Shown piece by piece: positions 1 through 64,000 of a DNA stretch of 64,000 nt. Each line of letters begins with the position of its first letter. Position 1 is the stretch's first letter. The translations under genes and the position numbers were made by a program. Source of the stretch: Lachnospiraceae bacterium (lineage in GTDB: Bacteria > Bacillota > Clostridia > Lachnospirales > Lachnospiraceae). Where the stretch lies: the NCBI GenBank assembly GCA_022794265.1, contig JAAWEK010000015.1:104054-168053 (forward strand), given 5' to 3'. The notes below the pieces were generated by a model. That model saw nothing but the letters and a program-made list of their open reading frames with translations. It was not told the DNA's origin and did not search any database.

Positions 1-3000
1 TTGAATATATAAAATTTCGCCAAGTGTTTCACATAATGTTTTTATTAAAGATACTTCCTCATCTTTATTACATTCATTAAAAATGAGTTCATCCATTTGC
101 ATAACTTCTTTAATATATCTTTTACCTTTTCGATAAGCCACTTCCTGACACTTTTCATTATCATTTTCTCTAAGCAACAAATCAAAATTATTACTTAAGG
201 TATCATTTAAATCCAAATCATAAAGTTTAACATTCCATTTATCAAACTCTTTCATGATACTTTTTGCAAGACCATTGATGCCATAGTTAATGAACGAACA
301 GCATTCACTTTTATCTATTTGGTTTACGTTATTTGTTATGATTTTAAAGTCTATTTTCTTTTCAGAATAGCCACAAATATGTAGTAACTTTATTATATTT
401 AACAGTTCAATGTATTCTTTCTCATGAATAGAAATGAAATCCGTTACTGTGTATTTTCCATTTAAATCAAATTTCATTGTCGTGAAATAATAAACCATAC
501 TAACATTATCTGTAAACATAAGTTTTCTTTGTATAATTTGTTGACTGTTGCCAGAATCAATTTTTATATAATAAATTTGTGAGTTTATATATTTTTTATT
601 AAATTTTAACTGTATATCCTGCTCATTGTCGTGAAAAAAAACAATAATGCTACAATTATATTCCTGATTCAGTTCTTCTTTTACAGCCTCAGCTATCCAC
701 TCTTTTGATGTACTTTCAATTAGAGTATCATTTGAAATCTGATTATTCCAATATTTATTTTCATCAAAACAATACTTCGGCAAATCAACTCTCTTGTAAT
801 GTTTCTCGTCAATTAAAGAATTCCAGTTTATATTTAAGCCTTTTTTCCATAGCTCTATCACAAATTCTTTTCTGTTCTCTTTATCCAGTAAAGAACTATT
901 GATAGTAAAAAGGGTATACTGATCCGGTAAACACTTCATTTTGCATTTTGAATCAATATTTTCTTTTATGAGCTTCTCTATTTCATATGAAGAAATATTA
1001 TTTTCACCACTTAAAATCTCATACTGATTTTTTAATGTTTTCTTATTAAAATTAGAATTACAATTTATAATAACTTCAGAGTATTTTTCTTCATTCATAT
1101 TTCTTAGAATAATTCCAATACAATCTTCTTTAGTGATAATATCTTCTGTTAACATATTTAGTAATTCATATATCTCTCGGTTCTCAAAATTTCTTTGTCT
1201 ACTTAAACTCCATTTAACATTTAACCTATCCAATGAATTTAATATTATAATCATAAGAATTAATTTTTTCGGAGTTCCAGTTGTAACATTTTCAGTTATT
1301 GACTCTTCAAGAAGAGACTCGAAAATTCCATATTCCTCAATATACAAATTCCATTCATCAGCGTATTTTTTAAATGTATGCTGAAATTTATATAAAATCT
1401 TTGCTTTTTCAATAAATTCATTACACTGTTTTGAATCCAAACTAATACCATCAAATAATTTTCTTAACTGCATTTTTGATATATTAATTCTTTTATATAA
1501 ACGATTATTAGACCAATCATAAAACGGTATACTAGGACAACCTATTTTTATTTCTTTAATTGTTTTTTTACCATTTATATAAGCCCTCATGTCCTCAATA
1601 GATATAATTCCGCTAATAACTAATGCAACACAAATACCTTCATTTTCTGAAGTTATAACATCTGATTTCAATCCTATTTTTTCGAGACCCTTATACAAAT
1701 CATATACTTCTTCAAAATCACCTTTACCAATTACAGAAATAATCTGCTTCTTTGATTTAGTATCACATATATTTCCCTTATTTGCCAATAATTTTATGAT
1801 ATCTTCCTTATTTTTAACCAAACCACCTATTCTATATTGAAATTGTTTTCTCCCATTCATTAATGTAAATGAAATATCGGATATTTCATTCTTGCATATT
1901 TCATTAATATTTGCAGACCATTCATTTTTTGTTTTAATTAAGCTATTCTCACTTTTTGCTGAAAGAAGAAAATAATAAGAAACTTCATTGGAATTCGAAC
2001 ATACTTCATCCCTTACATCTTTTTCTTCCATATATTCTTCAAGTAATACGTGTGCATTCGTTCCACCCAATCCAAAAGAACTAATACCTGCTCTAAGAGG
2101 CTGATCCTTATTTAATCTTTTCCATTCAGTGCTTTCAGTAACTAATTTAAACGGGCTATCTTTCATTTCAAGAATCGGATTAATCGTGTTCAAATGCAAA
2201 CTTTTAGGAATAAATTTGTTGTTTAGCATAAGCACAACCTTTATCAGACTTGCCATAGCCGCACAACCTTCTAAATGTCCTATATTTGCTTTTACAGAAC
2301 CAATCGTACAAAACTGCTTTTCATCTGTATATTCTCTAAACAATTGTGTTAACGCCTCTACTTCTATAGGATCTCCAAGTGATGTTCCTGTTCCATGAGT
2401 TTCAACATATGACACTTCGTTTGGCATAAAGTCCGTTTGCAAATATGCGTTATGTATTACTTCTTTTTGTGCTTCAACACTCGGCGCAGTCAATGATAAT
2501 GCATGTCCACCATGATTAATTGCACATCCCTTAATCACAGCATAAATCTTGCTATTGGCCTCTACTGCTTTTTCCAATGGTTGTAATAATATAACTGCTA
2601 CACCTTCTCCAGGAACATATCCATCTGCATCTTTATCAAATGTATGACATTTCCCTGTTTCACTAAACATCCTGCTTTTTGACCATGTAGTAAGTTTATT
2701 TGATGATAAATGTAAATTTACACCACCTACAAATGCATAATCCGAAGATTCCTCAATCAAAGCCTGACAAGCTGTTTTAAGAGCTACAAATGATGATGAA
2801 CAACCTGTATCTAATGTAAAGCTTCCACCTTTCAAATCCATATAATATGATATTTTGTTTGCTAACATAAAATAATATGTTCCATTTGCAGTACTAATAT
2901 CTGTTTTTTCGGTTTTATACGGTTCATATGCAACAGATCCAACATGTACAGAAGTTATTTTATCTTTAATTTCCTCATATGATATAGAAGAATCTTCAAT

Positions 3001-3303
3001 GCAATGCCATGCCTCTTGTAATAATAATCTCTGGCAAGGATCCATGTTCTCTGCTTCTCTTGGAGATATATTAAAAAAGTTGTTATCAAATTTATCAATA
3101 TCTTCAAGAGCACCTAACCATTTACAATATGTTTTGCCTTGTTCCATAATATCTGCGGAATATATTTTCAGCGCATCCCATCTCTCTTTTGGAATTACAT
3201 CAACTGCATCTACACCATTTACAAGATTATCCCAAAACATTTTTTTATTTTTAGCTTTAGGAAATCTACATGCCATTCCAACAATCGCTATATCTTTATT
3301 CAT
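1..3303 (-). CDS. Polyketide synthase, KS-KR module (3' end beyond window)
   Basis: Partial; 1101 codons are visible and the gene continues past the left edge. The N-terminus is a ketosynthase domain that would catalyse decarboxylative condensation. Its catalytic triad is visible: Cys168 in DTGCSSS, His303 in ETHGTGT and His343 in KANIGHLEG, and the domain ends at a GGTNAH motif. There is no acyltransferase domain. At about residues 835-855 the typical PKS linker motif (LPKYCFDENKYW) appears. The last visible ~120 residues resemble the structural half of a ketoreductase (NYGINGLAKSIMKEF). The layout suggests a trans-AT-like or iterative KS-KR enzyme; an ACP could lie downstream. It starts 18 bases after the ABC permease gene, with AGGAGG about 14 bases upstream of ATG, and is the last visible gene of the operon. 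The domain call is confident, the product unknown. Confidence 0.9.
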   Translation of the reverse strand, partial: MNKDIAIVGMACRFPKAKNKKMFWDNLVNGVDAVDVIPKERWDALKIYSADIMEQGKTYCKWLGALEDIDKFDNNFFNISPREAENMDPCQRLLLQEAWHCIEDSSISYEEIKDKITSVHVGSVAYEPYKTEKTDISTANGTYYFMLANKISYYMDLKGGSFTLDTGCSSSFVALKTACQALIEESSDYAFVGGVNLHLSSNKLTTWSKSRMFSETGKCHTFDKDADGYVPGEGVAVILLQPLEKAVEANSKIYAVIKGCAINHGGHALSLTAPSVEAQKEVIHNAYLQTDFMPNEVSYVETHGTGTSLGDPIEVEALTQLFREYTDEKQFCTIGSVKANIGHLEGCAAMASLIKVVLMLNNKFIPKSLHLNTINPILEMKDSPFKLVTESTEWKRLNKDQPLRAGISSFGLGGTNAHVLLEEYMEEKDVRDEVCSNSNEVSYYFLLSAKSENSLIKTKNEWSANINEICKNEISDISFTLMNGRKQFQYRIGGLVKNKEDIIKLLANKGNICDTKSKKQIISVIGKGDFEEVYDLYKGLEKIGLKSDVITSENEGICVALVISGIISIEDMRAYINGKKTIKEIKIGCPSIPFYDWSNNRLYKRINISKMQLRKLFDGISLDSKQCNEFIEKAKILYKFQHTFKKYADEWNLYIEEYGIFESLLEESITENVTTGTPKKLILMIIILNSLDRLNVKWSLSRQRNFENREIYELLNMLTEDIITKEDCIGIILRNMNEEKYSEVIINCNSNFNKKTLKNQYEILSGENNISSYEIEKLIKENIDSKCKMKCLPDQYTLFTINSSLLDKENRKEFVIELWKKGLNINWNSLIDEKHYKRVDLPKYCFDENKYWNNQISNDTLIESTSKEWIAEAVKEELNQEYNCSIIVFFHDNEQDIQLKFNKKYINSQIYYIKIDSGNSQQIIQRKLMFTDNVSMVYYFTTMKFDLNGKYTVTDFISIHEKEYIELLNIIKLLHICGYSEKKIDFKIITNNVNQIDKSECCSFINYGINGLAKSIMKEFDKWNVKLYDLDLNDTLSNNFDLLLRENDNEKCQEVAYRKGKRYIKEVMQMDELIFNECNKDEEVSLIKTLCETLGEILYIQ

Positions 3304-3321
3304 TTATCTTTCTTTAGCCTC

Positions 3322-4932
3322 CTATGCTTGCAAATCTCTTTTTCCATATCCTAAATATCCAACTATTGTTAAAATTGCTGAAATTAGAATAAATACCACT
3401 AATTTGATCCAATCCGTACCATCCGCAAAAGTATTTGGTACATTAACGTATGGAGATAATTTCATCATCCATTTATCCAAATTCAACATTGAACCAAAAT
3501 AACTTACAAAAAATGAATATGCCAAAAATGCCCACACTAAAATTGTTATTCTTGGTATTAATCCAATTACAGCAATTGCGGCACCCGCTATAATCCAAAT
3601 TGCTGGAATAAATGCACATGCAGCCTTCAACATATCGCTTAATTCAAATGGTGTATCACCAATCACCTGATTTCCAGAAATCCAGAAACTTACCGCAAAT
3701 ATCAATTGCAATACAATAGAAATAAAGATAGAACAAATCAAAAATGCAGATAACAGTTTTCTTCTTGTTATAGATTTTGAAATGAGGCATTCAATTCTAT
3801 TTGTAATTTCTTCTTCTCTAATCTTTATGATTGTTGTAATAACAGGAATTGTTGTAATCATTGCAAAAATTGAAGTAATAACATTAATAAACTGATACAA
3901 CAGTTCACCACTATTCGAATCACATGCCAATATTTGTAACATTAACCCGTTTGACTCAAGTTGGGTTCTTATTTCTTCCAGCATGGCTCCAAACGATATT
4001 CCCAGTATTATATAAGCGATTATCCATGCTAAATACTCTACTCTCAGAATTTTAACAACCAATCCCAACGGACCATGTAAAAATACAGATCCACTGTCTC
4101 TGCCGGTTTTTTCATGAAATAATCCAATACCTAAATCTCTTTTACTGTTAATTAAAAAAGCCAAAAGAATAAATACAACTGAAATTACTATTGATAATAT
4201 AACTGGCCATATTTTATTCTCAACATACACCTGCGCTCTCATAATCCAGCCTAATGGTGAAAGGACTGCAACATTTTCATTTCCAATATCACCTATAGCT
4301 CTAACAAAATATGAAATTCCAAGTATTGCAAATGAAAAACCTAATGAAGCTTTTGAATTAGTAAGCAATTGGTTAATACACGCTGTAATTGCAGCAAACA
4401 TAATACCTGATATTCCCAAAACTATTCCAAACATCATTGAACCAACGAAATTTATTGATTCTATATTTAATGCAGTCAAACTCAATCCTACTAAAAGACT
4501 TAATAGAATATTGATTCCTACACAAACTATTGTTGTCGCCAGTACGTTAAAAAGTCTCCCAGTTGATTTGGAACGAATAAGTTCTATTCTTCCTGCTTCT
4601 TCATCACCTCTAAGATTTCGATTTACAATCAAAATATTCATAATTGCCACTGCAACAATTGTAAAAAGCAGAGATTGTTGAGACATTAATGCCCCTAAAG
4701 AATAATTATCTTTTCCATATGCTTTTCCCATCATTGCCACCATTACAGGATTACTCATAGACTCTGCAACAATCTGCCTATCAGCCTGTGTTGGATATAA
4801 ATCACCAAACATTTGTGCCTGCCCTATTGTAATAACCCAAAGTAATATTAGCCACACAATAATAAATACTCTCTCTTTTCTCAGTACAAACCTGATATAC
4901 GTATATGTATTATTAAAGAGATTTTTTAACAT
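3322..4932 (-). CDS. ABC-2 type exporter permease (polyketide-exporter-like)
   Basis: Integral membrane protein of about 536 residues with roughly twelve hydrophobic segments in two similar halves. It resembles the family annotated as putative exporters of polyketide antibiotics (double-size ABC-2 permeases). Features are an N-terminal cytoplasmic helix, then a TM pair around a large loop, and a LSPLGWI motif near residue 225 typical of that family. The start chosen is the ATG at 4932 with GGAG nine bases upstream; a longer start at 4953 lacks a comparable site. The gene overlaps the 3' end of the ATPase gene by 20 bases, so the two are translationally coupled and form one transporter. Its place inside a ketosynthase/PKS operon suggests export of the product or self-resistance. 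The substrate is inferred only from context. Confidence 0.85.
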   Translation of the reverse strand: MLKNLFNNTYTYIRFVLRKERVFIIVWLILLWVITIGQAQMFGDLYPTQADRQIVAESMSNPVMVAMMGKAYGKDNYSLGALMSQQSLLFTIVAVAIMNILIVNRNLRGDEEAGRIELIRSKSTGRLFNVLATTIVCVGINILLSLLVGLSLTALNIESINFVGSMMFGIVLGISGIMFAAITACINQLLTNSKASLGFSFAILGISYFVRAIGDIGNENVAVLSPLGWIMRAQVYVENKIWPVILSIVISVVFILLAFLINSKRDLGIGLFHEKTGRDSGSVFLHGPLGLVVKILRVEYLAWIIAYIILGISFGAMLEEIRTQLESNGLMLQILACDSNSGELLYQFINVITSIFAMITTIPVITTIIKIREEEITNRIECLISKSITRRKLLSAFLICSIFISIVLQLIFAVSFWISGNQVIGDTPFELSDMLKAACAFIPAIWIIAGAAIAVIGLIPRITILVWAFLAYSFFVSYFGSMLNLDKWMMKLSPYVNVPNTFADGTDWIKLVVFILISAILTIVGYLGYGKRDLQA

Positions 4933-5824
4933 TGATATCATCTCCATTTTCATTGTAGTAATGCATAAATAAATCTTCTAATGCCATTGGAGTCACTTCT
5001 ATTTTTTCGATATTAAATGCTGATACCTGTTTCATAATTTCTCCAATTTTTTCAGAATCAACCTGAAACTTTATTAACCTGTCTTTCTGCTCTACACAAT
5101 GAACTCCTATTATTTTTTCAATTTGCGTTGCTGAAACTGATGCCATAATTTCTACATTCGTTCTTGTAAGATGTCTCAACTTATCTAATGTTCCGGTTTC
5201 TATAATCTTCCCATGTTTAATAATTCCAACTTTATCACATAATCTCTCAACTTCAGATAAAATATGACTTGATAATAGAACACTTTTTCCCTTTTCTTTT
5301 GATTCTGCAACACATTCCTGAAAAACACTTTCCATCAGCGGGTCCAACCCTGATGTAGGTTCATCTAAAATAAGGAAATCAGCATCTGATGCAAATGCAG
5401 CAACCAGAGCAACTTTCTGTCTATTTCCTTTTGAATAAGTTCTACACTTTTTTTTAGGATCAAAATCAAATCTCTCAATCAGTTCTTTTTTCTTTAAATC
5501 ATTCTGTTTTCCATTTAATCTAAGGAAAAAGTCTATCACTTCGCCCCCAGTTAGATTGTTCCACAAATTAACATCTCCTGGTACATATGCCAGCTTTTTA
5601 TGAATCTCTTCTGCTTGCTTCCAAACATCTTTTCCAAAAATGGAAGCATATCCGGATGTTGCTTTATATACACCTAAAAGAGTTCTTATAGTTGTTGTTT
5701 TCCCTGCCCCATTAGGCCCAATAAATCCAAACACTTCGCCTTTCCCAATTTGAAAACTTATTTCATTTAAAGCTCGGAAATCACCAAATTGTTTTACCAA
5801 TTTATTTACATTTAAAACATTCAT
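4913..5824 (-). CDS. ABC transporter ATP-binding protein
   Basis: Nucleotide-binding subunit of about 303 residues that would energise the adjacent permease. Visible motifs are Walker A (GPNGAGKTT), Q-loop region, signature-like YSKGNRQKVAL, Walker B (FLILDEPTSGLD) and the H-loop SSH. The C-terminal ~90 residues form the extra domain common in drug/antibiotic exporters of the DrrA/CcmA type. The start chosen is ATG 5824, with AGAGG about ten bases upstream; the frame is open to 5857 but that would overlap the upstream gene. It lies 23 bases after the FabG-like gene and overlaps the permease gene. Function as an exporter ATPase is solid; the transported molecule is unknown. Confidence 0.92.
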   Translation of the reverse strand: MNVLNVNKLVKQFGDFRALNEISFQIGKGEVFGFIGPNGAGKTTTIRTLLGVYKATSGYASIFGKDVWKQAEEIHKKLAYVPGDVNLWNNLTGGEVIDFFLRLNGKQNDLKKKELIERFDFDPKKKCRTYSKGNRQKVALVAAFASDADFLILDEPTSGLDPLMESVFQECVAESKEKGKSVLLSSHILSEVERLCDKVGIIKHGKIIETGTLDKLRHLTRTNVEIMASVSATQIEKIIGVHCVEQKDRLIKFQVDSEKIGEIMKQVSAFNIEKIEVTPMALEDLFMHYYNENGDDINVKKSL

Positions 5825-5847
5825 TTCTTTATCGCCTCTATACTTTC

Positions 5848-6591
5848 CTAGATACAAATACCACCATTTACTTCACATATCATTCCATTACAATAGGCTC
5901 CGTCATCACTTGCAAGCATCATAACTACAGAAGCAATTTCTTCTGGTTTTCCAAACCTTCCAAGCGGTATTTTTTTTAAATTACGCTCTTTAATTTTTTG
6001 TGGAATATTTTCCACCATATCTGTAGAAACCAGTCCCGGAGATACAGCGTTAACAGTGATTCCTTTTAATCCCAATTCCTGAGAGAGGGTTACAGTCATA
6101 CCGATTATTCCAGCTTTTGAAGCAGCATAGTTTGCTTGTGTTCTAGCCCCCTTTTGACCGGCAATTGAAGCTATATTAATGATACGTCCATATTGCTGTT
6201 CAATCATATAATTAACCACTGCTTTTGTACAAAAGAATGTTCCATTTAAATTTGTACTTATAACATTCATCCATTGTTCACAGCTCATCTTCTCAAAAAA
6301 ATTATCATCTTTGATTCCTGCATTATTTACAAGAATATCAACCCTTCCATACCTTTCAATTATAAAATCAACCATAGCCTTTGTCTGTTCAAAATCTGTT
6401 ATATCCACCGCAAACGAAACAGCAGTTCCGCCTTGTTTTATTATTTTTTTTACTACTTCTTCACACTTTGCATAGTTTCTTGACGCTACAACCACATTTG
6501 CCCCCTCTTTGGCAAAACGAATGGCGATACTTTCTCCTATTCCCCTACTTGCACCAGTCACTATGGCTATTTTATTCTCTAATATTCCCAT
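5848..6591 (-). CDS. SDR-family 3-oxoacyl reductase (FabG-like)
   Basis: Short-chain dehydrogenase of 247 residues, the usual FabG length. It has the TGASRGIGESIA dinucleotide-binding motif, the NNAGI motif, the active-site Ser in NIASIAG and the YAASKAG Tyr-Lys pair, followed by the NAVSPGLVSTDM loop. The family reduces 3-oxoacyl-ACP (or CoA) thioesters with NADPH. Its ATG overlaps the stop of the preceding ketosynthase gene (TAATG), showing tight operon coupling. A reductase beside five KASIII genes suggests that at least one condensation product is reduced to a 3-hydroxyacyl group. A housekeeping FabG role is less likely, since the rest of a fatty-acid synthesis cluster (ACP, FabD, FabF, FabZ) is absent here. 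Confidence 0.9.
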   Translation of the reverse strand: MGILENKIAIVTGASRGIGESIAIRFAKEGANVVVASRNYAKCEEVVKKIIKQGGTAVSFAVDITDFEQTKAMVDFIIERYGRVDILVNNAGIKDDNFFEKMSCEQWMNVISTNLNGTFFCTKAVVNYMIEQQYGRIINIASIAGQKGARTQANYAASKAGIIGMTVTLSQELGLKGITVNAVSPGLVSTDMVENIPQKIKERNLKKIPLGRFGKPEEIASVVMMLASDDGAYCNGMICEVNGGICI

Positions 6592-7598
6592 TATGAATCA
6601 ATAAAATCCTCCTCACAACACCATTTTATTAACACTGCCCCCCATGCGAATCCTGCACCAAAAGATGCTAATGCTACTCTTTGCCCCGGCTTTATCAAAC
6701 CTTTTTCTGAAGCTTCAGCTAATGCAATCATTACTGATCCTGCACCTGTATTTGCATATTTTTGAAGATTTATATATGCTTTATCCATAGGAAGATGTAA
6801 TTCATTCATACCAAACTCAATCATATTTATATTTGCTTGATGCGGAATAATCCAATCTATATCCTTTGTTTCACAATTTACATTTGCTGCCAACTGTCTG
6901 ATAGCCAACGGAAATAGCTTCGTCCCAAACTTCCATACTTCCCTTCCGTCTAAAGTGATTTTAAACTTATTTTGTTTAAAAGCTTTCTCTGTTATTGGAA
7001 CCCGCGATCCGCCTTCACAAACAATACAATCTGCTCCCCATTCACCATCTGCACCAATAAGCGATGTTTCAAAACCGCTTCCTTCTTTACATCTTCTTAA
7101 AACAGCAGCACCTACTCCATCTCCAAAATAAACAGATACATACTTATCTGAAATATCAACAAGTTTTGAATAGATGTCTCCTGCTATAACAAGTACGTTT
7201 TTGTACATTTCATTTTCTATGAATTGTTGCGCTACAACTAATGAATAACAGCTTCCAGGACACCCACCTACATTAATGTCAAAAGCTGCCGCATTACATG
7301 CACCAAGCTTTTTCTGCATAATAACTGCTGTTGAAGGAACCCGGCAATCTTGATTAATAGCACACACGATAATTAATTCAATATCTTCGGACTTTATGCC
7401 TGAATTTTTAATTGCATTTAAAGCTGCCGGATAAGCCATATCTGATAAACATTCATTATCTGCTGCAATTCTTCGCTCTTTAATCCCTATTTTCTTTTGA
7501 ATCCACTCATCTGTTACATCTGCATACTGTTCTAATTCCTTATTTGTCATTACTCTCTTTGGCAAATAGTATCCCATTCCTGCAATTCCAACTTTCAT
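6591..7598 (-). CDS. KASIII-like ketosynthase E (complete triad)
   Basis: FabH-type 3-oxoacyl synthase III, 335 residues. The thiolase-fold triad is complete: Cys113 in GGCPGSC, His253 in IPHQAN and Asn283 in YANTGAG. The family condenses an acyl-CoA starter with malonyl-ACP or transfers acyl groups. Compared with housekeeping FabH (AACAGF around the cysteine), the loop here reads VGGCPGSCYS and seems one residue longer; the paralogue at 8460-9446 shares this. N-terminal G-I-A-G-M-G-Y-Y-L-P and C-terminal F-G-A-G-F-A-W-G-A-V-L-I are typical of the family. It is the fifth ketosynthase in transcription order, 14 bases after the hydroxyacyl-CoA dehydrogenase. Likely catalytically competent; the acyl substrate cannot be read from sequence. 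Confidence 0.88.
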   Translation of the reverse strand: MKVGIAGMGYYLPKRVMTNKELEQYADVTDEWIQKKIGIKERRIAADNECLSDMAYPAALNAIKNSGIKSEDIELIIVCAINQDCRVPSTAVIMQKKLGACNAAAFDINVGGCPGSCYSLVVAQQFIENEMYKNVLVIAGDIYSKLVDISDKYVSVYFGDGVGAAVLRRCKEGSGFETSLIGADGEWGADCIVCEGGSRVPITEKAFKQNKFKITLDGREVWKFGTKLFPLAIRQLAANVNCETKDIDWIIPHQANINMIEFGMNELHLPMDKAYINLQKYANTGAGSVMIALAEASEKGLIKPGQRVALASFGAGFAWGAVLIKWCCEEDFIDS

Positions 7599-7612
7599 TT
7601 TTATGTACTCCT

Positions 7613-8440
7613 TTAATTATATGTATAGTATCCTTTTCCGGATTTTCTTCCTAAATTTCCGTCATCCTTCATTTTCCGAAGTTGCGGACATACTATATAT
7701 CTTTCGTTATTAAACGCTTTATACATAGTATCGATAACATTAACTGCAATATCAATTCCTACTTCATCCGCAAGACTTAATGGTCCTATTGGTAAATTCA
7801 TCCCTAATTTTGCGATAGTATCTATATCCTCTTTATTTGCAACTCCTTCCATACAGATTGAAGCAGCTTCGTTAACAAGTACTGCCACAAGACGGCTTAC
7901 AACAAATCCGGGAAAATCATTAACTACTATTGGTATTTTATTTATTAATCGAGCTATGTTGCATACATATTCTATCGTCTTGTCAGATGTCTTATTTGTT
8001 TTGACAATTTCAACTAATTTCATAACTGGTACCGGCGACATAAAATGCATTCCAGCTATTTTATCTAACCTATCAACTGCAATATCACCAATTGAAATAC
8101 TGGATGTATTTGAAACAAGAATTGTATCTGGTGGACATATTTCTATCAAGTGTGTAAAGACTTGTTTTTTCATTTCCAGATTTTCATTTATACTTTCTAT
8201 CACCAGTTCACAGTTTTTTACTTCATTAATTTCGCATGTTATATGGATATTTGACATCACTTCTTTGTATTCCTCTTCAGTTAGCTTTCCTTTATTTTTT
8301 TCGTGAGCAATATATTCATTCAGACGCTCATCATCTACTCGTCTCTTAATGGCCACAACTTCAATCCCATGAGTTGCACATGATAGTATTATCCCTCTTC
8401 CCATTAATCCATGTCCTATCACAGCTACTTTTCTCTTCAT
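7613..8440 (-). CDS. 3-hydroxyacyl-CoA dehydrogenase (HbdH/PaaH-like)
   Basis: Protein of 275 residues of the 3-hydroxybutyryl-CoA dehydrogenase family, which interconverts 3-hydroxyacyl-CoA and 3-oxoacyl-CoA with NAD(P)H. Seen are the Rossmann motif GHGLMGRG at residues 9-16, catalytic Ser in NTSSIS, His in GMHFMSP, and Asn-Glu in VNEAAS. The C-terminus is the usual 3HCDH domain ending GRKSGKGYY. It lies between two KASIII genes with only about 20 bases on either side, so it is part of the operon rather than of a butyrate pathway; crotonase, thiolase and acyl-CoA dehydrogenase genes are absent. It may reduce a diketide intermediate, or oxidise a hydroxyacyl unit as similar enzymes do when building unusual PKS extender units. 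Confidence 0.9.
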   Translation of the reverse strand: MKRKVAVIGHGLMGRGIILSCATHGIEVVAIKRRVDDERLNEYIAHEKNKGKLTEEEYKEVMSNIHITCEINEVKNCELVIESINENLEMKKQVFTHLIEICPPDTILVSNTSSISIGDIAVDRLDKIAGMHFMSPVPVMKLVEIVKTNKTSDKTIEYVCNIARLINKIPIVVNDFPGFVVSRLVAVLVNEAASICMEGVANKEDIDTIAKLGMNLPIGPLSLADEVGIDIAVNVIDTMYKAFNNERYIVCPQLRKMKDDGNLGRKSGKGYYTYN

Positions 8441-8459
8441 ACAGAATTACCTCCTGATG

Positions 8460-9446
8460 TTACAATTCAAGTAAAACAGTTCCCCATGCGGTTCCCGCAC
8501 CAAAAGATACCAGAACTACTTTATCTCCTTTTTTTATTACACCATTCTCTATTGCCTCAGCTAATGCAATACCAACAGAGGCAGAACTAGTATTTCCATA
8601 TTTATGAATATTATAATACGTTTTTTCCATTGGTATTCCAAGGTTCTCCATAGACTGCCTTATGATATTTAAGTTTGCCTGATGCGAAATCACAAAATCT
8701 ATATCTGATAATGTCATTTTATTTTTTTTGACAATCTCTTTCACTGCATCAGGAAATGCCTTCGTGGCAAAATCAAATATAGCTCTTCCATCCATTCTGA
8801 AATATTGCCTTTTTTCTTTAATTGCTTGTTCTGTTATAGGTTCTGCAACTCCTCCAGCCGGGATGTATGCTGCATAGTAACCTTCCGGATCTGTATATAA
8901 CTTTGAATCAATAATTCCTGCTTCAGTTTCATCCACAGACTTTAAAATGATTGCAGCAGCGCCATCACCAAATATTACTGCTGTTGATCTATCTTCCCAA
9001 TCAAGTCCTTTTGAATTTATATCTGCTGTAGCGACTAATATTGTTTTACATGTTCCATCTGCAATATACTTTGATGCTATAGAAAGAGAAAATACACTTC
9101 CAGGACATCCACCGGTTCGTATGTCAAAAGCAAATGCGTTTTTTGCCCCTATTTTTTTCTGTATTGCCACACTTGTAGCTGGACTTATATGATCCGGAAA
9201 ATTTGTAGCAAGAAGAATCATATCAATATCGTCAGCCGTTATATTTGCATTTTTCATTGCTTTTTTAGCTGCCTCAGCTGCCATATCTGAAGTTAATTCA
9301 TCTTCGGCTGCAATTCTTCTCTCTTTTATTCCAATCTTTGTTGTTATCCATTCATCACTCGTATCCATAATTTTCATTAAATCAAAGTTTGTTACAATTT
9401 TCCCAGGAACATAATATCCTGTTCCAATTATTTGAGATTTTCTCAT
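8460..9446 (-). CDS. KASIII-like ketosynthase D (complete triad)
   Basis: FabH-type enzyme of 328 residues with a full catalytic set: Cys114 in TGGCPGSVF, His255 in ISHQAN and Asn285 in YGNTSSAS. It is the closest relative in this operon to the ketosynthase at 6591-7598, sharing the unusual GGCPGS active-site loop, the TDEWI/SDEWI-T-x-KIGIKERR segment and the end FGAGTAWGTVL. It is therefore the most likely of the five, with that paralogue, to perform true decarboxylative condensation. It starts at ATG 9446 and lies ten bases downstream of the ketosynthase at 9457. A housekeeping FabH cannot be excluded but the tandem arrangement and the altered loop argue for a specialised role. Confidence 0.88.
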   Translation of the reverse strand: MRKSQIIGTGYYVPGKIVTNFDLMKIMDTSDEWITTKIGIKERRIAAEDELTSDMAAEAAKKAMKNANITADDIDMILLATNFPDHISPATSVAIQKKIGAKNAFAFDIRTGGCPGSVFSLSIASKYIADGTCKTILVATADINSKGLDWEDRSTAVIFGDGAAAIILKSVDETEAGIIDSKLYTDPEGYYAAYIPAGGVAEPITEQAIKEKRQYFRMDGRAIFDFATKAFPDAVKEIVKKNKMTLSDIDFVISHQANLNIIRQSMENLGIPMEKTYYNIHKYGNTSSASVGIALAEAIENGVIKKGDKVVLVSFGAGTAWGTVLLEL

Positions 9447-9456
9447 TTACTTCTCC

Positions 9457-10434
9457 TTATACTTTAATTACTAAAGCCGTCCATGTCATTCCAGCTCCTT
9501 GAGCCATCATAAGAACATGTTCACCTTTCTTTAACAAGCTGTCATGCTTCATCCTATAGTAATTCAATAACATATCCACTGTTCCGCAATCCCCTGTATA
9601 TGATACATATCTGTAATTTGTTTTTTCTAAAGGCATATTAAATGTTTTTATTACTTTTTCAAATAAACCATATCCCACATTTGGAAAAATAATATGATCA
9701 ATATCTGATACATTCAATCCACTATTTTTTACTGCCATAATTCCAACTTCATGAAAACAGTCAATATTAACAGGTATCATCTTATCTCTGGCTTTTTCAT
9801 TATCAACAACTCTATAATAATAGTCATCTCCCTGATTCCTGTTTGCCGGAGGCTTAATTGTTCCAACCTGCATACGAGCCATATCGTGTAGATATCCTTT
9901 TCCAATTTGGCCATACCCCAAAATAAAATTTCCTGTACTATTATTTTGTACAATAGCAGCTACAGCAGCTTCCCCCATAATTAACTTTCCAATCATTCTC
10001 TTTGGTACTGTTTCATCCCACTTTTCTGAAGTATTGACAAGTACCGTATTAGTTAAATTATCTCCTAATATATAGTTTTTTGCAGTAATCAAGCCTGTAA
10101 CAAATCCACTACAATTTTGATAAAGATCAAAAAAGGCGGCATTTACAGCACCAATTTCATTTTGTATTTTTCCAGAAACCTGCCAGGTCAAATAGTCTGG
10201 CAAAGTTGCCTGAGTATTTATAATCCAATCAATTTTATCCGCCTTTATGTTAGCATCATCAATTGCTCTTTTTGAAGCTATTACTGCCATATCTGTCGCT
10301 GTAAAATCAGTCTCATACAATACTGATTTAATACCTGTTTTGATTCTAAATTCCTCATTAAAATCTGACGCTATCTCATCAATCAAAATATTTGTTTTCG
10401 GTACATATACTCCAATCCCTGTTATTCCAATCAT
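9457..10434 (-). CDS. KASIII-like protein C (His and Asn not conserved)
   Basis: KASIII-fold protein, 325 residues. Cys108 is kept in the YQNCSGF loop, but where FabH has PHQAN this protein reads FPNVGYG, and where FabH has YGNTSAAS it reads YTGDCGTVD. The usual His and Asn are thus not at their expected positions. A GDCGTVD-type C-terminal loop is seen in KASIII relatives that act as acyltransferases or in heterodimers rather than as classical condensing enzymes; that link is by analogy. It keeps the end motif QGAGMTWTALVI. The start codon is 12 bases after the stop of the paralogue at 10447-11442, with which it may form a complex. Nucleophile retained, chemistry uncertain. Confidence 0.82.
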   Translation of the reverse strand: MIGITGIGVYVPKTNILIDEIASDFNEEFRIKTGIKSVLYETDFTATDMAVIASKRAIDDANIKADKIDWIINTQATLPDYLTWQVSGKIQNEIGAVNAAFFDLYQNCSGFVTGLITAKNYILGDNLTNTVLVNTSEKWDETVPKRMIGKLIMGEAAVAAIVQNNSTGNFILGYGQIGKGYLHDMARMQVGTIKPPANRNQGDDYYYRVVDNEKARDKMIPVNIDCFHEVGIMAVKNSGLNVSDIDHIIFPNVGYGLFEKVIKTFNMPLEKTNYRYVSYTGDCGTVDMLLNYYRMKHDSLLKKGEHVLMMAQGAGMTWTALVIKV

Positions 10435-10446
10435 TCTTATTCACTC

Positions 10447-11442
10447 CTAAAATTTTAGCAAACCAGAGAACCATGCCACACCACCAATTCCTATAAAAAG
10501 TATTAAATCGCCTTTTTTTATTTTATTGTTCTTCTTTGCCTTTTCTAAAAGGACATATATGTCGCCACCACTAAAATGTCCTATATCCTTTTTGAATTCC
10601 TGAGCTGTTGGAATGTCTCGTCTTCCCAGAGCTTCTAGTATTCGCTTATCAAAATTATCCTGTTGAACAAGAGATATCATATAATCAACATCTTTTAAGC
10701 CAAATCCATTTCGTTCCAAAACATTTTTTACTACTTGCACAAATTTTATAAATACATAAGGTTTAATTTCGTTCAAGTACATATCTTCTTTGACAGTAAC
10801 ATTACTTACAAAATCCGTTCCATTCCATTCCATTCCTCTTTTAAACGGAAATGCAGTTCCTCCATTTTTCACATAAGCCATGTCATGACATTTAACATAA
10901 TTACATATTTCAAAATCCAAGTAATTGAAATCTTTTGCATTTTTCTGTAATACAACCGCCTGCCCACCTGCACTTAAAAATGTTGGCCACCCATATCCGA
11001 ACAATCTTTCTCCAGCCACCACCAAAACCGTTTCAATACCTGTATTAGCTTTAATTTGATTGGCAGCTATTTCTATAGACTCAAAATAGGCTGAACATGC
11101 CCCTTTTACATCAAAAGTCAAAGCCTTATCGGCCTTTAATTTATACCTCAAATAATTACTGAGCTGCCAACTAATATAATCTGTTTTAAATGAAGAAACA
11201 ATAATCATATCTATGTCGCTTCCGTTAATTCCTGCATCTTTTATTGCATTTTTAGAAGCCTCAAGAGCCATAAATGAAGACTGCTCTTCTTCATCAGGAA
11301 TAAAAATCCGATTCACTCCAATATGTTTATATGCTTTTTCTGTCATGTTTAACTCATCTGCAATTGCTCTTGTATCTGCCATTTTTTTAGGAAAATAAAA
11401 TCCCATTCCTGCAATTCCTACCGAAACTGTCTCTTTGTTCAT
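10447..11442 (-). CDS. KASIII-like protein B (His and Asn not conserved)
   Basis: KASIII-fold protein, 331 residues, with N-terminal GIAGMGFYFP and Cys116 in KGACSAYFE. At the usual His site it reads MISLVQQDNF, so His is replaced by Leu or Val, and the Asn loop reads DIGHFSGGD. It therefore keeps the nucleophilic cysteine but not the decarboxylating His/Asn pair. It could act as an acyltransferase, a chain-length-setting partner, or the non-condensing half of a heterodimer. It starts at ATG 11442 and is followed after 12 bases by the next KASIII gene. Divergence from its neighbours is high, so it is an old paralogue rather than a recent tandem copy. Confidence 0.82.
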   Translation of the reverse strand: MNKETVSVGIAGMGFYFPKKMADTRAIADELNMTEKAYKHIGVNRIFIPDEEEQSSFMALEASKNAIKDAGINGSDIDMIIVSSFKTDYISWQLSNYLRYKLKADKALTFDVKGACSAYFESIEIAANQIKANTGIETVLVVAGERLFGYGWPTFLSAGGQAVVLQKNAKDFNYLDFEICNYVKCHDMAYVKNGGTAFPFKRGMEWNGTDFVSNVTVKEDMYLNEIKPYVFIKFVQVVKNVLERNGFGLKDVDYMISLVQQDNFDKRILEALGRRDIPTAQEFKKDIGHFSGGDIYVLLEKAKKNNKIKKGDLILFIGIGGVAWFSGLLKF

Positions 11443-11469
11443 TTCTATTTCTCTTTCTTCAAAGTTCTA

Positions 11470-12459
11470 TTACTTTTGAATTACCATTGCTTCCATATTG
11501 CAGTCTATACCATTAGAAATAACTAACAACACATCACCTTTTTTATAAGTTGTATTATTAATAAACTCTGCCAATACTCTCATAGCTCCTACTGTTCCTA
11601 GAAATCCTTCATTAGAGATTAAATCAATTCTCTTTGATATATTAAATTTACTTAAAATATTATTATTTATTTTCTTACTGAATCCAGCTATTCCAATATA
11701 ATCTATTTCGTCTTCAGACAATCCTGATTTTTCAATTGCCTTACGTCCAACTAATACACTAAACTCTTCTGAACATTCTATTATGCCTGCGAGATGAGAA
11801 TCATCCAATATTCCATATGTAAATTCCCCGTTTTCCAAGGCTTCTTTTGGTAGTTCGTACTTTGTTCCTCCATATTTGAATCCGGCTACAAGATTATATT
11901 TACTTATACTCTCATATGCTATACTCAATATTTCATTTTTTCCTATATTGGTTTGAAGAACAACACTTCCTGCAGCATCACCGAGATATGTTGGCCCGAG
12001 TTTTCTCTTGTTAGAATGATTATCCCACAAAAGAGAAGATGTAATGATTGCCGTCGAAATGTTTTTATTACTAATCAACTGATTTCCTACAAATTGAATT
12101 GTCTTTATTGTTCCACAGTTTCCGGTACAAATATCATATGTATATACTACATCATCATCTCGCCCGCCTATATTTCTCAGAATTGATTTTGAAGTATCCA
12201 TATAAAGATAATCAGATATTCCCTCTGAAATACAGACTAATTCATCAATTGACTTCGGATTAATATTTTCTATTGATTTTTTCACTACTCTTGTTGCCAT
12301 TTCTGTAGTCAGTTCGCCTTTATTAGCCACACATATTTGTTCAATTCCCGATTCATCTGCAACCTCTAAATCATCTGCTAATGTCATTTTACTTATTCTA
12401 TTATCAGGTATTTCAGTTGCTATAGAATTAATACAGATTTTGAATTTATTATCTAACAA
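11470..12459 (-). CDS. KASIII-like protein A (first gene of operon, TTG start)
   Basis: KASIII-fold protein; I place the start at TTG 12459, giving 329 residues, because AAGGAGG lies ten bases upstream and the frame-open extension to 12501 has no ribosome-binding site and would make it longer than its paralogues. Cys115 is kept in CTGNCGTI. The expected His segment reads GIAGFSKKI and the Asn loop reads GFLGTVG, so both partner residues are missing. It is the most degenerate of the five. It opens the operon, about 190 bases downstream of the small ORF at 12646-12699. A role as scaffold, acyl carrier-side transferase or regulatory partner is possible; none can be chosen from sequence. Confidence 0.8.
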   Translation of the reverse strand: MLDNKFKICINSIATEIPDNRISKMTLADDLEVADESGIEQICVANKGELTTEMATRVVKKSIENINPKSIDELVCISEGISDYLYMDTSKSILRNIGGRDDDVVYTYDICTGNCGTIKTIQFVGNQLISNKNISTAIITSSLLWDNHSNKRKLGPTYLGDAAGSVVLQTNIGKNEILSIAYESISKYNLVAGFKYGGTKYELPKEALENGEFTYGILDDSHLAGIIECSEEFSVLVGRKAIEKSGLSEDEIDYIGIAGFSKKINNNILSKFNISKRIDLISNEGFLGTVGAMRVLAEFINNTTYKKGDVLLVISNGIDCNMEAMVIQK

Positions 12460-12590
12460 ATACTTTCTGCCTCCTTCTAATACCGATTTAAAACGAAACA
12501 AATTATTTAATAATATTGATTTTGCATCAATTTTTATTCAATAATCAGTTACAGTAATTAACAACCGGATATCAAAATGTAATTTTTTAT

Positions 12591-12635
12591 TAAACTTTGC
12601 ACATGAATAAAAATAGAACTCATATGCAAAGTTTA
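12591..12635 (-). other. Long leader hairpin before the ketosynthase operon
   Basis: Inverted repeat with 16-base arms at 12591-12606 and 12620-12635 and a 13-base loop. In minus-strand RNA all 16 pairs form, one as G-U. No U-tract follows on the minus strand, so it is not a standard terminator. It lies between the small ORF and the first ketosynthase gene. Confidence 0.7.
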
Positions 12636-12645
12636 AGTCTTTTGT

Positions 12646-12699
12646 TTAATTTTTCCAAAAGTATTTCCACAAATAGTCCCATAGAGTATAATATATCAT
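12646..12699 (-). CDS. 17-residue aromatic-rich small ORF (candidate signal or leader peptide)
   Basis: A tiny ORF encoding MIYYTLWDYLWKYFWKN. GGGAGAG lies about seven bases upstream of ATG, within AAGGGAGAG, an unusually good site. Eight of 17 residues are Trp, Tyr or Phe; Trp7, Trp11 and Trp15 are spaced by four, which would put them on one helix face, with Asp and Lys opposite. It follows the T-run of the stem-loop at 12715-12755 by about 15 bases and precedes the operon of ketosynthases. No signal peptide or processing motif is evident. It could be a leaderless peptide sensed by the neighbouring AgrC-like kinase, a leader peptide of an attenuator, or a chance ORF. No family is recognised. 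Confidence 0.45.
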   Translation of the reverse strand: MIYYTLWDYLWKYFWKN

Positions 12700-12714
12700 A
12701 AAATCTCTCCCTTC

Positions 12715-12755
12715 AAATAAAAAACAGACTAAAACATTAGGTACAGTTTTAGTCT
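12715..12755 (-). terminator. Stem-loop with T-run (terminator or attenuator)
   Basis: Perfect 10-base inverted repeat (AGACTAAAAC / GTTTTAGTCT; 12726-12735 and 12746-12755) with a 10-base loop, followed on the minus strand by TTTTTT. It ends the kinase/regulator transcript but also lies downstream of the putative promoter at 12769, so transcription from there into the ketosynthase operon would have to pass it. Confidence 0.75.
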
Positions 12756-12768
12756 ATCTCATATTCGA

Positions 12769-12818
12769 ACTATAATCCACTATTTTCCCGCAAACGGTCC
12801 AATTAATCTGCAAGTGGT
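12769..12818 (-). promoter_or_regulatory. LytTR-type direct repeats and -10 box
   Basis: On the minus strand two 9-base repeats, ACCACTTGC (12810-12818) and ACCGTTTGC (12790-12798), are offset by 20 bases, about two helical turns. They are followed 15 bases later by a TATAGT -10 box (12769-12774) without a good -35. Direct repeats of this size and spacing are the known target type of AgrA/PlnC-like LytTR regulators, one of which is encoded just upstream. One repeat overlaps the kinase stop codon. Confidence 0.5.
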
Positions 12819-14101
12819 TAATTCCTTATTCTAAGTTCCACAATAAACTGATTTTTTTCGACTTTTAATACAAGTTCTCCACTATTTTTTTCAACAATAT
12901 TTTTAACATTTTTTAATCCATAACCATGATTTCTTTTATCTGATTTTGTTGTAAGTATCTCATTTTGGATTATTTTATCTTCTGTATTTTGATATGTATT
13001 TTTTATAATAAAATATGTAAAAATTTTTCCAACCTTTATGGTAAAACTAATTTTTTTCTCATAATTAACCACCTTATCAACTGCTTCAATTGCATTTAAG
13101 ATCAAATTAGATATGACGATACATAAATCCCTGTCAGAAACATTTACTGAATCCGAAAAATATCCATTTATCTCTATTTTGCATCTTCTTCTAACGGGCA
13201 AAAGATAGTAATTCAATAATGTATTTACAGTATCATTACCAACATCATAATCATACTTGCTTATAAAAGATATTTCTTTTAAAGTTTCTGCTATATATTT
13301 TTCCAATCCATCGTAATCTCTTTTTATAGAAAGGTTTTTTATTTGTATCAATTCTGCTATGATATCATGCCGGAACTGTCTTGTTTTTTGCTCCTTCTCT
13401 AACAATAATTCAAAATATTTCTTCTGTTGTTCATTATATTTTTCCAATACTTCATTCTTTATTTGGTATTTCTGCTGTACATTAAAATAATAAATCATCA
13501 ATAAAAATGTAACTAGAATTATTCCACCTCCAAAAGTCACAAGACCCAGCCCAAAAAGCCCCTGTCTCGTATTTATGACCTCAGACAGTGCATATGTAAA
13601 ATATGAAAGCATGGCAATAATAATAAGCAAAAATAGTGACAAAATAATATTCATTCCTGCTTCTAAGATAAAAGCATCCCGTTCAATCTTCCTTCCAAGT
13701 AAAAAATAAAATACCCAAAGTAATGCAATAATAATAGTCAAATACGTTAATGATAGAACAGCATTATCCAGATGTAAAAGATATTTTAAAAAATATCCTG
13801 TTACACTTTCCAGAATTGACAACATAAGAAATGCCAGAAAATATAAACTGACAGTTTCAAGCCATAATAGATGGTATATCAATGATAAATTTATTACAGA
13901 CATAACTAATGCCAAAACAAGCGTTATTTCTGTTTTTCCAAGCCACACTATACATACCAGGCAAGCTATATTGATAATTATAATAAATAATTTGTTTTCA
14001 TACTGCTTATCCTGTCTTCTCTTTCCATATATCACATAAAAAAAAGATAAATATTCAATTATAACCAGAAAAAATATTAAAATATTTACTAAAATATTCA
14101 T
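12818..14101 (-). CDS. AgrC-like GHKL sensor histidine kinase
   Basis: Membrane sensor kinase of about 427 residues. The first ~210 residues hold six to seven hydrophobic segments, then a coiled linker, the phospho-acceptor His in RQFRHDI, an N-box LILNAIEAV and a glycine-rich HGYGLKNVKNIVEKNSG ATP lid. This is the peptide-sensing HPK10 (AgrC/ComD-like) arrangement. The start is ATG 14101 (GGATTTGAA upstream), one base after the response regulator stop; the open frame to 14128 would overlap that gene. Kinases of this class usually sense secreted peptides. No agrB/agrD-like genes are visible in the window, so the ligand is unknown; the small ORF at 12646 is a candidate, as is the product of the ketosynthase operon. 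Confidence 0.9.
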   Translation of the reverse strand: MNILVNILIFFLVIIEYLSFFYVIYGKRRQDKQYENKLFIIIINIACLVCIVWLGKTEITLVLALVMSVINLSLIYHLLWLETVSLYFLAFLMLSILESVTGYFLKYLLHLDNAVLSLTYLTIIIALLWVFYFLLGRKIERDAFILEAGMNIILSLFLLIIIAMLSYFTYALSEVINTRQGLFGLGLVTFGGGIILVTFLLMIYYFNVQQKYQIKNEVLEKYNEQQKKYFELLLEKEQKTRQFRHDIIAELIQIKNLSIKRDYDGLEKYIAETLKEISFISKYDYDVGNDTVNTLLNYYLLPVRRRCKIEINGYFSDSVNVSDRDLCIVISNLILNAIEAVDKVVNYEKKISFTIKVGKIFTYFIIKNTYQNTEDKIIQNEILTTKSDKRNHGYGLKNVKNIVEKNSGELVLKVEKNQFIVELRIRN

Positions 14102-14102
14102 T

Positions 14103-14810
14103 TCAAATCCTTTTTTTATCAAAATCAATTATTTTTTGCAACACTTCTCTGAATTTTCGCCTTGCTATAGGTATTTTTTCGCCATTATCCATTTTTACAT
14201 ATTCTTTCCGGACATCACATACATGACATACATTAATAATATAACTTCGATGCACAGACAAAAAAATTCTTTCATCTAATTCGGCCTGTATGGATCTTAA
14301 AGATTTATTGCTTTCAAATATTTTTTCTTTCGAATATATTTTTAAGTAATCTCTATGAGATTCAATCACTTGTATCTCTCTCTGTTGTAATATACATTCT
14401 TTTCCATTATAATTTAATCTGATTATCTCAAAACCGAGTAAAGAAAAAAAAGCATTATCCAAAGCCTCAAATAATTCCTCTTTTTCAATCGGTTTTGTAA
14501 CAAATCTTGTGGCGCCAATTTTAAATGCCTCTTTGAATCTTTCTCTTTTACTTGTCAGCATTATGATAATTTTTTCTTCATCTTTTTTAGATAGTTCCGC
14601 TGCTGTTTGAATCCCATCCATTTCAGGCATATCTATATCCAATAAAATGATTTTGTATTCCGTCGATAACTCCAATAACTCCTTACCGGAATAACAGTCG
14701 AATAAATCATATCTAAAATTCTCTTTATTTTCATATTCCTCTAATAATTTCCAAACCTCCTCATGTATCGCGTTTTCATCATCACAAATTACAATATTTA
14801 TACTTTTCAA
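14103..14810 (-). CDS. LytTR-family response regulator
   Basis: Response regulator of 235 residues. The receiver domain (1-125) carries the acidic pair Asp10-Asp11, phospho-acceptor Asp58 in LLDIDMPEMDG, and the conserved T/S and K (MLTSK, FVTKPI). The C-terminal domain is LytTR (about 135-230) with SHRDYLKIY, FLSVHRSYIIN and IARRKFREV, as in AgrA. LytTR domains bind pairs of short direct repeats, and such repeats lie at 12790-12818 ahead of the ketosynthase operon. It is co-transcribed with the kinase; the likely promoter is at 14845-14874. Likely function: control of the neighbouring biosynthetic operon. Confidence 0.92.
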   Translation of the reverse strand: MKSINIVICDDENAIHEEVWKLLEEYENKENFRYDLFDCYSGKELLELSTEYKIILLDIDMPEMDGIQTAAELSKKDEEKIIIMLTSKRERFKEAFKIGATRFVTKPIEKEELFEALDNAFFSLLGFEIIRLNYNGKECILQQREIQVIESHRDYLKIYSKEKIFESNKSLRSIQAELDERIFLSVHRSYIINVCHVCDVRKEYVKMDNGEKIPIARRKFREVLQKIIDFDKKRI

Positions 14811-14844
14811 TTCTGAATTCTCCCATAATTATGTATTATTCTAA

Positions 14845-14874
14845 ACTCTATCAGACTCACTATAAATTGTCAAC
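14845..14874 (-). promoter_or_regulatory. Promoter of the two-component genes
   Basis: Minus-strand TTGACA (14869-14874), 18-base spacer and TAGAGT (14845-14850), 35 bases upstream of the response regulator start. It is a clear primary-sigma-type promoter. Confidence 0.65.
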
Positions 14875-14897
14875 AATGGCAAAAAAACTTTTTGCCG

Positions 14898-14926
14898 TTG
14901 TGGATTCAACATCAAAAGAGTATAAT
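14898..14926 (+). promoter_or_regulatory. Promoter of the acetyltransferase gene
   Basis: Plus-strand TTGTGG (14898-14903), 17-base spacer, TATAAT (14921-14926), upstream of the GNAT gene start at 14962. It is divergent from the two-component promoter. Confidence 0.65.
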
Positions 14927-14961
14927 ATCATTGCGGAAATAAATTGTATTGGAGGAATTCT

Positions 14962-15516
14962 GTGAATTTTCTTTACGAAACACCACGTTTACAACTAAAA
15001 GTATTAAATGAAGACCATGCAGCCGAAGTGCTGGATTTTCTTCAAACAAATAAGGCTTTCTTTGAGCCCTTTGAAGCTCAAAAAAAGCCTTCTTATTATA
15101 CTTTGTCTTATCAGACAGAAAATCTGAGAGCAGAATATAACGCTTTTTTAAAAACAAAATATGTTCGATTTTATGTCTTCCGAAAAGATGCTCCGAATCA
15201 GATTATTGGTACAATATCTTTCAGCAATCTGCTGCCATTTCCATATTCTACTGCTACCCTTGGATATAAATTCGCCTTTGAACACCAGCATATGGGATAT
15301 GCTTCTGAAGCCGTAGCTGCAGCCTGCCATGCTTTGTTTAAGGATGCGCGCTTTCACAGAATTGAAGCTTTTGTACTTCCCGACAACCTGCCTTCCTGTC
15401 ATGTTCTGGAACGGACCGGATTCAATTTAGAAGGTCTGTGCCGGGGTGCCATCAATATAAACGGAACCTACCGGGACCACTATAAATTTGCTTTGCTTAA
15501 TCATGTACACCAATAA
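14962..15516 (+). CDS. GNAT N-acetyltransferase (RimJ/RimL-like)
   Basis: Acetyl-CoA-dependent N-acetyltransferase of 184 residues when started at GTG 14962, which has GGAGG six bases upstream; the open frame to 14944 runs through that site. N-terminal ETPRLQLKVL, the beta-strand IIGTISFSNL, the acetyl-CoA-binding region (YKFAFEHQHMGYASEAV) and the C-terminal VLERTGFNLEG-LCRGAININGTYRD match the RimJ/RimL group, which acetylates N-termini of ribosomal proteins or small amines. The substrate cannot be told. It is one of the few plus-strand genes, convergent with the HD-GYP-like gene 11 bases beyond its stop. Confidence 0.88.
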   Translation: MNFLYETPRLQLKVLNEDHAAEVLDFLQTNKAFFEPFEAQKKPSYYTLSYQTENLRAEYNAFLKTKYVRFYVFRKDAPNQIIGTISFSNLLPFPYSTATLGYKFAFEHQHMGYASEAVAAACHALFKDARFHRIEAFVLPDNLPSCHVLERTGFNLEGLCRGAININGTYRDHYKFALLNHVHQ

Positions 15517-15526
15517 CTGAGTCTGG

Positions 15527-16612
15527 TTATAATCCGAAGTTTTCAATTGCATCTTTTCCAATTGGCACTCTGGTATCCATACTCTTTAATACATCATATA
15601 TCTGAACAGTATTATAAATATTGCTGTCTTCCAAATCATATATTCTGTTATCATGAAATCCCAGAACCATAGGTCTTAAGATGTCTTTCTGATTTTCCCG
15701 AATGACCAGCCCTCTTTCTCCGCTGGTAAGTTCCACGCACACACCAGGATTCAGAATATTAATGCCCCTCAATAATCCGCCTACCATTCTGGCCTCAAAT
15801 TTATCTTTGTGATTGATCAGGTAACGAACGGTTGCCACATCCGAATAAGGTTCCCCCGCCAGTCCCATGGATGTCATGGAATCAAACACGTCCGCCACCC
15901 GCAATACCCGTGTTCCATCCAGTATCTTTGCTTCTGGTTTATTCTTACCGGAAATTTCCCGTATATTCTGTGCAATCATAATCCTCGTCAGGGACGGGAT
16001 ATCGAAATCCTGCTGAATCAGCTCATTGCCATCAATTTCACACTTGCTCACCACATAAGCATCTTCTTCTGAAAGTTTTGAACCTTTTTTCAGTATTTCC
16101 ACCGGAATCATTGCTTTTCCGATTTCATGTAATAATGCAGCTGTCACAATATTAATCTGTTCCATATATGACATATTCAGTTGGGCAGAAATAATCGCTG
16201 ACAGTATCGCCACATTCAGGGAATGTTTATAGACATAATCTTCGGGACTTCTCAGGGATTTCAGAAAATTTATCTTATGATTTGATTTTCCGTAACTACT
16301 GATAATCTTGGATGATAACTGCTCAATTTTCCTGGCTCCCTTATGGTCAATAATCAAATCCAGCTGTTCCTTCAATGCCAGTACGGACATGGCCTGAAAG
16401 CGCTCAAACTCCCTGTCTTCTTCCGACATTTCCTGGGCAGGCTCTGTGGGTTCCAGAATATACACACCAAGAAGTCCGAAATTTTTAATACTGTTTACAC
16501 CCTGTCTTTTCAGTTTCGTATTGATATCATACAGCAATACTCCGGATTTGTTATAGACCGGACGTCCCAACCGCATTCCTTTTTTAAGTTCTTCACTTCT
16601 TATGAATTTCAT
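15527..16612 (-). CDS. HD-GYP-like protein with degenerate active site
   Basis: Protein of 361 residues. The N-terminal ~70 residues resemble the short beta-rich domain in front of many HD-GYP proteins (GMRLGRPVYNKSG). Residues ~120-270 are an HD domain: HSLNVA, LLHEIGK and RVADVFDSMTS match the HD-GYP pattern. However HD is HE, and the diagnostic HHE..DGxGYP segment is replaced (RIMIAQNIREISGKNKPEA). Canonical HD-GYP proteins hydrolyse cyclic di-GMP at a bi- or trinuclear metal site; loss of these ligands suggests a non-catalytic or altered sensor role. AAAGGAGG is 12 bases upstream of ATG 16612. It is convergent with the GNAT gene. Confidence 0.8.
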   Translation of the reverse strand: MKFIRSEELKKGMRLGRPVYNKSGVLLYDINTKLKRQGVNSIKNFGLLGVYILEPTEPAQEMSEEDREFERFQAMSVLALKEQLDLIIDHKGARKIEQLSSKIISSYGKSNHKINFLKSLRSPEDYVYKHSLNVAILSAIISAQLNMSYMEQINIVTAALLHEIGKAMIPVEILKKGSKLSEEDAYVVSKCEIDGNELIQQDFDIPSLTRIMIAQNIREISGKNKPEAKILDGTRVLRVADVFDSMTSMGLAGEPYSDVATVRYLINHKDKFEARMVGGLLRGINILNPGVCVELTSGERGLVIRENQKDILRPMVLGFHDNRIYDLEDSNIYNTVQIYDVLKSMDTRVPIGKDAIENFGL

Positions 16613-16663
16613 GGTTATGAATAACCTCCTTTGTCCCGATTCTTAAATTTTCTGTTCCGTTTG

Positions 16664-17878
16664 CTACAAATACATGCACCAATATCCGAAATTCATTGTT
16701 CCATTTCTTTTATTTCCTTCAAACTCAGTAAATCCAAACATTCTGGCCATCGTTTGTTCTCTCTGATGATATAATCCCGGCACCCCGATAAGATATCTTT
16801 TTGTACCATTCATTATCTTTTCACAGAGAATCAGATATCTGTAATTGTAAAAACCATGCAGCATAAAACTATTATTACAAAGCTGCCAGTATTTCTTCGG
16901 AAGATATGAAATATCATGAGGTGTAATCTTAATACACTCTCCATCTATTTCGTTCAGCCTGACTTTCGGATAGCATCCGGAAAGAATCTGGAAAAAATTT
17001 TTTTCTTCGTTAATTTCCATACCGTTTGTTTCATTTTCTTTTTCCATTCTTTCGGAGCGATGAGCCGCCGTATCACAGCAGCCGGCCGATTCCTGTCTGT
17101 CTCCCTGAGTCCTTATATTTTCTGCATTATCAGTTATTTCTGTTTCATTCACCGCAATATCTGCCACAGACTCCGGTTTCTCTGATGAAATTTCTTTAAA
17201 CCGTGATTCTGACAATTCCTTTGCCTGCGGTTCCGGTAAAATTCCAGCTGCTGTCTGCGGTTCCTTCATATTTTCAGATTCCGTTTCTGCCATTTCTACT
17301 GGCAGTATCCCTGCTGATTCCCTTACCATCTGACTTACGGATGTATCTGCTACCTTTTCATACTCTTCCTCTCCGATATATGCCACATGAAGTTCCGAAT
17401 TCTGATTATGTAGTATATTTTCAATATTTCCGCTTTTCAGATTCGAATCCCCAAGAGGCTCTTCTTTACGAAAATCTTCAACCTCAATAGGTATATCGTC
17501 CCATTCGGAAGCATAAATAAGATTGAAAGAATTTTTATTTTTAAAAAATGCCGGACTGCAGATAAAAATGCCGGATAATCCTTCTATTTCCCCGCCAAAC
17601 AGTTCAAGATTTTTATTAATCTTTATAACACTGCTGCCCTTCACAATTCTCATCTGCTCTAAATAATATTTCTTTATTCCTGACTGGTTCCGGCTGAAAA
17701 AATAAACTTCCATCATATTGTCTTCCGTTTCATTTAATAACTCTTCCGCAAACCGGACAGAAAGACTGATTCTGCAAACTCCGTTTCTGGATTCAATTTT
17801 TGCAAATCCTGCATTTTTTCCCTTTACTCCTTTTTCATATGAATATATATATGAAATAAGCCTCTTATATTCCCCCAT
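16664..17878 (-). CDS. Unknown two-domain protein with acidic linker (clostridial)
   Basis: 404 residues from ATG 17878 (AGGGG eight bases upstream; TTG 17896 is upstream but inside that site). Residues 1-140 form a compact domain (YIYSYEKGVKGKNAGFAKIE..., VYFFSR, GLSGIFIC) resembling a domain I recall as conserved in Lachnospiraceae proteins (possibly DUF6128). A ~150-residue Glu/Ser-rich, low-complexity linker follows. A C-terminal domain of ~110 residues (FFQILSGCYPKVRLNEID ... FGYWCMYL) closes the protein and is aromatic-rich. No catalytic motif or membrane segment is visible. It lies downstream of rsmA, 72 bases away. Function unknown. Confidence 0.6.
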   Translation of the reverse strand: MGEYKRLISYIYSYEKGVKGKNAGFAKIESRNGVCRISLSVRFAEELLNETEDNMMEVYFFSRNQSGIKKYYLEQMRIVKGSSVIKINKNLELFGGEIEGLSGIFICSPAFFKNKNSFNLIYASEWDDIPIEVEDFRKEEPLGDSNLKSGNIENILHNQNSELHVAYIGEEEYEKVADTSVSQMVRESAGILPVEMAETESENMKEPQTAAGILPEPQAKELSESRFKEISSEKPESVADIAVNETEITDNAENIRTQGDRQESAGCCDTAAHRSERMEKENETNGMEINEEKNFFQILSGCYPKVRLNEIDGECIKITPHDISYLPKKYWQLCNNSFMLHGFYNYRYLILCEKIMNGTKRYLIGVPGLYHQREQTMARMFGFTEFEGNKRNGTMNFGYWCMYL

Positions 17879-17949
17879 TCCATGTTCCCCTTTCAATCAC
17901 TTTAAATACAGCCTTTTTAATTTATTCTATGTGTAACAGAAAGGATATA

Positions 17950-18813
17950 TTACAACTGATTCAATTCATCCGCTAATTTTGCAAATTGTTCCAGTGTCAA
18001 TGCTTCTCCCCTTACGCTTTCCTTCTGGCCGGTTTTTGCCAGCGCCTCACCAATCTGTTCTTTAGTATATGATAGACCGGAAGCATTATTTAAACTGTTC
18101 ATCAGCGTTTTTCTCCTCTGGTTAAAGGAAGCCCGAATAATTTTAAACAGCAGCTCTTCATTGTTCACAGTAACGGGCGGGGTCTGATAGCGGCTCAGTC
18201 TGATGACCGCCGAGCTGACATTCGGTCTCGGCATAAAACAGTTCGGAGGGACAATTGCTACGATTTCCGGTCTGGCATAATATTGAACCGCCAGAGACAG
18301 TGCTCCATAGTCCTTGGTTCCCGGCCCCGCTTTCATTCTGTCAGCAACTTCCTTTTGTACCATAATCGTTATACTTTCTAACGGTACTTTGCTTTCAAAC
18401 AATCCCATTATAATTGGAGTTGTAATATAATACGGCAGATTTGCTACTACTTTTATGGGGTTTCCATTATTTTTTTCCTCTACCAGCCGGTTAATATCCA
18501 CTTTCAGAATATCTTCATTCAGCACACTTACATTGGAGTACCCGCTTAAGGTTTCTTTCAGAATCGGAATTAATGCCTCATCTATCTCGACTGCAACTAC
18601 TGTTCTGGCATTTTCGCACAGATACTGGGTCATGGTTCCGATACCCGGCCCTATTTCCAATACCATATCCTCTTCGGTAATACCTGCTTCCTTAATAATT
18701 TTATCCAATACATGCGTATCAATCAAGAAGTTTTGTCCAAATTTTTTCTGAAAACGGAAATTATATTTTTGCAATATTTCTATTGTATTTTTGGGTATTC
18801 CTAAAGATGCCAT
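17950..18813 (-). CDS. rsmA: 16S rRNA dimethyladenosine transferase RsmA (KsgA)
   Basis: Dimethylates two adjacent adenines near the 3' end of 16S rRNA using S-adenosylmethionine. The 287 residues match the family length. Seen are KKFGQNFLID at residues 23-32, the SAM motif EIGPGIGTMT, the acidic VEID, and the catalytic NLPYYITTPI near residue 127, plus the C-terminal NQRRKTLMNSL. The order tatD-rsmA downstream of metG parallels Bacillus subtilis, where rnmV normally lies between tatD and ksgA; rnmV is missing here. The start ATG 18813 fits MASLGIPKNT; a hairpin (18849-18893) separates it from tatD. Confidence 0.97.
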   Translation of the reverse strand: MASLGIPKNTIEILQKYNFRFQKKFGQNFLIDTHVLDKIIKEAGITEEDMVLEIGPGIGTMTQYLCENARTVVAVEIDEALIPILKETLSGYSNVSVLNEDILKVDINRLVEEKNNGNPIKVVANLPYYITTPIIMGLFESKVPLESITIMVQKEVADRMKAGPGTKDYGALSLAVQYYARPEIVAIVPPNCFMPRPNVSSAVIRLSRYQTPPVTVNNEELLFKIIRASFNQRRKTLMNSLNNASGLSYTKEQIGEALAKTGQKESVRGEALTLEQFAKLADELNQL

Positions 18814-18848
18814 TCTATTCTCCTAACTACCTTTTTCTTACTTAAAGT

Positions 18849-18893
18849 GAAACTCATAGTCGTTGAAACATCTGACCTGCGACTATGAGTTTC
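18849..18893. repeat. Perfect 14-bp inverted repeat between tatD and rsmA
   Basis: Arms GAAACTCATAGTCG (18849-18862) and its complement (18880-18893), 17-base loop. There is only a short T-rich stretch beyond the minus-strand stem (TTTCACTTTAAG), so it may be a weak terminator or an RNA-stabilising hairpin. Confidence 0.65.
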
Positions 18894-18905
18894 GCAATCG
18901 CCACA

Positions 18906-19703
18906 TTAACTTAAATGATACATTTTCAATGCATTTCCACAGGTAATCCGTACAATATCGTCTTTCGGCCGTCCCAATAATTCTGCCATTCGTTCAGCAA
19001 TATAATGAATCCTGGAAGATTCATTCCGTTTTCCCCGAAAAGGTTCCGGTGATAAATACGGACAATCAGTTTCCAGCACAATCTGATTTAACGGAAGCGC
19101 CATAACCGTTTCCGCAAGTTTTTTTCCGTTACTAAATGTGAGTACACCGCCCACCCCGATATAATAACCCATTGCCGCATATTCCAACGCCAGTTCCCGG
19201 CTATAGGAATAACAATGAATAACCCCTCCCGACAATCTGTCGGTATACTTCTTCATAATATCCATAGTATCTTTTGCCGCATCCCGGCTATGAATAATCA
19301 CCGGCTTCTGCAGCTCCGCTGCCAGATCAAGCTGAGCCTCAAACCAGTATTTCTGCGTTTTTTCATCCGGCTCCATATAGTGATAGTCCAGACCGATTTC
19401 ACCAACGGCAACCGATTTATCTTTTAATGCCATGGTTTTTAATTCTGACAGGGAGTCTTTTTTCATTTCTCCGGTTTCATTTGGATGTACCCCCACTGCC
19501 GCATAGATAAAAGGATAGTTTTCGGATAGTTTTACGGAAGCCGCAGATGATTTCATGGATGCCCCAACATTCACTATATATCCGATTCCCTGCCCGGCCA
19601 TGGATTGCAATATTATTTCCCTGTCAATGTCAAACTGTTCATCATCATAATGTGCATGGGTATCAAATATCATATCAGTTCTTAATTTTATATCCTGTAT
19701 CAT
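18906..19703 (-). CDS. tatD: TatD-family metal-dependent DNase
   Basis: TatD (YcfH/YabD) hydrolase of 265 residues. The metal ligands are visible: FDTHAHYDDEQFD near the N-terminus, AVGVHPNE, VGEIGLDYHY, VIIHSRDA, IHCYSYS, and ETDCPYLSPEPFRGKRNE at the C-terminus. The family has 3'-5' exo- and AP-endonuclease activity on DNA. The start at ATG 19703 is supported by GAGGAG; an internal ATG at codon 11 lacks a comparable site. It follows metG at 146 bases, separated by the strong hairpin at 19771-19813, the same neighbour order as in Bacillus subtilis (metS-yabD). Confidence 0.95.
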   Translation of the reverse strand: MIQDIKLRTDMIFDTHAHYDDEQFDIDREIILQSMAGQGIGYIVNVGASMKSSAASVKLSENYPFIYAAVGVHPNETGEMKKDSLSELKTMALKDKSVAVGEIGLDYHYMEPDEKTQKYWFEAQLDLAAELQKPVIIHSRDAAKDTMDIMKKYTDRLSGGVIHCYSYSRELALEYAAMGYYIGVGGVLTFSNGKKLAETVMALPLNQIVLETDCPYLSPEPFRGKRNESSRIHYIAERMAELLGRPKDDIVRITCGNALKMYHLS

Positions 19704-19770
19704 AATGTTTCTCCTCTATCTCAATCAAATCTTCAGGGATATATGATATAAACACCTGTTTTAAGGGTAA

Positions 19771-19813
19771 ATAAGTTTGTAATAAGATTTTATCTATCTT
19801 ATTACAAACTTAT
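19771..19813. terminator. Perfect 17-bp inverted repeat after metG
   Basis: Arms ATAAGTTTGTAATAAGA (19771-19787) and its complement (19797-19813) with a nine-base loop, in the metG-tatD gap. On the minus strand it is followed by TTTACCCTTAAAA rather than a clean T-run; the likely role is termination of metG or partial read-through. Confidence 0.6.
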
Positions 19814-19848
19814 AATCATTTTCAAATATCTGCATCCTGTTTTCAGTA

Positions 19849-21804
19849 TTAACAGATTTCCGATCCTGCAATTATATCCTTATCCACAGTTAATACTGAC
19901 AGATTTCCCTCATCATCTCCTGCTGCCAGAATCATTCCTTCTGACAGAATACCACATAATTTAACCGGTTTCAGATTTGTAATGACCGCTACTTTTTTAC
20001 CCACCATTTCTTCCGGTGTATAGTGTAAAGCTATTCCTGATACAATCTGTCTTACCTCAGAACCAATTCTAATCTGAGATACCAAAAGCTTTTTCGCCTT
20101 CTTCACTCTTTCGCACTGCAGAATTTCACCGACTCTTAACTGCACCCTGTCAAAATCATCCAGTGCAATTTCTTCTTTCAGTTCCACTTCCGGATATTTC
20201 GGTCCTTCTGCTTTTTCTTTCATTTGTTCAACTCTTTCCAAAATTTCATTTACATCCTGTCTGGCAAATAAAATTTCTGGTGTTGCAGTAACCTTTGTTC
20301 CTGAAACATATTTTCCAAAGGTATTCATATCATCAAATTCTCTATATGAGGCATTTAACTGGGATAATATTTTCTTAGACGTCTCTGGCATAAATGGCTC
20401 CAGTAAACCTGCACCAATGCTGATGCTTTCCACCAGATTATAAAGTACCGTGGCCAGCCGGTCGGACTGATTTTCATCCTTGGCCAATACCCAAGGCATT
20501 GTTTCATCTATATATTTATTACATCTTTTAAATAAAACAAATATTTCTGTAATCGCATCTGCAACCCGAAGCTTATCCATTTTTTCTTCCACTTTTTTCG
20601 GGGTTTCCAATACTGTTCTTTTCAAATCTTCATCGAATCCGCCTTCTCCAGCAACGCCCTTATCCGAAACAACACCATCAAAATATTTATTTGACATGGA
20701 AATAGTTCGATTTACAAGATTACCCAAAGTATTTGCCAGATCGGAATTTACACGTTCCGTTACCAGTTCCCATGAAATAATTCCGTCATTCTCAAAAGGC
20801 ATTTCATGCAATACAAAATATCTGACAGCGTCTACGCCAAATAATTCCACCAAATCATCTGCATAAATAACATTTCCTTTTGATTTACTCATTTTTCCAT
20901 CATTTTGGATCAGCCATGGATGTCCAAATACCTGCTTTGGCAACGGAAGACCCAACGCCATAAGCATAATCGGCCAGTAAATCGTATGAAACCTTAAGAT
21001 ATCTTTACCTATCAGATGCAAATCTGCCGGCCAGTATTTCCCAAACAAATCTCCGCTGTTGCCATCCACATCATATCCAAGTCCGGTAATATAATTGGAT
21101 AAGGCATCCACCCATACATACACCACATGTTTCTCATCAAAAGATACCGGAATTCCCCATTTAAAGGAGGTTCTTGAAACACAAAGATCCTGTAAGCCTG
21201 GTAACAGAAAATTATTCATCATCTCATTTTTTCTGGATTCCGGCTGAATAAACTCCGGATGGGTATTGATATGTTCAATCAGACGGTCTGCATATTTGGA
21301 AAGTTTCAGGAAATATGCTTCCTCTTTTGCCGGCTGGCATTCACGTCCGCAATCCGGACATTTTCCATCCACAAGCTGCGACGATGTAAAAAAGGATTCA
21401 CACGGAGTACAATACATTCCTTCATAATATCCCTTATAGATATCTTCCTGATCATATAATTTCTTAAAGATTTTCTGAATCTGAAGCTCGTGGTCCGCAT
21501 CCGTGGTTCTGATAAATTTATCATAGGAAGTATTCATCAAATCCCAGATATTCTTTATCTTTCCTGCCACATCATCTACAAATTCCTTTGGTGTAATACC
21601 TGCCTCTTCTGCTTTTAATTCAATTTTCTGTCCATGCTCATCCGTTCCGGTCTGAAAACGCACGTCATATCCCTGTTTTCTCTTATACCTTACGATGCTG
21701 TCAGCCAGTACCACTTCATAAGTATTTCCAATATGAGGCTTTCCCGAAGTATATGCAATCGCCGTTGTTAAATAATAAGGTTTGTCCTTGCAAATTTTAC
21801 ACAT
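19849..21804 (-). CDS. metG: Methionyl-tRNA synthetase
   Basis: Charges tRNA-Met with methionine. 651 residues, the length of enzymes with a C-terminal tRNA-binding domain. The class I signatures are PHIGN (HIGH variant) at residues ~20-24 and KMSKSKGN at ~300. A four-cysteine zinc knuckle (CTPCES...CPDCGREC) sits near residue 127-150. The last ~110 residues are the EMAP/Trbp OB-fold (VGEILQCERVKKAKKLLVSQIRIG). The start is ATG 21804 with AAAGGAG eight bases upstream. It is immediately upstream of tatD as in many Firmicutes. No T-box leader is visible in the 164 bases upstream. Confidence 0.98.
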   Translation of the reverse strand: MCKICKDKPYYLTTAIAYTSGKPHIGNTYEVVLADSIVRYKRKQGYDVRFQTGTDEHGQKIELKAEEAGITPKEFVDDVAGKIKNIWDLMNTSYDKFIRTTDADHELQIQKIFKKLYDQEDIYKGYYEGMYCTPCESFFTSSQLVDGKCPDCGRECQPAKEEAYFLKLSKYADRLIEHINTHPEFIQPESRKNEMMNNFLLPGLQDLCVSRTSFKWGIPVSFDEKHVVYVWVDALSNYITGLGYDVDGNSGDLFGKYWPADLHLIGKDILRFHTIYWPIMLMALGLPLPKQVFGHPWLIQNDGKMSKSKGNVIYADDLVELFGVDAVRYFVLHEMPFENDGIISWELVTERVNSDLANTLGNLVNRTISMSNKYFDGVVSDKGVAGEGGFDEDLKRTVLETPKKVEEKMDKLRVADAITEIFVLFKRCNKYIDETMPWVLAKDENQSDRLATVLYNLVESISIGAGLLEPFMPETSKKILSQLNASYREFDDMNTFGKYVSGTKVTATPEILFARQDVNEILERVEQMKEKAEGPKYPEVELKEEIALDDFDRVQLRVGEILQCERVKKAKKLLVSQIRIGSEVRQIVSGIALHYTPEEMVGKKVAVITNLKPVKLCGILSEGMILAAGDDEGNLSVLTVDKDIIAGSEIC

Positions 21805-21968
21805 AACCGAATCTCCTTTATTTCAATCTGATTTTTTCACTCTATACTATTCCTTTGACATCCCTGAAACAAAAAATGTCATTTCACATTATATTACCTT
21901 TAAATTCAAATTTTTTCAAGTATTTCCCATACATGTTTTGGGATTTATAATTTTTTGTCTGAAAATTC

Positions 21969-24671
21969 TTAATGTGTTCCCACCACACGATATAAGCCTT
22001 CATTTTCCTCTTTTATCTGATAAAGTATTGCATCTCCCATTTTTATATCTATTTGTCTGTTTTCCAGCAGCATTTCTTTTCGGTATCCCTCTGTTTTCCA
22101 CATATTACAATACCCTTTTTCATAATTTTTCCGATTGATATAGGATAGCCGGGATTTTCCGTCCGCAACCGTGTAAATATCCATATTGGCAATTATACTG
22201 CCGCTTTTATAGGATTGCCGCGCTAATTCCCTTTCCGTTATATCCCTGGTAATTTCAAAAGTGTCTGGGATTACATATACTTTTTCCGGAATGATTACCA
22301 CTCCCTGCCATTCCTGTAATCCCTGAGCTGCCTGTGACGAATCGGTGACACGATACCGTTCAGACATTCCTCCATAGCTTCGATCTGACTTATCCAGCCG
22401 GATTTCAGATAGTATTTCCTCAAATCCGATGTTATTTTTCTTAGCAGAATAAAGTTTTACTTTTTTTCTGCTTCCGTTTGGTTCCAAATAATAAAATTTC
22501 ATATCTATCATGACCAAATCCCCATCTCCGCTCATGCTGCCAGTAGTTCGAAGTTTAAAAAGAATCCTGCTGTTTTCAAACTGACCACTCTCAAATGGCA
22601 GCAGCCTCTCGGATCCAACATATATACCGTCTTCATTATTGACTCCCACACGGTAATTTTTCTCACTTATTGTCAAACCATAAATTCTGCCTATAACTTC
22701 TACTGTTATTGTATCAGTCGCCACATAATTACTGAGCGTTTTATTTGCTTTTGACTGGACATGATTCTCCATATTGGAAACTGTCTTATGATTTAAACTG
22801 TAATTACGTACTTTTATATCATACTTTCCTTCTTTTACACCTATAGGGATTATAAATCGAATTGCTCCCAATTCTGCTGAAAACCAGGTATTCGCAGGTA
22901 TTCTGTTTCCATTATAAAAAATTTCAAAAGGAACTTTTAATTGTGTATCTGCAACATACCCGGAATAATCTCTGGTTCCATATCCTTTAATATCATTATG
23001 CGTTCCATAGGCGCTAACATTTATGACAGCTTCTTGATTTATTACCAGTGCAGGTATATCCGAATCAGGATTGATTAACTGATTATACTTTTTCCCCCTA
23101 TCCACTGTCAGTTTTGCACAAACCGGCGTATGTATGCTGATGCTATTCTGACAGGACAGTTTTATTTTTTTTCGGGAGCCGTCAGTCATACTGGTATAAA
23201 ATCCGTCAGCATAAACTGTCCGGGCTGAACAGTTCTTTTTTGTATTCGGGATGATAAAGCCTTTTTTATATATATGAGACGTCTGATTCCATGTAAATTC
23301 CTCTGGTTCCGGGACGCTATGCTCCATCCATGTATCCTTCAGTAAAACATTACCGTTTATTTTTAAATAGTCATTTCTTACCCGTACCGCCCCAATGGCA
23401 GAATCCGCTACAGACTGCAGATTCACATCCGGTATCGCTGGTTTTATTCCATTAACAGAATAATCCCGAAGAACTATATCTTTCGTCAGAACCGTTTCCC
23501 TATACAGAGGCATTTGTACATGTTCATAATATCGGTCAGACTGATTTTTTTGAATCGTTGGCATTAATCCCTGCTTTTCAATATAAATTTTCTCATTTTC
23601 AAATGCATAATTTTGTACTTCCACACTGGATAAATACCAGAAATCCACTGACTCCATAATCCAGTATGAAACTTTTTTCTCTGTATGATACCATCTTGAA
23701 ACACTTTTTGTTTCCATTTTATATTCCCCATCATAGCTTTTCCAAAAAATATGATAATCAGTCCTGACGCATATCGGTATCTTCATCGTCACTTCAATCT
23801 TCCGAAAGTTCATATCATAATAATATGAATTTATATCTGCCTCCACATAAAGGGATTTTCCTGTAGGAATCCCCTGCGTCACATTGTAATATTCCTGACC
23901 TTTCTCTCCTGCACCAATACTTACATTACCAGCAGGATAAAAACTTTTGTTTATGGAAGATACTGTTTTTTCCGAATAAGCAAACTCTTTTCGTCTGCTC
24001 CGGGGCGGATACTGTACCGACTTATTAAAATGAGTTCGCAGACTGTCTTTGGACGCCCAGTCCCTTGCTCCTGAAATATCTTCAAATGTATAGTATATCT
24101 CACCCCAGCTGTTTCCGTCAGAATCTGTTAATCCACCAAGAACATTTCCATATTCACAGATTGTAAGAACGGAATCAATATACACCATATCTCCATATGC
24201 ATATAATTGATGCTGCCATTCCCCTGAAACCCTGCCTATGGCATTAAAGATTTCTTCTTTGTCCCCATAGTAATAACAATATATGAATCCTGAATGAAAC
24301 GGGTCGTCCCTGTATCTGATATCACCATATTCATATAATTTAATAAAAGCACACTGCTGCCCCGGAGCATCCACCGGCATATCATAACGTTTGATAACCC
24401 AGCCTGCCGTCCTGTAAGTAATATCAGAAGTAGCCTTTTTATCATGGGTCGTCATCATCAGATTACCATCGGAATCAAACTCCAGTCTTTCTCTGTAATA
24501 ATCTCCCTCCTCCATTCCATATACATCTTTTATAAACCAGCGACCAAATTTTTCTGTTCCGCTAAAATTAATAAAAATTAAAAAAATTATACCGGTCAAC
24601 AGCTTACCTATTCTCTTAATATTAATAATCTTAAATAAACAAACAATAAAACCACCAACCTTATACACCAT
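21969..24671 (-). CDS. Large exported protein, possibly DUF5704-type
   Basis: 900 residues. One hydrophobic segment near residues 20-37 (IGKLLTGIIFLIFINF) acts as signal or anchor, so the rest is predicted outside. The body is rich in Tyr, Ser, Asn and beta-strand-like segments with Ig-like stretches (about 590-680: TLSNYVATDTITVEVIGRIYGLTIS) and a preceding KVPFEIFYNGNRIPANTWF repeat-like unit. No sorting signal or catalytic motif is visible. I recall similar large clostridial exported proteins annotated as DUF5704; this is memory, not a search. It is inserted in an otherwise conserved housekeeping block. A clear promoter is at 24738-24766. Possible structural or adhesive surface protein. 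Confidence 0.55.
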   Translation of the reverse strand: MVYKVGGFIVCLFKIINIKRIGKLLTGIIFLIFINFSGTEKFGRWFIKDVYGMEEGDYYRERLEFDSDGNLMMTTHDKKATSDITYRTAGWVIKRYDMPVDAPGQQCAFIKLYEYGDIRYRDDPFHSGFIYCYYYGDKEEIFNAIGRVSGEWQHQLYAYGDMVYIDSVLTICEYGNVLGGLTDSDGNSWGEIYYTFEDISGARDWASKDSLRTHFNKSVQYPPRSRRKEFAYSEKTVSSINKSFYPAGNVSIGAGEKGQEYYNVTQGIPTGKSLYVEADINSYYYDMNFRKIEVTMKIPICVRTDYHIFWKSYDGEYKMETKSVSRWYHTEKKVSYWIMESVDFWYLSSVEVQNYAFENEKIYIEKQGLMPTIQKNQSDRYYEHVQMPLYRETVLTKDIVLRDYSVNGIKPAIPDVNLQSVADSAIGAVRVRNDYLKINGNVLLKDTWMEHSVPEPEEFTWNQTSHIYKKGFIIPNTKKNCSARTVYADGFYTSMTDGSRKKIKLSCQNSISIHTPVCAKLTVDRGKKYNQLINPDSDIPALVINQEAVINVSAYGTHNDIKGYGTRDYSGYVADTQLKVPFEIFYNGNRIPANTWFSAELGAIRFIIPIGVKEGKYDIKVRNYSLNHKTVSNMENHVQSKANKTLSNYVATDTITVEVIGRIYGLTISEKNYRVGVNNEDGIYVGSERLLPFESGQFENSRILFKLRTTGSMSGDGDLVMIDMKFYYLEPNGSRKKVKLYSAKKNNIGFEEILSEIRLDKSDRSYGGMSERYRVTDSSQAAQGLQEWQGVVIIPEKVYVIPDTFEITRDITERELARQSYKSGSIIANMDIYTVADGKSRLSYINRKNYEKGYCNMWKTEGYRKEMLLENRQIDIKMGDAILYQIKEENEGLYRVVGTH

Positions 24672-24737
24672 ACTCTAATATACCTCCCCTGTTTTATTCA
24701 TAACTTATTTTAAAACATCTCTTTTTAATATGTTATT

Positions 24738-24766
24738 ATTATGAGGCATTATTTTTTATTTGTCAA
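24738..24766 (-). promoter_or_regulatory. Promoter of the large exported protein
   Basis: Minus-strand TTGACA (24761-24766), 17-base spacer, CATAAT (24738-24743), leading to the gene starting at 24671. Confidence 0.65.
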
Positions 24767-24845
24767 GTATTAATTCGTAACATAATTTAATACTATTATT
24801 TACATACACAAAAAAAATGTTAAAACATATATATAAATAATAGAT

Positions 24846-24874
24846 TTGAATAATCAATGCTTTTGTGTTATTCT
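24846..24874 (+). promoter_or_regulatory. Promoter of the DUF885 lipoprotein gene
   Basis: Plus-strand TTGAAT (24846-24851), 17-base spacer, TATTCT (24869-24874), followed by AAAGGAGC at about 24891 and the gene start at 24916. Confidence 0.5.
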
Positions 24875-24915
24875 GTTATTAAAGCTTATAGAAAGGAGCA
24901 AGCATATTTGCTAAA

Positions 24916-26841
24916 ATGCGTATGAATAAAAAAATCACCCCAAGGCTTTTAGCCATATTATTAACAATAGCACTTATTTTTTCTATGACCGGCTGCGAAA
25001 AAACAACGGTTTCCGAAAACAATACCGACACTGTCACTACAGAAAAAAACAACCAATCAGAATCTAAAGAACAGGAAACTTCTAAATCAGATAAAGAAAC
25101 TTCAAAGGCAAGTGATGAGCAGGAAACTTCTAAATCGGATAAAGAGCCTTCAAAGGCAAAGGAGGAGCAGGAAAATTTCGCCGACTTTACAGACAGGATA
25201 TTCGCTTCCGAAGTCGCCCTGAATATTCTGAATCTTCACTGTACACTGGCTCATCCGGAAAATTACGGAATCAAGGATTATGATATTACTTTAGGCGGAT
25301 TTACTGCCGAAGATGAAGCCGAATCCTATGAGTTATTGGATAAGTACATAAATGAATTAGAAGATTTTGATTATAATCTGTTAACTTCCGAACAGAAATT
25401 AACATATGATATTTTCAAAACCTATGCCAATGATTCAAAAAAATATAAAGGATACCGCCTGTATAATGACCATATGTCACCTTTAAACGGTATGCAGTCC
25501 TACATTCCCACAATATTGGCGGAATACGTATTTTATGATGAACAGGACGTAAAAGATTATCTGGAAATATTAAAAACATTCCCGGCCTTCTTTGAAAATT
25601 TAATCAGTTTTGAAAAAGAACAGTCAGAAGCAGGATTTTTTATGCCGGATTTCGAAGTTGACAAAATCGTGGACCAATGCCAGCAGTTTATTTCCAACGC
25701 GGATAACCACTATCTGATAGACAGTTTTAACCGCCGGATTGAATCCGCTGATTTTCTGGATAACAGTGCCAAAGAAACATATAAAGCTTCTAATATTGCC
25801 CAGATAAAAGAAAGCGTTATTCCCGCCTATGAATATATAATCAGTGAACTCCCGAAATTAAAGGGTACCTGTAAAAACGAAGGCGGACTGGCAAATTTTG
25901 AAAACGGTAAAGAGTTTTACGAATTACTGGTCCGGGATTATACTGGTTCCGACAAGTCCGTTCCTGAAATTAAAAAGATGATAGAAGATAAATACAACAC
26001 AGATTTTAATGAAATATTGAAAATCACGCTGAAAGACAATACCATCTTAGACAAAATGTCAGAATGTCCTGTAGATTTAAGCGACCCGGCCAAAGTCTTA
26101 AATGATTTAAGAGCAAACATTGCCACAGATTTCCCAACCGGACCGGATACTTCATTTACGGTTAATTATGTTCCGGAATCTATGGAAAAATATACAAGTC
26201 CGGCATATTACATTCTGCCGCCGATTGATAATTTAAATAATAATGCCATTTATATCAATAAATCACAGGCCAGTGATAGTATGGAAGATTTTGTTACGCT
26301 GGCACATGAAGGCTTTCCGGGACATTTGTACCAGACCACATATTTTTATTCCCAGAAACCTTCCAATATCCGAAAATTATTTTCTTTTTCTGGATATTCC
26401 GAAGGATGGGGAACATATGCAGAAATGTACAGTTACAGTCTGGCAGGAAGCGAGGATAATGTTACCAGGATTAATCAGTTAAACAAAACATATACCTTCG
26501 CCATTTACTGTCTGACGGATATTGGTATTAATTATGAAGGCTGGGACTATAATGAGACCATGAAATTCCTTTCCGAAATCGGTCTTGACAAAGAAGATTC
26601 CAATACCATCTATGAAACACTGGTAGAGGAGCCGGCATTGTATCTGGCTTATTATGTAGGTTATCTGGAATTTATGGAATTAAGAGCTGAGGCCGAAAAG
26701 GCATTGGGCGAAAATTTTTCTCTGAAAGAATTTCATACCTTCCTTTTACAGACTGGTCCGGCACAATTTGAAATCATACAGAACAGGATGAAATCCTGGA
26801 TTGATGACCAGAAAAATACCAAAGAATTAAGAAATAACTAA
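24916..26841 (+). CDS. DUF885-family zinc-peptidase-like lipoprotein
   Basis: 641 residues. The N-terminus has a lipoprotein signal peptide with lipobox SMTGC (Cys near residue 27). A Ser/Lys/Glu linker follows with two imperfect ETSKSDKE-PSKA-type repeats (residues ~50-90). The body is a DUF885 domain; its hallmark LAHEGFPGHLYQ near residue 460 is a HExxxH-like metal site, and SGYSEGWGTYAE follows as the third-ligand region. DUF885 proteins are related to M32-like peptidases but most are uncharacterised. It is probably anchored outside the cell. The ribosome-binding site AAGGAGC is 17 bases from the ATG, unusually far; no better start is seen. It is convergent with rsmI. Confidence 0.85.
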   Translation: MRMNKKITPRLLAILLTIALIFSMTGCEKTTVSENNTDTVTTEKNNQSESKEQETSKSDKETSKASDEQETSKSDKEPSKAKEEQENFADFTDRIFASEVALNILNLHCTLAHPENYGIKDYDITLGGFTAEDEAESYELLDKYINELEDFDYNLLTSEQKLTYDIFKTYANDSKKYKGYRLYNDHMSPLNGMQSYIPTILAEYVFYDEQDVKDYLEILKTFPAFFENLISFEKEQSEAGFFMPDFEVDKIVDQCQQFISNADNHYLIDSFNRRIESADFLDNSAKETYKASNIAQIKESVIPAYEYIISELPKLKGTCKNEGGLANFENGKEFYELLVRDYTGSDKSVPEIKKMIEDKYNTDFNEILKITLKDNTILDKMSECPVDLSDPAKVLNDLRANIATDFPTGPDTSFTVNYVPESMEKYTSPAYYILPPIDNLNNNAIYINKSQASDSMEDFVTLAHEGFPGHLYQTTYFYSQKPSNIRKLFSFSGYSEGWGTYAEMYSYSLAGSEDNVTRINQLNKTYTFAIYCLTDIGINYEGWDYNETMKFLSEIGLDKEDSNTIYETLVEEPALYLAYYVGYLEFMELRAEAEKALGENFSLKEFHTFLLQTGPAQFEIIQNRMKSWIDDQKNTKELRNN

Positions 26842-26894
26842 ACAGATTATATTTTAGACATTTAACTGTAGTATAACCCAAATATTTTTTTAAA

Positions 26895-26938
26895 TATATA
26901 TGCTCCTGCCGGTCATGGTTCCGGAAGGAGCATATATA
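26895..26938. terminator. Bidirectional terminator hairpin
   Basis: 18-base arms with one mismatch (26895-26912 and 26921-26938) and an eight-base loop, between the convergent DUF885 and rsmI genes. T-rich flanks on both sides. Confidence 0.65.
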
Positions 26939-26983
26939 TACAGGAAATATGAAAAATATCTGTTTTATTTTATAAACACCTCT

Positions 26984-27826
26984 TTACCGTTCCAAATCCG
27001 CCTGATACACATCTCTTTTGCTGATACCTCTGTCTTTTGCCACTTGTTTCATGGCTTCCTTTTTATTCATTCCTTTGTTTACATAAAAATCCAAATGTTC
27101 CGCAATGGTAAATTCCAGCCAACTTTCCTGTTCTTCTTTCACTTTTTCTTCAAAACTTTTCCCCTCAATAACCAATACAAATTCCCCTTTCGGTTCATTC
27201 TGACGATAATATTCAATCCTGTCATCTATAAACGACTGTTTTGCTTCTTCGTATTTCTTCGTCAGTTCCCGGCAGACGGTTATCCTGCGATTTCCAATCT
27301 GTTCTCTGAGTTCCTCCAGTGTTCGTAGCAGATGATGAGGCGCCTCATATAGTATAATGGTTCTTGTCTCTTCCGCCAGTTCTGCCAATACCATTGACCG
27401 CTCTTTCTTATCAGCCGGTAGAAACGCTTCAAAAGCAAATCTTCTGGTAGGCATACCGGACATGGTCAGTGCCGTTATACAGGCCGCCGGCCCCGGAAGA
27501 GAAGAAACTTCAATTCCCGCTTCATAACATTGCCGTACCAGCTCTTCTCCCGGATCGGATATTCCAGGTGTGCCTGCATCGGTGATTAATGCAATATTTT
27601 TTCCCTGCTGCAACAAAGAGACCAGATATTTAGCCTTCTCCACTTTGTTATATTCGTGATAACTTGTCATCGGCGTTTTTATCTCAAAATGATTCAACAG
27701 TTTAATACTGTGCCTCGTATCTTCCGCTCCGATTAAATCCACTTCTTTTAACGTTCGCAGTACCCGAAATGTAATATCTTCCAAATTTCCAATGGGAGTA
27801 GCACATAAATATAATTTTCCGCTCAT
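26984..27826 (-). CDS. rsmI: 16S rRNA 2'-O-methyltransferase RsmI
   Basis: 280 residues. Methylates the 2'-OH of C1402 in 16S rRNA. The N-terminus LYLCATPIGNLEDITFR, then GAEDTRHS, the SAM-binding ITDAGTPGISDPG and SLPGPAA, and the catalytic-core ILYEAPHHLLRTL are all characteristic of the tetrapyrrole-methylase fold of this family. The C-terminus contains the short helical extension (MNKKEAMKQVAKDRGISKRDVYQ). The start is ATG 27826. It lies 56 bases downstream of the TrmN6-like gene, as in the Bacillus yabB-yabC neighbourhood. Confidence 0.97.
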   Translation of the reverse strand: MSGKLYLCATPIGNLEDITFRVLRTLKEVDLIGAEDTRHSIKLLNHFEIKTPMTSYHEYNKVEKAKYLVSLLQQGKNIALITDAGTPGISDPGEELVRQCYEAGIEVSSLPGPAACITALTMSGMPTRRFAFEAFLPADKKERSMVLAELAEETRTIILYEAPHHLLRTLEELREQIGNRRITVCRELTKKYEEAKQSFIDDRIEYYRQNEPKGEFVLVIEGKSFEEKVKEEQESWLEFTIAEHLDFYVNKGMNKKEAMKQVAKDRGISKRDVYQADLER

Positions 27827-27882
27827 TTTAACTCCATTCTACCATTCTTTTCACGGTTTCCCAATCTGCCATCATGTCGTCT

Positions 27883-28620
27883 TTAATATCCGTATATATC
27901 ATATATTTCATCGGAATACTTTCCCGATTCCTGATATACCACCAGCGGTGCTTCCACTTTCATCATACTTTTTCCACCCCGCACGGATTCCAGCAATACC
28001 ATATTCGCTTCTTTATTTATAAACGGATAAACCAGTTTCAGACGCTTCGGCTCCAGTTTAAATGATTTCAGGGTACAGATAATCTCTGCTAACCGGTGGG
28101 GTCTGTGAACCATATAAAATCTTCCGCCGGGTTTTAATAGTAATGCAGCCTCCCGTACCACATCCTCCAATGTACATAAAACTTCATGTCTTGCGATTGC
28201 TTTGGGCATATCCGGGTTCTTAAGCCCGTGATTATCATTCATATAAGGCGGATTTGAAGTAACAACATCAAAAGAAGCCTTCTTAAATATCGAAGAGGCT
28301 TCCCTGATGTCTCCAGTAACAATATCTATTTTATCCTGCAAATGATTATAAGAGATACTTCTCCTTGCCATATCCGCACTTTCCGGCTGAATCTCCAGTC
28401 CTGTGAAATGCTTTCCTTTGGTTTTTGCTTCCAGAAGAATGGGTATGATACCTGTTCCGGTACCCATATCCAATACGCATTCACCCTCCTGTACATTTGA
28501 AAACCCGCTGAGAAGCACTCCGTCCATACCAAAGCAGAATTTATCCTTGTGCTGGATAATCTTATATCCATTTCGCTCCAAATCATCCAGACGTTCTCCG
28601 GGCTTTAATAAATCAGTCAT
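27883..28620 (-). CDS. tRNA1(Val) A37 N6-methyltransferase-like (YabB/TrmN6)
   Basis: SAM-dependent methyltransferase of about 245 residues. Motif I LDMGTGTGIIPI, motif II GLEIQPES, and the N6-adenine signature TSNPPYM are clear, followed by RHEVLCTLEDV and the C-terminal LVYPFINKEANMVLLE. The family (YfiC/TrmN6) methylates adenine 37 of tRNA1-Val in Escherichia coli; the exact substrate here is inferred. The start is ATG 28620, within the last codons of ricT, so they are translationally coupled. It sits in the holB-ricT-yabB-rsmI order, without yabA or yazA. Confidence 0.9.
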   Translation of the reverse strand: MTDLLKPGERLDDLERNGYKIIQHKDKFCFGMDGVLLSGFSNVQEGECVLDMGTGTGIIPILLEAKTKGKHFTGLEIQPESADMARRSISYNHLQDKIDIVTGDIREASSIFKKASFDVVTSNPPYMNDNHGLKNPDMPKAIARHEVLCTLEDVVREAALLLKPGGRFYMVHRPHRLAEIICTLKSFKLEPKRLKLVYPFINKEANMVLLESVRGGKSMMKVEAPLVVYQESGKYSDEIYDIYGY

Positions 28621-29518
28621 CAATCTTAGACTTTCCTTCCTTTTTCTCCAATAGTTCCAATGCCTTCAGTTCTTCGTCATTGATATGCAGAGATTCTTTT
28701 CTGTGTCTCCGTTTAAATTTCAAATCATCAACTCTATACTCCCGGATTTCTTTTTCATCGTTTACCTGAACGATTACTTTAACCAGTTGCCGAAGAACGC
28801 TTACGCTGGCCACTTCACCTTTCAGACCATCGGAGGTATGCACAAAATCTCCCACCATCGGCAGCCTGCTGTTAAGTTCTTCATAGGTTTCTTCCTCATT
28901 TTTCAGACAACACATGAGTCTTCCACATACCCCGGATATCTTGGTAGGATTCAGAGACAGATTCTGTTCCTTTGCCATTTTTATGGAAACCGGTATAAAC
29001 TCTGTCAGGTACGTATTACAGCATAACGGACGCCCGCAGATACTATATCCGCCCACTACTTTCGTCTCATCCCGGACACCAATCTGGCGAAGTTCAATTC
29101 TTGTTTTAAAAACAGAGGCCAAATCTTTCACCAGTTCACGAAAATCAATTCTTCCGTCTGCTGTAAAATAAAACAATAATTTATTATTATCAAAGGTATA
29201 TTCCGCATCAATCAGTTTCATATCCAGACCATGCTTCCCTATCTTCTCAAAACAGACCTCAAACGCTTTTTTTTCTTTTTCTTTATTTTCCGCTTCTATT
29301 GCATCGTCTTCTTCTGTTGCAATTCGGATTACGCTTTTCAGAGGCTGCATAATCTGTTCATCTTCCACTTCCCGGATTCCCAATACAACCAGTCCGTATT
29401 CCACGCCTCTGGCTGTTTCAACAATCACATGCTGTCCTTTTTCAATCGGTAAATCTTCCGGCGCAAAATAATATATCTTTCCTGTTTTTCTGAATCGAAC
29501 TCCTATTATTTTTGTCAT
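28613..29518 (-). CDS. ricT: RicT (YaaT) PSP1-domain iron-sulfur protein
   Basis: 301 residues with the PSP1 C-terminal domain. The family partners with RicA and RicF to hold [4Fe-4S] clusters and activates RNase Y-dependent mRNA processing in Bacillus; that role is by homology. The cysteine-rich signature is visible: GGYSICGRPLCC and SGVCGRLMCC, with YLTEF between, near residues 160-215. N-terminal GVRFRKTGKIYYF. It overlaps the downstream methyltransferase gene by eight bases and follows holB after 33 bases, matching the conserved order. Confidence 0.93.
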   Translation of the reverse strand: MTKIIGVRFRKTGKIYYFAPEDLPIEKGQHVIVETARGVEYGLVVLGIREVEDEQIMQPLKSVIRIATEEDDAIEAENKEKEKKAFEVCFEKIGKHGLDMKLIDAEYTFDNNKLLFYFTADGRIDFRELVKDLASVFKTRIELRQIGVRDETKVVGGYSICGRPLCCNTYLTEFIPVSIKMAKEQNLSLNPTKISGVCGRLMCCLKNEEETYEELNSRLPMVGDFVHTSDGLKGEVASVSVLRQLVKVIVQVNDEKEIREYRVDDLKFKRRHRKESLHINDEELKALELLEKKEGKSKIDD

Positions 29519-29551
29519 TTTCTATTTAATCTCCGTTTCTGCTCTATTCTG

Positions 29552-30544
29552 CTAAATATTATCCCTAATAGTCATAAACACCAACTCTATGGCAATATCA
29601 AAATTAACATTTGATTTTAATCTTACCTTTGCCTTATCCAGCGCTTTTAAGATTTCTTCAATACCGTTATAGGAGGAATTTGCCGCATGCTGTTTTATGG
29701 TTTTCAGCTCATTTTTGAAAATCAGCTCATTTACATTCATGGAGGCCTTATATAACAATACATCCCGAAACCACAAAATCATTAAATCAATATAGTCATT
29801 AAATGTATATTTATAATCTGCCGCCCGCTTTACCGCAGCAACAACCTCATATGCCTGCATATCTTTAATATAACGCATAAGCTGGGTTACTTCCTCCAGC
29901 ATTTCCGAAAACTCAGCAGAAGATACAAGACTTATGGCTTTTCCAAGATTTCCTCCAGCAAAGGATGAGGCAATGTCCGCCTGGTAATCCACCACTTTTT
30001 CTCTTTTCATCAAATATTGTTTTACTGTCTCTTTATTTAAAGGCTGCATATTAAGTGTTACACATCTGGATAAAACCGTCTGCAGCATCATATCCACATT
30101 GGTGGTCAGCAGCAGAATCACTGCGTATTCCGGCGGCTCTTCTATGGTTTTCAGCATTGCATTCTGCGCCTGTACATTCATAAGCTGCGCATCTTCAACA
30201 ATATATACTTTATAGTTATAACTGTAGGGTTTCAAGTCTATGTCGTTGACCAGCTGATTTCTGATTTCATCCACCGATATCAGATTCGGCTTTTCATGTT
30301 TTACATAAATTATATCCGGATTATTATCTGTCAACGCCTGTATGCAGGAATGACACTTCTGGCAAGGCTCCTGACTGGATTCTTCACATAAGAGTGTCAT
30401 TGCAAAAGCTTTCGCCAGTGTCATTTTACCCATACCTTTTTCGCCGTTTATAATATAGGCATGGGATATTTTATCTTTTTCCAATGCTTTGCTGAAATGC
30501 TCCAAAATGTTTTCATTTCCCAGTATATCTTTAAATCCTGCCAT
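29552..30544 (-). CDS. holB: DNA polymerase III delta' subunit
   Basis: Clamp-loader subunit of about 330 residues from ATG 30544 (AGAGAG upstream; GTG 30553 is also open). Contains a P-loop (GEKGMGKMTLA), a zinc-binding CQKCHSC cluster at ~60-70, YIVEDAQLMN and AQNAMLKTIEEPP, and an LLLTTNVDMMLQTVLSRC sensor-1/SRC motif. Delta' opens and loads the sliding clamp. It is placed between yaaR-like and ricT as in Bacillus. The length and the SRC motif make confusion with DnaX unlikely. Confidence 0.95.
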   Translation of the reverse strand: MAGFKDILGNENILEHFSKALEKDKISHAYIINGEKGMGKMTLAKAFAMTLLCEESSQEPCQKCHSCIQALTDNNPDIIYVKHEKPNLISVDEIRNQLVNDIDLKPYSYNYKVYIVEDAQLMNVQAQNAMLKTIEEPPEYAVILLLTTNVDMMLQTVLSRCVTLNMQPLNKETVKQYLMKREKVVDYQADIASSFAGGNLGKAISLVSSAEFSEMLEEVTQLMRYIKDMQAYEVVAAVKRAADYKYTFNDYIDLMILWFRDVLLYKASMNVNELIFKNELKTIKQHAANSSYNGIEEILKALDKAKVRLKSNVNFDIAIELVFMTIRDNI

Positions 30545-30578
30545 AGGCTTCACTCTCTTTCGATAGTATTTTCCAATC

Positions 30579-31019
30579 TTATGTAATTATATCCAACAAT
30601 AAACCTCTGATTTCCCCTACCAGATTCAGTATAGAAATATTATCCTTCTCATCTTTAATCAGTTCAGCCGCCAGATCATCCAGATTTTTATCTATCAGAC
30701 GAATGATTCCGTATACCCGGTGTCTTCCCCGTCTGTCCAGAAAATTTTCCCTGGAAAACTCATGTGAGCGGTATACAATTTCATTTATAAACTCTTTTAT
30801 CAGCTGCCGGTATCTTTTCATATCCCGCACATCTGTCTTTTTAGATATCTTCTTTCCCTGCTCCGATATCTCATTCATCAATGCATTTATTTTTTCCTGA
30901 AGTCCTGCATCATCAATATGGCTTGCCAGAACAAATTTAAATGCTCCGTCCGCTTCTGTCGTCTGTCTGACCGTCTCGGCCGGCGCAGTCTGTGTAAGTT
31001 CATTAATTCGCATCTCCAT
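30579..31019 (-). CDS. YaaR-like protein (DUF327)
   Basis: About 146 residues from ATG 31019 (AAGGCGG nine bases upstream). A helical, charged protein: FKFVLASHIDDAGLQEKINALM, EQGKKISKKTDVRDMKRYRQLIKEFINE, and RHRVYGIIRLIDKNLDDLA are the recognised segments of the YaaR family. Function is unknown; the gene is regularly found directly upstream of holB in Firmicutes. Likely first gene of the yaaR-holB-ricT-trmN6-rsmI operon. Confidence 0.85.
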   Translation of the reverse strand: MEMRINELTQTAPAETVRQTTEADGAFKFVLASHIDDAGLQEKINALMNEISEQGKKISKKTDVRDMKRYRQLIKEFINEIVYRSHEFSRENFLDRRGRHRVYGIIRLIDKNLDDLAAELIKDEKDNISILNLVGEIRGLLLDIIT

Positions 31020-31115
31020 GAATTTCACCGCCTTCGAACCTGATTCATTATTTTATAGTATATCATATTTTCTTAAACTGGTAAATGAAATCCATATATT
31101 ATCATTCATATCTCT

Positions 31116-31150
31116 AAAAAAAGCGGTACAGTTCATACTGTACCGCTTTT
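31116..31150 (-). terminator. Rho-independent terminator
   Basis: 14-base perfect stem AAAAGCGGTACAGT (31119-31132 with 31137-31150), four-base loop, followed on the minus strand by seven T. It ends the transcript of the small membrane protein gene at 31174. Confidence 0.9.
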
Positions 31151-31173
31151 AAAATCAAATCTCTTATATGTAC

Positions 31174-31641
31174 TTATTCTGACATTGCGTTTGAATTTCC
31201 TGCTTTTTTTGCCAAAACAATTTTAGCAACAGCTGCGCCCACAAGAATAATGGTTCCGATAATCATTAACCAGAAACCAGGACCACGGCTGACCATCTCT
31301 TTATACGCTGAAGGTAATTTACTCACTTCTTCTGAGTAATCCTGAACTTCAAAAAGCGTAAATCCTGCAACAATAAATGCCATAACAGAATATCCCTTTT
31401 CCAGATTAATAAAAGCAAATATCAGGCAAATTAATACAACCACAATGAAATACTTACCATCACCGGCACTCCAAAGAGATGTACTTACAGAAAAACCATT
31501 TGCTGATACAGACAGATAATTCAGGAAACATGAAATGATTATAATTAATCCTCCCAGCGCCATAACTGCAAATAAACCAAACTTTTTAATATTCTGGTTC
31601 ATGTCACCACTTAAGCCTAAGTTTTTTAAATTTTCATCCAT
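31174..31641 (-). CDS. Small membrane protein, four TM segments
   Basis: 155 residues from ATG 31641 with AGGAGG eight bases upstream; the frame opens at 31665 but that covers this site. Segments at about residues 20-40 (FGLFAVMALGGLIIIISCF), 60-76, 83-99 and 127-147 (GFWLMIIGTIILVGAAVAKI) are hydrophobic. Basic C-terminus. No known motif; I do not recognise the family. It is monocistronic, with promoter TTGACA/TATACT at 31677-31706 and a strong terminator. Confidence 0.7.
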   Translation of the reverse strand: MDENLKNLGLSGDMNQNIKKFGLFAVMALGGLIIIISCFLNYLSVSANGFSVSTSLWSAGDGKYFIVVVLICLIFAFINLEKGYSVMAFIVAGFTLFEVQDYSEEVSKLPSAYKEMVSRGPGFWLMIIGTIILVGAAVAKIVLAKKAGNSNAMSE

Positions 31642-31676
31642 TTTTCTTTTTCCTCCTAAATGCATTTAATGCACTT

Positions 31677-31706
31677 AGTATAGGCTCTAATAGGGTGTTT
31701 TGTCAA
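31677..31706 (-). promoter_or_regulatory. Promoter of the small membrane protein
   Basis: Minus-strand TTGACA (31701-31706), 18-base spacer, TATACT (31677-31682). Confidence 0.7.
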
Positions 31707-31745
31707 TAATAGTTAATATATATTTACAGTTTATTAATATTTTTT

Positions 31746-32219
31746 TTACAAAATTTTTAATTTTATATATTGTTTTATATCAAAAAGTGTCCTTGGCATA
31801 CCTAAATCATTATATAACTCTTTGCAAAATCTAATTTCTCCATTTTTATTTTGAATAAAAGAATACCTCATTGGATCCGGAAATCCATATTCTGCTATAT
31901 CCGAAAGATAGAGTGTGCTATTTTCATATTTCACGATATCCGTATGATTATATTCTGTACCGACTGAATGACTTCTGAAAAAATTGTCAGATTATCATTC
32001 TGCCAAATATCAGATTGCAGGATTTCCTTCATATTCGGCCGGATTGTCAGGGAACCGATTGCTTGTACATAATTAACTGCAATATTTCCCTCAGAGAGTT
32101 GTAATTTTATGTCAGATTGATTGTCGAAATATTGATACAACGTGAGCGCTAATCCAAGACAAAAAATTATAGTTATAACAATTGCTGCAAAAATGATTTT
32201 TTTATTTAATTATTTTCAT
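31746..32219 (-). pseudogene. Frameshifted gene for a small membrane-anchored protein
   Basis: Three reading-frame fragments on the minus strand join into one plausible protein. ATG 32217-32219 with GGGGGAAT upstream opens MKIIK and stops at TAA after five codons. The next frame encodes a hydrophobic helix (IIFAAIVITIIFCLGLALTL) joined to a stretch ending near 31931. A third frame resumes at about 31985 within a run of six T and continues through RSHSVGTEYNHTD to the stop at 31746. Two single-base frameshifts would restore one ~155-residue protein with one N-terminal membrane segment. Both lesions lie at homopolymer runs, so sequencing error is an alternative to pseudogenisation. Family unknown. 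Confidence 0.6.
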
Positions 32220-32234
32220 TGTAAATTCCCCCTA

Positions 32235-33002
32235 TTATTGACCCTTTTTATCCATATATCTCAAAACATATTCCAAAACCCAATCCGAATATACCCTCTC
32301 TTCGTCTGCCCTCACTATCTTCTTTCTTTCCCCTGATAAAATCCTTAACTTTGGTGGTACAATTCCAATATCGGCTATATGTAGCATTGAAATATCAAAT
32401 TCACTATCCCCTGCCGCAATTACAAATTCCGCCTTCATTCGCTTCCTTAACCGCTGTACCGCCATCCCTTTGCTCATCTTCTTCGGAACCACATAAACCT
32501 TTATACCATTACAAAACACATCCACCAGAGATAGATTTAATATTCCTTTCAGCCCATCCATGGTCCGTTCGGGTTTATCACTTTTTGTAAAAACAAATAA
32601 ATCCCTAATATTTCTCACTTCAAAACACCTGTATTCATCTGTTTTCAGATATATTTCTGATTTTTCCAGTTCTCTTCTGCAATCCTTCACAAGATTTACG
32701 GATTCCTCATACCATTTGATGTCTTCCCGGCCGTCAGCTAAAAGTACGCCTCCGTTGCAAACCAATGCCAAATGAGGGACGCCGATTCCCAAATCAATTC
32801 GATTATATTGTTCCTGTGTGCGGGTAGTAGTTGGTACAAAGATAACTTTATCCTTTACTGCTTTCAGCAAATCATAAGATTTCTTTGACATAAAGGAGAC
32901 TTCCCGGTTCTGATATATCTCAACACATTCTTTCTCAGAACCAATGTCGTGTTTATATGAATATATTAATGTATTGTCCAAATCCGAATGAAATACGACC
33001 AT
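32235..33002 (-). CDS. HAD-superfamily phosphatase of the Ter neighbourhood
   Basis: HAD phosphohydrolase of 255 residues from ATG 33002. Motif I SDLDNTL near the N-terminus, motif II PTTTRTQEQY, and motif IV AGDSEFDISML are clear; the cap is of the Cof/sucrose-phosphatase type (C2B). The frame is open to 33137 but that start falls in the terminator loop of the upstream ATPase gene, and residues before the HAD motif would be atypical. HAD enzymes are a component of the biosynthetic module reported with TerD/TelA systems, beside phosphoribosyltransferases and a CitE-like lyase, both present in this window. It probably dephosphorylates a sugar- or nucleotide-like intermediate; substrate unknown. 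Confidence 0.85.
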   Translation of the reverse strand: MVVFHSDLDNTLIYSYKHDIGSEKECVEIYQNREVSFMSKKSYDLLKAVKDKVIFVPTTTRTQEQYNRIDLGIGVPHLALVCNGGVLLADGREDIKWYEESVNLVKDCRRELEKSEIYLKTDEYRCFEVRNIRDLFVFTKSDKPERTMDGLKGILNLSLVDVFCNGIKVYVVPKKMSKGMAVQRLRKRMKAEFVIAAGDSEFDISMLHIADIGIVPPKLRILSGERKKIVRADEERVYSDWVLEYVLRYMDKKGQ

Positions 33003-33104
33003 GTCTATGTTCCCTGTGAATTTCCTTTCTTGCGGGTTTCTCAACTGCCTGCTAATTTTTGCTTCTGCTGTTTTACACCAAAGCATTTTTAAACACTCTC
33101 TAAA

Positions 33105-33151
33105 ATACGCCGAAAGATATCCGTCTAATGACTTCATACCTTTCGGCGTAT
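33105..33151 (-). terminator. Terminator after the P-type ATPase gene
   Basis: 16-base arms with one mismatch (33105-33120 and 33136-33151), 15-base loop, followed on the minus strand by TTTT. It ends the ATPase gene (stop at 33187). Confidence 0.65.
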
Positions 33152-33186
33152 CTATTATTTCTTTACAGAAAACTAAATCCTATGAT

Positions 33187-35847
33187 TTATTTTTCTTTGA
33201 ATATACATTTCCTAATCAAATCTACCGGTATCATGGTAACAGCCAGTAATACTACCACAATCCAGCCCTGGATTCCAAACGGAACACAGCTAAACATATT
33301 TCCAATCCATTCAAACGGCTTAAACGGAATCAGCGCTGCGTTAACAATAGCCGCCTGCACAACAATAATGGTCAAAAAGACTTTTAAAAATCCGGTATTT
33401 TCGGAAAGACCTTTAAAAATACCAAATCCGTCATCCCTGACATTGAATCCATTAAACAATGCGCTGACAATAAATAATACAAAATATGCGGTCAGTTGTT
33501 TTTCCATCGAATCATCAAAAAACTGTTTAAAAAACGGCACTTTTAAGAAAATGAAACTTAACGCCGTCAGCCATGCGCCCATAACCAGTATCTGAGTCAT
33601 CATCTTTCTGCTGACAATGCTTTCATCCCTGCGTCTCGGCTTTTCATCCATGTACTTCTCAAGCGCAGGCTCATTACCTAACATAATGGCTCCCAGACCA
33701 TCCATAACAAGGTTAACAAACAGCAAATGGGTTACCTTCAACGGTTCCTCTATACCGAAAAACGGTGCAACGGCGCTGACCACCACTGCAGCCACATTAA
33801 TTACCAGCTGGAATTTACAGAATTTCAGAATATTGTGGTAAATGGTTCTTCCATACCAGATTGCATCTTTAATAGACTTAAAGTTATCATCCAGAATAAC
33901 AATCTTTCCAGCTTCCTTGGCAGCTTCTGTTCCGCTTCCCATGGCAAATCCCACATCCGCTCTCTTCAAAGCAGGGGAATCGTTAACACCGTCGCCGGTC
34001 ATTCCAACTACCAGATTCATTTCCTGACATAATCTTACCATACGGGATTTATCCGTCGGCAATGCTCTTGCAATCACACGGATATGAGGGATTAATGCTT
34101 TTACTTCTTCATCCGACATCTCATTTAACTGGGCGGAAGAAATAGCCTTATCGGAATCCTCCTTCAGCAATCCGGCATCTTTTGCAATAGCCATGGCTGT
34201 CTCCAACCTGTCACCAGTAATCATTACAACCTGTATACCTGCATCCAGCACTTCCTGAATAGCCTCTTTCGCCTCCGGTCTTACATCATCACGAATACCC
34301 ACCAGACCTATAATAACAACATCATCATTAATAGTATTTTCTGTCAGGTCTTTTTCCGAATATCCAAACGCAAGCACACGCATGGCCTTGGAAGCCAGTT
34401 CATCTATCTTACGGTTTAATACATCCATATCCAGAGGTCTGATTTCTCCGTTTTCATCCAGATAATTCTTTGCTGCTGCCAGCAGACGTTCCGGCGCTCC
34501 CTTGTAGAATGTCTTTCCCAGACTGCCAATCCTGGCCTGACTGAATTTATTGGTAGAATTAAAGCCCTGGGCCGCAGTAACTATGCAGTCTTTATCACTG
34601 TCCAGCATCTGAAACGTTGTTTCCCCTAGAAATTTCATCAACGCCTGGTCCGTAGCATTGCCGCCGATTACCCGGTGTTCTGCATCAAACATGGACTGGG
34701 TGTTCTTACCAATAGCCAGGTCCACCAGACTTTTTACCGCCGTATGCTTTTTCATATCTTCAATGGGAATGGAGCTGCCATCTGCAGTAAAAAAATCCAC
34801 CACTTCCAGCATACCCTTTGTTATAGTACCTGTTTTATCACTAAATAAGATATTTAACGAACCTGCCGTCTCGATACCCTCCGCTTTTCTTACCAGAACG
34901 TTGTGATCCAGCATCTTGCTGGTGTTCTGCATAAGCACCAGAGAAATCATCAGAGGCAGACCTTCCGGAACGGCGCATACAATAATAACAACCGCCAGAG
35001 AAACCGCTTCCACGATTTTCTGAATTACAACCGATGTTCCCAGATTAAAAAACTCTGTAAATCCGCCGGCCTTTGTAATAAAATATATCACATATAATAC
35101 AGCGATTACAATTGCACCAATATATCCGAACGTAGAAATCTGCTTTGCCAGTTTTGACAGCTTCACTTTCAACGGAGAATCCGGCTCATCTTCCTGCATT
35201 TCTTCCGCCATCTTTCCCATCATGGTTTTCAAACCGACTTTTCTTACATCCAGAATACCCTCGCCATCAAAAACCACTGCGCCGCGGAACAGAGAATGTT
35301 TATCCACAAAGGTATCGCCTGTTATGTCCTCTGCCAGTTCAAAACTTTCTTCCGCCGCTGTTTTTTTACATTCTTCGGCTTCACCGTTTAAGGCGGAATT
35401 ATCCACTCTCAGATTTCCGGATATCAAAACTCCATCCGCAGGAATCTTGTCGCCGGACTGAAGGAGTACCTTGTCGCCTACTACCACATCATCGATATCG
35501 ATGACCGTAACCACACCATTCCGATGTACCTTGCACTGATCCTTTTTGGTGCTGTCTTTTAATTCCCTGTACTTTGTATCACTTGCCACACCTGTCTTTG
35601 CAGATACAAATGCCACAATCAGAACCGCCACAATGGTACCAATAGGCTCATAGATTTCAGCATATCCCATGAAGGTCATAACAATCATAAGAGCGGCAAT
35701 CGCCAATAAAATCTTAATCATCGGATCCCCGAATGTTTCCTTAAATTCCTGCCAAAACGTGGTGGGCTCTGAATCAGGAATCATATTCGATCCGTATTTC
35801 TCCCGTGAAGCCTCGACTTCTTTATCCGTGAGACCATTATACTTCAT
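33187..35847 (-). CDS. P-type Ca2+-transporting ATPase (PMCA-like)
   Basis: 886 residues from ATG 35847 (TGGAGGATTAAA upstream); the frame is open to 35976 but that stretch overlaps the upstream terminator. It has the phosphorylated Asp in SDKTGTIT, the TGES-equivalent LNGEAEE, KGAPERL in the nucleotide domain, MITGDRLETA, and the hinge GMTGDGVNDSPAL. The PEGLP motif in M4 (AVPEGLPLMISLV) and the ten-helix layout fit type IIB/IIA Ca2+ pumps. Such a pump beside Ca2+-binding TerD proteins fits a Ca2+ or metal stress role. It is probably a separate transcript from terD, since a hairpin lies between. Confidence 0.93.
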   Translation of the reverse strand: MKYNGLTDKEVEASREKYGSNMIPDSEPTTFWQEFKETFGDPMIKILLAIAALMIVMTFMGYAEIYEPIGTIVAVLIVAFVSAKTGVASDTKYRELKDSTKKDQCKVHRNGVVTVIDIDDVVVGDKVLLQSGDKIPADGVLISGNLRVDNSALNGEAEECKKTAAEESFELAEDITGDTFVDKHSLFRGAVVFDGEGILDVRKVGLKTMMGKMAEEMQEDEPDSPLKVKLSKLAKQISTFGYIGAIVIAVLYVIYFITKAGGFTEFFNLGTSVVIQKIVEAVSLAVVIIVCAVPEGLPLMISLVLMQNTSKMLDHNVLVRKAEGIETAGSLNILFSDKTGTITKGMLEVVDFFTADGSSIPIEDMKKHTAVKSLVDLAIGKNTQSMFDAEHRVIGGNATDQALMKFLGETTFQMLDSDKDCIVTAAQGFNSTNKFSQARIGSLGKTFYKGAPERLLAAAKNYLDENGEIRPLDMDVLNRKIDELASKAMRVLAFGYSEKDLTENTINDDVVIIGLVGIRDDVRPEAKEAIQEVLDAGIQVVMITGDRLETAMAIAKDAGLLKEDSDKAISSAQLNEMSDEEVKALIPHIRVIARALPTDKSRMVRLCQEMNLVVGMTGDGVNDSPALKRADVGFAMGSGTEAAKEAGKIVILDDNFKSIKDAIWYGRTIYHNILKFCKFQLVINVAAVVVSAVAPFFGIEEPLKVTHLLFVNLVMDGLGAIMLGNEPALEKYMDEKPRRRDESIVSRKMMTQILVMGAWLTALSFIFLKVPFFKQFFDDSMEKQLTAYFVLFIVSALFNGFNVRDDGFGIFKGLSENTGFLKVFLTIIVVQAAIVNAALIPFKPFEWIGNMFSCVPFGIQGWIVVVLLAVTMIPVDLIRKCIFKEK

Positions 35848-35934
35848 TTTAATCCTCCATTCCGTCAAATAAATATTGTAATCTATCTGACAATTAAATT
35901 TATGACATTCTTTATCACAAATATATCTGAAAAA

Positions 35935-35973
35935 GTAGAAGAAAGCCATTACATCAGCAACAACTTCTTCTAC
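35935..35973 (-). terminator. Terminator of the ter operon
   Basis: Nine-base stem GTAGAAGAA / TTCTTCTAC (35935-35943 and 35965-35973), followed by CTTTTTC on the minus strand, just after the last terD gene. Confidence 0.6.
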
Positions 35974-35990
35974 CATTCCTGCAATTTATA

Positions 35991-36578
35991 TTAGATATAG
36001 CGGTTGGCAAGCTCGCCCAGTCCCGGATCGTTGGTTCCCTGTCCGATAGCATTAAACTTCCACTCGCCGTTATGTCTGTAAACTTCTCCGAAAATCATGG
36101 CCGTCATGCCTGTATAGTTCTCTGACAGATTATACATACAAATCTCTGTATTATTGCTGGCATCTACCAAGCGGATAAATGCATTCTGTATCATACCGAA
36201 ATGCTGGTTTCTCTTTACTGCCTGATAAATATTAACCACAATCACTATTCTGTCATAGTCGGCAGGCACATTGGCTAAATCCACTAAAATCTGTTCATCG
36301 TCTCCATCTCCGGCTCCAGTCAGATTATCACCCATATGCTGTACGGTTCCTGTCATATGTCTCAGATTTCCAAAGTAAATGATATCTGCTTTATTTACCA
36401 GTTTACCATTCTTTAATAAAAATGCCGATGCATCACAGTCAATCGGTTCCGGCTTCTTCGCAAAGAAACCTTTCTTCTGCTGTACTTCATCCCATCCCAA
36501 ACCAATAAGAATATTGGAAAGTCCTGCTCTCTCCTTGGATAAGCTTACTTTCTGACCTTTTTGTAAACTAATTGACAT
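35991..36578 (-). CDS. terD: TerD-family stress protein (copy 3)
   Basis: 195 residues from ATG 36578 with AAAGAGG upstream (an open extension to 36611 lacks a site). TerD domain: QKGQKVSLSKERAGLSNILIGLGWDE, the Ca2+-binding DNLTGAGDGDDEQI, and the C-terminal [18 protein letters not shown]. It differs from the two copies upstream by a KKGFFAKKPEPIDCDASAF insertion-like loop before the DxDxSxF motif and lacks their [10 protein letters not shown]. TerD proteins are linked to tellurite, phage and Ca2+ stress resistance and bind Ca2+; their chemistry is unresolved. Last gene of the operon. Confidence 0.93.
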   Translation of the reverse strand: MSISLQKGQKVSLSKERAGLSNILIGLGWDEVQQKKGFFAKKPEPIDCDASAFLLKNGKLVNKADIIYFGNLRHMTGTVQHMGDNLTGAGDGDDEQILVDLANVPADYDRIVIVVNIYQAVKRNQHFGMIQNAFIRLVDASNNTEICMYNLSENYTGMTAMIFGEVYRHNGEWKFNAIGQGTNDPGLGELANRYI

Positions 36579-36642
36579 AATTACCTCTTTCCTGTATATC
36601 ACTGTTCCCACTGTGATATGCTATAATTCGTTTTAAAAATCC

Positions 36643-37224
36643 CTATTCCACATCCACACCAAAGTTTGCACACAATGCTGCCAGTCCGCCCTGATAGCCG
36701 CATCCAATGGCATTAAACTTCCATTCTCCGTTGTTTTTATACAGTTCGCCAAAAACTGCCGCCGTTTCAATGGAAAAATCTTCACCCAAATCATAGCGCA
36801 GCAGCTCTTCACCATTGGCTTCATTGTATATTCTGATAAATGCGTTATTTACCTGACCGAAATTCTGCCGTCTCTGTTCCGCATCATAAATAGTAACCGT
36901 AAAGGCAATCTTTGTAATATTCTCTGGTACTGCCGCCAGATTCACTTTGATTTGTTCGTCATCCCCCTCGCCTTCACCGGTAAGATTATCTCCCAAATGC
37001 TGCACGGCGCCTGATGGATGGGATAAATTTCCATAAAACACAAAATCTTCCGTTCTGGATATTTTTCCGCTTTCGGTCAGCAGAAATGCCGCCGCATCCA
37101 AATCAAAACTTCCGCCTGTATCAAACTGGTTTACATCCCAGCCCAGACCCACAACTACATTTGTCAGTCCCGGATTCCCCTTTGTAAGACTTACTTTCTG
37201 ACCTTTTGTTAAACATACCGGCAT
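36643..37224 (-). CDS. terD: TerD-family stress protein (copy 2)
   Basis: 193 residues; the closest relative is the next gene upstream, to which it is collinear over its full length. Motifs: [56 protein letters not shown] (Ca2+ loops), and [28 protein letters not shown]. The near identity of copies 1 and 2 against the more divergent copy 3 suggests a recent duplication. It resembles Bacillus YceC/YceD/YceE, in which three such genes also stand in tandem. The gap to copy 1 is 37 bases. Confidence 0.95.
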
Positions 37225-37261
37225 AATTCATCCTCCATTTCTATTATTTATTATATACTTT

Positions 37262-37843
37262 TTATGCAACCTCAATACCATAATGACCGCATAATGCAGC
37301 AAGACCGCCCTGAAAGCCGCTTCCTATTGCATTAAATTTCCATTCTCCGTTATGTCTGTACAATTCGCCTACAACAACTGCTGTTTCAATAGAAAAATCT
37401 TCTCCCAGATCATATCGGATAATCTCCGTTCCAGTGGTTTCGTCTACAATTCTGATATAAGCGTTAGATACCTGACCAAAATTCTGTCTTCTCGGCTCTG
37501 CGTCATAAATAGTAACCGTAAACGCTACTTTGGACACATTTTCCGGAATTTTGCTTAAATCTACCTGAATCTGCTCATCGTCACCTTCTCCTTCGCCGGT
37601 CAGATTGTCGCCCATATGGACTACAGATTCACTCGGATGAGTAAGATTACCATAAAATACAAACTCTTTTTCTGTCGGACATTTTCCGTTTTCCCCCAAC
37701 ATAAATGCCGCTGCATCCAGGTCAAAATCTGCACCGGAATCAAATGCATTTACATCCCATCCCAGACCAACCATAATTTTTTTCAGACCCGGATTTCCTT
37801 TTGTTAAATCAACTTTCTGTCCTTTTGATAAATTAATTGGCAT
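37262..37843 (-). CDS. terD: TerD-family stress protein (copy 1)
   Basis: 193 residues, with [57 protein letters not shown] and [20 protein letters not shown]. These conserved Asp/Glu-rich loops form the two Ca2+ sites of TerD domains. The 20-base gap to telA upstream and the shared direction show a single operon. By analogy with YceC-E it is probably induced by envelope or metal stress, but no stress-sigma promoter was identified; the only promoter found is a primary-sigma-type one ahead of yceG (41353-41381). Confidence 0.95.
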
Positions 37844-37862
37844 AATGTATTACCTCCTTAAA

Positions 37863-39020
37863 TTAATTTGATTTTGGCACATGGTATTTGCTGTTAAATT
37901 CAGCCTTAATACTTTCCAATCTTGCTTTATCATCAATACGCTGCTTTTTGGCATTCTCCTGAATCTGTCGTGTTTCATCAATACCATTAACAATGGTTCT
38001 CCAGGATTTTTCCAATGTTTCTATCTTAATGGAACTGCCGGATGTAAGCCGTGCAGCCATCTTAGACTGCTCAGCAGTGTTCTGTGCATTTCGAATCAAC
38101 ATCTCATTGGTTTTCTCATCTAATGCTGACATGGCATCAGCCTGAAGTTTCTGTCTTTTTAACATAATCGCCTGTGCAAGAGCCTGCTTAAATACCGGCA
38201 GGGTTATAATAAATGCTGAGTTAATCTTTCTGACCAGATTCATATTGGTAAATGCCATGGTCTTTATCATCGGCAGGGACTGCATTGCCACATTCTCTGC
38301 AGTTCTTAAATCCTGGGTTCTCTGTTCCAGCATCATAAGAGCCTGCTGAAGACTCTGCAGCTCAAATTGTATGGAATTATCGCCGGTAGCCTGCATATCC
38401 GCTTCCCGCTGGGCAATGTATGCTTCAATTTCCCGGCAGCCCTGTTCTCCTGCTAAAATATATTTTACCAGTTCATGATAATAATTTACATTTGCGTTAA
38501 ACATATCATCCAGCTTGCGGTTGGCCTGTTTAATTTCCGATTCATAACTTTTCAACTGAACATAAATCTTATCTACTTCATCTCCCATAGTATGATACTT
38601 TGATAAAATCTTATCCAGCTGCTTTTTCGCATTGTTAAATATTCTGCCCAATAATCCCGGCTCTTCTTTAATCTCTTCGATATCAAATTTAGACATTATC
38701 TTTGCCAGTGTGTTGAGCATCTCCGCCGAATCATCCATCTGCGACATGGTCATACTGTTTAAGACCACATCAGAGGCTTTAGAAATTTCTTCCGCCGCTT
38801 CCGCACCAAATGAAACTATGGTTTCCAGATTATCAACCTCAATATTGCTTACCAGTGCATCCACTTCTGCCGAATTTACCAGTTCAGCGTTCATTTGCTG
38901 CCTGTCAGCCACAATATCATATTGTTCTACTACTTCAATTTCCGTGTTTTCCGGTGCCTCGGCCGTCATTGGCTGCATTGACTGCTGCTGCGTCGGGGTT
39001 CTGCTAAAATCAAGTCCCAT
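37863..39020 (-). CDS. telA: TelA-family toxic-anion resistance protein
   Basis: About 385 residues from ATG 39020 (AGAGAGG nine bases upstream). The TelA/KlaA domain (PF05816-like) spans residues 100-380: the signature helices DKILSKYHTMGDEVDKIYVQL and LRTAENVAMQSLPMIKTMAF plus long coiled-coil segments. The N-terminus is Glu/Gln-rich. The gene equals Bacillus yceH in context (yceG-yceH). The family confers resistance to tellurite and other stresses by an unknown mechanism. It follows yceG with essentially no gap. Confidence 0.93.
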   Translation of the reverse strand: MGLDFSRTPTQQQSMQPMTAEAPENTEIEVVEQYDIVADRQQMNAELVNSAEVDALVSNIEVDNLETIVSFGAEAAEEISKASDVVLNSMTMSQMDDSAEMLNTLAKIMSKFDIEEIKEEPGLLGRIFNNAKKQLDKILSKYHTMGDEVDKIYVQLKSYESEIKQANRKLDDMFNANVNYYHELVKYILAGEQGCREIEAYIAQREADMQATGDNSIQFELQSLQQALMMLEQRTQDLRTAENVAMQSLPMIKTMAFTNMNLVRKINSAFIITLPVFKQALAQAIMLKRQKLQADAMSALDEKTNEMLIRNAQNTAEQSKMAARLTSGSSIKIETLEKSWRTIVNGIDETRQIQENAKKQRIDDKARLESIKAEFNSKYHVPKSN

Positions 39021-39022
39021 CT

Positions 39023-41296
39023 TCAATTACCTCTCTTAAAAATTTTGTCACGCCATGACAGACGTGCAGTGGACGAAATCGTATCAAAATCCGGAGTACG
39101 CAAATCGTATACATAATCTCCTATCTGATGTTCTTCCATAATCCTCCTGTTAAAGAATTTTTCCACACTCTGATATCCGGTAGGAACAAAGAACACAACA
39201 TCAAAACCTATCAAATTCAAAAATGCCGTTAAAATGCTGTCCTCCAGCGAAATCAGTTCTTCTGTGGTATTGATATATATAAGTTTCGGATTCTTCTTTG
39301 TGAAATCAAATTTCTGAATCATCCTTATAATATCCTTATTTAAATTTAAAGCAGTGGCTATAACGGTATATTCTGTTCCGTTTTCAAAAGTACCTTTTAT
39401 AAGTCTTTGTTCTATTAAAATCTGTAGTTTTTCCAGTATATGCTCCTGTATTTCTTCTCTCAGAAATCCATACTGGTAACAGGAGTGCTCTTTTATTTTC
39501 TGCTTCTGCAGTCGTCCGTTTTTAAAAAAACCTGTGGCATATGCCTTAACCGGATTGGAATCCGTAGGCTGAATATATGGTGCATTTTTAATCACAATCG
39601 TATCTTCCACGATTAGCGTCTTAATGGAAGACCAGTACTGCTGGACATTCCCGTCTTTCACTCCCGACACCTTGGCAAAAAATACCGGAACATTTACTAC
39701 ATTATCTACCACACTGAAATTCGGCCGGAATTTTAATTCCTGATTCCATAAAATAGAAATCTCTTCATACATGGTTTGCAACGTTATGGAAACGGCTTTT
39801 CCGTATTGACGATCCCTGTAAATACCGGAATCCTGATACATAATGGTATCCAGTTCCCGTTCTGCATGATATGCAGCAGTACCAATGCGTACCCCTGCAT
39901 TTTCCATTGGATATTTTTCTACCTGCATGGATTTGTCATAGTTGATTTCATACAGCCATTTATCCTGCAGACAACATCTTCTGTTTAAATCCGGATTCAG
40001 AATCAGAACATCCACCGGCAGTCCGGATAACAGCCGCAGGAATAACGCCTCATTTTCGTTTCTGCAGCCGCCTAAATATATAAAGCAGCTGACCTCCGGC
40101 ATTTTCCAGTTGGAAAACAGCTTCGACTGATACCTTTTCAGCCAGCATATCAGATATACTGCCTTATTCGTCAGTTTATTCAGATTTATTCCCGGTTTTT
40201 TTGACTCTTCTGATATTATATCAACAAATGTTTTATTCATCAATCGCTGAAGCTCTATATTTGCCGCATATATTATATTTGCAGACAAATCAATAATCAT
40301 CTGTTCCGGACTTCCGTAATTTTTCCGGCGAATCTGCTCTATTTCTTCCGTGGAAGGCGGCGGTATAACCTGTTCCACAATGACATAATTCCGTTTGCTC
40401 CGCTTTATTTCCACTTGTAAAAGATATAGCTGGTTTTCATAAAGCATTTTATCCTGTACCCCGTTCATTCGGATAAAGCAGTTATAAAAGAAATTTTTCT
40501 CTTTTCCCCGGGTAAAAACGGTTTTGGTAATATCGTCAAACTCCGTTCCCTTTATCCATGCGTTGGTACAGTTCTTAATCACAGGCGCAGTGCCGTAGAG
40601 ACGCTGCATACCGGCCTGGCGCTGCTGTTCTTCACGCAGCTGTTTTATATTAAAATCTTTTGGAAACGGTACCATTCCGTCGGTTTTATATTCATCCGAC
40701 AACTTTGATTCCCGGTCCAGTATCCGATAATCCTGGTCACCATTGTATTGCAGTAATACGATATCGCATCCTGCTTTGGATAATATATCAAAAAGTTTTA
40801 ATTCATAATTTGTAATCTGGCCTTCATATAAAATCTTTGGTACCTGATTTTCACCCAGCTGATTGACAATACGTTCAAATTTATAGTACAACCAGCACAT
40901 AAATTTAATATATGCATTTTTCAGCATATTTTCATTTTTTCCGTCTCTGCGCATGGCATCCAATGTATCATAAACTGCCACGGCTACACTGTTTCTCTGA
41001 TAGTCGTTCATACGTGGAAGCCATTTTTTCAGACCAGTAGTCAAAAATCCCACATTCATCTGAAAATCCAGCCCCATGATTTCCTGATAATAATCCAAAT
41101 TCTTCTCATCAGGATTCGGTATCTTACCTTCCACTACCACACCGGTTTTACGGGCCGCCTCATAATATCGCTGTATAAAAGTTTTAATCCGGTCATTATA
41201 TCCGTTTATCCGGTAGAAATAGACACTTTTTCCCTGACGTGCATTTAATTCCAAAAAATATTCATCCAGATTTGTAAGTGTTTTATGTTCAAACAT
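39023..41296 (-). CDS. yceG: YceG-family putative biosynthetic component
   Basis: 757 residues, a large protein of the YceG group, found with TerD/TelA genes. Long alternating helical/strand segments are seen: LDEYFLELNARQGKSVYFYRINGY at the N-terminus and LISLEDSILTAFLNLIGFDVVFFVPTGYQSV near the C-terminus; the last 60 residues (YVYDLRTPDF) are also family-typical. It is annotated elsewhere as a putative component of the biosynthetic module of the Ter system; no active-site motif has been assigned. It is the first gene of the operon yceG-telA-terD-terD-terD, behind the promoter at 41353-41381. The yceF (TerC-like) gene of Bacillus is absent here. Confidence 0.85.
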   Translation of the reverse strand: MFEHKTLTNLDEYFLELNARQGKSVYFYRINGYNDRIKTFIQRYYEAARKTGVVVEGKIPNPDEKNLDYYQEIMGLDFQMNVGFLTTGLKKWLPRMNDYQRNSVAVAVYDTLDAMRRDGKNENMLKNAYIKFMCWLYYKFERIVNQLGENQVPKILYEGQITNYELKLFDILSKAGCDIVLLQYNGDQDYRILDRESKLSDEYKTDGMVPFPKDFNIKQLREEQQRQAGMQRLYGTAPVIKNCTNAWIKGTEFDDITKTVFTRGKEKNFFYNCFIRMNGVQDKMLYENQLYLLQVEIKRSKRNYVIVEQVIPPPSTEEIEQIRRKNYGSPEQMIIDLSANIIYAANIELQRLMNKTFVDIISEESKKPGINLNKLTNKAVYLICWLKRYQSKLFSNWKMPEVSCFIYLGGCRNENEALFLRLLSGLPVDVLILNPDLNRRCCLQDKWLYEINYDKSMQVEKYPMENAGVRIGTAAYHAERELDTIMYQDSGIYRDRQYGKAVSITLQTMYEEISILWNQELKFRPNFSVVDNVVNVPVFFAKVSGVKDGNVQQYWSSIKTLIVEDTIVIKNAPYIQPTDSNPVKAYATGFFKNGRLQKQKIKEHSCYQYGFLREEIQEHILEKLQILIEQRLIKGTFENGTEYTVIATALNLNKDIIRMIQKFDFTKKNPKLIYINTTEELISLEDSILTAFLNLIGFDVVFFVPTGYQSVEKFFNRRIMEEHQIGDYVYDLRTPDFDTISSTARLSWRDKIFKRGN

Positions 41297-41352
41297 AAGC
41301 TTATTTTATTCACCTTCAATTGTTGTCTCTCGAACTAATCAAATACTGTAAT

Positions 41353-41381
41353 ATTATAACATTTTTTCATAGTATCATCAA
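41353..41381 (-). promoter_or_regulatory. Promoter of the yceG-telA-terD operon
   Basis: Minus-strand TTGATG (41376-41381), 17-base spacer, TATAAT (41353-41358), about 60 bases ahead of yceG; divergent from the promoter at 41409. Confidence 0.7.
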
Positions 41382-41408
41382 GAAAATTCTTTTTTAGGAA
41401 AATATGTA

Positions 41409-41437
41409 TTCACAAAATCATTTTAACGAGGTATAAT
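41409..41437 (+). promoter_or_regulatory. Promoter of the repeat protein gene
   Basis: Plus-strand TTCACA (41409-41414), 17-base spacer, TATAAT (41432-41437), followed by AAGGAGG and the start at 41474. Confidence 0.7.
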
Positions 41438-41473
41438 ATACACATACAAATATACAGAAGGAGGCGTTTATCA

Positions 41474-41932
41474 ATGAAACACGGTTTTAGTATACTGGCG
41501 GCGATTGCTCTTATGGCCGCAATGAGCGCAGCAAAGACATATGTTCCCGCTCCGGCTGAAAATGTAAGCTGCCCGCCATGCGAAAACGTGAAAGCTGTCT
41601 GTAGCAACTGCGGAACCGGTATCGGATTTACAGATGCAAACGGCGATGGTATCTGTGATAATTGCCAGACAGGCGCCGGATTTACCGATTCCAACAACGA
41701 TGGTATCTGTGATAACCGCGGAAACGGTGCTGGTTTTACCGATTCCAACAACGATGGTATCTGCGATAACCGTGGAAACGGTACTGGTTTTACCGATTCC
41801 AACAACGATGGTATCTGCGATAATCGCGGAAACGGTACTGGTTTTACTGATTCCAACAACGATGGTATCTGCGATAACCGCGAAGCAGGTTACGGTCATG
41901 GACGTAAACATGGATGTGGAAGAAACAGATAA
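41474..41932 (+). CDS. Exported Ca-loop tandem-repeat protein
   Basis: 152 residues. The N-terminus (KHGFSILAAIALMAAMSAAK) looks like a signal peptide. Then CPPCENVKAVCSNC, and five 18-residue repeats of the type GFTDSNNDGICDNRGNGT (residues ~51-140), each with a DxNxDGxxD loop as in thrombospondin type-3 or EF-hand-like Ca2+ sites. The C-terminus is Gly/His/Arg-rich and closes with a Cys. The repeats are 54 bases long at the DNA level, and the fourth and fifth are nearly identical. Five Ca2+-type loops beside the TerD operon and the Ca2+ ATPase are suggestive. Function unknown; AAGGAGG is upstream of the start. A terminator follows at 41944. Confidence 0.75.
   Translation: MKHGFSILAAIALMAAMSAAKTYVPAPAENVSCPPCENVKAVCSNCGTGIGFTDANGDGICDNCQTGAGFTDSNNDGICDNRGNGAGFTDSNNDGICDNRGNGTGFTDSNNDGICDNRGNGTGFTDSNNDGICDNREAGYGHGRKHGCGRNR
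41624..41893 (+). repeat. Five 54-bp tandem coding repeats
   Basis: Copies start at 41624, 41678, 41732, 41786 and 41840. The first two diverge (GFTDANGDGICDNCQTG and GFTDSNNDGICDNRGNG) while the later ones are nearly identical, which suggests expansion toward the 3' end. Confidence 0.9.
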
Positions 41933-41943
41933 GCCACAGACAA

Positions 41944-41986
41944 CAATCAGCAGGAAATCTATCTGATATAGGTTTCCTGCTGATTG
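41944..41986. terminator. Bidirectional terminator hairpin
   Basis: CAATCAGCAGGAAA and its complement (41944-41957 and 41973-41986), followed by TTTATTTATT on the plus strand, between two convergent genes. Confidence 0.75.
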
Positions 41987-41994
41987 TTTATTTA

Positions 41995-43470
41995 TTATGT
42001 AAATCCCCGGACAAAATTATTTATATTCTGATATCCCACTGCCAGATTGATATTCTGACCGTCGGCAAATCCCGCCGTACTGATTCCGATGACTTCACCA
42101 AACATATTTAAAACCGCACCGCCGGAACTGCCGTGGGACGTAGGCGCCGTAAACTGTATCATATCCACATCATCAATTTTCCGAAATCCGGAAATAATAC
42201 CATCAGAAACCGAATTAAACAGTCCAAGAGGACTTCCTATGGCAACCACCTTCTGGCCCCGAACCAAATCCTTTTTTCCCTGATACACCGGAAGAGGTTT
42301 TAATGATCTGTCAATCCGTATGACTGCAAGATCCAATACAGGATTATATTTAATAATCTCATCTGTTTCATAAATCTGGTCATCATCTTCTATCCGTACC
42401 GAATAAGCCACTCCTCCACAGGCAACATGGTTATTTGTTAAAATATACCCGGCCCGTCCTACCATGATACCAGATCCGGTACTTATGACTTCCCCTTTTT
42501 TATTGCGGACTGCAATCATCACAACAGAAGACGCCAACAATGCCAGTTCTTCAAATTCCAGTTCCCGGTTTTGAGCCGCTCCTGCTGGTACACTTGTTCC
42601 TGATACTGAATTGCCGTTGATAATCCCCGTTTCCCGAGGCTGCATACAGGAGCCATTTTCTTTTTTTGACCGTAAAGCCCTCTCCCGCCGTATATCTTGC
42701 AGAGAAATACGGGGCGCTGTCTGTGTATTTTCGTCCGGTTCCTGTTTCACTCCCCCCTGTTCCGTTTCATATTTCTTTTCATCATAGGAAGGTATGGTTA
42801 CCGGATTACCGTTTCCCAAAGTAACTTTTTTTGATAATTCCTTCAGAACTGGTATATCCTCCATATCCTTCTCCGGCAACAGAAGCATAACATCAATCCC
42901 CAGCAGTGTCAGTAAATATGCAAATAAGTATTCCTGTTTTTTTGATACCTCGCTTAAAACCACTTTTCCGTAAGAGTGTCCGGCTCCTGCTTTGAACAGA
43001 TTAATTCCAAGAAAATCCATCCAATACAGCAGTTTAATCACAAAGTTTTTTTCAATTGATTCATTACTGTTTGGTGTACTGTTCCGAAACTTTTCGCACA
43101 CCATCCGGCAGCCTTCCCCCAATTCTTCCGCCAATTCATTGTCATTCCGGTTAAATTTCAAAAAACATTTTTTCCGGCCGCCGTTCTGCCATTCCTCAAA
43201 GCAACCGCTGTAATAATTTATATCCTCCTGGTTGAACAATTTTGGCAAACCATTGAGACGAAGGTATTTCCCCTGTCCTTCACTCATTCTACTGGTAAGG
43301 GTATTATCCATCCGTTCGATATCCTGTAAATAATCCGCACTTACTCCTACCATTCTGACAAAATATACATCTCTAAAGCCCCTGTTTATCCCTCCCCTGA
43401 CATTGGCAAACGTTATGGGAGAGTTGATATCCATAATGTTATACCGCATTTTTAATTTTGTATTATCCAT
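41995..43470 (-). CDS. YceG-like domain fused to HtrA/trypsin-like protease
   Basis: 491 residues. The C-terminal ~200 residues are a chymotrypsin-fold protease: His in LTNNHVA, Asp in PVLDLAVIRI and Ser in SHGSSGGAVLN form the triad. No signal peptide or PDZ domain is visible, so it is probably cytosolic. Residues ~1-220 resemble YceG (LNLIGFD-type strand: LLTLLGIDVMLLLPEKDM, and KAGAGHSYGKVVL). A ~70-residue charged linker (TAPRISLQDIRRERALRSKKE) follows. Fusion of this domain with a protease links it to the Ter neighbourhood. It is divergent from the CitE-like gene. Domain boundaries are approximate, but the triad is clear. Confidence 0.82.
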   Translation of the reverse strand: MDNTKLKMRYNIMDINSPITFANVRGGINRGFRDVYFVRMVGVSADYLQDIERMDNTLTSRMSEGQGKYLRLNGLPKLFNQEDINYYSGCFEEWQNGGRKKCFLKFNRNDNELAEELGEGCRMVCEKFRNSTPNSNESIEKNFVIKLLYWMDFLGINLFKAGAGHSYGKVVLSEVSKKQEYLFAYLLTLLGIDVMLLLPEKDMEDIPVLKELSKKVTLGNGNPVTIPSYDEKKYETEQGGVKQEPDENTQTAPRISLQDIRRERALRSKKENGSCMQPRETGIINGNSVSGTSVPAGAAQNRELEFEELALLASSVVMIAVRNKKGEVISTGSGIMVGRAGYILTNNHVACGGVAYSVRIEDDDQIYETDEIIKYNPVLDLAVIRIDRSLKPLPVYQGKKDLVRGQKVVAIGSPLGLFNSVSDGIISGFRKIDDVDMIQFTAPTSHGSSGGAVLNMFGEVIGISTAGFADGQNINLAVGYQNINNFVRGFT

Positions 43471-43737
43471 AAAATCACCCGAAACTTTAATGTATTACTG
43501 TCTGATGACAGTGTGGTATATTGGATTAATTTTACCATAGAATGAGAAAAATAACTATCATTTTGTGGGGAGGAATGTTATAATTATGGAATAATAATTG
43601 TGGTTAACAGGACACAAATGTGAAAGACTTTGGGGCCTCTTTGCCTCACTGCTGCCTTTGTACATCTATCTGTAACGGAGTCCGCTCCGCCAATTATTTA
43701 CAAAAGATATTAAATTTATGTAGAAATGAGGCCAAGT

Positions 43738-44724
43738 ATGAAAAATTCACTACTATACTACAGCACAGGCGCATTACTATACTGCCCCGCCCACAATGAA
43801 TCTATTGTTCATTCACTGGTAAGCGAAAAATTTGGCAGCAATTTCTCACTGGCCCTGTGTCTGGAAGATACCATTAATGATAATTTTGTTCCAGAAGCAG
43901 AAAACAAACTGATTCATTCCATCAGTATGCTTTACCGGTATTTGGAATCCGTGCAGTTTTTTATTCCGAAAATATTTATAAGAATCAGAAATCCTGAGCA
44001 GATTCCTTCCCTGCTGGAGCGATGCGGAGAATCTGCCATTTTGATAACCGGTTTTATCATTCCGAAATTCTCACCGGAAAATGCCGACAGATACATAGAT
44101 ACCATATCAGAGGCCAACCGCACATATAAGCGTAATATTTATATGCTGCCTATTTTGGAAAGTCCGTCCATTGTCAATCTTCAGTCCCGGTCAAAAACTC
44201 TCTATCTGTTAAAAGAGAAACTGGATACTATCGAGGAACTGGTTTTAAACATCCGGGTAGGCGGAAATGATTTATGCCATTTATTTGGTTTTCGAAGACA
44301 CAGTGATGAATCTATTCACAATATTAGACCAATTGCAAATATTTTTTCCGATATCATTACAGTATTTGGGATGGATTATGTAATCTCCGGGCCTGTCTGG
44401 GAGTACTATAACGGGGAACACTGGTCAAATGGGTTAAGCCAGGAATTAAGGGATGACCGCTTATGCGGATTTATCGGAAAAACCGTAATCCATCCAAATC
44501 AGATTCCTTATGTTAATCAGGCATTCAAAGTTACCAGAAAAGATTATGAAGATGCATGCTCTGTCTTAAACTGGGATATGTCTTCCGAATCCTTTGTTTC
44601 GGGAAATATTTTTGCAGAAAGAATGAACGAGTTTAAAACCCATTCCAACTGGGCGAAAAAAATTTTATTTCTGTCAAAAACCTACGGAATAATTGATAAT
44701 GAGATTTATGAACTGCAGCCATAG
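43738..44724 (+). CDS. HpcH/HpaI aldolase / CitE-like lyase
   Basis: 328 residues from ATG 43738 (GAGG six bases upstream; ATG 43726 also open). The TIM-barrel of the HpcH/HpaI (citrate-lyase-beta) family is recognised: the acid LCLEDTI, RIRNPEQIP, LPILESPSIV, NIRVGGNDL and the C-terminal GKTVIHPNQIPYVNQAF. These supply the metal and carboxylate sites for C-C bond cleavage or formation of a malyl-/citryl-like thioester. In Ter-associated clusters such a lyase is a standard part of the predicted pathway with two phosphoribosyltransferases. The substrate is unknown. It is followed by the AIM24 gene after 23 bases, likely co-transcribed. Confidence 0.88.
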   Translation: MKNSLLYYSTGALLYCPAHNESIVHSLVSEKFGSNFSLALCLEDTINDNFVPEAENKLIHSISMLYRYLESVQFFIPKIFIRIRNPEQIPSLLERCGESAILITGFIIPKFSPENADRYIDTISEANRTYKRNIYMLPILESPSIVNLQSRSKTLYLLKEKLDTIEELVLNIRVGGNDLCHLFGFRRHSDESIHNIRPIANIFSDIITVFGMDYVISGPVWEYYNGEHWSNGLSQELRDDRLCGFIGKTVIHPNQIPYVNQAFKVTRKDYEDACSVLNWDMSSESFVSGNIFAERMNEFKTHSNWAKKILFLSKTYGIIDNEIYELQP

Positions 44725-44747
44725 AATAGCACAACAGGAGGTTTTTT

Positions 44748-45530
44748 ATGAAAAGTGTAATCGGAACGAGGGAAAACATTCAGGTCATTGAAGAATATTC
44801 CCGCGGCGGCCTGAAAGTAGAAGTCCTGGAATATGAAAAACTACTGGGTTTAAACAAACCTTCCATGGCACAGGCCCTTTATTTTATGGAAAAACAAAAT
44901 ATTCGTGTCCGGCAGGTTGCTCTCTACCTGACCAATGAGAAAGTTACTATAGAAAAAGGAGCCATGAGTTATTTTCAGGGCAATCTTCAGATGGTAAGCG
45001 GCGTAACCCTCGGAAATGCCGTAGGCCGGTTTGTCCGCGGCGCCGTAACCGGCGAACAGATGGCTCAGCCAGAATATACCGGAACCGGAACTTTGATTCT
45101 GGAACCTTCTTTTAAACATTTTCTGGTTTTGGAACTTGCCGAACAGGAATCTGTTATTATTGATGATGGAATGTTTTATTGTGCTCAGGGCAGTGTCAAA
45201 GTAAAAGCTGTGTCACAGAAAAATGTTTCTTCTGCTCTGTTAGGTGGAGAGACTTTATTTCAATGTCAATTGACCGGACCGGGTATCATCATTCTGGAAT
45301 CTGTTGTTCCTATGGAAGAAATCAATATCATAGATTTAAACAATGATGTGCTTAAGGTAGATGGTAATTTTGCCGTGTTGCGCTCCTCCTCATTAAATTT
45401 CACAGTTGAAAGAAGCGCCAAAACTTTAGTAGGTTCCGCAGTCAGCGGAGAAGGACTTGTAAACGTATACCGTGGTACCGGTCAGGTCTGGCTGGCTCCC
45501 ACCATTAAGGTATATAATTCCATGTTCTGA
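44748..45530 (+). CDS. AIM24-family protein
   Basis: 260 residues with an AIM24 fold: beta-rich, with GTGTLILEPSFKHFLVLELAEQE, IDDGMFYCAQGSVKV and GEGLVNVYRGTGQVWLAP. The family occurs across bacteria and in yeast mitochondria, where it is membrane-associated; its biochemical role is unsettled. It is located directly after the CitE-like gene (AGGAGG upstream) and is convergent with the membrane-protein gene at 45535, only four bases away, so the two transcripts may overlap. It belongs to the Ter-linked gene set by position. Confidence 0.85.
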   Translation: MKSVIGTRENIQVIEEYSRGGLKVEVLEYEKLLGLNKPSMAQALYFMEKQNIRVRQVALYLTNEKVTIEKGAMSYFQGNLQMVSGVTLGNAVGRFVRGAVTGEQMAQPEYTGTGTLILEPSFKHFLVLELAEQESVIIDDGMFYCAQGSVKVKAVSQKNVSSALLGGETLFQCQLTGPGIIILESVVPMEEINIIDLNNDVLKVDGNFAVLRSSSLNFTVERSAKTLVGSAVSGEGLVNVYRGTGQVWLAPTIKVYNSMF

Positions 45531-45534
45531 CAGA

Positions 45535-46419
45535 TTAACTGTTATATGGAATATCGGAATTTTTCTGCTTTTTACGGTTTCCATGCCTGATCTGATATTC
45601 CATACAGCTACTGAAACAAATCATTACGCCGGCCGCTTCAAACAGAAGCGCCCCGGTTATAAGCATTGTATTAATACCACGTTCAAAATAATTTACTATA
45701 AAATTATACATATACTCCGGATAAATCTGTAATTTCTTATAAAATTCGGAAACAAGACAAAAAACAGGCACAAACAGAACTGAAACTGCCCCTGACATGG
45801 TACTGTATGCCAGATACCGGAACAATCTGGCTTTTCTGCCTCGATTCTGTTTTATAAGAATCCATAAAGTACAGACAGATAAAATGGTCATTGCAGCAAA
45901 CACTAATGGAAAATAATCCGAGATTGTCCTGAAAACCGCTCCCATGGAGGCAGCATGGGGCAATCGGATAATTTCAATATAATAATCCATGATATCATTT
46001 GTAAATTCTTCCACGATTTCTCTGATATCGCCGTCTGCAGTCAGATTATTTTTTTTCACATAATCATAAATATTGGCACTTAATTTCTGCTTATATCCTT
46101 CTGTATCAATTTCAAAAACGGTACTGTTCAGTTCTGCTTTCAGATAACTGCTACCGTCAGAATGAACCTGTTCAACCGTGAATACATTTTTAAATACAGT
46201 CGCATTCAAGCCGTTGGGTATCGCCAGCGACTCACACTTATCTATAAAATCGTCATAGACCATTTGATAATAATCCACTTCATCCATAGAATCCAATATG
46301 ACATTTTCAGATATAAATCCCAGTTTTACAGAAAGCATTATCGCTATTACTGATAAAAAAATTGCTAACAATAAGCTTCCAAATATGCACGCTACAATAC
46401 TTTTTGATGAGTTTTTCAT
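45535..46419 (-). CDS. Membrane protein with large extracellular loop
   Basis: 294 residues. Hydrophobic segments near residues 10-32 (IVACIFGSLLLAIFLSVIAIML), ~168-188, ~206-226 and ~246-262; the segment between the first two (about 130 residues) should be outside. The N-terminal layout (short cytoplasmic, TM, large extracellular domain, then three TMs) resembles a family I know only as an integral membrane protein of unknown role (TIGR01906-like); the match is tentative. It follows the sortase gene by 70 bases and may belong with it. Convergent with the AIM24 gene. Confidence 0.6.
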   Translation of the reverse strand: MKNSSKSIVACIFGSLLLAIFLSVIAIMLSVKLGFISENVILDSMDEVDYYQMVYDDFIDKCESLAIPNGLNATVFKNVFTVEQVHSDGSSYLKAELNSTVFEIDTEGYKQKLSANIYDYVKKNNLTADGDIREIVEEFTNDIMDYYIEIIRLPHAASMGAVFRTISDYFPLVFAAMTILSVCTLWILIKQNRGRKARLFRYLAYSTMSGAVSVLFVPVFCLVSEFYKKLQIYPEYMYNFIVNYFERGINTMLITGALLFEAAGVMICFSSCMEYQIRHGNRKKQKNSDIPYNS

Positions 46420-46490
46420 ATTATTTCCTGTGCATATTACAGAAAAATCTGCAATATTGTCCTTTCCTTTTTCTCATTTATCCATTCTTC

Positions 46491-47186
46491 TTAATCCGTA
46501 AATACCGGACCCGATATGAGTTCCGCATAAACAAAATATCTATATTGTGTCCGTGACAGCATATCAAAAGGATAACACGTATACATTACAAGCTGCTCCC
46601 TCTCTATTGCAAAATCATAGGCCGTAGAATCGCTTTCATTTACAACTTTTGTTTCGGTAACTTTATATTTGTAGATTCCATAACTTGTTTCTATCTCTAC
46701 TATATCATCAGTCCCAATATTTTTCAGTGCGTTAAAATAGGTATTATTATGACCGCCCAATAATATAAGTCTTCCAAACCCCGGCTGTGAAGAGGCAAAA
46801 TTCTGACCAATACCTTTTTTCAGTATGTCATCATTATCTCCTTTATAAACCGGCGCATCCAAAGCTATTCTTGTACATCTTACATATGCATAAAGTTCAC
46901 CATATTCAGCAATCCCTACTTCACTGCGTTTTACCCTTTCAACCCCGTTATCTTCCGATATTTCTACTGCATTTTTCACAAACACAGATTGATACTCCGG
47001 ATTAAAATCAGGCGCTTCATCAGCCATAACCAGCCGCACCGTATTTACTGCCATACTGATTATATCTGATGCCATTATATATACAACCGCATATGCCAGA
47101 AATGAAAAAAGTAATGGCATGTAAATATATGCCATTACTCTATTCAATTTTCCCGCAAAGCCGTTCTTATGACTCTGATTTGGCAT
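46491..47186 (-). CDS. Class D-like sortase
   Basis: Transpeptidase of about 231 residues from ATG 47186 (TTG 47201 is also open); coding overlaps the substrate gene. A single N-terminal membrane helix (YIYMPLLFSFLAYAVVYIMA) and a sortase domain follow: His in LLGGHNNTYF, catalytic Cys in LVMYTCYPF and Arg in TQYRYFVYAEL. Sortases cleave at an LPXTG-like motif and attach the protein to cell wall or pili. The only visible candidate substrate is the neighbouring protein at 47167-47721, whose C-terminus has a KKTG-type motif. The ribosome-binding site is weak, fitting coupling to the upstream gene. Confidence 0.88.
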   Translation of the reverse strand: MPNQSHKNGFAGKLNRVMAYIYMPLLFSFLAYAVVYIMASDIISMAVNTVRLVMADEAPDFNPEYQSVFVKNAVEISEDNGVERVKRSEVGIAEYGELYAYVRCTRIALDAPVYKGDNDDILKKGIGQNFASSQPGFGRLILLGGHNNTYFNALKNIGTDDIVEIETSYGIYKYKVTETKVVNESDSTAYDFAIEREQLVMYTCYPFDMLSRTQYRYFVYAELISGPVFTD

Positions 47187-47721
47187 TCTTCTTAGTAACA
47201 ACTGCCAATGCAGCTACTGCTAATCCTAAAAATGATACTACAGCTACTGCAGACATGGAATCAGCGCCTGTCTTCTTGGTTCCGATATCAGATGTAGCTA
47301 CTACTTTACCTGCATTATCCTTAACTATTGCCTTGCCTGTCTTGGCATCATATGATACCGTAAGATCTACAACCTTAGCTGCTGCCTGAACTTTTGCAAC
47401 AATTTTGTCGATTGTAGCCGCATCTGCCTTGGATAAATCAGCTGCTGACTTAATACCTGCTTCCTTTGCAATTTCTGCTGCCTCATCAATGTTGTCAATA
47501 ATTGCTGCTGCTTCATCAGCAGAAACAGATACATCATCTTTTTCGAAATAGTTCTTAGCCTGTGTTATGTATTCTGCCGGAACTTTCTTAGCATTTAACT
47601 GATCTAAGACAGCCTGCTCGTTGGCATCAATTGTTCCTGCCGCAAATGCGCTTACAGACATAGCAAGCAGCATAACAGATGAAACGCCAGCTGCAATCAT
47701 TTTCTTAACTGTTTTCTTCAT
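47167..47721 (-). CDS. Secreted surface protein with sortase-type C-terminus
   Basis: 184 residues. Signal peptide MKKTVKKMIAAGVSSVMLLAMSVSAFAAG (cleavage near AFA-AG), an Ala/Lys/Asp-rich body with helical segments, and a C-terminal motif: GTKKTGADS, a ~20-residue hydrophobic stretch and a basic tail (TKKNAKSES). This is a sorting signal of the KTG-type, not canonical LPXTG. It overlaps the start of the sortase gene, so the pair is co-transcribed and co-translated. Promoter TTGACA/TATACT at 47764-47792, RBS AAAGGAGG. Ligand unknown. Confidence 0.82.
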   Translation of the reverse strand: MKKTVKKMIAAGVSSVMLLAMSVSAFAAGTIDANEQAVLDQLNAKKVPAEYITQAKNYFEKDDVSVSADEAAAIIDNIDEAAEIAKEAGIKSAADLSKADAATIDKIVAKVQAAAKVVDLTVSYDAKTGKAIVKDNAGKVVATSDIGTKKTGADSMSAVAVVSFLGLAVAALAVVTKKNAKSES

Positions 47722-47763
47722 TTTGCATTTTCCTCCTTTTATTATTTATGTTAAGACGAGTTT

Positions 47764-47792
47764 AGTATACTATCCACAACTATAGTTGTCAA
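47764..47792 (-). promoter_or_regulatory. Promoter of the surface protein/sortase pair
   Basis: Minus-strand TTGACA (47787-47792), 17-base spacer, TATACT (47764-47769), ahead of the surface protein at 47721. Confidence 0.8.
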
Positions 47793-47854
47793 TATTTTTT
47801 TACAAAACTTGTCAGAATTATTAAGATTTTTTTATATTTTCAATATAACAAAAA

Positions 47855-47895
47855 AGAGAGAAATGACAGTATACATACAACAATCATTCCTCTCT
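47855..47895 (-). terminator. Terminator of the coiled-coil gene
   Basis: 12-base arms with one mismatch (47855-47866 and 47884-47895) followed on the minus strand by TTTTTTG. Confidence 0.75.
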
Positions 47896-47915
47896 AAAAT
47901 TAATAGCAACTATAA

Positions 47916-48479
47916 TTATTGTAATATATTTCTTACTTTTTCGTCATGTTCAATCTTATTAATGATTCCCATCTCAAGCTGCATATCAATCTTCTTAAGA
48001 AGTTCAAAATTATCCAGCTTCTTCTGTGCGGCGGCTAATTTTTCATTGTATTCCTCAGTTGTAATAATATCCATATCCAGGGCTTTATCCAGCTTTTTCT
48101 GTTCAGAATCAAATACATCCTGAGCTTTTTTTCTTTCCCTGTCCAGATTGTTCTGCTTAATCTGGCGATCCATATCCGCAATCTGTTCATCCAAACCGGC
48201 TATTTTTTCTAAATCCGGCTTCATTTCTTCAACAATTTCTGACACATCAAAAACAACACCTGTATCGCACTGCTGAATGTATTCTACATATCTTCTGCCA
48301 ATTTCTGCATATGCATTGTTCAGTTTTTTGTCTATATTGCTTTTCTGAAGTTTCAGACCTGCCAGTTCACTCTGCTCTTTTGTAATATTACTGATTGAAT
48401 TTCCCACATTTACCGCTGTAGTTTTAACACTATTGCCCACATCTTTTGCTACCTTTGTTGCCTTGTCAAAAAAATCCAT
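47916..48479 (-). CDS. Coiled-coil protein with SHOCT-like tail
   Basis: 187 residues. The N-terminal amphipathic part (FDKATKVAKDVGNSVKTTAVN) could associate with membranes. A long coiled coil (residues ~40-135) follows. Residues ~130-185 contain two short SHOCT-like motifs (LDKALDMDIITTEEYNEKLAA and LEMGIINKIEHDEKVRNIL). SHOCT units are short oligomerisation helices. No enzymatic motif. It lies next to the Ter neighbourhood; role unknown. Confidence 0.6.
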   Translation of the reverse strand: MDFFDKATKVAKDVGNSVKTTAVNVGNSISNITKEQSELAGLKLQKSNIDKKLNNAYAEIGRRYVEYIQQCDTGVVFDVSEIVEEMKPDLEKIAGLDEQIADMDRQIKQNNLDRERKKAQDVFDSEQKKLDKALDMDIITTEEYNEKLAAAQKKLDNFELLKKIDMQLEMGIINKIEHDEKVRNILQ

Positions 48480-48629
48480 ATCTATTGCCTCCTGTCTGTT
48501 GTCTGCAGTTTACTGTTCCCACAGTTCATCAAAACCATACTACAATGAACTGCTTTTGTTATTGTAACACCTGCAAAATTCTTTTTCAATATACTAGCGG
48601 TTGCAAAATCTGTTTTTATTTTTTTAGCC

Positions 48630-49679
48630 TCAGGCATCCGCCAGTTTCTTTATAATTCCACAAGTTTTGTAATGCTTCAGCGGATAATATTCAACCGGTA
48701 CCCGTTTTTCCTCTGCCAGACGAAAAATATGGGCCAGCGAAATATCATCTTTACATTTATCGCTGATTAAAACTTTCCAGGGTACCCTCCGGAGCAGCAC
48801 CCGTGTTGTTTCACCAATTCCCGGTTTTACCAGGTTAATATCGCCAATTTCATATTGCTTTGCGATTTTTCTTACTTCATCGACTCCTTTCCCCTCTGCC
48901 GCCGATTCCCGAATATGGTTTTCTTTCTTAAATTCTTTTTCAATGGCTTCAATAAATTCATAGGATAAATCCGAATCTTTTAATTCTTCGTAATATACGG
49001 CTCCGTGAAAATCATCTTTGCCTATAATATCATCTCTTAAAAATGTCCGGCTTACCAGTCCCGATACTGTAGAATTCAGGCAGGAACTGGGAATCAGAAT
49101 ATCCTCATGGGTTCCGCATAAATCGGTTATATTGGCTGGGTCTGCTATAACTGCCAGTTCCGGAGATATCTGCCCAAATGCAGCCACATCTTTTTCCAGT
49201 TCTTTTAATATGGCGCCTTTTCCTATCCAGCCGTCCACAAACAAAATATCTTTTCCCCTATGATGTTTCAATATATAATTTACTGCATTTTCATCAATAC
49301 CTTTTCCGCGGATAATGGATATGGAATAATGCATGACTTCTATCTGATATTTCCATTTTATATATCTTTTAATCAGTATTCCGATGGGAATTCCCGCTCT
49401 TGCCAAAGATACCAGCACAACTGCTTTTCCCTTCCGCTGAATAATCTTATCCGCCAATATTCCCACCGCCCGGGCCGTAGGTTCCGCATAGTTTTTTAAC
49501 GCTTCCCGGTAGGTCTTCATATATTTTTCCGTCGGAATATACTCTATCGGCAGCATTTCACAGTAATGCTTTCCCGATTGTATTAATCGTTCTCTTTCCT
49601 CCGTAGATTGTGGTTCTACCATACCTGTAATATCTTTTAATAATATTATTACATCTTCTTTGCAATATGAACTTCTCAT
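48630..49679 (-). CDS. Ter-associated phosphoribosyltransferase with PELOTA domain
   Basis: 349 residues. The N-terminal two thirds is the PRTase-like domain known as PRTase_1 (also labelled StiP): VVLVSLARAGIPIGIL, the DILFVDGWIGKGAILKEL phosphate-binding loop, and TVSGLVSRTFLRDD. The last ~90 residues (LRRVPWKVLISDKCKDDISLA, YYPLKHYKTCGIIKKL) are a PELOTA-type RNA-binding domain. Such proteins occur with TerD/TelA and are predicted to help make a nucleoside-like product. It is 47 bases downstream of the PRTase_2 gene, so the two form an operon. PRPP-dependent activity is inferred by fold. Confidence 0.88.
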   Translation of the reverse strand: MRSSYCKEDVIILLKDITGMVEPQSTEERERLIQSGKHYCEMLPIEYIPTEKYMKTYREALKNYAEPTARAVGILADKIIQRKGKAVVLVSLARAGIPIGILIKRYIKWKYQIEVMHYSISIIRGKGIDENAVNYILKHHRGKDILFVDGWIGKGAILKELEKDVAAFGQISPELAVIADPANITDLCGTHEDILIPSSCLNSTVSGLVSRTFLRDDIIGKDDFHGAVYYEELKDSDLSYEFIEAIEKEFKKENHIRESAAEGKGVDEVRKIAKQYEIGDINLVKPGIGETTRVLLRRVPWKVLISDKCKDDISLAHIFRLAEEKRVPVEYYPLKHYKTCGIIKKLADA

Positions 49680-49726
49680 TTCTGTTTATGCACATTATAG
49701 GTGCAGCTTCCTTTCAATATTTTTCC

Positions 49727-50827
49727 TCAATTCCATTTTATAATGCAGATATCAGAATTTCCGCTTATCTCCAGGGAATTGATTAATGACGAGATTCCCT
49801 CTTCACTTTTTTCTTTGGCATCCGTAACAATAATTACATTCTCATAAGATTTCAAATCATAAATATATGTAATTCTGTCTCTGTCATAAAAACTTCTCAG
49901 CTCATACCGCTCATGAAACGGATAGTTCTCCTCACTGCTGACAGCAATGGGACTTCGGGTCGTGGAATGACATTTCACAGACAAACCTGATAATTCTAAT
50001 TGAAGGGAGATATATAATGCCGGAAACATAAATTCTTCCGTTCCCAAAACCAAGGCAGATTTGCCACTTAATTGCAGAAAATCTTTCACCTGATTCCATA
50101 AACCGTCGCAGGCATTAATATAATCTTTTCCTTTTACCAGCCTGCGGGCATTGCTGTATCCTTCTGCATAACAAACCGGAACCTTCATTCGATTGGAAGC
50201 GATATTTACTTCATGATAAACACCGTCACCTTTATAGGTTTCTGCAATTTTACTATAGGCTTCATGGTTGGTCCGGACCAAATAATGCGTATCAATCTGT
50301 TTTTCTTTGTAAGTATGCCGGGCTTCTGAATTCATTCCATTTAATATGGAAGCAACGGCAAACCGGACACTGCCTGAATACCGCTGCTGTAATATCCCAA
50401 TGATATTTAAAATGGTATTCCCGGTAGTAATTTCATCTTCTGCAAATACTATCCGGTCAACCTTATCTATAATACTTTCTATATCCTCTTTCACCAGTTT
50501 TTGCTCTGTGGCATGACTGTGGGCTTCAGAAAAATATATGTAATCAACATTTTCTATATTTTCTCTGGTGGTTTGTATATAATAACAGTCCAACTCCCCG
50601 GCAATGGCCGCTCCGATTGCGGTAGCGGTTTCAGCAAATCCAATCAGCAGTAACTTTTCCGTCGGATAACTCTTCTTTATCAGTTCTGCCAGCTCTCCAG
50701 ACATTTGAAATGCCTCCTTCGGAGATACCGGGATGTGCTTCCCCTGCAGCCGGTTTACAACAAGGTAGGACCTTTTTTTATTGTTTTCCCGTTTGGCAAT
50801 TCTAACTAAATCTGCTTCTGTATACAT
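49727..50827 (-). CDS. Ter-associated phosphoribosyltransferase with TRSP domain
   Basis: 366 residues. The PRTase_2 domain: LLIGFAETATAIGAAIA and the acidic PRPP loop IVFAEDEITTGNTILNI are evident. The C-terminal ~150 residues (LVLGTEEFMFPALYISLQLE, SEENYPFHERYELRSFYD, VIIVTDAKEKSEEGISSL) match the TRSP domain that follows it in Ter systems. This pairs with PRTase_1 downstream and the CitE-like and HAD proteins elsewhere in the neighbourhood. An ATP-grasp enzyme usually found with them is not visible here. Confidence 0.88.
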   Translation of the reverse strand: MYTEADLVRIAKRENNKKRSYLVVNRLQGKHIPVSPKEAFQMSGELAELIKKSYPTEKLLLIGFAETATAIGAAIAGELDCYYIQTTRENIENVDYIYFSEAHSHATEQKLVKEDIESIIDKVDRIVFAEDEITTGNTILNIIGILQQRYSGSVRFAVASILNGMNSEARHTYKEKQIDTHYLVRTNHEAYSKIAETYKGDGVYHEVNIASNRMKVPVCYAEGYSNARRLVKGKDYINACDGLWNQVKDFLQLSGKSALVLGTEEFMFPALYISLQLELSGLSVKCHSTTRSPIAVSSEENYPFHERYELRSFYDRDRITYIYDLKSYENVIIVTDAKEKSEEGISSLINSLEISGNSDICIIKWN

Positions 50828-50844
50828 AAATGGTGTGTATCCTC

Positions 50845-51777
50845 CTATAGGTATATTTTAACGCCTGCATTATTGGTTATTTTTTTTGCAAATTCCGCAA
50901 CACTGATGCTTTTCTCACAAGGCGATAATTCAAATTGTTCTGAGCAATATATTTTTATAAATTCACCAATACTGCCTGCATTTATTATACTTTCAATCTC
51001 TTTTTTATCTTCTATTATGTGTTCCTGGACCATCAACTGACACAACTTTGGTGTTGTAATGCCTGAAATACAGCTACTGCCAATATATTCCTTCACATTT
51101 TTCATTACCTTTCCCAGAGATGCAATTGCTCCTTTATCATCCGTTAACATAATATATTTATATTCTGTAATCTCACGTATATTAGAAAGCATATGTATAC
51201 AGACAGCAACCAGCGTTTCACCTAAATCATCTCCAGAACTTTTTCCATTTCTTGCCTCTCTAAAGAAACGCTTTGCCAAAGAACTATCTTTATTTTCACT
51301 GGATATAAAGATTTCTTTCCTCAATGCAGAATTATTATTTAATATATTTTCTATTGTTCCAGTTTTTGATTTTGCAGCTCTTATTGCAAAGGATAACATC
51401 AAATTAATTTGCGCTGTGCCAGAATAACAGGTATTTAATACATGAAAGGCATCCTCCTCATACATGAGCAAAATTTTTATTCCATATTGATACATTTTTT
51501 TTAAATATTCTATATGCTCCTTCCATAATAGATTATCATTTGAGCATAATTCCATAACAATGCATCTGGTAATAACTACAATTCCACCCATTCGTTTTAT
51601 ATATTCAAAAATACACTCCGGATTCAAAATCCTCATATGATTCCGAAATGCACAGGCATCATAAAAAAAACATTTATCCGCCAGTATGATTGCTTTTGCA
51701 ATATCTTCGACATTTGTAATCACATAAGTCTGAATCTCAGCAAAGTTATCGGGAGTATCATTATAAACCTTTTTCAT
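50845..51777 (-). CDS. PIN-domain-like nuclease of an XRE/ImmA operon
   Basis: About 310 residues from ATG 51777 (GGGGG nine bases upstream; GTG 51783 overlaps the ImmA stop). The acidic pattern is PIN-like: Asp in CFFYDACAFR, Glu in ITRCIVMELCS, Asp-Asp in SGDDLGETLVAVC, and Asp in MLTDDKGAIASLG. The ~100-residue C-terminus is helical and unassigned. PIN proteins are metal-dependent ribonucleases, often toxins. The order XRE, ImmA/IrrE-like, PIN is consistent with regulator, protease/sensor and effector. The family assignment is by pattern, not by search. Confidence 0.65.
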   Translation of the reverse strand: MKKVYNDTPDNFAEIQTYVITNVEDIAKAIILADKCFFYDACAFRNHMRILNPECIFEYIKRMGGIVVITRCIVMELCSNDNLLWKEHIEYLKKMYQYGIKILLMYEEDAFHVLNTCYSGTAQINLMLSFAIRAAKSKTGTIENILNNNSALRKEIFISSENKDSSLAKRFFREARNGKSSGDDLGETLVAVCIHMLSNIREITEYKYIMLTDDKGAIASLGKVMKNVKEYIGSSCISGITTPKLCQLMVQEHIIEDKKEIESIINAGSIGEFIKIYCSEQFELSPCEKSISVAEFAKKITNNAGVKIYL

Positions 51778-51782
51778 ATGCA

Positions 51783-52592
51783 CTACCCCCGTATCTCGTT
51801 ATATATCTTCCCCATATTTTCTAACACTTTTTGAACTGCATCTTCTTTTAATATTTCCTTGTTTTTACATTCCGTTCCAACATTTCTTACAAGCTGTTCT
51901 AATCTTGGATAATCATCTCTTTTTGTAGGTTTTAGAATTTCATCATTCAGCCATAAACGGGAAAATTCTTTTTCAATTTCGTTATTATCCACTTTCAGCA
52001 GGCGTTCCAGCACATTGCCATCCGGTAGCAATCCTAACTCATAACATCGTATAACAACAGCCATATACGGAACTTCAAAAAAACTCATTAATTTTGCTAC
52101 TAATGTCACTTCTGTATCCCGGTTATCCTGCTCATTTGTAAATTTGCGAAATATCAATTGAAAACCTGGTTCAGGCATCAATAAAATTCCAGCAAAAAGA
52201 TTGGCAGATAACTCTTCTTTATACTCAAAATAGTGTTCATTCATATATAATTCTATTTTTTTCTTAAATGGTTCCTGTTGATAAAATATATGATATATTT
52301 CATGTGCCAAAGCAAAATTTACATTTACTTTTGGCAAAGCTGAATTCAAAAACGTATATCCGAAAAAATCACTTTTATAACAAAGAGCACCTATTTCCTT
52401 ATCCTTAAAGGGCATCTCAATTACGAGATAATTTTTTTTATTAAACAACGGTCTTACCATTAACATTAAATTTGGCAATTCTCTTTCATAATCCATATTC
52501 ATCTGAAAATAAAAATCACGTACACAATTTACCATTTTCATCTGATTTGTGCAATTATAGTCAATTATATTTTGAAATCGTTCAAACTTCAT
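51783..52592 (-). CDS. ImmA/IrrE-family zinc metallopeptidase
   Basis: 269 residues. The metal site is in ALAHEIYHIFYQQ (HExxH) near residue 93-97 and the third ligand region in ELSANLFAGILLMPE. The C-terminal ~110 residues are helical (YMAVVIRCYELGLLPDG). ImmA-type proteases cleave a partner repressor, for example ImmR in ICEBs1, and IrrE acts in DNA-damage response. Here the XRE regulator is encoded immediately upstream (four-base gap) and is the likely target. It overlaps the PIN gene at TAGTG. Confidence 0.85.
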   Translation of the reverse strand: MKFERFQNIIDYNCTNQMKMVNCVRDFYFQMNMDYERELPNLMLMVRPLFNKKNYLVIEMPFKDKEIGALCYKSDFFGYTFLNSALPKVNVNFALAHEIYHIFYQQEPFKKKIELYMNEHYFEYKEELSANLFAGILLMPEPGFQLIFRKFTNEQDNRDTEVTLVAKLMSFFEVPYMAVVIRCYELGLLPDGNVLERLLKVDNNEIEKEFSRLWLNDEILKPTKRDDYPRLEQLVRNVGTECKNKEILKEDAVQKVLENMGKIYNEIRG

Positions 52593-52596
52593 TCAA

Positions 52597-52962
52597 TCAC
52601 TCCATCATTGCATTCATAAATCTGTTCTTTGCGCTTAGTACTTCATCTACATTTTCTATCAAATCTATAAGTTTTTCTGCAAATGCTTCCTGTTCTCCTG
52701 TTGGTTCCCCTGCATAAAAGACAATTTCCCTGCCGGGAAAAATATTATAATCAGGTATTAAAAAATCATCGGACAAAAAATATTCAGTTTTTTGTCCCAG
52801 TGCATTTGCAATTTTCTCCATATCAGAATCCGTAATATTCTGTGTCCCTGTTAATATGCGAGATAATTTATTTTTATCAATACCTGTCTTCAAGCTAACG
52901 AATGTTTGTTTAATTTTCATCTGCGATAGATAAGTATTTACATTTTCAATATATTTGCTCAT
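52597..52962 (-). CDS. XRE-family HTH regulator
   Basis: 121 residues from ATG 52962 with AAAGGAG nine bases upstream; the open frame to 52995 contains that site. The N-terminal HTH domain (KQTFVSLKTGIDKNKLSRILTGTQNITDSDMEKIANALG) is XRE/Cro-type. The C-terminus (AFAEKLIDLIENVDEVLSA) is helical. It likely represses its own operon through the 27-bp palindrome at 53049-53075 and is cleaved by the ImmA-like protease. First gene of three. Confidence 0.85.
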   Translation of the reverse strand: MSKYIENVNTYLSQMKIKQTFVSLKTGIDKNKLSRILTGTQNITDSDMEKIANALGQKTEYFLSDDFLIPDYNIFPGREIVFYAGEPTGEQEAFAEKLIDLIENVDEVLSAKNRFMNAMME

Positions 52963-53018
52963 GGCAGCAACTCCTTTTCTTTCCTTATCTCTCATATATT
53001 TTTCACTTCTTTATAAAT

Positions 53019-53075
53019 ATTATACTTTATTCTCATAATAATGCAATGTTTTTATCTCATTTTATGAGATAAAAA
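53019..53075 (-). promoter_or_regulatory. Promoter with palindromic operator of the XRE operon
   Basis: Minus-strand -35 TTGCAT (53041-53046), 16-base spacer, TATAAT (53019-53024). Directly upstream lies a perfect palindrome, TTTTTATCTCAT - TTT - ATGAGATAAAAA (53049-53075); a further TCTCAT half-site is in the spacer (53031-53036). The symmetry suits a dimeric XRE repressor. Confidence 0.75.
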
Positions 53076-53189
53076 GCAGATTACTTTGAAATTTTTAGAA
53101 TATTTAAAATATTTAACACTAACAATCCCATTATTTAATATCGTATTGTTTAATTCGGAATTGATATTACTTCTAAAATAATCTGTTAT

Positions 53190-54404
53190 TTAAGGCTTTA
53201 TATTGCAAATTTTATTGTATGAATCATTTAATTTCTGAATCAAAACATTTATTTTGTATTCATTTGATTTCTCATCTGTATAAACAATATTGGTAATAAT
53301 TCCATCCCTTGATAATGCGTCTCCAAATCTTACAACTTTGCCATTCTCACAAATATCAAATAGTTTCATTACACCTTTTGTTATCTCATCTTTAAAATCT
53401 TTCATATCTTTTATACCAATGTAAGCAAAATTTAATTGATTATTAATTGCATTTTTAATTAATGTTTTTAATTTCTTATATGTATTTCGATTATGTACTA
53501 TTAAGCGGTTTAATAATTTTTCCGAATATTCCTTATTCTGTTTTATAAGTAAGTTTATTAAATTCGACATATAAGGGAACAAAAATTTATTTGTACTACC
53601 ATACATACTTATTATTTCAAATTCTTCCGAAAAATAATCTAATATCTGTTCATTTGCCTGTGCAATTTGAAATATCATATCTTCATTATAGTAGATTTCA
53701 CAATCTAACGATCTGGATAAAAAATAATCTGCTTGATATAAAGATGGAATTTCTCGTGCACGAAGCTGCTCTAATATTCCAATATCATTATGTTGAATTG
53801 CCAGTGAAATCATTTGCATTCTTAATTCAACCTTTTCAATAAGTTTCGTCTGCAAATCATCCATTTGATAATATGGTCTGCGTTCAATGCTTGTACCTGC
53901 TCCAAAATTAGCTAAATAGTAATATGGTTTGTTAGCATCCACAAACCAAATATATTTTTTGTCCATTAAATACTTTAAAAACCCAAAATTTTTAAACTTT
54001 AAAGCATAATCAATAACAGTTTTTCCATATTCATCAGAATTTAAAATTATTTTATCATCTCTGTTAATGTATTGTTCCCAAATATCTTTATCTTTTGAAA
54101 AAGCAACATTATAGTTTGTCAAATGGTTACTATTAGGCACAAAGCATTCTCCGGCACTTAAAATTTCCTCACATGACACCTCCAAAAGCTTGGTGAATAT
54201 TGGAAGATCATAAGTTTGAATCGATTTCCTGCCTTTAATAATCTGAGACACTCGATTGGCCATTTTTCGTATCTCCTCATCGCTAGCCACTCTACCATCT
54301 GATTTAATATATGCTTTGCAAAACTGTCTTTTCGATTCAAACTTTCTGTTAATTAACTCAGATAAATAATCTCCTATTTTCTCGTTTTCTTCTACTTTAA
54401 ACAC
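53190..54404 (-). CDS. XRE-HTH protein with ankyrin-like region
   Basis: 404 residues from GTG 54404 (AAAGGAGGGG upstream). The N-terminal ~75 residues are HTH-like (KRQFCKAYIKSDGRVASDEEIRKMANRVSQIIKGRK). Residues ~110-330 contain ankyrin-like helix pairs (DEYGKTVIDYALKFKNFGFLKYLMDKK, AIQHNDIGILEQLRAREIPSL). The C-terminal ~80 residues are mixed. Promoter TTGACA/TATAGT is at 54526-54554, with a GTATGC-TTTAT-GCATAC palindrome just downstream of the -10. A regulator with protein-protein repeats is likely; target and ligand unknown. Confidence 0.6.
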   Translation of the reverse strand: MFKVEENEKIGDYLSELINRKFESKRQFCKAYIKSDGRVASDEEIRKMANRVSQIIKGRKSIQTYDLPIFTKLLEVSCEEILSAGECFVPNSNHLTNYNVAFSKDKDIWEQYINRDDKIILNSDEYGKTVIDYALKFKNFGFLKYLMDKKYIWFVDANKPYYYLANFGAGTSIERRPYYQMDDLQTKLIEKVELRMQMISLAIQHNDIGILEQLRAREIPSLYQADYFLSRSLDCEIYYNEDMIFQIAQANEQILDYFSEEFEIISMYGSTNKFLFPYMSNLINLLIKQNKEYSEKLLNRLIVHNRNTYKKLKTLIKNAINNQLNFAYIGIKDMKDFKDEITKGVMKLFDICENGKVVRFGDALSRDGIITNIVYTDEKSNEYKINVLIQKLNDSYNKICNIKP

Positions 54405-54525
54405 TTTATCCCCTCCTTTCACACAGCCATTTTATAGCTTTAAACAAATTAAATATATCCTTTTCTTGTATATATAAAATTCATATATTTTATATTAAAG
54501 TTTTTAATGTATGCTTTATGCATAC
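54405..54525 (-). promoter_or_regulatory. Leader with GTATGC/GCATAC dyad of the ankyrin-like regulator
   Basis: Stretch between promoter and gene. It carries a perfect 6-5-6 dyad GTATGC-TTTAT-GCATAC (54509-54525), immediately downstream of the -10 box and thus at the transcription start: a likely operator. The rest is AT-rich and shows nothing else. Confidence 0.5.
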
Positions 54526-54554
54526 ACTATAAAACTTCTGTCTATTTATGTCAA
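54526..54554 (-). promoter_or_regulatory. Promoter of the ankyrin-like regulator
   Basis: Minus-strand TTGACA (54549-54554), 17-base spacer, TATAGT (54526-54531). Confidence 0.75.
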
Positions 54555-54747
54555 TAAAGCTTTCATAATAATTGTCGTATCACCACCTGTCTTTTCCTGA
54601 AATTACAACCGGCTAAAAACCTGATTACGCAAAGCGGCAGTACAATCACCATAAGACTGTACCGCCACTTCAATATTCTTTCTTTATTATCATGTCCTAT
54701 CGAATAACGAGTGTTTAGGTTAATAATTATATGAATTGTTTTTTATT
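54555..54747. other. Intergenic gap with imperfect hairpin
   Basis: No ORF of note. It contains an imperfect GCGG/CCGC hairpin at about 54632-54666, without a T-run on the minus strand, which may terminate the DHHW gene transcript. Confidence 0.35.
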
Positions 54748-55848
54748 TCATTTAATCGTAATACTGTTATTTAATACCGAAGTACTATACAAAAACAACA
54801 CATCCTGATTTTCAAAATCCAGAAACTGCTCCAGCAGATTCGGTGAAATATAACGAATATCCACCAGTGTAATTTTCTCATATCCCTCTGCAAGAAGGGG
54901 CGCCAGACTGCTGCCAAAAGAGTCCCTGAAAATTATCAGTTCTTTTCCGTTGGAAACCGAAGGGTTTTCAATGGTCAGCAGGGATTTCGAGCCGGACAGA
55001 AACATTTCATAGGGATCATTTCCATTTAATTTTTCCAGATTATAGACCGGAAGATACGTATCAGTTTCATAATCATAGACCCTGCACTGGTTCAGCATCT
55101 GATTGTCAAGATAATATATTTTATCTGCCGGAAGTGGCAGCGCCGACTGTCCGTAATATACACCATAAAAAGGGGTTTCAGCCTTTTTTTCCACATATTC
55201 CCCTTTCAGGGATACTCCCATTGCCGATGCCAGACCTGCGGCAACATCAAAAATCTTTTCCTGCCGCCAGTGGGTATCTGTGCGGTAATAGTCTGATAAT
55301 TCCAGATGACTGCTAATATCAATGTATTGGGCAAAATCCATTTCTGAAGTTATTTCACTGATAAATACTTCATAATCCATGGACGGATAACCGTTTGCCT
55401 TTGCCATAAAATAGTTTTTATCGGGAATAACGGAAAGATATACTTTCATGTCAGTTCCGGCAATGAACTGCTTATAAACAAACCGAAAACGCTCTGCCGC
55501 ATATCTGACAGATTCCGTATTCATGGGATATTCCAGTTTTGAAGCATAGCCATTTTCAATGTAGATGTCATGATTATCCTTTTGCCTGAAAATATAAAAG
55601 GATGTAACTGCTTTTACCGTACGAAACCCGTCGCGCAGAGGAAAATGGTCCAGTGTATATTTTTCAAAGGACGACATAAATTCTCCCGTCAAAACTGTTT
55701 CCATATTCAAAACCGGAAATTCCGCAAGCTGCCTGCGCTCGCTGACAGATTCCTTTTCATCGGGCTTCAGCACGCTCCAGACAGAAAAACCAAGCAGAAA
55801 AACCGCCGTAATCAGAATAAGTAAAATATTTTTTATTTTTGTGGGCAT
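54748..55848 (-). CDS. DHHW-family protein (AlgJ/AlgX-like)
   Basis: About 366 residues from ATG 55848 (AGGGAGGAA upstream; the open frame to 55902 overlaps the MBOAT stop). An N-terminal membrane helix (ILLILITAVFLLGFSVWSVL) anchors an exported domain. SERRQLAEFPVLN, the TDTHW motif and SFGSSLAPLL match the SGNH/DHHW family that cooperates with MBOAT acyltransferases to O-acetylate extracellular polysaccharide. The pairing with the MBOAT gene just upstream supports this. The target glycan is unknown. Confidence 0.85.
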   Translation of the reverse strand: MPTKIKNILLILITAVFLLGFSVWSVLKPDEKESVSERRQLAEFPVLNMETVLTGEFMSSFEKYTLDHFPLRDGFRTVKAVTSFYIFRQKDNHDIYIENGYASKLEYPMNTESVRYAAERFRFVYKQFIAGTDMKVYLSVIPDKNYFMAKANGYPSMDYEVFISEITSEMDFAQYIDISSHLELSDYYRTDTHWRQEKIFDVAAGLASAMGVSLKGEYVEKKAETPFYGVYYGQSALPLPADKIYYLDNQMLNQCRVYDYETDTYLPVYNLEKLNGNDPYEMFLSGSKSLLTIENPSVSNGKELIIFRDSFGSSLAPLLAEGYEKITLVDIRYISPNLLEQFLDFENQDVLFLYSTSVLNNSITIK

Positions 55849-55861
55849 TGGATATTCCTCC

Positions 55862-57268
55862 CTAAAATCTGAAATATAGAAACGGATTAAACGAACCGTC
55901 AATCAAATATGCGGTACAGACTGCCAGTAAAGCTGTCAGATAAACCAGTTCAAATACATTGAGAACCGATGTTCCGTATTTCGCCTGACGGATTTTGCGG
56001 ATAAACCCAGCCATCAGAGGAGTTGCCGCTACCATTGCTACCGCCAGTATAACTCCGTAACTCTTCAGATAATAAATACTTTCAAAGGATACCGGCGACA
56101 GTGCCGAAAATCCCAGCATAGCGCTTATAGTAGAAAATGCTTCTCCTGCACTGGCGGCATCAAAAATAACAAAACTGACAGTCACCAAAAACAGCGTATA
56201 AATATGCTTAACAATACGTAATTTTATTTTATTAAGCATCTTTAACAGCCAAAGCTTTTCCGCCATCAGCAATACTGCAAAGAATATCCCCCAGAGAACA
56301 AAATTCCATTCCGCACCGTGCCAGAATCCGGTTGCCATCCATACAATAAATATATTAAACAGCCAGCGGGATTTGCTGCCCCGGTTTCCGCCTAATGGAA
56401 TATAGAGATAATCCCGGAACCAGGTCCCGAGAGACATATGCCATCTTCGCCAGAACTCTGTTATACTTCCGGATATATACGGATAATTGAAATTTTCCGG
56501 AAAATGAAATCCAAACACCCGGCCCAGTCCGATTGCCATATCGCTATAACCGGAAAAATCAAAATATACATGAAGCATATATGCAATCGCATAGACCCAG
56601 AGAAACAAAAGAGACTTTTCCTGCGAAGCTTTGTAAACAGAAACAAGTTCTCCAAGAATATTGGCTATCAGTATTTTTTTTGACAGTCCTGTAAGAAATC
56701 TGCGGATTCCAGCCGCAATATCCTCCAGACTGTGTTTCCGGTTCTGAAGCTGACCTGCTATATCCGTATATCTCACAATTGGTCCTGCTATTAACTGAGG
56801 AAACATTGCTATATATGCTGCAAGGTTAATGTAATTTTTTTGTGCTTCTGTATCTCCGCGATAAACATCTATCACATAACTTAATATCTGAAACGTATAA
56901 AAACTGATTCCGATGGGAAGTGCAATATTCAGCAGAGGAATTGACAGTCCTGTGGCTGCATTAAAATTTCGTATAAAGAAATCCGCATACTTGCAATACC
57001 CCAGCAATCCAAGACTAATGAGAACGGAAGCGGCCAAAAAAATTTTTGACCACTTCCTGTCATGATATTTCTCAATCAGAATTCCAAATATATATCCCTG
57101 AGTAATGGATATCAGCATAAAAAACAGATATTCCGGTTCTCCCCATGCATAGAAAAACAGACTGGACAAAAGAATGACGCTATTTTTCAGACATCTTGGT
57201 ACTGCAAAATACAGCAGAATGACGCCGGGAAGAAAATAATACAGAAACGGGATACTCGAAAATAACAT
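55862..57268 (-). CDS. MBOAT O-acyltransferase (AlgI-like)
   Basis: 468 residues with about ten membrane helices. Hallmarks are LFFYAWGEPEY near the N-terminus, IGISFYTFQILSYVIDVYRG, the first His motif WRRWHMSLGTWFRDYLYIPLGG and the catalytic His in GFWHGAEWNFVLWG. This is the AlgI/DltB-type enzyme transferring acetyl or acyl groups across the membrane to a surface polymer. The downstream DHHW gene is its usual partner, 13 bases away. Acceptor unknown; alginate itself is not implied. Confidence 0.93.
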   Translation of the reverse strand: MLFSSIPFLYYFLPGVILLYFAVPRCLKNSVILLSSLFFYAWGEPEYLFFMLISITQGYIFGILIEKYHDRKWSKIFLAASVLISLGLLGYCKYADFFIRNFNAATGLSIPLLNIALPIGISFYTFQILSYVIDVYRGDTEAQKNYINLAAYIAMFPQLIAGPIVRYTDIAGQLQNRKHSLEDIAAGIRRFLTGLSKKILIANILGELVSVYKASQEKSLLFLWVYAIAYMLHVYFDFSGYSDMAIGLGRVFGFHFPENFNYPYISGSITEFWRRWHMSLGTWFRDYLYIPLGGNRGSKSRWLFNIFIVWMATGFWHGAEWNFVLWGIFFAVLLMAEKLWLLKMLNKIKLRIVKHIYTLFLVTVSFVIFDAASAGEAFSTISAMLGFSALSPVSFESIYYLKSYGVILAVAMVAATPLMAGFIRKIRQAKYGTSVLNVFELVYLTALLAVCTAYLIDGSFNPFLYFRF

Positions 57269-57288
57269 CTCCTGACTCCGTTCTTTAA

Positions 57289-57918
57289 TTATTCAATCAT
57301 CTCTTCAATTACAACATTTGCTGAAGAGTAGGCTGCAGTAAGTTTTGTTTTAAATGTATTCACAATTTCATTTTCTCCAAAGAATGATACAATGTAATCA
57401 TCTACTGTCACAACCACCAGCTTATCCGGAAATCCACAAATCCACTGTCTCTGCATAATATTGTCCTTTAATAATCCGGTAATTTCCGAAACGTCATCTG
57501 CATTCTTTACATGATATGCTGCACAGGTGAAAGTATTGGCATTCATCATATGAATCAAAGAGGCAGCAGCATCGATTTTGTCAGCAGCAGCCGGCGGAAA
57601 CCCAAAGGAAGTATCCAATACTGCTGAGTCTGTGACTCCATGTTCTCCCGGTGCATCCATTACCATTTTATCTTCCGTCATTTCTCCTCCGGCAGCTGAA
57701 AATTTTTCATCATCTTTATATGTGTTCCATACTGTATTCAGTAAATCCAGAGGACTCTTAATCTCCGACTGGTTCCCAGATTCATCTTTACCGGAAGTCT
57801 GCTGATTATCTGATTTTTTATCTGTAGTGGCATTTTCCGAATTCTTTTTACTGTCTCCGCAGGCAGTAAGTGATAATATGCATAAAGCTGATAAAAGTAT
57901 TACTAAAAATTTTTTCAT
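57289..57918 (-). CDS. Lipoprotein of unknown function
   Basis: 209 residues from ATG 57918 (AAAGGTAAC upstream). Lipobox LSLTACGD with Cys near residue 20 (KKFLVILLSALCILSLTAC). A Ser/Asn/Lys-rich linker follows, then a ~140-residue domain (SPLDLLNTVWNTYKDDEKF, MMNANTFTCAAYHV, VVTVDDYIVSFFGENEIV). No known motif. It is 20 bases upstream of the MBOAT gene, so probably in one operon with it, and may act with surface acylation. Family not recognised. Confidence 0.65.
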   Translation of the reverse strand: MKKFLVILLSALCILSLTACGDSKKNSENATTDKKSDNQQTSGKDESGNQSEIKSPLDLLNTVWNTYKDDEKFSAAGGEMTEDKMVMDAPGEHGVTDSAVLDTSFGFPPAAADKIDAAASLIHMMNANTFTCAAYHVKNADDVSEITGLLKDNIMQRQWICGFPDKLVVVTVDDYIVSFFGENEIVNTFKTKLTAAYSSANVVIEEMIE

Positions 57919-58067
57919 GTTGTTACCTTTGCATATCGCAAACCTGATTGTGGTAATTATTCCAACAAACAAATCCGCGAAGCTGCCCCGGTATTATCCG
58001 GCTGAAAGCAGGGCAGTCTGCAATTTTACCTTTCTTATTATAATTTCTTTCAACCTTTTCTTTGATA

Positions 58068-58610
58068 CTATTGTTTCATTATTTTCCAATTGCCTGTATT
58101 TTTATCATACGAAAGCACCAGGACCATAACGCCATTTTTCAGCCGAAGCTGATATGACTGATTAAATTCCGCATCTTCTATTGTCCACCGGACATTGACT
58201 GATTCTTCAGCCATATAATACCGGCCGACGCATAACATATCCTCTGATTCTGCGGAACTTACTTCTATTGTTCCGTCGGTTGCCTGAATATCTGAATTCC
58301 CGTTGATAATCAACTCAATCGGAACCGTGATGGCTTGAGATGTAGTCTGACGCATATCGGATGTCAGCGGCGCAGGAACATCAATAAATACCGGCTCGTC
58401 CGAAACGGCAGTTCCGTTTATCAGGATTTTCATCTCACCCTTATGCCGTGTTGACAATATAGCGAAAAATAATGCTATCAAACATGCTTCTGCCGCACAT
58501 ATATATATCCATTTCCTCTTTTTCCCTCCAGAAACAGTATTAGTATGTGCAGAAACTATCAATTCATCATCTATACCTGTAATTGCTTTTGCCATTACTT
58601 CATTTTTCAT
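58068..58610 (-). CDS. Putative anti-sigma factor, membrane-anchored
   Basis: 180 residues. Cytoplasmic N-terminus of ~33 residues (MAKAITGIDDELIVSAH), a membrane helix (WIYICAAEACLIALFFAIL) and a ~120-residue outer domain (VRWTIEDAEFNQSYQLRLKNG). The coupled ECF sigma gene upstream overlaps its start by about ten bases. No zinc-binding anti-sigma motif is visible, so the role is inferred from arrangement only. Confidence 0.6.
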   Translation of the reverse strand: MKNEVMAKAITGIDDELIVSAHTNTVSGGKKRKWIYICAAEACLIALFFAILSTRHKGEMKILINGTAVSDEPVFIDVPAPLTSDMRQTTSQAITVPIELIINGNSDIQATDGTIEVSSAESEDMLCVGRYYMAEESVNVRWTIEDAEFNQSYQLRLKNGVMVLVLSYDKNTGNWKIMKQ

Positions 58611-59163
58611 AATAGCCCTCCTTTTCCAAATGAAGCCGCAAGCGGGTTCTTGCTCTCATTAACATGGATTTAATCTTACTCTGACTGTATCCAAAACGTT
58701 TGGAAATGTCTTCAATGGAATCGCAGTAAAAATATCTGCAGATAAACACATTCCGCATGTTAGTCTTCTGTGCATATAAAAAACTATTAATGCTCTTGCT
58801 AAGCGCTGCGATTTCCAGTTCATCTTCCACCGTAATTCCTGACGGGGTACAAATGCTGAGCTCATCAAGAGATACTGCAAACTCTCCCTCCCCGCGTTTC
58901 CGGGTATGCTTCGCTTTATATTTATTCAGGGCAAGATTCCGAGATAGTTTCCCAAGATAGGCCTTTAGAGATTTCGGCCGGTTTGGCGGTATGGATTTCC
59001 AAGCCTGTAAATATGTATCATTTACATTTTCCTCACTGTCAGAAAAATCTGACAGGATATTTCCGGAAATTTTCATGCAATACCCGCCATATTTGTCAGC
59101 AGTTTCTTTGATAGCCTGTTCATTCCGCTGCCAATATAAATCGACGATTCTGCTATCGTCCAT
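58600..59163 (-). CDS. ECF-family RNA polymerase sigma factor
   Basis: 187 residues. Sigma-2 region (NDTYLQAWKSIPPNRPKSLKAYLGKLSRNLALNKYK) and sigma-4 region (RNVFICRYFYCDSIEDISKRFGYSQSKIKSMLMRARTRLRLHL) are clear, with a slightly extended linker (KHTRKRGEGEFAVSLDELS). ECF factors direct transcription of envelope or stress genes and often control their own operon. The gene ends within the anti-sigma-like gene. Candidate targets nearby are the lipoprotein and O-acylation genes; no motif was seen to prove it. Confidence 0.9.
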   Translation of the reverse strand: MDDSRIVDLYWQRNEQAIKETADKYGGYCMKISGNILSDFSDSEENVNDTYLQAWKSIPPNRPKSLKAYLGKLSRNLALNKYKAKHTRKRGEGEFAVSLDELSICTPSGITVEDELEIAALSKSINSFLYAQKTNMRNVFICRYFYCDSIEDISKRFGYSQSKIKSMLMRARTRLRLHLEKEGYYEK

Positions 59164-59298
59164 ATATGTTCTCCTTTCTCAAAAGTGCCATCACTATAAT
59201 AGACAACTTTTATATAAATCGGTTGCATATGTGTGTGATTTTTACTAATTGTATTATATTAGGTCAAGGTGTTACAACTATAGTTTATTATAACAAAT

Positions 59299-59333
59299 AC
59301 ATCACCGGATTTCCCCCGCATACAGATACCAAC
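59299..59333 (-). pseudogene. Rhs core remnant 1 (YLYAGGNPV)
   Basis: A short DNA remnant of an Rhs repeat-core tail, recognisable as RYLYAGG on the minus strand. It contains GCGGGGGAAATCC where the frame-correct copy at ~62820 has GCGGGTGGAAATCC, a one-base deletion, so the frame is broken. Confidence 0.6.
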
Positions 59334-59367
59334 ATGCGACACCGACTCTCTAAATATATCATTGTAA

Positions 59368-59802
59368 TTACTGATATATCTTCTTATCTCCATATGCATT
59401 TTTTAATGTTCTCCAACTTACTTTTTCTGCGGAAACCCATGTCCCTTCTTCTTTTGTTAAATCTTCAATCTCAAAATCTCCCCATTCACACCAATAAAAT
59501 ATATTCCCAATTATTTCTAAAGATGCACTATATATAATACAATCATAATCTTCGTTCCTCGGCATAAGATTAAGCTTTTTAATTCCATCAAATTTTAATT
59601 CTATTACTCCTGCATTTGTATCTTGACTTTGAAAAATTATCTTCACACACCTAGCAGAATTAAAAGGATACATGGATCCATCTTCCCCTACATATCCACC
59701 ACTATAATATTGTAACTCTTTAATACAACTATCATGAAACCAATTAAATTTTTGCATTAATTTTTCTATATCTTTATTATTTTTTAATTCAATATAATCC
59801 AT
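59368..59802 (-). CDS. Probable Rhs-cassette immunity protein (E)
   Basis: 144 residues, starting with AGGAGG upstream of ATG 59802. Acidic, soluble protein with LMQKFNWFHDSCIKELQYYSGG and WCEWGDFEIEDLTKEEGTW. An FHDSxIKE-type segment is common in small proteins encoded beside polymorphic toxins. It overlaps the 43-residue ORF upstream (TAATG) and is followed by an Rhs remnant, placing it in the orphan Rhs-tip array. No toxin gene of its own is intact. Confidence 0.6.
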   Translation of the reverse strand: MDYIELKNNKDIEKLMQKFNWFHDSCIKELQYYSGGYVGEDGSMYPFNSARCVKIIFQSQDTNAGVIELKFDGIKKLNLMPRNEDYDCIIYSASLEIIGNIFYWCEWGDFEIEDLTKEEGTWVSAEKVSWRTLKNAYGDKKIYQ

Positions 59803-59933
59803 TACATCCTCCTATTGTCTTGGTTTGGATTTTGTCCAATCCCAACAAATTCGTTAAAAAATTTTTCTCTTATTTTATTACTTTCTATTAACCCCAATTC
59901 ATTAACGACCAATTTAAATTCAAATAAATTCAT
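59802..59933 (-). CDS. Small ORF, 43 residues, coupled to immunity gene E
   Basis: ATG 59931-59933 with GGAG seven bases upstream; ends at TAA 59802, sharing the A of the next ATG. The peptide begins MNLFEFKLVVNELGL and is charged, with IREKFFNEFVG in the middle. Good spacing and coupling argue that it is translated. It could be the remaining C-terminus of a toxin or an accessory peptide. Family not recognised. Confidence 0.45.
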   Translation of the reverse strand: MNLFEFKLVVNELGLIESNKIREKFFNEFVGIGQNPNQDNRRM

Positions 59934-59952
59934 CTTTATCTCCATATATATT

Positions 59953-60099
59953 TTAATATGTTTCCATCTGTATTTCCGGCGGAAGCAAATCTATAATCAG
60001 ATTATACAAGATTCCCGGTACTACGATTGGTCCCTAAACGTCTTTCTTATCTATTTCACTTACAAACTTATTAATAAATCGATTGGTAAGCCCATTCAT
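59953..60099 (-). pseudogene. Rhs-tip remnant with in-frame amber codon
   Basis: Open frame from ATG 60099 (MNGLTNRFINKFVSEIDKK) interrupted by TAG (60034-60036), then in-frame to TAA at 59953 (GPIVVPGILYNLIIDLLPPEI). It probably is the tail of a decayed toxin; the amber codon lies at codon 22. Confidence 0.45.
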
Positions 60100-60118
60100 C
60101 TCCAACACATACATCTGT

Positions 60119-60598
60119 TTACATCTGAGAATCAGATGTAAACAGATTATGGTCTATTAATGCTATCGCTACAAAAATAAATAAAATACCATTATGTAAA
60201 ATGCATGATTTCTGAAGTTTTGCCTTTTTACATAATAAGATTAAAGCATCTAATTTATTTATTAAATCCACCTTTTTAATCAATATCTTTTCATATTGAG
60301 CATTTTCTGGTAAATAACCTCCTGTAATATAAAATTCTTCTGGTGAATGATAAAACAAATTCCTCCATTGTTTTATAATATTAAGGAACTTCAAAAGTTC
60401 ATCATTCTGGATTATAGAAAAACCATAATACGAAAGACCACTTTTGACCTCATGTCCATTCCATGTACTATAAATCCATTTCAAACTATCCCCTATATAG
60501 TTAATAATTGTATCATCAATGGATATAAACTCCATATTAGACATTATAATACTTTTATCACTATTCATTGGAATAATTGCAAACTGATGAGCTAACAT
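60119..60598 (-). CDS. Probable Rhs-cassette immunity protein (D)
   Basis: 159 residues, AGGG eight bases upstream of ATG 60598. Helical, with ISIDDTIINYIGDSLKWIYSTWNG, KQWRNLFYHSPEEFYITGGYLPE and a C-terminal hydrophobic stretch (ILHNGILFIFVAIALID). No known enzymatic motif. It directly follows the toxin remnant at 60677-60801 by position, so it is best read as its immunity gene. Membrane association through the C-terminal stretch is possible. Confidence 0.55.
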   Translation of the reverse strand: MLAHQFAIIPMNSDKSIIMSNMEFISIDDTIINYIGDSLKWIYSTWNGHEVKSGLSYYGFSIIQNDELLKFLNIIKQWRNLFYHSPEEFYITGGYLPENAQYEKILIKKVDLINKLDALILLCKKAKLQKSCILHNGILFIFVAIALIDHNLFTSDSQM

Positions 60599-60676
60599 TA
60601 CTTTACCCTATAATTTAGATTCTTTTACAAATTATCCAAATCATTTTTCCTTTCCATAATGTCTTAATATATATTT

Positions 60677-60801
60677 TTATTGTTTTCTAAATGACACAAT
60701 TGTATTGTCAGGTGCAATATCAATATACTTTCCATTTTTTTATATCTAATTGTTCCCTCTACATTACCTATTACTCACACAATGCTCTGCTGCGTCAGTG
60801 G
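60677..60801 (-). pseudogene. Toxin-tip remnant D with frameshift
   Basis: Minus strand. A PLTQQSIV segment, reminiscent of the Rhs PLTQNRYLY, is followed by EGTIRYKK; then a shifted frame reads GKYIDIAPDNTIVSFRKQ and stop (60677-60679). It reads as the C-terminus of a secreted toxin tip joined by a frameshift. It sits immediately upstream of immunity gene D. Confidence 0.5.
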
Positions 60802-60867
60802 TTTTTATTTTTTTTATAAAGCCGCAGACATCATATTCGTATATTATTAATTTCCAACCGGAATAGG

Positions 60868-61224
60868 CTATATTTGATAAAATGTATTCGCCATTTCCAA
60901 TTCTCCACATAATTTATTTCCTCTTTCAAAACAGAAATCCTTACTTGGATGCAATGTCTTTAATCTATTTCCCCAAAAATATTCTATTAAATCACATATT
61001 TTTAAAAATGTTTCTTCAAACTCTAACATACCAAAATTTGATGTCGGAAAGAATTCAATAATCCCTATACAGTTAATCCATCTTCTATCTTTCTTTTCCA
61101 AAAGTTCCACATTTACATAATCTATAATCTGCTCATCTGTTCTACCTAAAATGTCTGATAAAACAATACAACCATACACTTCTATAAAATCGGGGCAAAG
61201 AAAATATGCAATTGCAAAAACCTT
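60868..61224 (-). pseudogene. Truncated immunity gene C
   Basis: Open frame from 61224 through GTG 61177-61179 to 60868; upstream in-frame codons (FAIAYFLCPDFIEV) belong to the same protein, but the N-terminus is lost at a TAG at 61225-61227. The visible ~118 residues (GCIVLSDILGRTDEQIIDYVN, FEETFLKICDLIEYFWGNRLK) are an acidic protein of immunity type. The junction with the Rhs remnant 2 suggests loss by recombination. Confidence 0.5.
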
Positions 61225-61250
61225 CTACGTCTACTCTATCACAAAAATGA

Positions 61251-61465
61251 TTAATTGTTTCCAAGACCGTTGAACGCTATGGTACTCACCATAGCCTTCA
61301 GCATTAAAGTCCCCGCTTGTGCCGTCGCATATCCGCCAATCATAAACATACTGCTACATAATACATTCATTATACTTAGGGTGGTCAGAGCTTCTTCAAA
61401 ACTAAAATTATTCCCACCCGGTTTCAAATACTGCACTGGATTTCCCCCGCATACAAATGCCTCCA
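61251..61465 (-). pseudogene. Rhs core remnant 2
   Basis: Encodes a degenerate Rhs-type tail, GGNNFSFEEALTTLSIMNVL then MFMIGGYATAQAGTLMLKA, about 85 percent similar by eye to 62631-62813. It carries the same one-base deletion (GCGGGGGAAATCC) as remnant 1. The YxLKPGG replaces YSDPSG of the better copy. Confidence 0.65.
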
Positions 61466-61688
61466 GTCACATCCTGTTTTGGCAACATCTGTAAGAGCCA
61501 ACATCAGATGACCTTTTCTTTGGAATGGACTGTAACTTCTCTGTTAAATCGTCTTCTCAGCTAATAGAATAATGTACAGTGCAAATCAGTAAATCCTATA
61601 TAATATCATCCATTAAAATCCTTATCAGTTTCTTTTTAATTGGTAAGCCTAAAATATCTGCCATATACTATAACTGTTATTAATTCCC
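61466..61688. other. Gap without recognisable gene
   Basis: About 220 bases between the Rhs remnant and immunity gene B; stop codons in all frames and no RNA or repeat seen. Confidence 0.4.
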
Positions 61689-62036
61689 TCAATTTTTCCA
61701 AGAAAAATATCCTACTTTATTTTTATAATCTTCAAAAAATTTTATACATAACTCATAAAATAATGCAACTTCATTATGATCATTTTTTGCTATTACCTTA
61801 ATATCATCATACCAATATGCTGTTTTTGATATATAATTGGCCTCAATATTTTGTTCTATCCATATCATTAACCATTTGCCAAACCAACAACAGAACTTTT
61901 GATCAATTTCATCTGATAAGTCGCTAGCCGCAGCACAATACCCTAGAAGAAGATAATAGATATATTCAATTTTTTCTTCCTTAACAAACATTTTTGGTCT
62001 TCTTTGTATTGAAAATATTAACTGTTCAATCCGCAT
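61689..62036 (-). CDS. Probable immunity protein B
   Basis: 115 residues starting at ATG 62036 with TTAGGAGG upstream, ten bases after the toxin B stop. Helical: MRIEQLIFSIQRRPKMFVKEE, YYLLLGYCAAASDLSDEID, KWLMIWIEQNIEANYISKTAYWYDDI. The pairing with a papain-like toxin and the short gap make it the likely cognate immunity protein. I do not recognise the family by name. Confidence 0.7.
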   Translation of the reverse strand: MRIEQLIFSIQRRPKMFVKEEKIEYIYYLLLGYCAAASDLSDEIDQKFCCWFGKWLMIWIEQNIEANYISKTAYWYDDIKVIAKNDHNEVALFYELCIKFFEDYKNKVGYFSWKN

Positions 62037-62046
62037 TTTTTACCTC

Positions 62047-62622
62047 CTAACGATTAGTTATAGTATCAGTGTATTTCCATTTAATCGAATCATATCCATA
62101 TCCTATTCCTAAATCATGTAACCAAACATCTAATGGTATTCCATCTGTTGTCATGTTATCATAAACAATATCACCAACTTGAACACCATAATGATAACCT
62201 ATTCCAATAGACATTTCTGCTTTATCTGAGTATATTCCGAATCTACTATCAACTCGAATAATATTATAAGATACTCCTTTTTTATCTAAAGAACTAACCA
62301 ATTTTTGAGCAAATTCATCACATTTGCCATAAGATTTTAATTCATTAGGAATAGTATCAATAATAGATTTTACATCAACAGTGTTTGCCTCACTCCCCCA
62401 CTGAATAATCTCCCAAAACGCCTTCTGCACCAGTCCCGGATCCAATATCACCGTCTGTCTCTCCCCGTCATACTCCGGCATCACTTCAAAAAACGGCTTA
62501 CTCTCCGGTATTAAGTCAATAATAATCCTCTTAACAGCCTCATCCGCCACAAATATCGGAATATACGTTTCCTGTTCCGTTAATCTCCAAGAGAAATTTT
62601 TTTCAAAATTTTTCTTAACCAA
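62047..62622 (-). CDS. Rhs tip with papain-like toxin domain (B)
   Basis: 191 residues, start TTG 62622, about eight bases after the preceding remnant's stop. N-terminal ~75 residues are a pre-toxin junction (VILDPGLVQKAFWEIIQWG), shared with toxin A. The C-terminal ~110 residues look like a papain-fold toxin: Cys101 in GKCDEFAQKL, His144 in GYHYGVQVGD and Asp155 in VYDNM. These domains act as proteases or deamidases. No Rhs shell is attached, so it is an orphan tip that would need recombination with an rhs gene to be delivered, or it may be expressed alone. Followed by immunity gene B. Confidence 0.75.
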   Translation of the reverse strand: MVKKNFEKNFSWRLTEQETYIPIFVADEAVKRIIIDLIPESKPFFEVMPEYDGERQTVILDPGLVQKAFWEIIQWGSEANTVDVKSIIDTIPNELKSYGKCDEFAQKLVSSLDKKGVSYNIIRVDSRFGIYSDKAEMSIGIGYHYGVQVGDIVYDNMTTDGIPLDVWLHDLGIGYGYDSIKWKYTDTITNR

Positions 62623-62630
62623 TGCACAAA

Positions 62631-62990
62631 CTAGTTTCCAAGACCATTAAACTCTATGATACTCACCATAGCCTTCAGCATCAAAGTCCCCGCCTGTGCC
62701 GCCGCATATCCGCCAATCATAAACATACTGCCGCACAAAACATCCATTACACTAAGGGTAGTTAAGGCTTCTCCAAAACTAAAATTATTCCCACTCGGGT
62801 CCGAATACATCACCGGATTTCCACCCGCATACAGATACCTGTTCTGCGTCAGCGGACTCTCCAGCTCCCTTCATAACTATCCCTCTGGGTAAATGTCGCC
62901 GTCAGCGGGTTCATATACCTTGCCCGCAGATAATAAAGACCCGTAGACTCATCCATCTGTTCCCCGTAGTAATGAAAGACCTAAAGTATA
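62631..62990 (-). pseudogene. Rhs core fragment 3 (frameshifted)
   Basis: The clearest Rhs piece. HYYGEQMDESTGLYYLRARY then NPLTATFTQRDSYEGS runs in one frame; a single-base shift near 62861-62868 continues with LESPLTQNRYLYAGGNPV and YSDPSGNNFSFGEALTT, ending LGN and stop at 62631. The YLRARYMNP and AGGNPVMYSDPSG elements are hallmarks of Rhs/WapA-type polymorphic toxins. The frame break inactivates it. It separates cassette A from cassette B. Confidence 0.85.
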
Positions 62991-63008
62991 ACCCTAGATA
63001 AACGTTTA

Positions 63009-63425
63009 TCAAATAGTAGCAAAATACAAATCATCCAAACTAAAATTATTTATATTAACTGCTCTTTCAGACGCATGCCAATATAGTTCTGGTATTGTTT
63101 GTCTCAAATTAGCTAAATCAATAAACCAGTTATCTGAACTATAATCCTCTGTGAACACAATTTCCAACATATCTAAAATTTTTTTGATGTTACTAAATTC
63201 ATAGTTTTTTCTAATAAATGCTACACCTATCTTTGCGTTTATCATGCATACAATTCCTTCTTTCCGATTAGAAAATCTCGCCCACTCTTCTCCTGCACCA
63301 TCATCCCAATCTAATTTCAAATTACTATCTGCTAATAGGATTTTCATTAGTAATTCTTCAAATTCATTATTTACAAATACTTTCTTGTCTTTTGCTCTTT
63401 TTAATACTTCCATCATATTTTCCAT
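63009..63425 (-). CDS. Probable immunity protein A
   Basis: 138 residues, AGGAG nine bases upstream of ATG 63425. Acidic/helical protein with VFVNNEFEELLMKILLAD, DDGAGEEWARFSNRKEGIVCM, NIKKILDMLEIVFTEDY and ELYWHASERAVNIN. It follows toxin A by 17 bases, so it is the likely cognate of that broken toxin. Family not recognised. Confidence 0.65.
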   Translation of the reverse strand: MENMMEVLKRAKDKKVFVNNEFEELLMKILLADSNLKLDWDDGAGEEWARFSNRKEGIVCMINAKIGVAFIRKNYEFSNIKKILDMLEIVFTEDYSSDNWFIDLANLRQTIPELYWHASERAVNINNFSLDDLYFATI

Positions 63426-63442
63426 ACTCTACACTCCTAACA

Positions 63443-63895
63443 TTATGAATTTCCAGGACATCCATGAATATATCCTATTTTAGTTCTATAAACATTAATA
63501 TAGATTGTTAATGCACCTTTACCCGTTACACCTACATATCCATTAGTAACTGGAACTTTTGCCTTTTTTGCAAAATCAGTTAAATTCCCAGAACTCGCCT
63601 ACCATAGATTATTTGCATCTGCATAAGCAGCAGCAGCTAATACAGCTTTATTTGCATCCACATCATACAAAAACTGACTTTTATTAAGATTCTTTCCATC
63701 TGCATGAATTATCATATCTTGTTGATTTAGTGTATATGTTCCATTAGTTAATTCACTTTTACTATTTGTTGTAATTTTTAGTGTTTTAAAAACATTCATC
63801 TTACTACCATTTCCCCACTGAATAATCTCCCAAAACGCCTTCTGCACCAGTCCCGGATTCAATATCACCGTTTGCAACATATTTCTTTGATACAA
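63443..63895 (-). pseudogene. Rhs tip A with in-frame amber codon
   Basis: Start TTG 63895. It has the pre-toxin VILNPGLVQKAFWEIIQWG, then a toxin region (LKITTNSKSELTNGTYTL, ADGKNLNKSQFLYDVDANK, AAAYADANNLW). A TAG (63599-63601) interrupts, but the frame continues in order: ASSGNLTDFAKKAKVPVT and GALTIYINVYRTKIGYIHG to the stop at 63443. The continuing segment is coherent toxin sequence, so the TAG is probably a nonsense mutation inactivating the toxin. The immunity gene downstream appears intact. Confidence 0.65.
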
Positions 63896-63936
63896 AAAGT
63901 GCGTTTAATTCAGTATATTAGAAATGGGTATAAAAC

Positions 63937-64000
63937 CTAATCATATTTTACCCTTTTGATAGCCTTTAGCCAATCTTTCCACATTGCGGGGTAGGATCCA
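63937..64000 (-). CDS. 3' end of a gene entering at the right edge
   Basis: The last ~20 codons read ...MWKDWLKAIKRVKYD then stop at 63937-63939. Too short to identify; it may be another cassette or a gene unrelated to Rhs. Confidence 0.3.
   Translation of the reverse strand, partial: GSYPAMWKDWLKAIKRVKYD

Follow-up and report, generated by a model that had tools for sequence, protein, structure and literature searches.

The 12-gene operon at the left end of the window (the whole stretch of 64,000 nucleotides that was analysed) is best explained, and probably correctly so, as an acquired gene set for a short, exported polyketide, built around one AT-less PKS module of the trans-AT type. The operon lies on the minus strand. 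Its share of the window (positions 1-12501, gaps of at most 27 bp) comprises five complete genes with a KASIII fold (KS1 to KS5) and genes for a 3-hydroxyacyl-CoA dehydrogenase, FabG, a DrrA-like ABC ATPase with its permease, and the PKS. The initial annotation had described five KASIII genes, reductases, an exporter and a PKS running in one direction with tiny gaps, which was confirmed; its view that the genes form one tight operon, whose product is a small polyketide that is probably exported, is supported by gene content and order. Left of position 1, the sequence of the same genome continues with the end of the PKS gene including the ACP, followed by genes for a metallo-hydrolase and a phosphopantetheinyl transferase (PPTase) and then by housekeeping genes. 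Reading frames are intact in all 12 operon genes, and the characteristic motifs are present in the KS, the ACP, FabG, the dehydrogenase, the metallo-hydrolase and the PPTase. The metallo-hydrolase contains the metal motif HxHxDH and scores 173 bits against the model of the solanimycin hydrolase SolJ, below the curated cut-off of 350. Features of the window are as follows, starting with the first gene of the operon.

11470..12459, minus strand: KS5, KASIII fold, first gene of the operon
10447..11442, minus strand: KS4, KASIII-like, with the CerJ/ChlB3 residue set
9457..10434, minus strand: KS3, KASIII-like, C-terminal part nearest to CerJ in the PDB
8460..9446, minus strand: KS2, KASIII of the condensing type, Cys-His-Asn, FabH model cut-offs passed
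7613..8440, minus strand: 3-hydroxyacyl-CoA dehydrogenase-like protein, nucleotide loop GHGLMG, catalytic stretch GMHFMSP
6591..7598, minus strand: KS1, KASIII of the condensing type, Cys-His-Asn, FabH model cut-offs passed
5848..6591, minus strand: FabG-like 3-oxoacyl reductase, NNAG and YxxxK
4913..5857, minus strand: DrrA-like ABC transporter ATPase
3322..4953, minus strand: permease that pairs with the ABC ATPase, without a family match
1..3303, minus strand: AT-less single-module PKS of 1158 aa, last 57 residues left of the window
12818..14128, minus strand: GHKL-type sensor histidine kinase upstream of the operon, possible regulator
14103..14810, minus strand: LytTR-type response regulator
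12460..12817, minus strand: intergenic region, presumed promoter region of the operon

In the PKS, a KS (residues 3-507), an AT remnant (about 550-660), a recognisable structural half of a KR (about 1000-1075) and an ACP (1089-1154) were distinguished. As the structure model of the protein was too poor for use (pLDDT 47), this domain reading rests on sequence. The Cys-His-His set of the KS is complete (GCSSS at 167, HGTGT at 303, NIGH at 340). No AT match was obtained with the PKS, and the remnant lacks GHSxGE in the alignment. A KS-KR architecture, as annotated initially, was rejected given that a Pfam KR match, the TGG motif and, in the alignment, the catalytic half of the KR are all absent, and that an AT remnant and an ACP are present. 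Judged by its domains, the PKS is one trans-AT-type module with KS, dead AT remnant, half KR and ACP. Its nearest KS relatives are 48-52% identical in the top rows of the list. The related KS domain forms the N-terminus of its PKS protein in all 12 loci listed, and an AT match was absent from both scanned PKS proteins that open with such nearest relatives.

Most trans-AT systems have a free-standing AT in the cluster. None was found among the 12 operon genes; of the ACP and AT that had been expected left of position 1, the former is there, together with metallo-hydrolase and PPTase, whereas the latter is not. PF00698 gave one match in the genome, on a different contig and 1.3 kb from FabH; because the assembly is 91% complete, a free-standing AT could have been missed.

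KS1 and KS2 have an intact Cys-His-Asn triad and an unusual nucleophile loop (GGCPGS), and exceed the cut-offs of NF006829 and TIGR00747. In KS3, KS4 and KS5 the alignments did not reveal this triad, the corresponding residues being C-P-D, C-L-H and C-A-F, respectively, and no His is located near the FabH His column. In the PRK06840-type rows a His stands one column beside that of FabH, which makes the C-L-H reading of these relatives unsure. PRK06840/NF005308 is the best NCBIfam model of KS3, KS4 and KS5 (160, 159 and 92 bits, far under the cut-off of 315 bits).

KS4, which lacks the FabH His, has the Cys, carries a His where FabH has its Asn, and has an Asp five residues further on (GHFSGGD). 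This stretch aligns in register with GHLGASD of ChlB3 and GHVGAGD of CerJ, with scores of no more than 22.5 and 20.9 bits, respectively; in the same C-terminal comparison ChlB3 and CerJ are outscored by two FabH chains, and FabH chains lead in full-length comparisons of KS4 and KS3. The site of KS4 looks like that of a CerJ/ChlB3-type acyltransferase, and its residues suggest acyl transfer. Alignment did not reveal this residue set in KS3 or KS5. KS3 keeps the Cys and the +5 Asp and has Asp in place of the acyltransferase His (GDCGTVD); the top PDB match of its C-terminal part is CerJ (1.2e-07). KS5 retains the nucleophile Cys only (TGNCGT); the condensing His and the Asn/His are gone, and Phe and Gly occupy the acyltransferase positions. 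In the triad alignments the Cys of KS5 is shifted by one column and N is read in its place; another alignment has Cys114 in register, in the nearly invariant column. The structure model of KS5 predicts a helix from residue 116, and the protein keeps the complete KASIII fold around an active site that is almost empty. Since KS3 is devoid of the acyltransferase His and KS5 of both residues, both proteins may lack catalysis. In a tree, the FabH clade has KS1 and KS2 at its base, and KS3 to KS5 are placed elsewhere, on very long branches; the joining of KS3 with KS5 is not trusted because long branches meet there. This placement counts against a single origin of the KASIII array.

KASIII enzymes are generally dimers, and PqsB pairs with PqsC. 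An arrangement in which KS1 and KS2 pair with KS3, KS4 and KS5 as mostly inactive or half-active partners, with the pairs setting substrate choice, would have a precedent in PqsBC, described as a FabH-like condensing enzyme (PMC4807248). The tight linkage of all five KASIII genes and the predicted full fold of KS5 around a nearly empty site are in line with such heteromers; retention of the nucleophile Cys by KS3, KS4 and KS5 and the complete His-Asp pair of KS4 argue against them, and we consider them unlikely.

The kinase and regulator genes are located directly upstream of the operon, on the same strand and in DNA of low GC content. The product might be a cell-cell signal instead of an antibiotic and be sensed by this pair, a proposal of low probability that is compatible with the chemistry favoured here. 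In its favour, besides this location and GC content, the kinase matches AgrC weakly (26 bits, cut-off 500), and PQS-type signals are reported to be made with a KASIII-like enzyme (PMC4807248). Against the proposal, GHKL/LytTR pairs usually have peptides as ligands, no regulator site was identified, and a terminator-like inverted repeat (pattern only; 12712-12769, 24-nt arms, 79% complementary, loop of 10) follows the kinase gene and separates the kinase/regulator unit from the operon; a separate terminator scan (12 sites) misses it because of its loop limit of 8. Another inverted repeat of 17 nt, likewise a pattern only, is present in the intergenic region at 12590-12636.

GC content is 32% at 1-12501, 27% in the kinase/regulator pair, 37% at 15001-64000 and 40-42% to the left; the difference is pronounced on the left side only, since the right flank, too, is fairly rich in AT. 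A genus-wide distribution of the cluster was rejected: a homologue of KS5 was found in none of eight same-genus genomes, and none of six same-genus loci carries biosynthetic genes of the cluster upstream of pfk (two of them show only about 3 kb there). The cluster is probably accessory and horizontally acquired.

Sister clusters were sought in samples of genomes, contigs and plasmids, and none was found in them; the own genome is included in each count. With KS5, 8 of 60 genomes matched, the seven foreign ones at 20-27% identity, and with a KS3-5 profile 267 of 397 family genomes (up to five candidates scored per genome, and part of the matches listed). Twenty loci were examined, 16 from the family profile search and four (L060-L063) from the KS5 search. 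Each has one KASIII-like gene; nine, which include FabF and FabG, resemble fatty-acid operons, in another KASIII and FabG sit at the end of a contig, six contain two ATPase matches (PRK06840 type) and four neither. KS4 matched in 82 of 391 class genomes (1e-15), where foreign full-length matches reached 24-31% identity and partial ones at most 36% (best 89 bits). With the PKS, 14 others among 392 order genomes matched (1e-60), none past residue 552 and the best at 48%. Among 398 phylum genomes, 62 others matched the KS3-5 profile (1e-40; best 205 bits), and 10 loci were inspected. All plasmid matches were below 60% identity, and none of 1256 records covered 80% of the PKS. A contig search by exact PKS peptides yielded 10 stretches, none of which was confirmed; one by KS alignment yielded at least 564 confirmed matches, from which 79 distinct loci (5-22 kb each) were kept. 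No KASIII match was found around the related KS domains in any of the 79. The cluster's KASIII proteins, dehydrogenase and hydrolase did not match the best-hit ORFs of these loci, and its PPTase matched that of one (L161). Two KASIII-like genes lie within 20 kb of each other in L219, L220, L222 and L226, and three in L223, in each case with no PKS match, which counts against uniqueness of the KASIII array. A description of a cluster of this composition was not found in open-licence PMC papers either, so the initial statement that no described cluster was recognised holds for these papers and for the genome, contig and plasmid samples.

That the operon is what decay has left of a larger trans-AT PKS cluster is quite improbable. 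The lost catalytic half of the KR, the missing AT gene and the active-site residues lost from KS3 and KS5 would fit decay, but all 12 frames are intact, the motifs listed above are kept and the genes are spaced as in a working operon. Moreover, the absence of KASIII matches from all 79 related KS loci places the KASIII genes outside the usual parent line. Still less credible are five successive KASIII condensations building a starter chain for the PKS, as first proposed from five KASIII-fold genes, two reductases and a PKS in one operon: the condensing triad is confined to KS1 and KS2, KS3 to KS5 lack condensing His and Asn, in their C-terminal parts KS4 and KS3 have, or come close to, the acyltransferase site of CerJ/ChlB3, and neither dehydratase nor enoyl reductase was found among the operon genes.

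From gene content, frames, catalytic residues, the lack of AT and KR activities and the presence of ACP, PPTase and hydrolase, all read from the sequence, we infer the following steps for the preferred exported polyketide: (i) the PPTase would arm the ACP of the PKS; (ii) FabD of fatty-acid synthesis, the sole AT domain found in the 91% complete genome, would provide malonyl groups; (iii) KS2 and/or KS1 would make a short starter by condensation of an acyl-CoA and a malonyl carrier; (iv) FabG and the hydroxyacyl-CoA dehydrogenase would reduce the beta-keto group, the PKS having lost its own reduction; (v) KS4, as a putative CerJ/ChlB3-type acyltransferase, would transfer an acyl group either to a hydroxyl or to the carrier of the PKS, KS3 and KS5 being related subunits or its partners; (vi) the KS of the PKS would extend the chain by one or few units; (vii) the metallo-hydrolase may release or edit the chain; and (viii) the ABC pair would export the product. 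Loss of the KR half counts against this explanation as it could also mean decay. More tentatively, the operon may encode a new kind of small assembly line, where a diverged KASIII-fold set has assumed the loading and acyl-transfer functions, and possibly also gatekeeping, of a single AT-less module, two members condensing, one transferring and two acting as partners, with reductions left to separate enzymes; we rate this as possible though rather doubtful. If correct, the operon would be a compact natural example in which copies of a single fold have become condensing, acyl-transferring or degenerate, and a small, complete anaerobe gene set as a source of a metabolite.

Among known systems, first modules of trans-AT PKSs (KS-KR-ACP), as in Sporomusa ovata (L125) and in the Bacillus velezensis PKS beside fabD, which we take to be macrolactin MlnB, likewise have an AT remnant without active site, a KR structural half and an ACP. 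In contrast, the module described here stands alone, has KASIII neighbours, and lacks the KR catalytic half and a cluster AT. Trans-AT architectures of unassigned type have been noted in gut anaerobes, one of them a Lachnospiraceae bacterium (PMC7930024). The celluxanthene (cex) cluster of Clostridium thermocellum shares with the operon the anaerobic host, KASIII (two genes), PPTase and PKS (PMC12144888). It also has an AMP ligase and an alpha/beta hydrolase, its CexF is an iterative PKS, and the figure legend of the pathway gives KS, AT, KR, DH and ACP, whereas the operon is without AT or DH. In the carbazole clusters (neocarazostatin/carquinostatin), a classical KASIII and FabG are described to form 3-hydroxybutyryl-ACP for a second, KASIII-like enzyme (PMC7466098). 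The operon is comparable in this respect but has a PKS module, and a ThDP enzyme, a CqsB2-like cyclase and an aminotransferase were not seen in it. PRK06840/NF005308-type relatives also have Cys and His-Asp at the ChlB3 positions; in nine of the ten phylum loci their genes lie near at least two ABC-ATPase genes (importer type by reading), outside PKS operons. ChlB3 is described to transfer acyl groups with a Cys113-His296-Asp301 triad (PMC9573744). CerJ and ChlB3 have in common with KS4 the Cys, the His at the FabH Asn position, the Asp at +5 and the lack of the FabH His; overall similarity is low, and KS4, in a genome that appears clostridia-like, is encoded next to two putatively condensing and two diverged KASIII proteins.

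The stretch left of the window completed the PKS of the operon, a protein of 1158 amino acids with a C-terminal ACP carrying GMDS. It is followed after 5 bp by a gene for a metallo-beta-lactamase-fold hydrolase with the HxHxDH motif (173 bits with the SolJ model, under the cut-off of 350) and, 3 bp further, by a PPTase gene (Pfam ACPS). Since tadA-like, pfk, dnaX and recR-like genes (names assigned by reading the sequences) lie beyond, the operon comprises 12 genes. Recovery of this region, as advised in the initial annotation, thus yielded the ACP, the hydrolase and the PPTase but no AT. The one AT domain found in the source genome (assembly 91% complete) lies on contig 8, 1.3 kb from FabH. 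Given this position, fatty-acid synthesis would most economically provide the malonyl groups for the PKS. The genes on the upstream side, for a GHKL kinase and a LytTR response regulator, apparently belong to another unit, given the terminator-like repeat 3' of the kinase gene; the terminator scan misses this repeat, whose loop is longer than the limit of the scan. A 17-nt inverted repeat (window 12590-12636, 94% complementary) between the kinase gene and KS5 is a possible operator or leader hairpin.

The PKS had been read as KS-KR, which did not hold. A KS, a CurL-like linker and an ACP were identified by hmmscan, with no match to KR or AT domains. The protein was aligned with the N-terminal module of a Bacillus velezensis PKS encoded beside fabD and with two AT-less PKSs from other genomes. 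An AT remnant (VALVISGI and IPFYD kept, GHSxGE absent) and the structural half of the KR are retained, whereas the KR catalytic half, present in Sporomusa and Bacillus, is absent ahead of the ACP; in the Sporomusa protein the KR match covers 1195-1376 and the ACP 1472-1535. The nearest KS relatives among the matches listed (Sporomusa, Pelosinus, Paenibacillus and others) are at most 52% identical. They form the start of PKS proteins in all 12 loci listed, and neither of the two PKS proteins scanned had an AT match.

The five KASIII-fold genes are located as follows:
6591-7598, minus strand, KS1
8460-9446, minus strand, KS2
9457-10434, minus strand, KS3
10447-11442, minus strand, KS4
11470-12459, minus strand, KS5

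Among 64 aligned KASIII-like sequences, these five included (16 more were added later), residues at the FabH Cys-His-Asn positions were C-H-N in 50, C-L-H in ten and C-S-Y in two. The proposal of five condensing enzymes fits KS1 and KS2, which keep C-H-N, exceed the FabH model cut-offs and share a GGCPGS loop absent from the other 62 and the 16 added sequences. It does not extend to KS4 (C-L-H), KS3 (C-P-D) or KS5 (shifted Cys-A-F), the latter two each being the sole such sequence among the 64. KS4 has His at the FabH Asn position and Asp five residues on, and its GHFSGGD is in register with GHLGASD of ChlB3 and GHVGAGD of CerJ in HMMER alignments. The acyltransferase triad of ChlB3, Cys113-His296-Asp301, is present in CerJ too, and Cys and His mutants lose activity, as cited in PMC9573744. 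As two ordinary FabH chains outscore ChlB3 and CerJ with the C-terminal part of KS4, and FabH chains rank top with full-length KS4 (and KS3), the case for KS4 as a putative acyltransferase rests on residues, not on rank. The C-terminal part of KS3 matches CerJ best, followed by 9z38 and three daunorubicin-synthase (DpsC-type) sequences; KS3 has Asp in place of the acyltransferase His of CerJ. A seventh KASIII-like gene of the source genome (L005:1495-2499, contig 9) has a C-S-Y site and clusters with L058, another KASIII-like sequence, in the tree.

From the gene order, domains, residues and missing domains observed we infer all reactions of the pathway. The presence of a 3-hydroxyacyl-CoA dehydrogenase points to a step in which a beta-hydroxy or beta-keto acyl group is bound to CoA, and FabG would supply the reduction lost by the PKS. 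The operon encodes no dehydratase or enoyl reductase; the product would therefore be short and oxygenated, or made with borrowed fatty-acid enzymes.

Genome searches covered 60, 397, 391, 392 and 398 genomes in partly overlapping sets, each including the source genome. In agreement with the initial failure to recognise a described cluster, no second copy was found in these sets, in plasmids or in 79 KS loci among the matches listed, and tandem KASIII genes combined with an AT-less module were not found elsewhere in these searches. Tandem KASIII genes are not unique in themselves, since phylum members have pairs or triples of KASIII-like genes near ABC genes of importer type, with no PKS match. 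KASIII-like proteins of the kind named 3-oxoacyl-ACP synthase in loci L218-L227 (e.g. L222:10602-11627 and L226:9837-10877), L012 and L022 appear by similarity to be PRK06840/NF005308-like. They have His-Asp at the CerJ/ChlB3 positions (YGHxGQxDQ) plus Cys (Ser in L224). Of ten phylum loci, nine have importer-type ABC ATPase genes nearby and five have a second KASIII, of C-T-Y type. These proteins may act as acyltransferases in a catabolic pathway, not as synthases.

A KS5 relative was absent from all eight same-genus genomes. Six of them had a pfk match at 1e-100, and none of these six loci carried biosynthetic genes of the cluster upstream of pfk, over the 11-13 kb covered in four of them and the roughly 3 kb covered in the other two; one (L233) had an unrelated ABC ATPase match there. 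In genome G006, the window gene at 16664-17896 and ksgA both have homologues within 3 kb after pfk. This is a variable locus with an accessory cluster. At 32% (1-12501) and 27% (kinase/regulator pair), GC content is lower than over 15001-64000 (37%) and in the stretches left of the window (40-42%). The operon was probably acquired from outside; no donor was found.

Judged by its sequence, this is a real and complete small polyketide operon of a composition unrecorded as far as the searches reach. Multi-gene PKS clusters of trans-AT type were seen in genomes G912 and G913 (L112-L115; contigs of 97462 and 114358 bases). The trans-AT-like cluster of G912 resembles the operon in having a hydrolase of the same kind (208 bits), together with a weak PPTase match (26 bits). 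A precedent for KASIII and FabG feeding a second KASIII-like enzyme is carbazole biosynthesis, in which they supply it with 3-hydroxybutyryl-ACP (PMC7466098).
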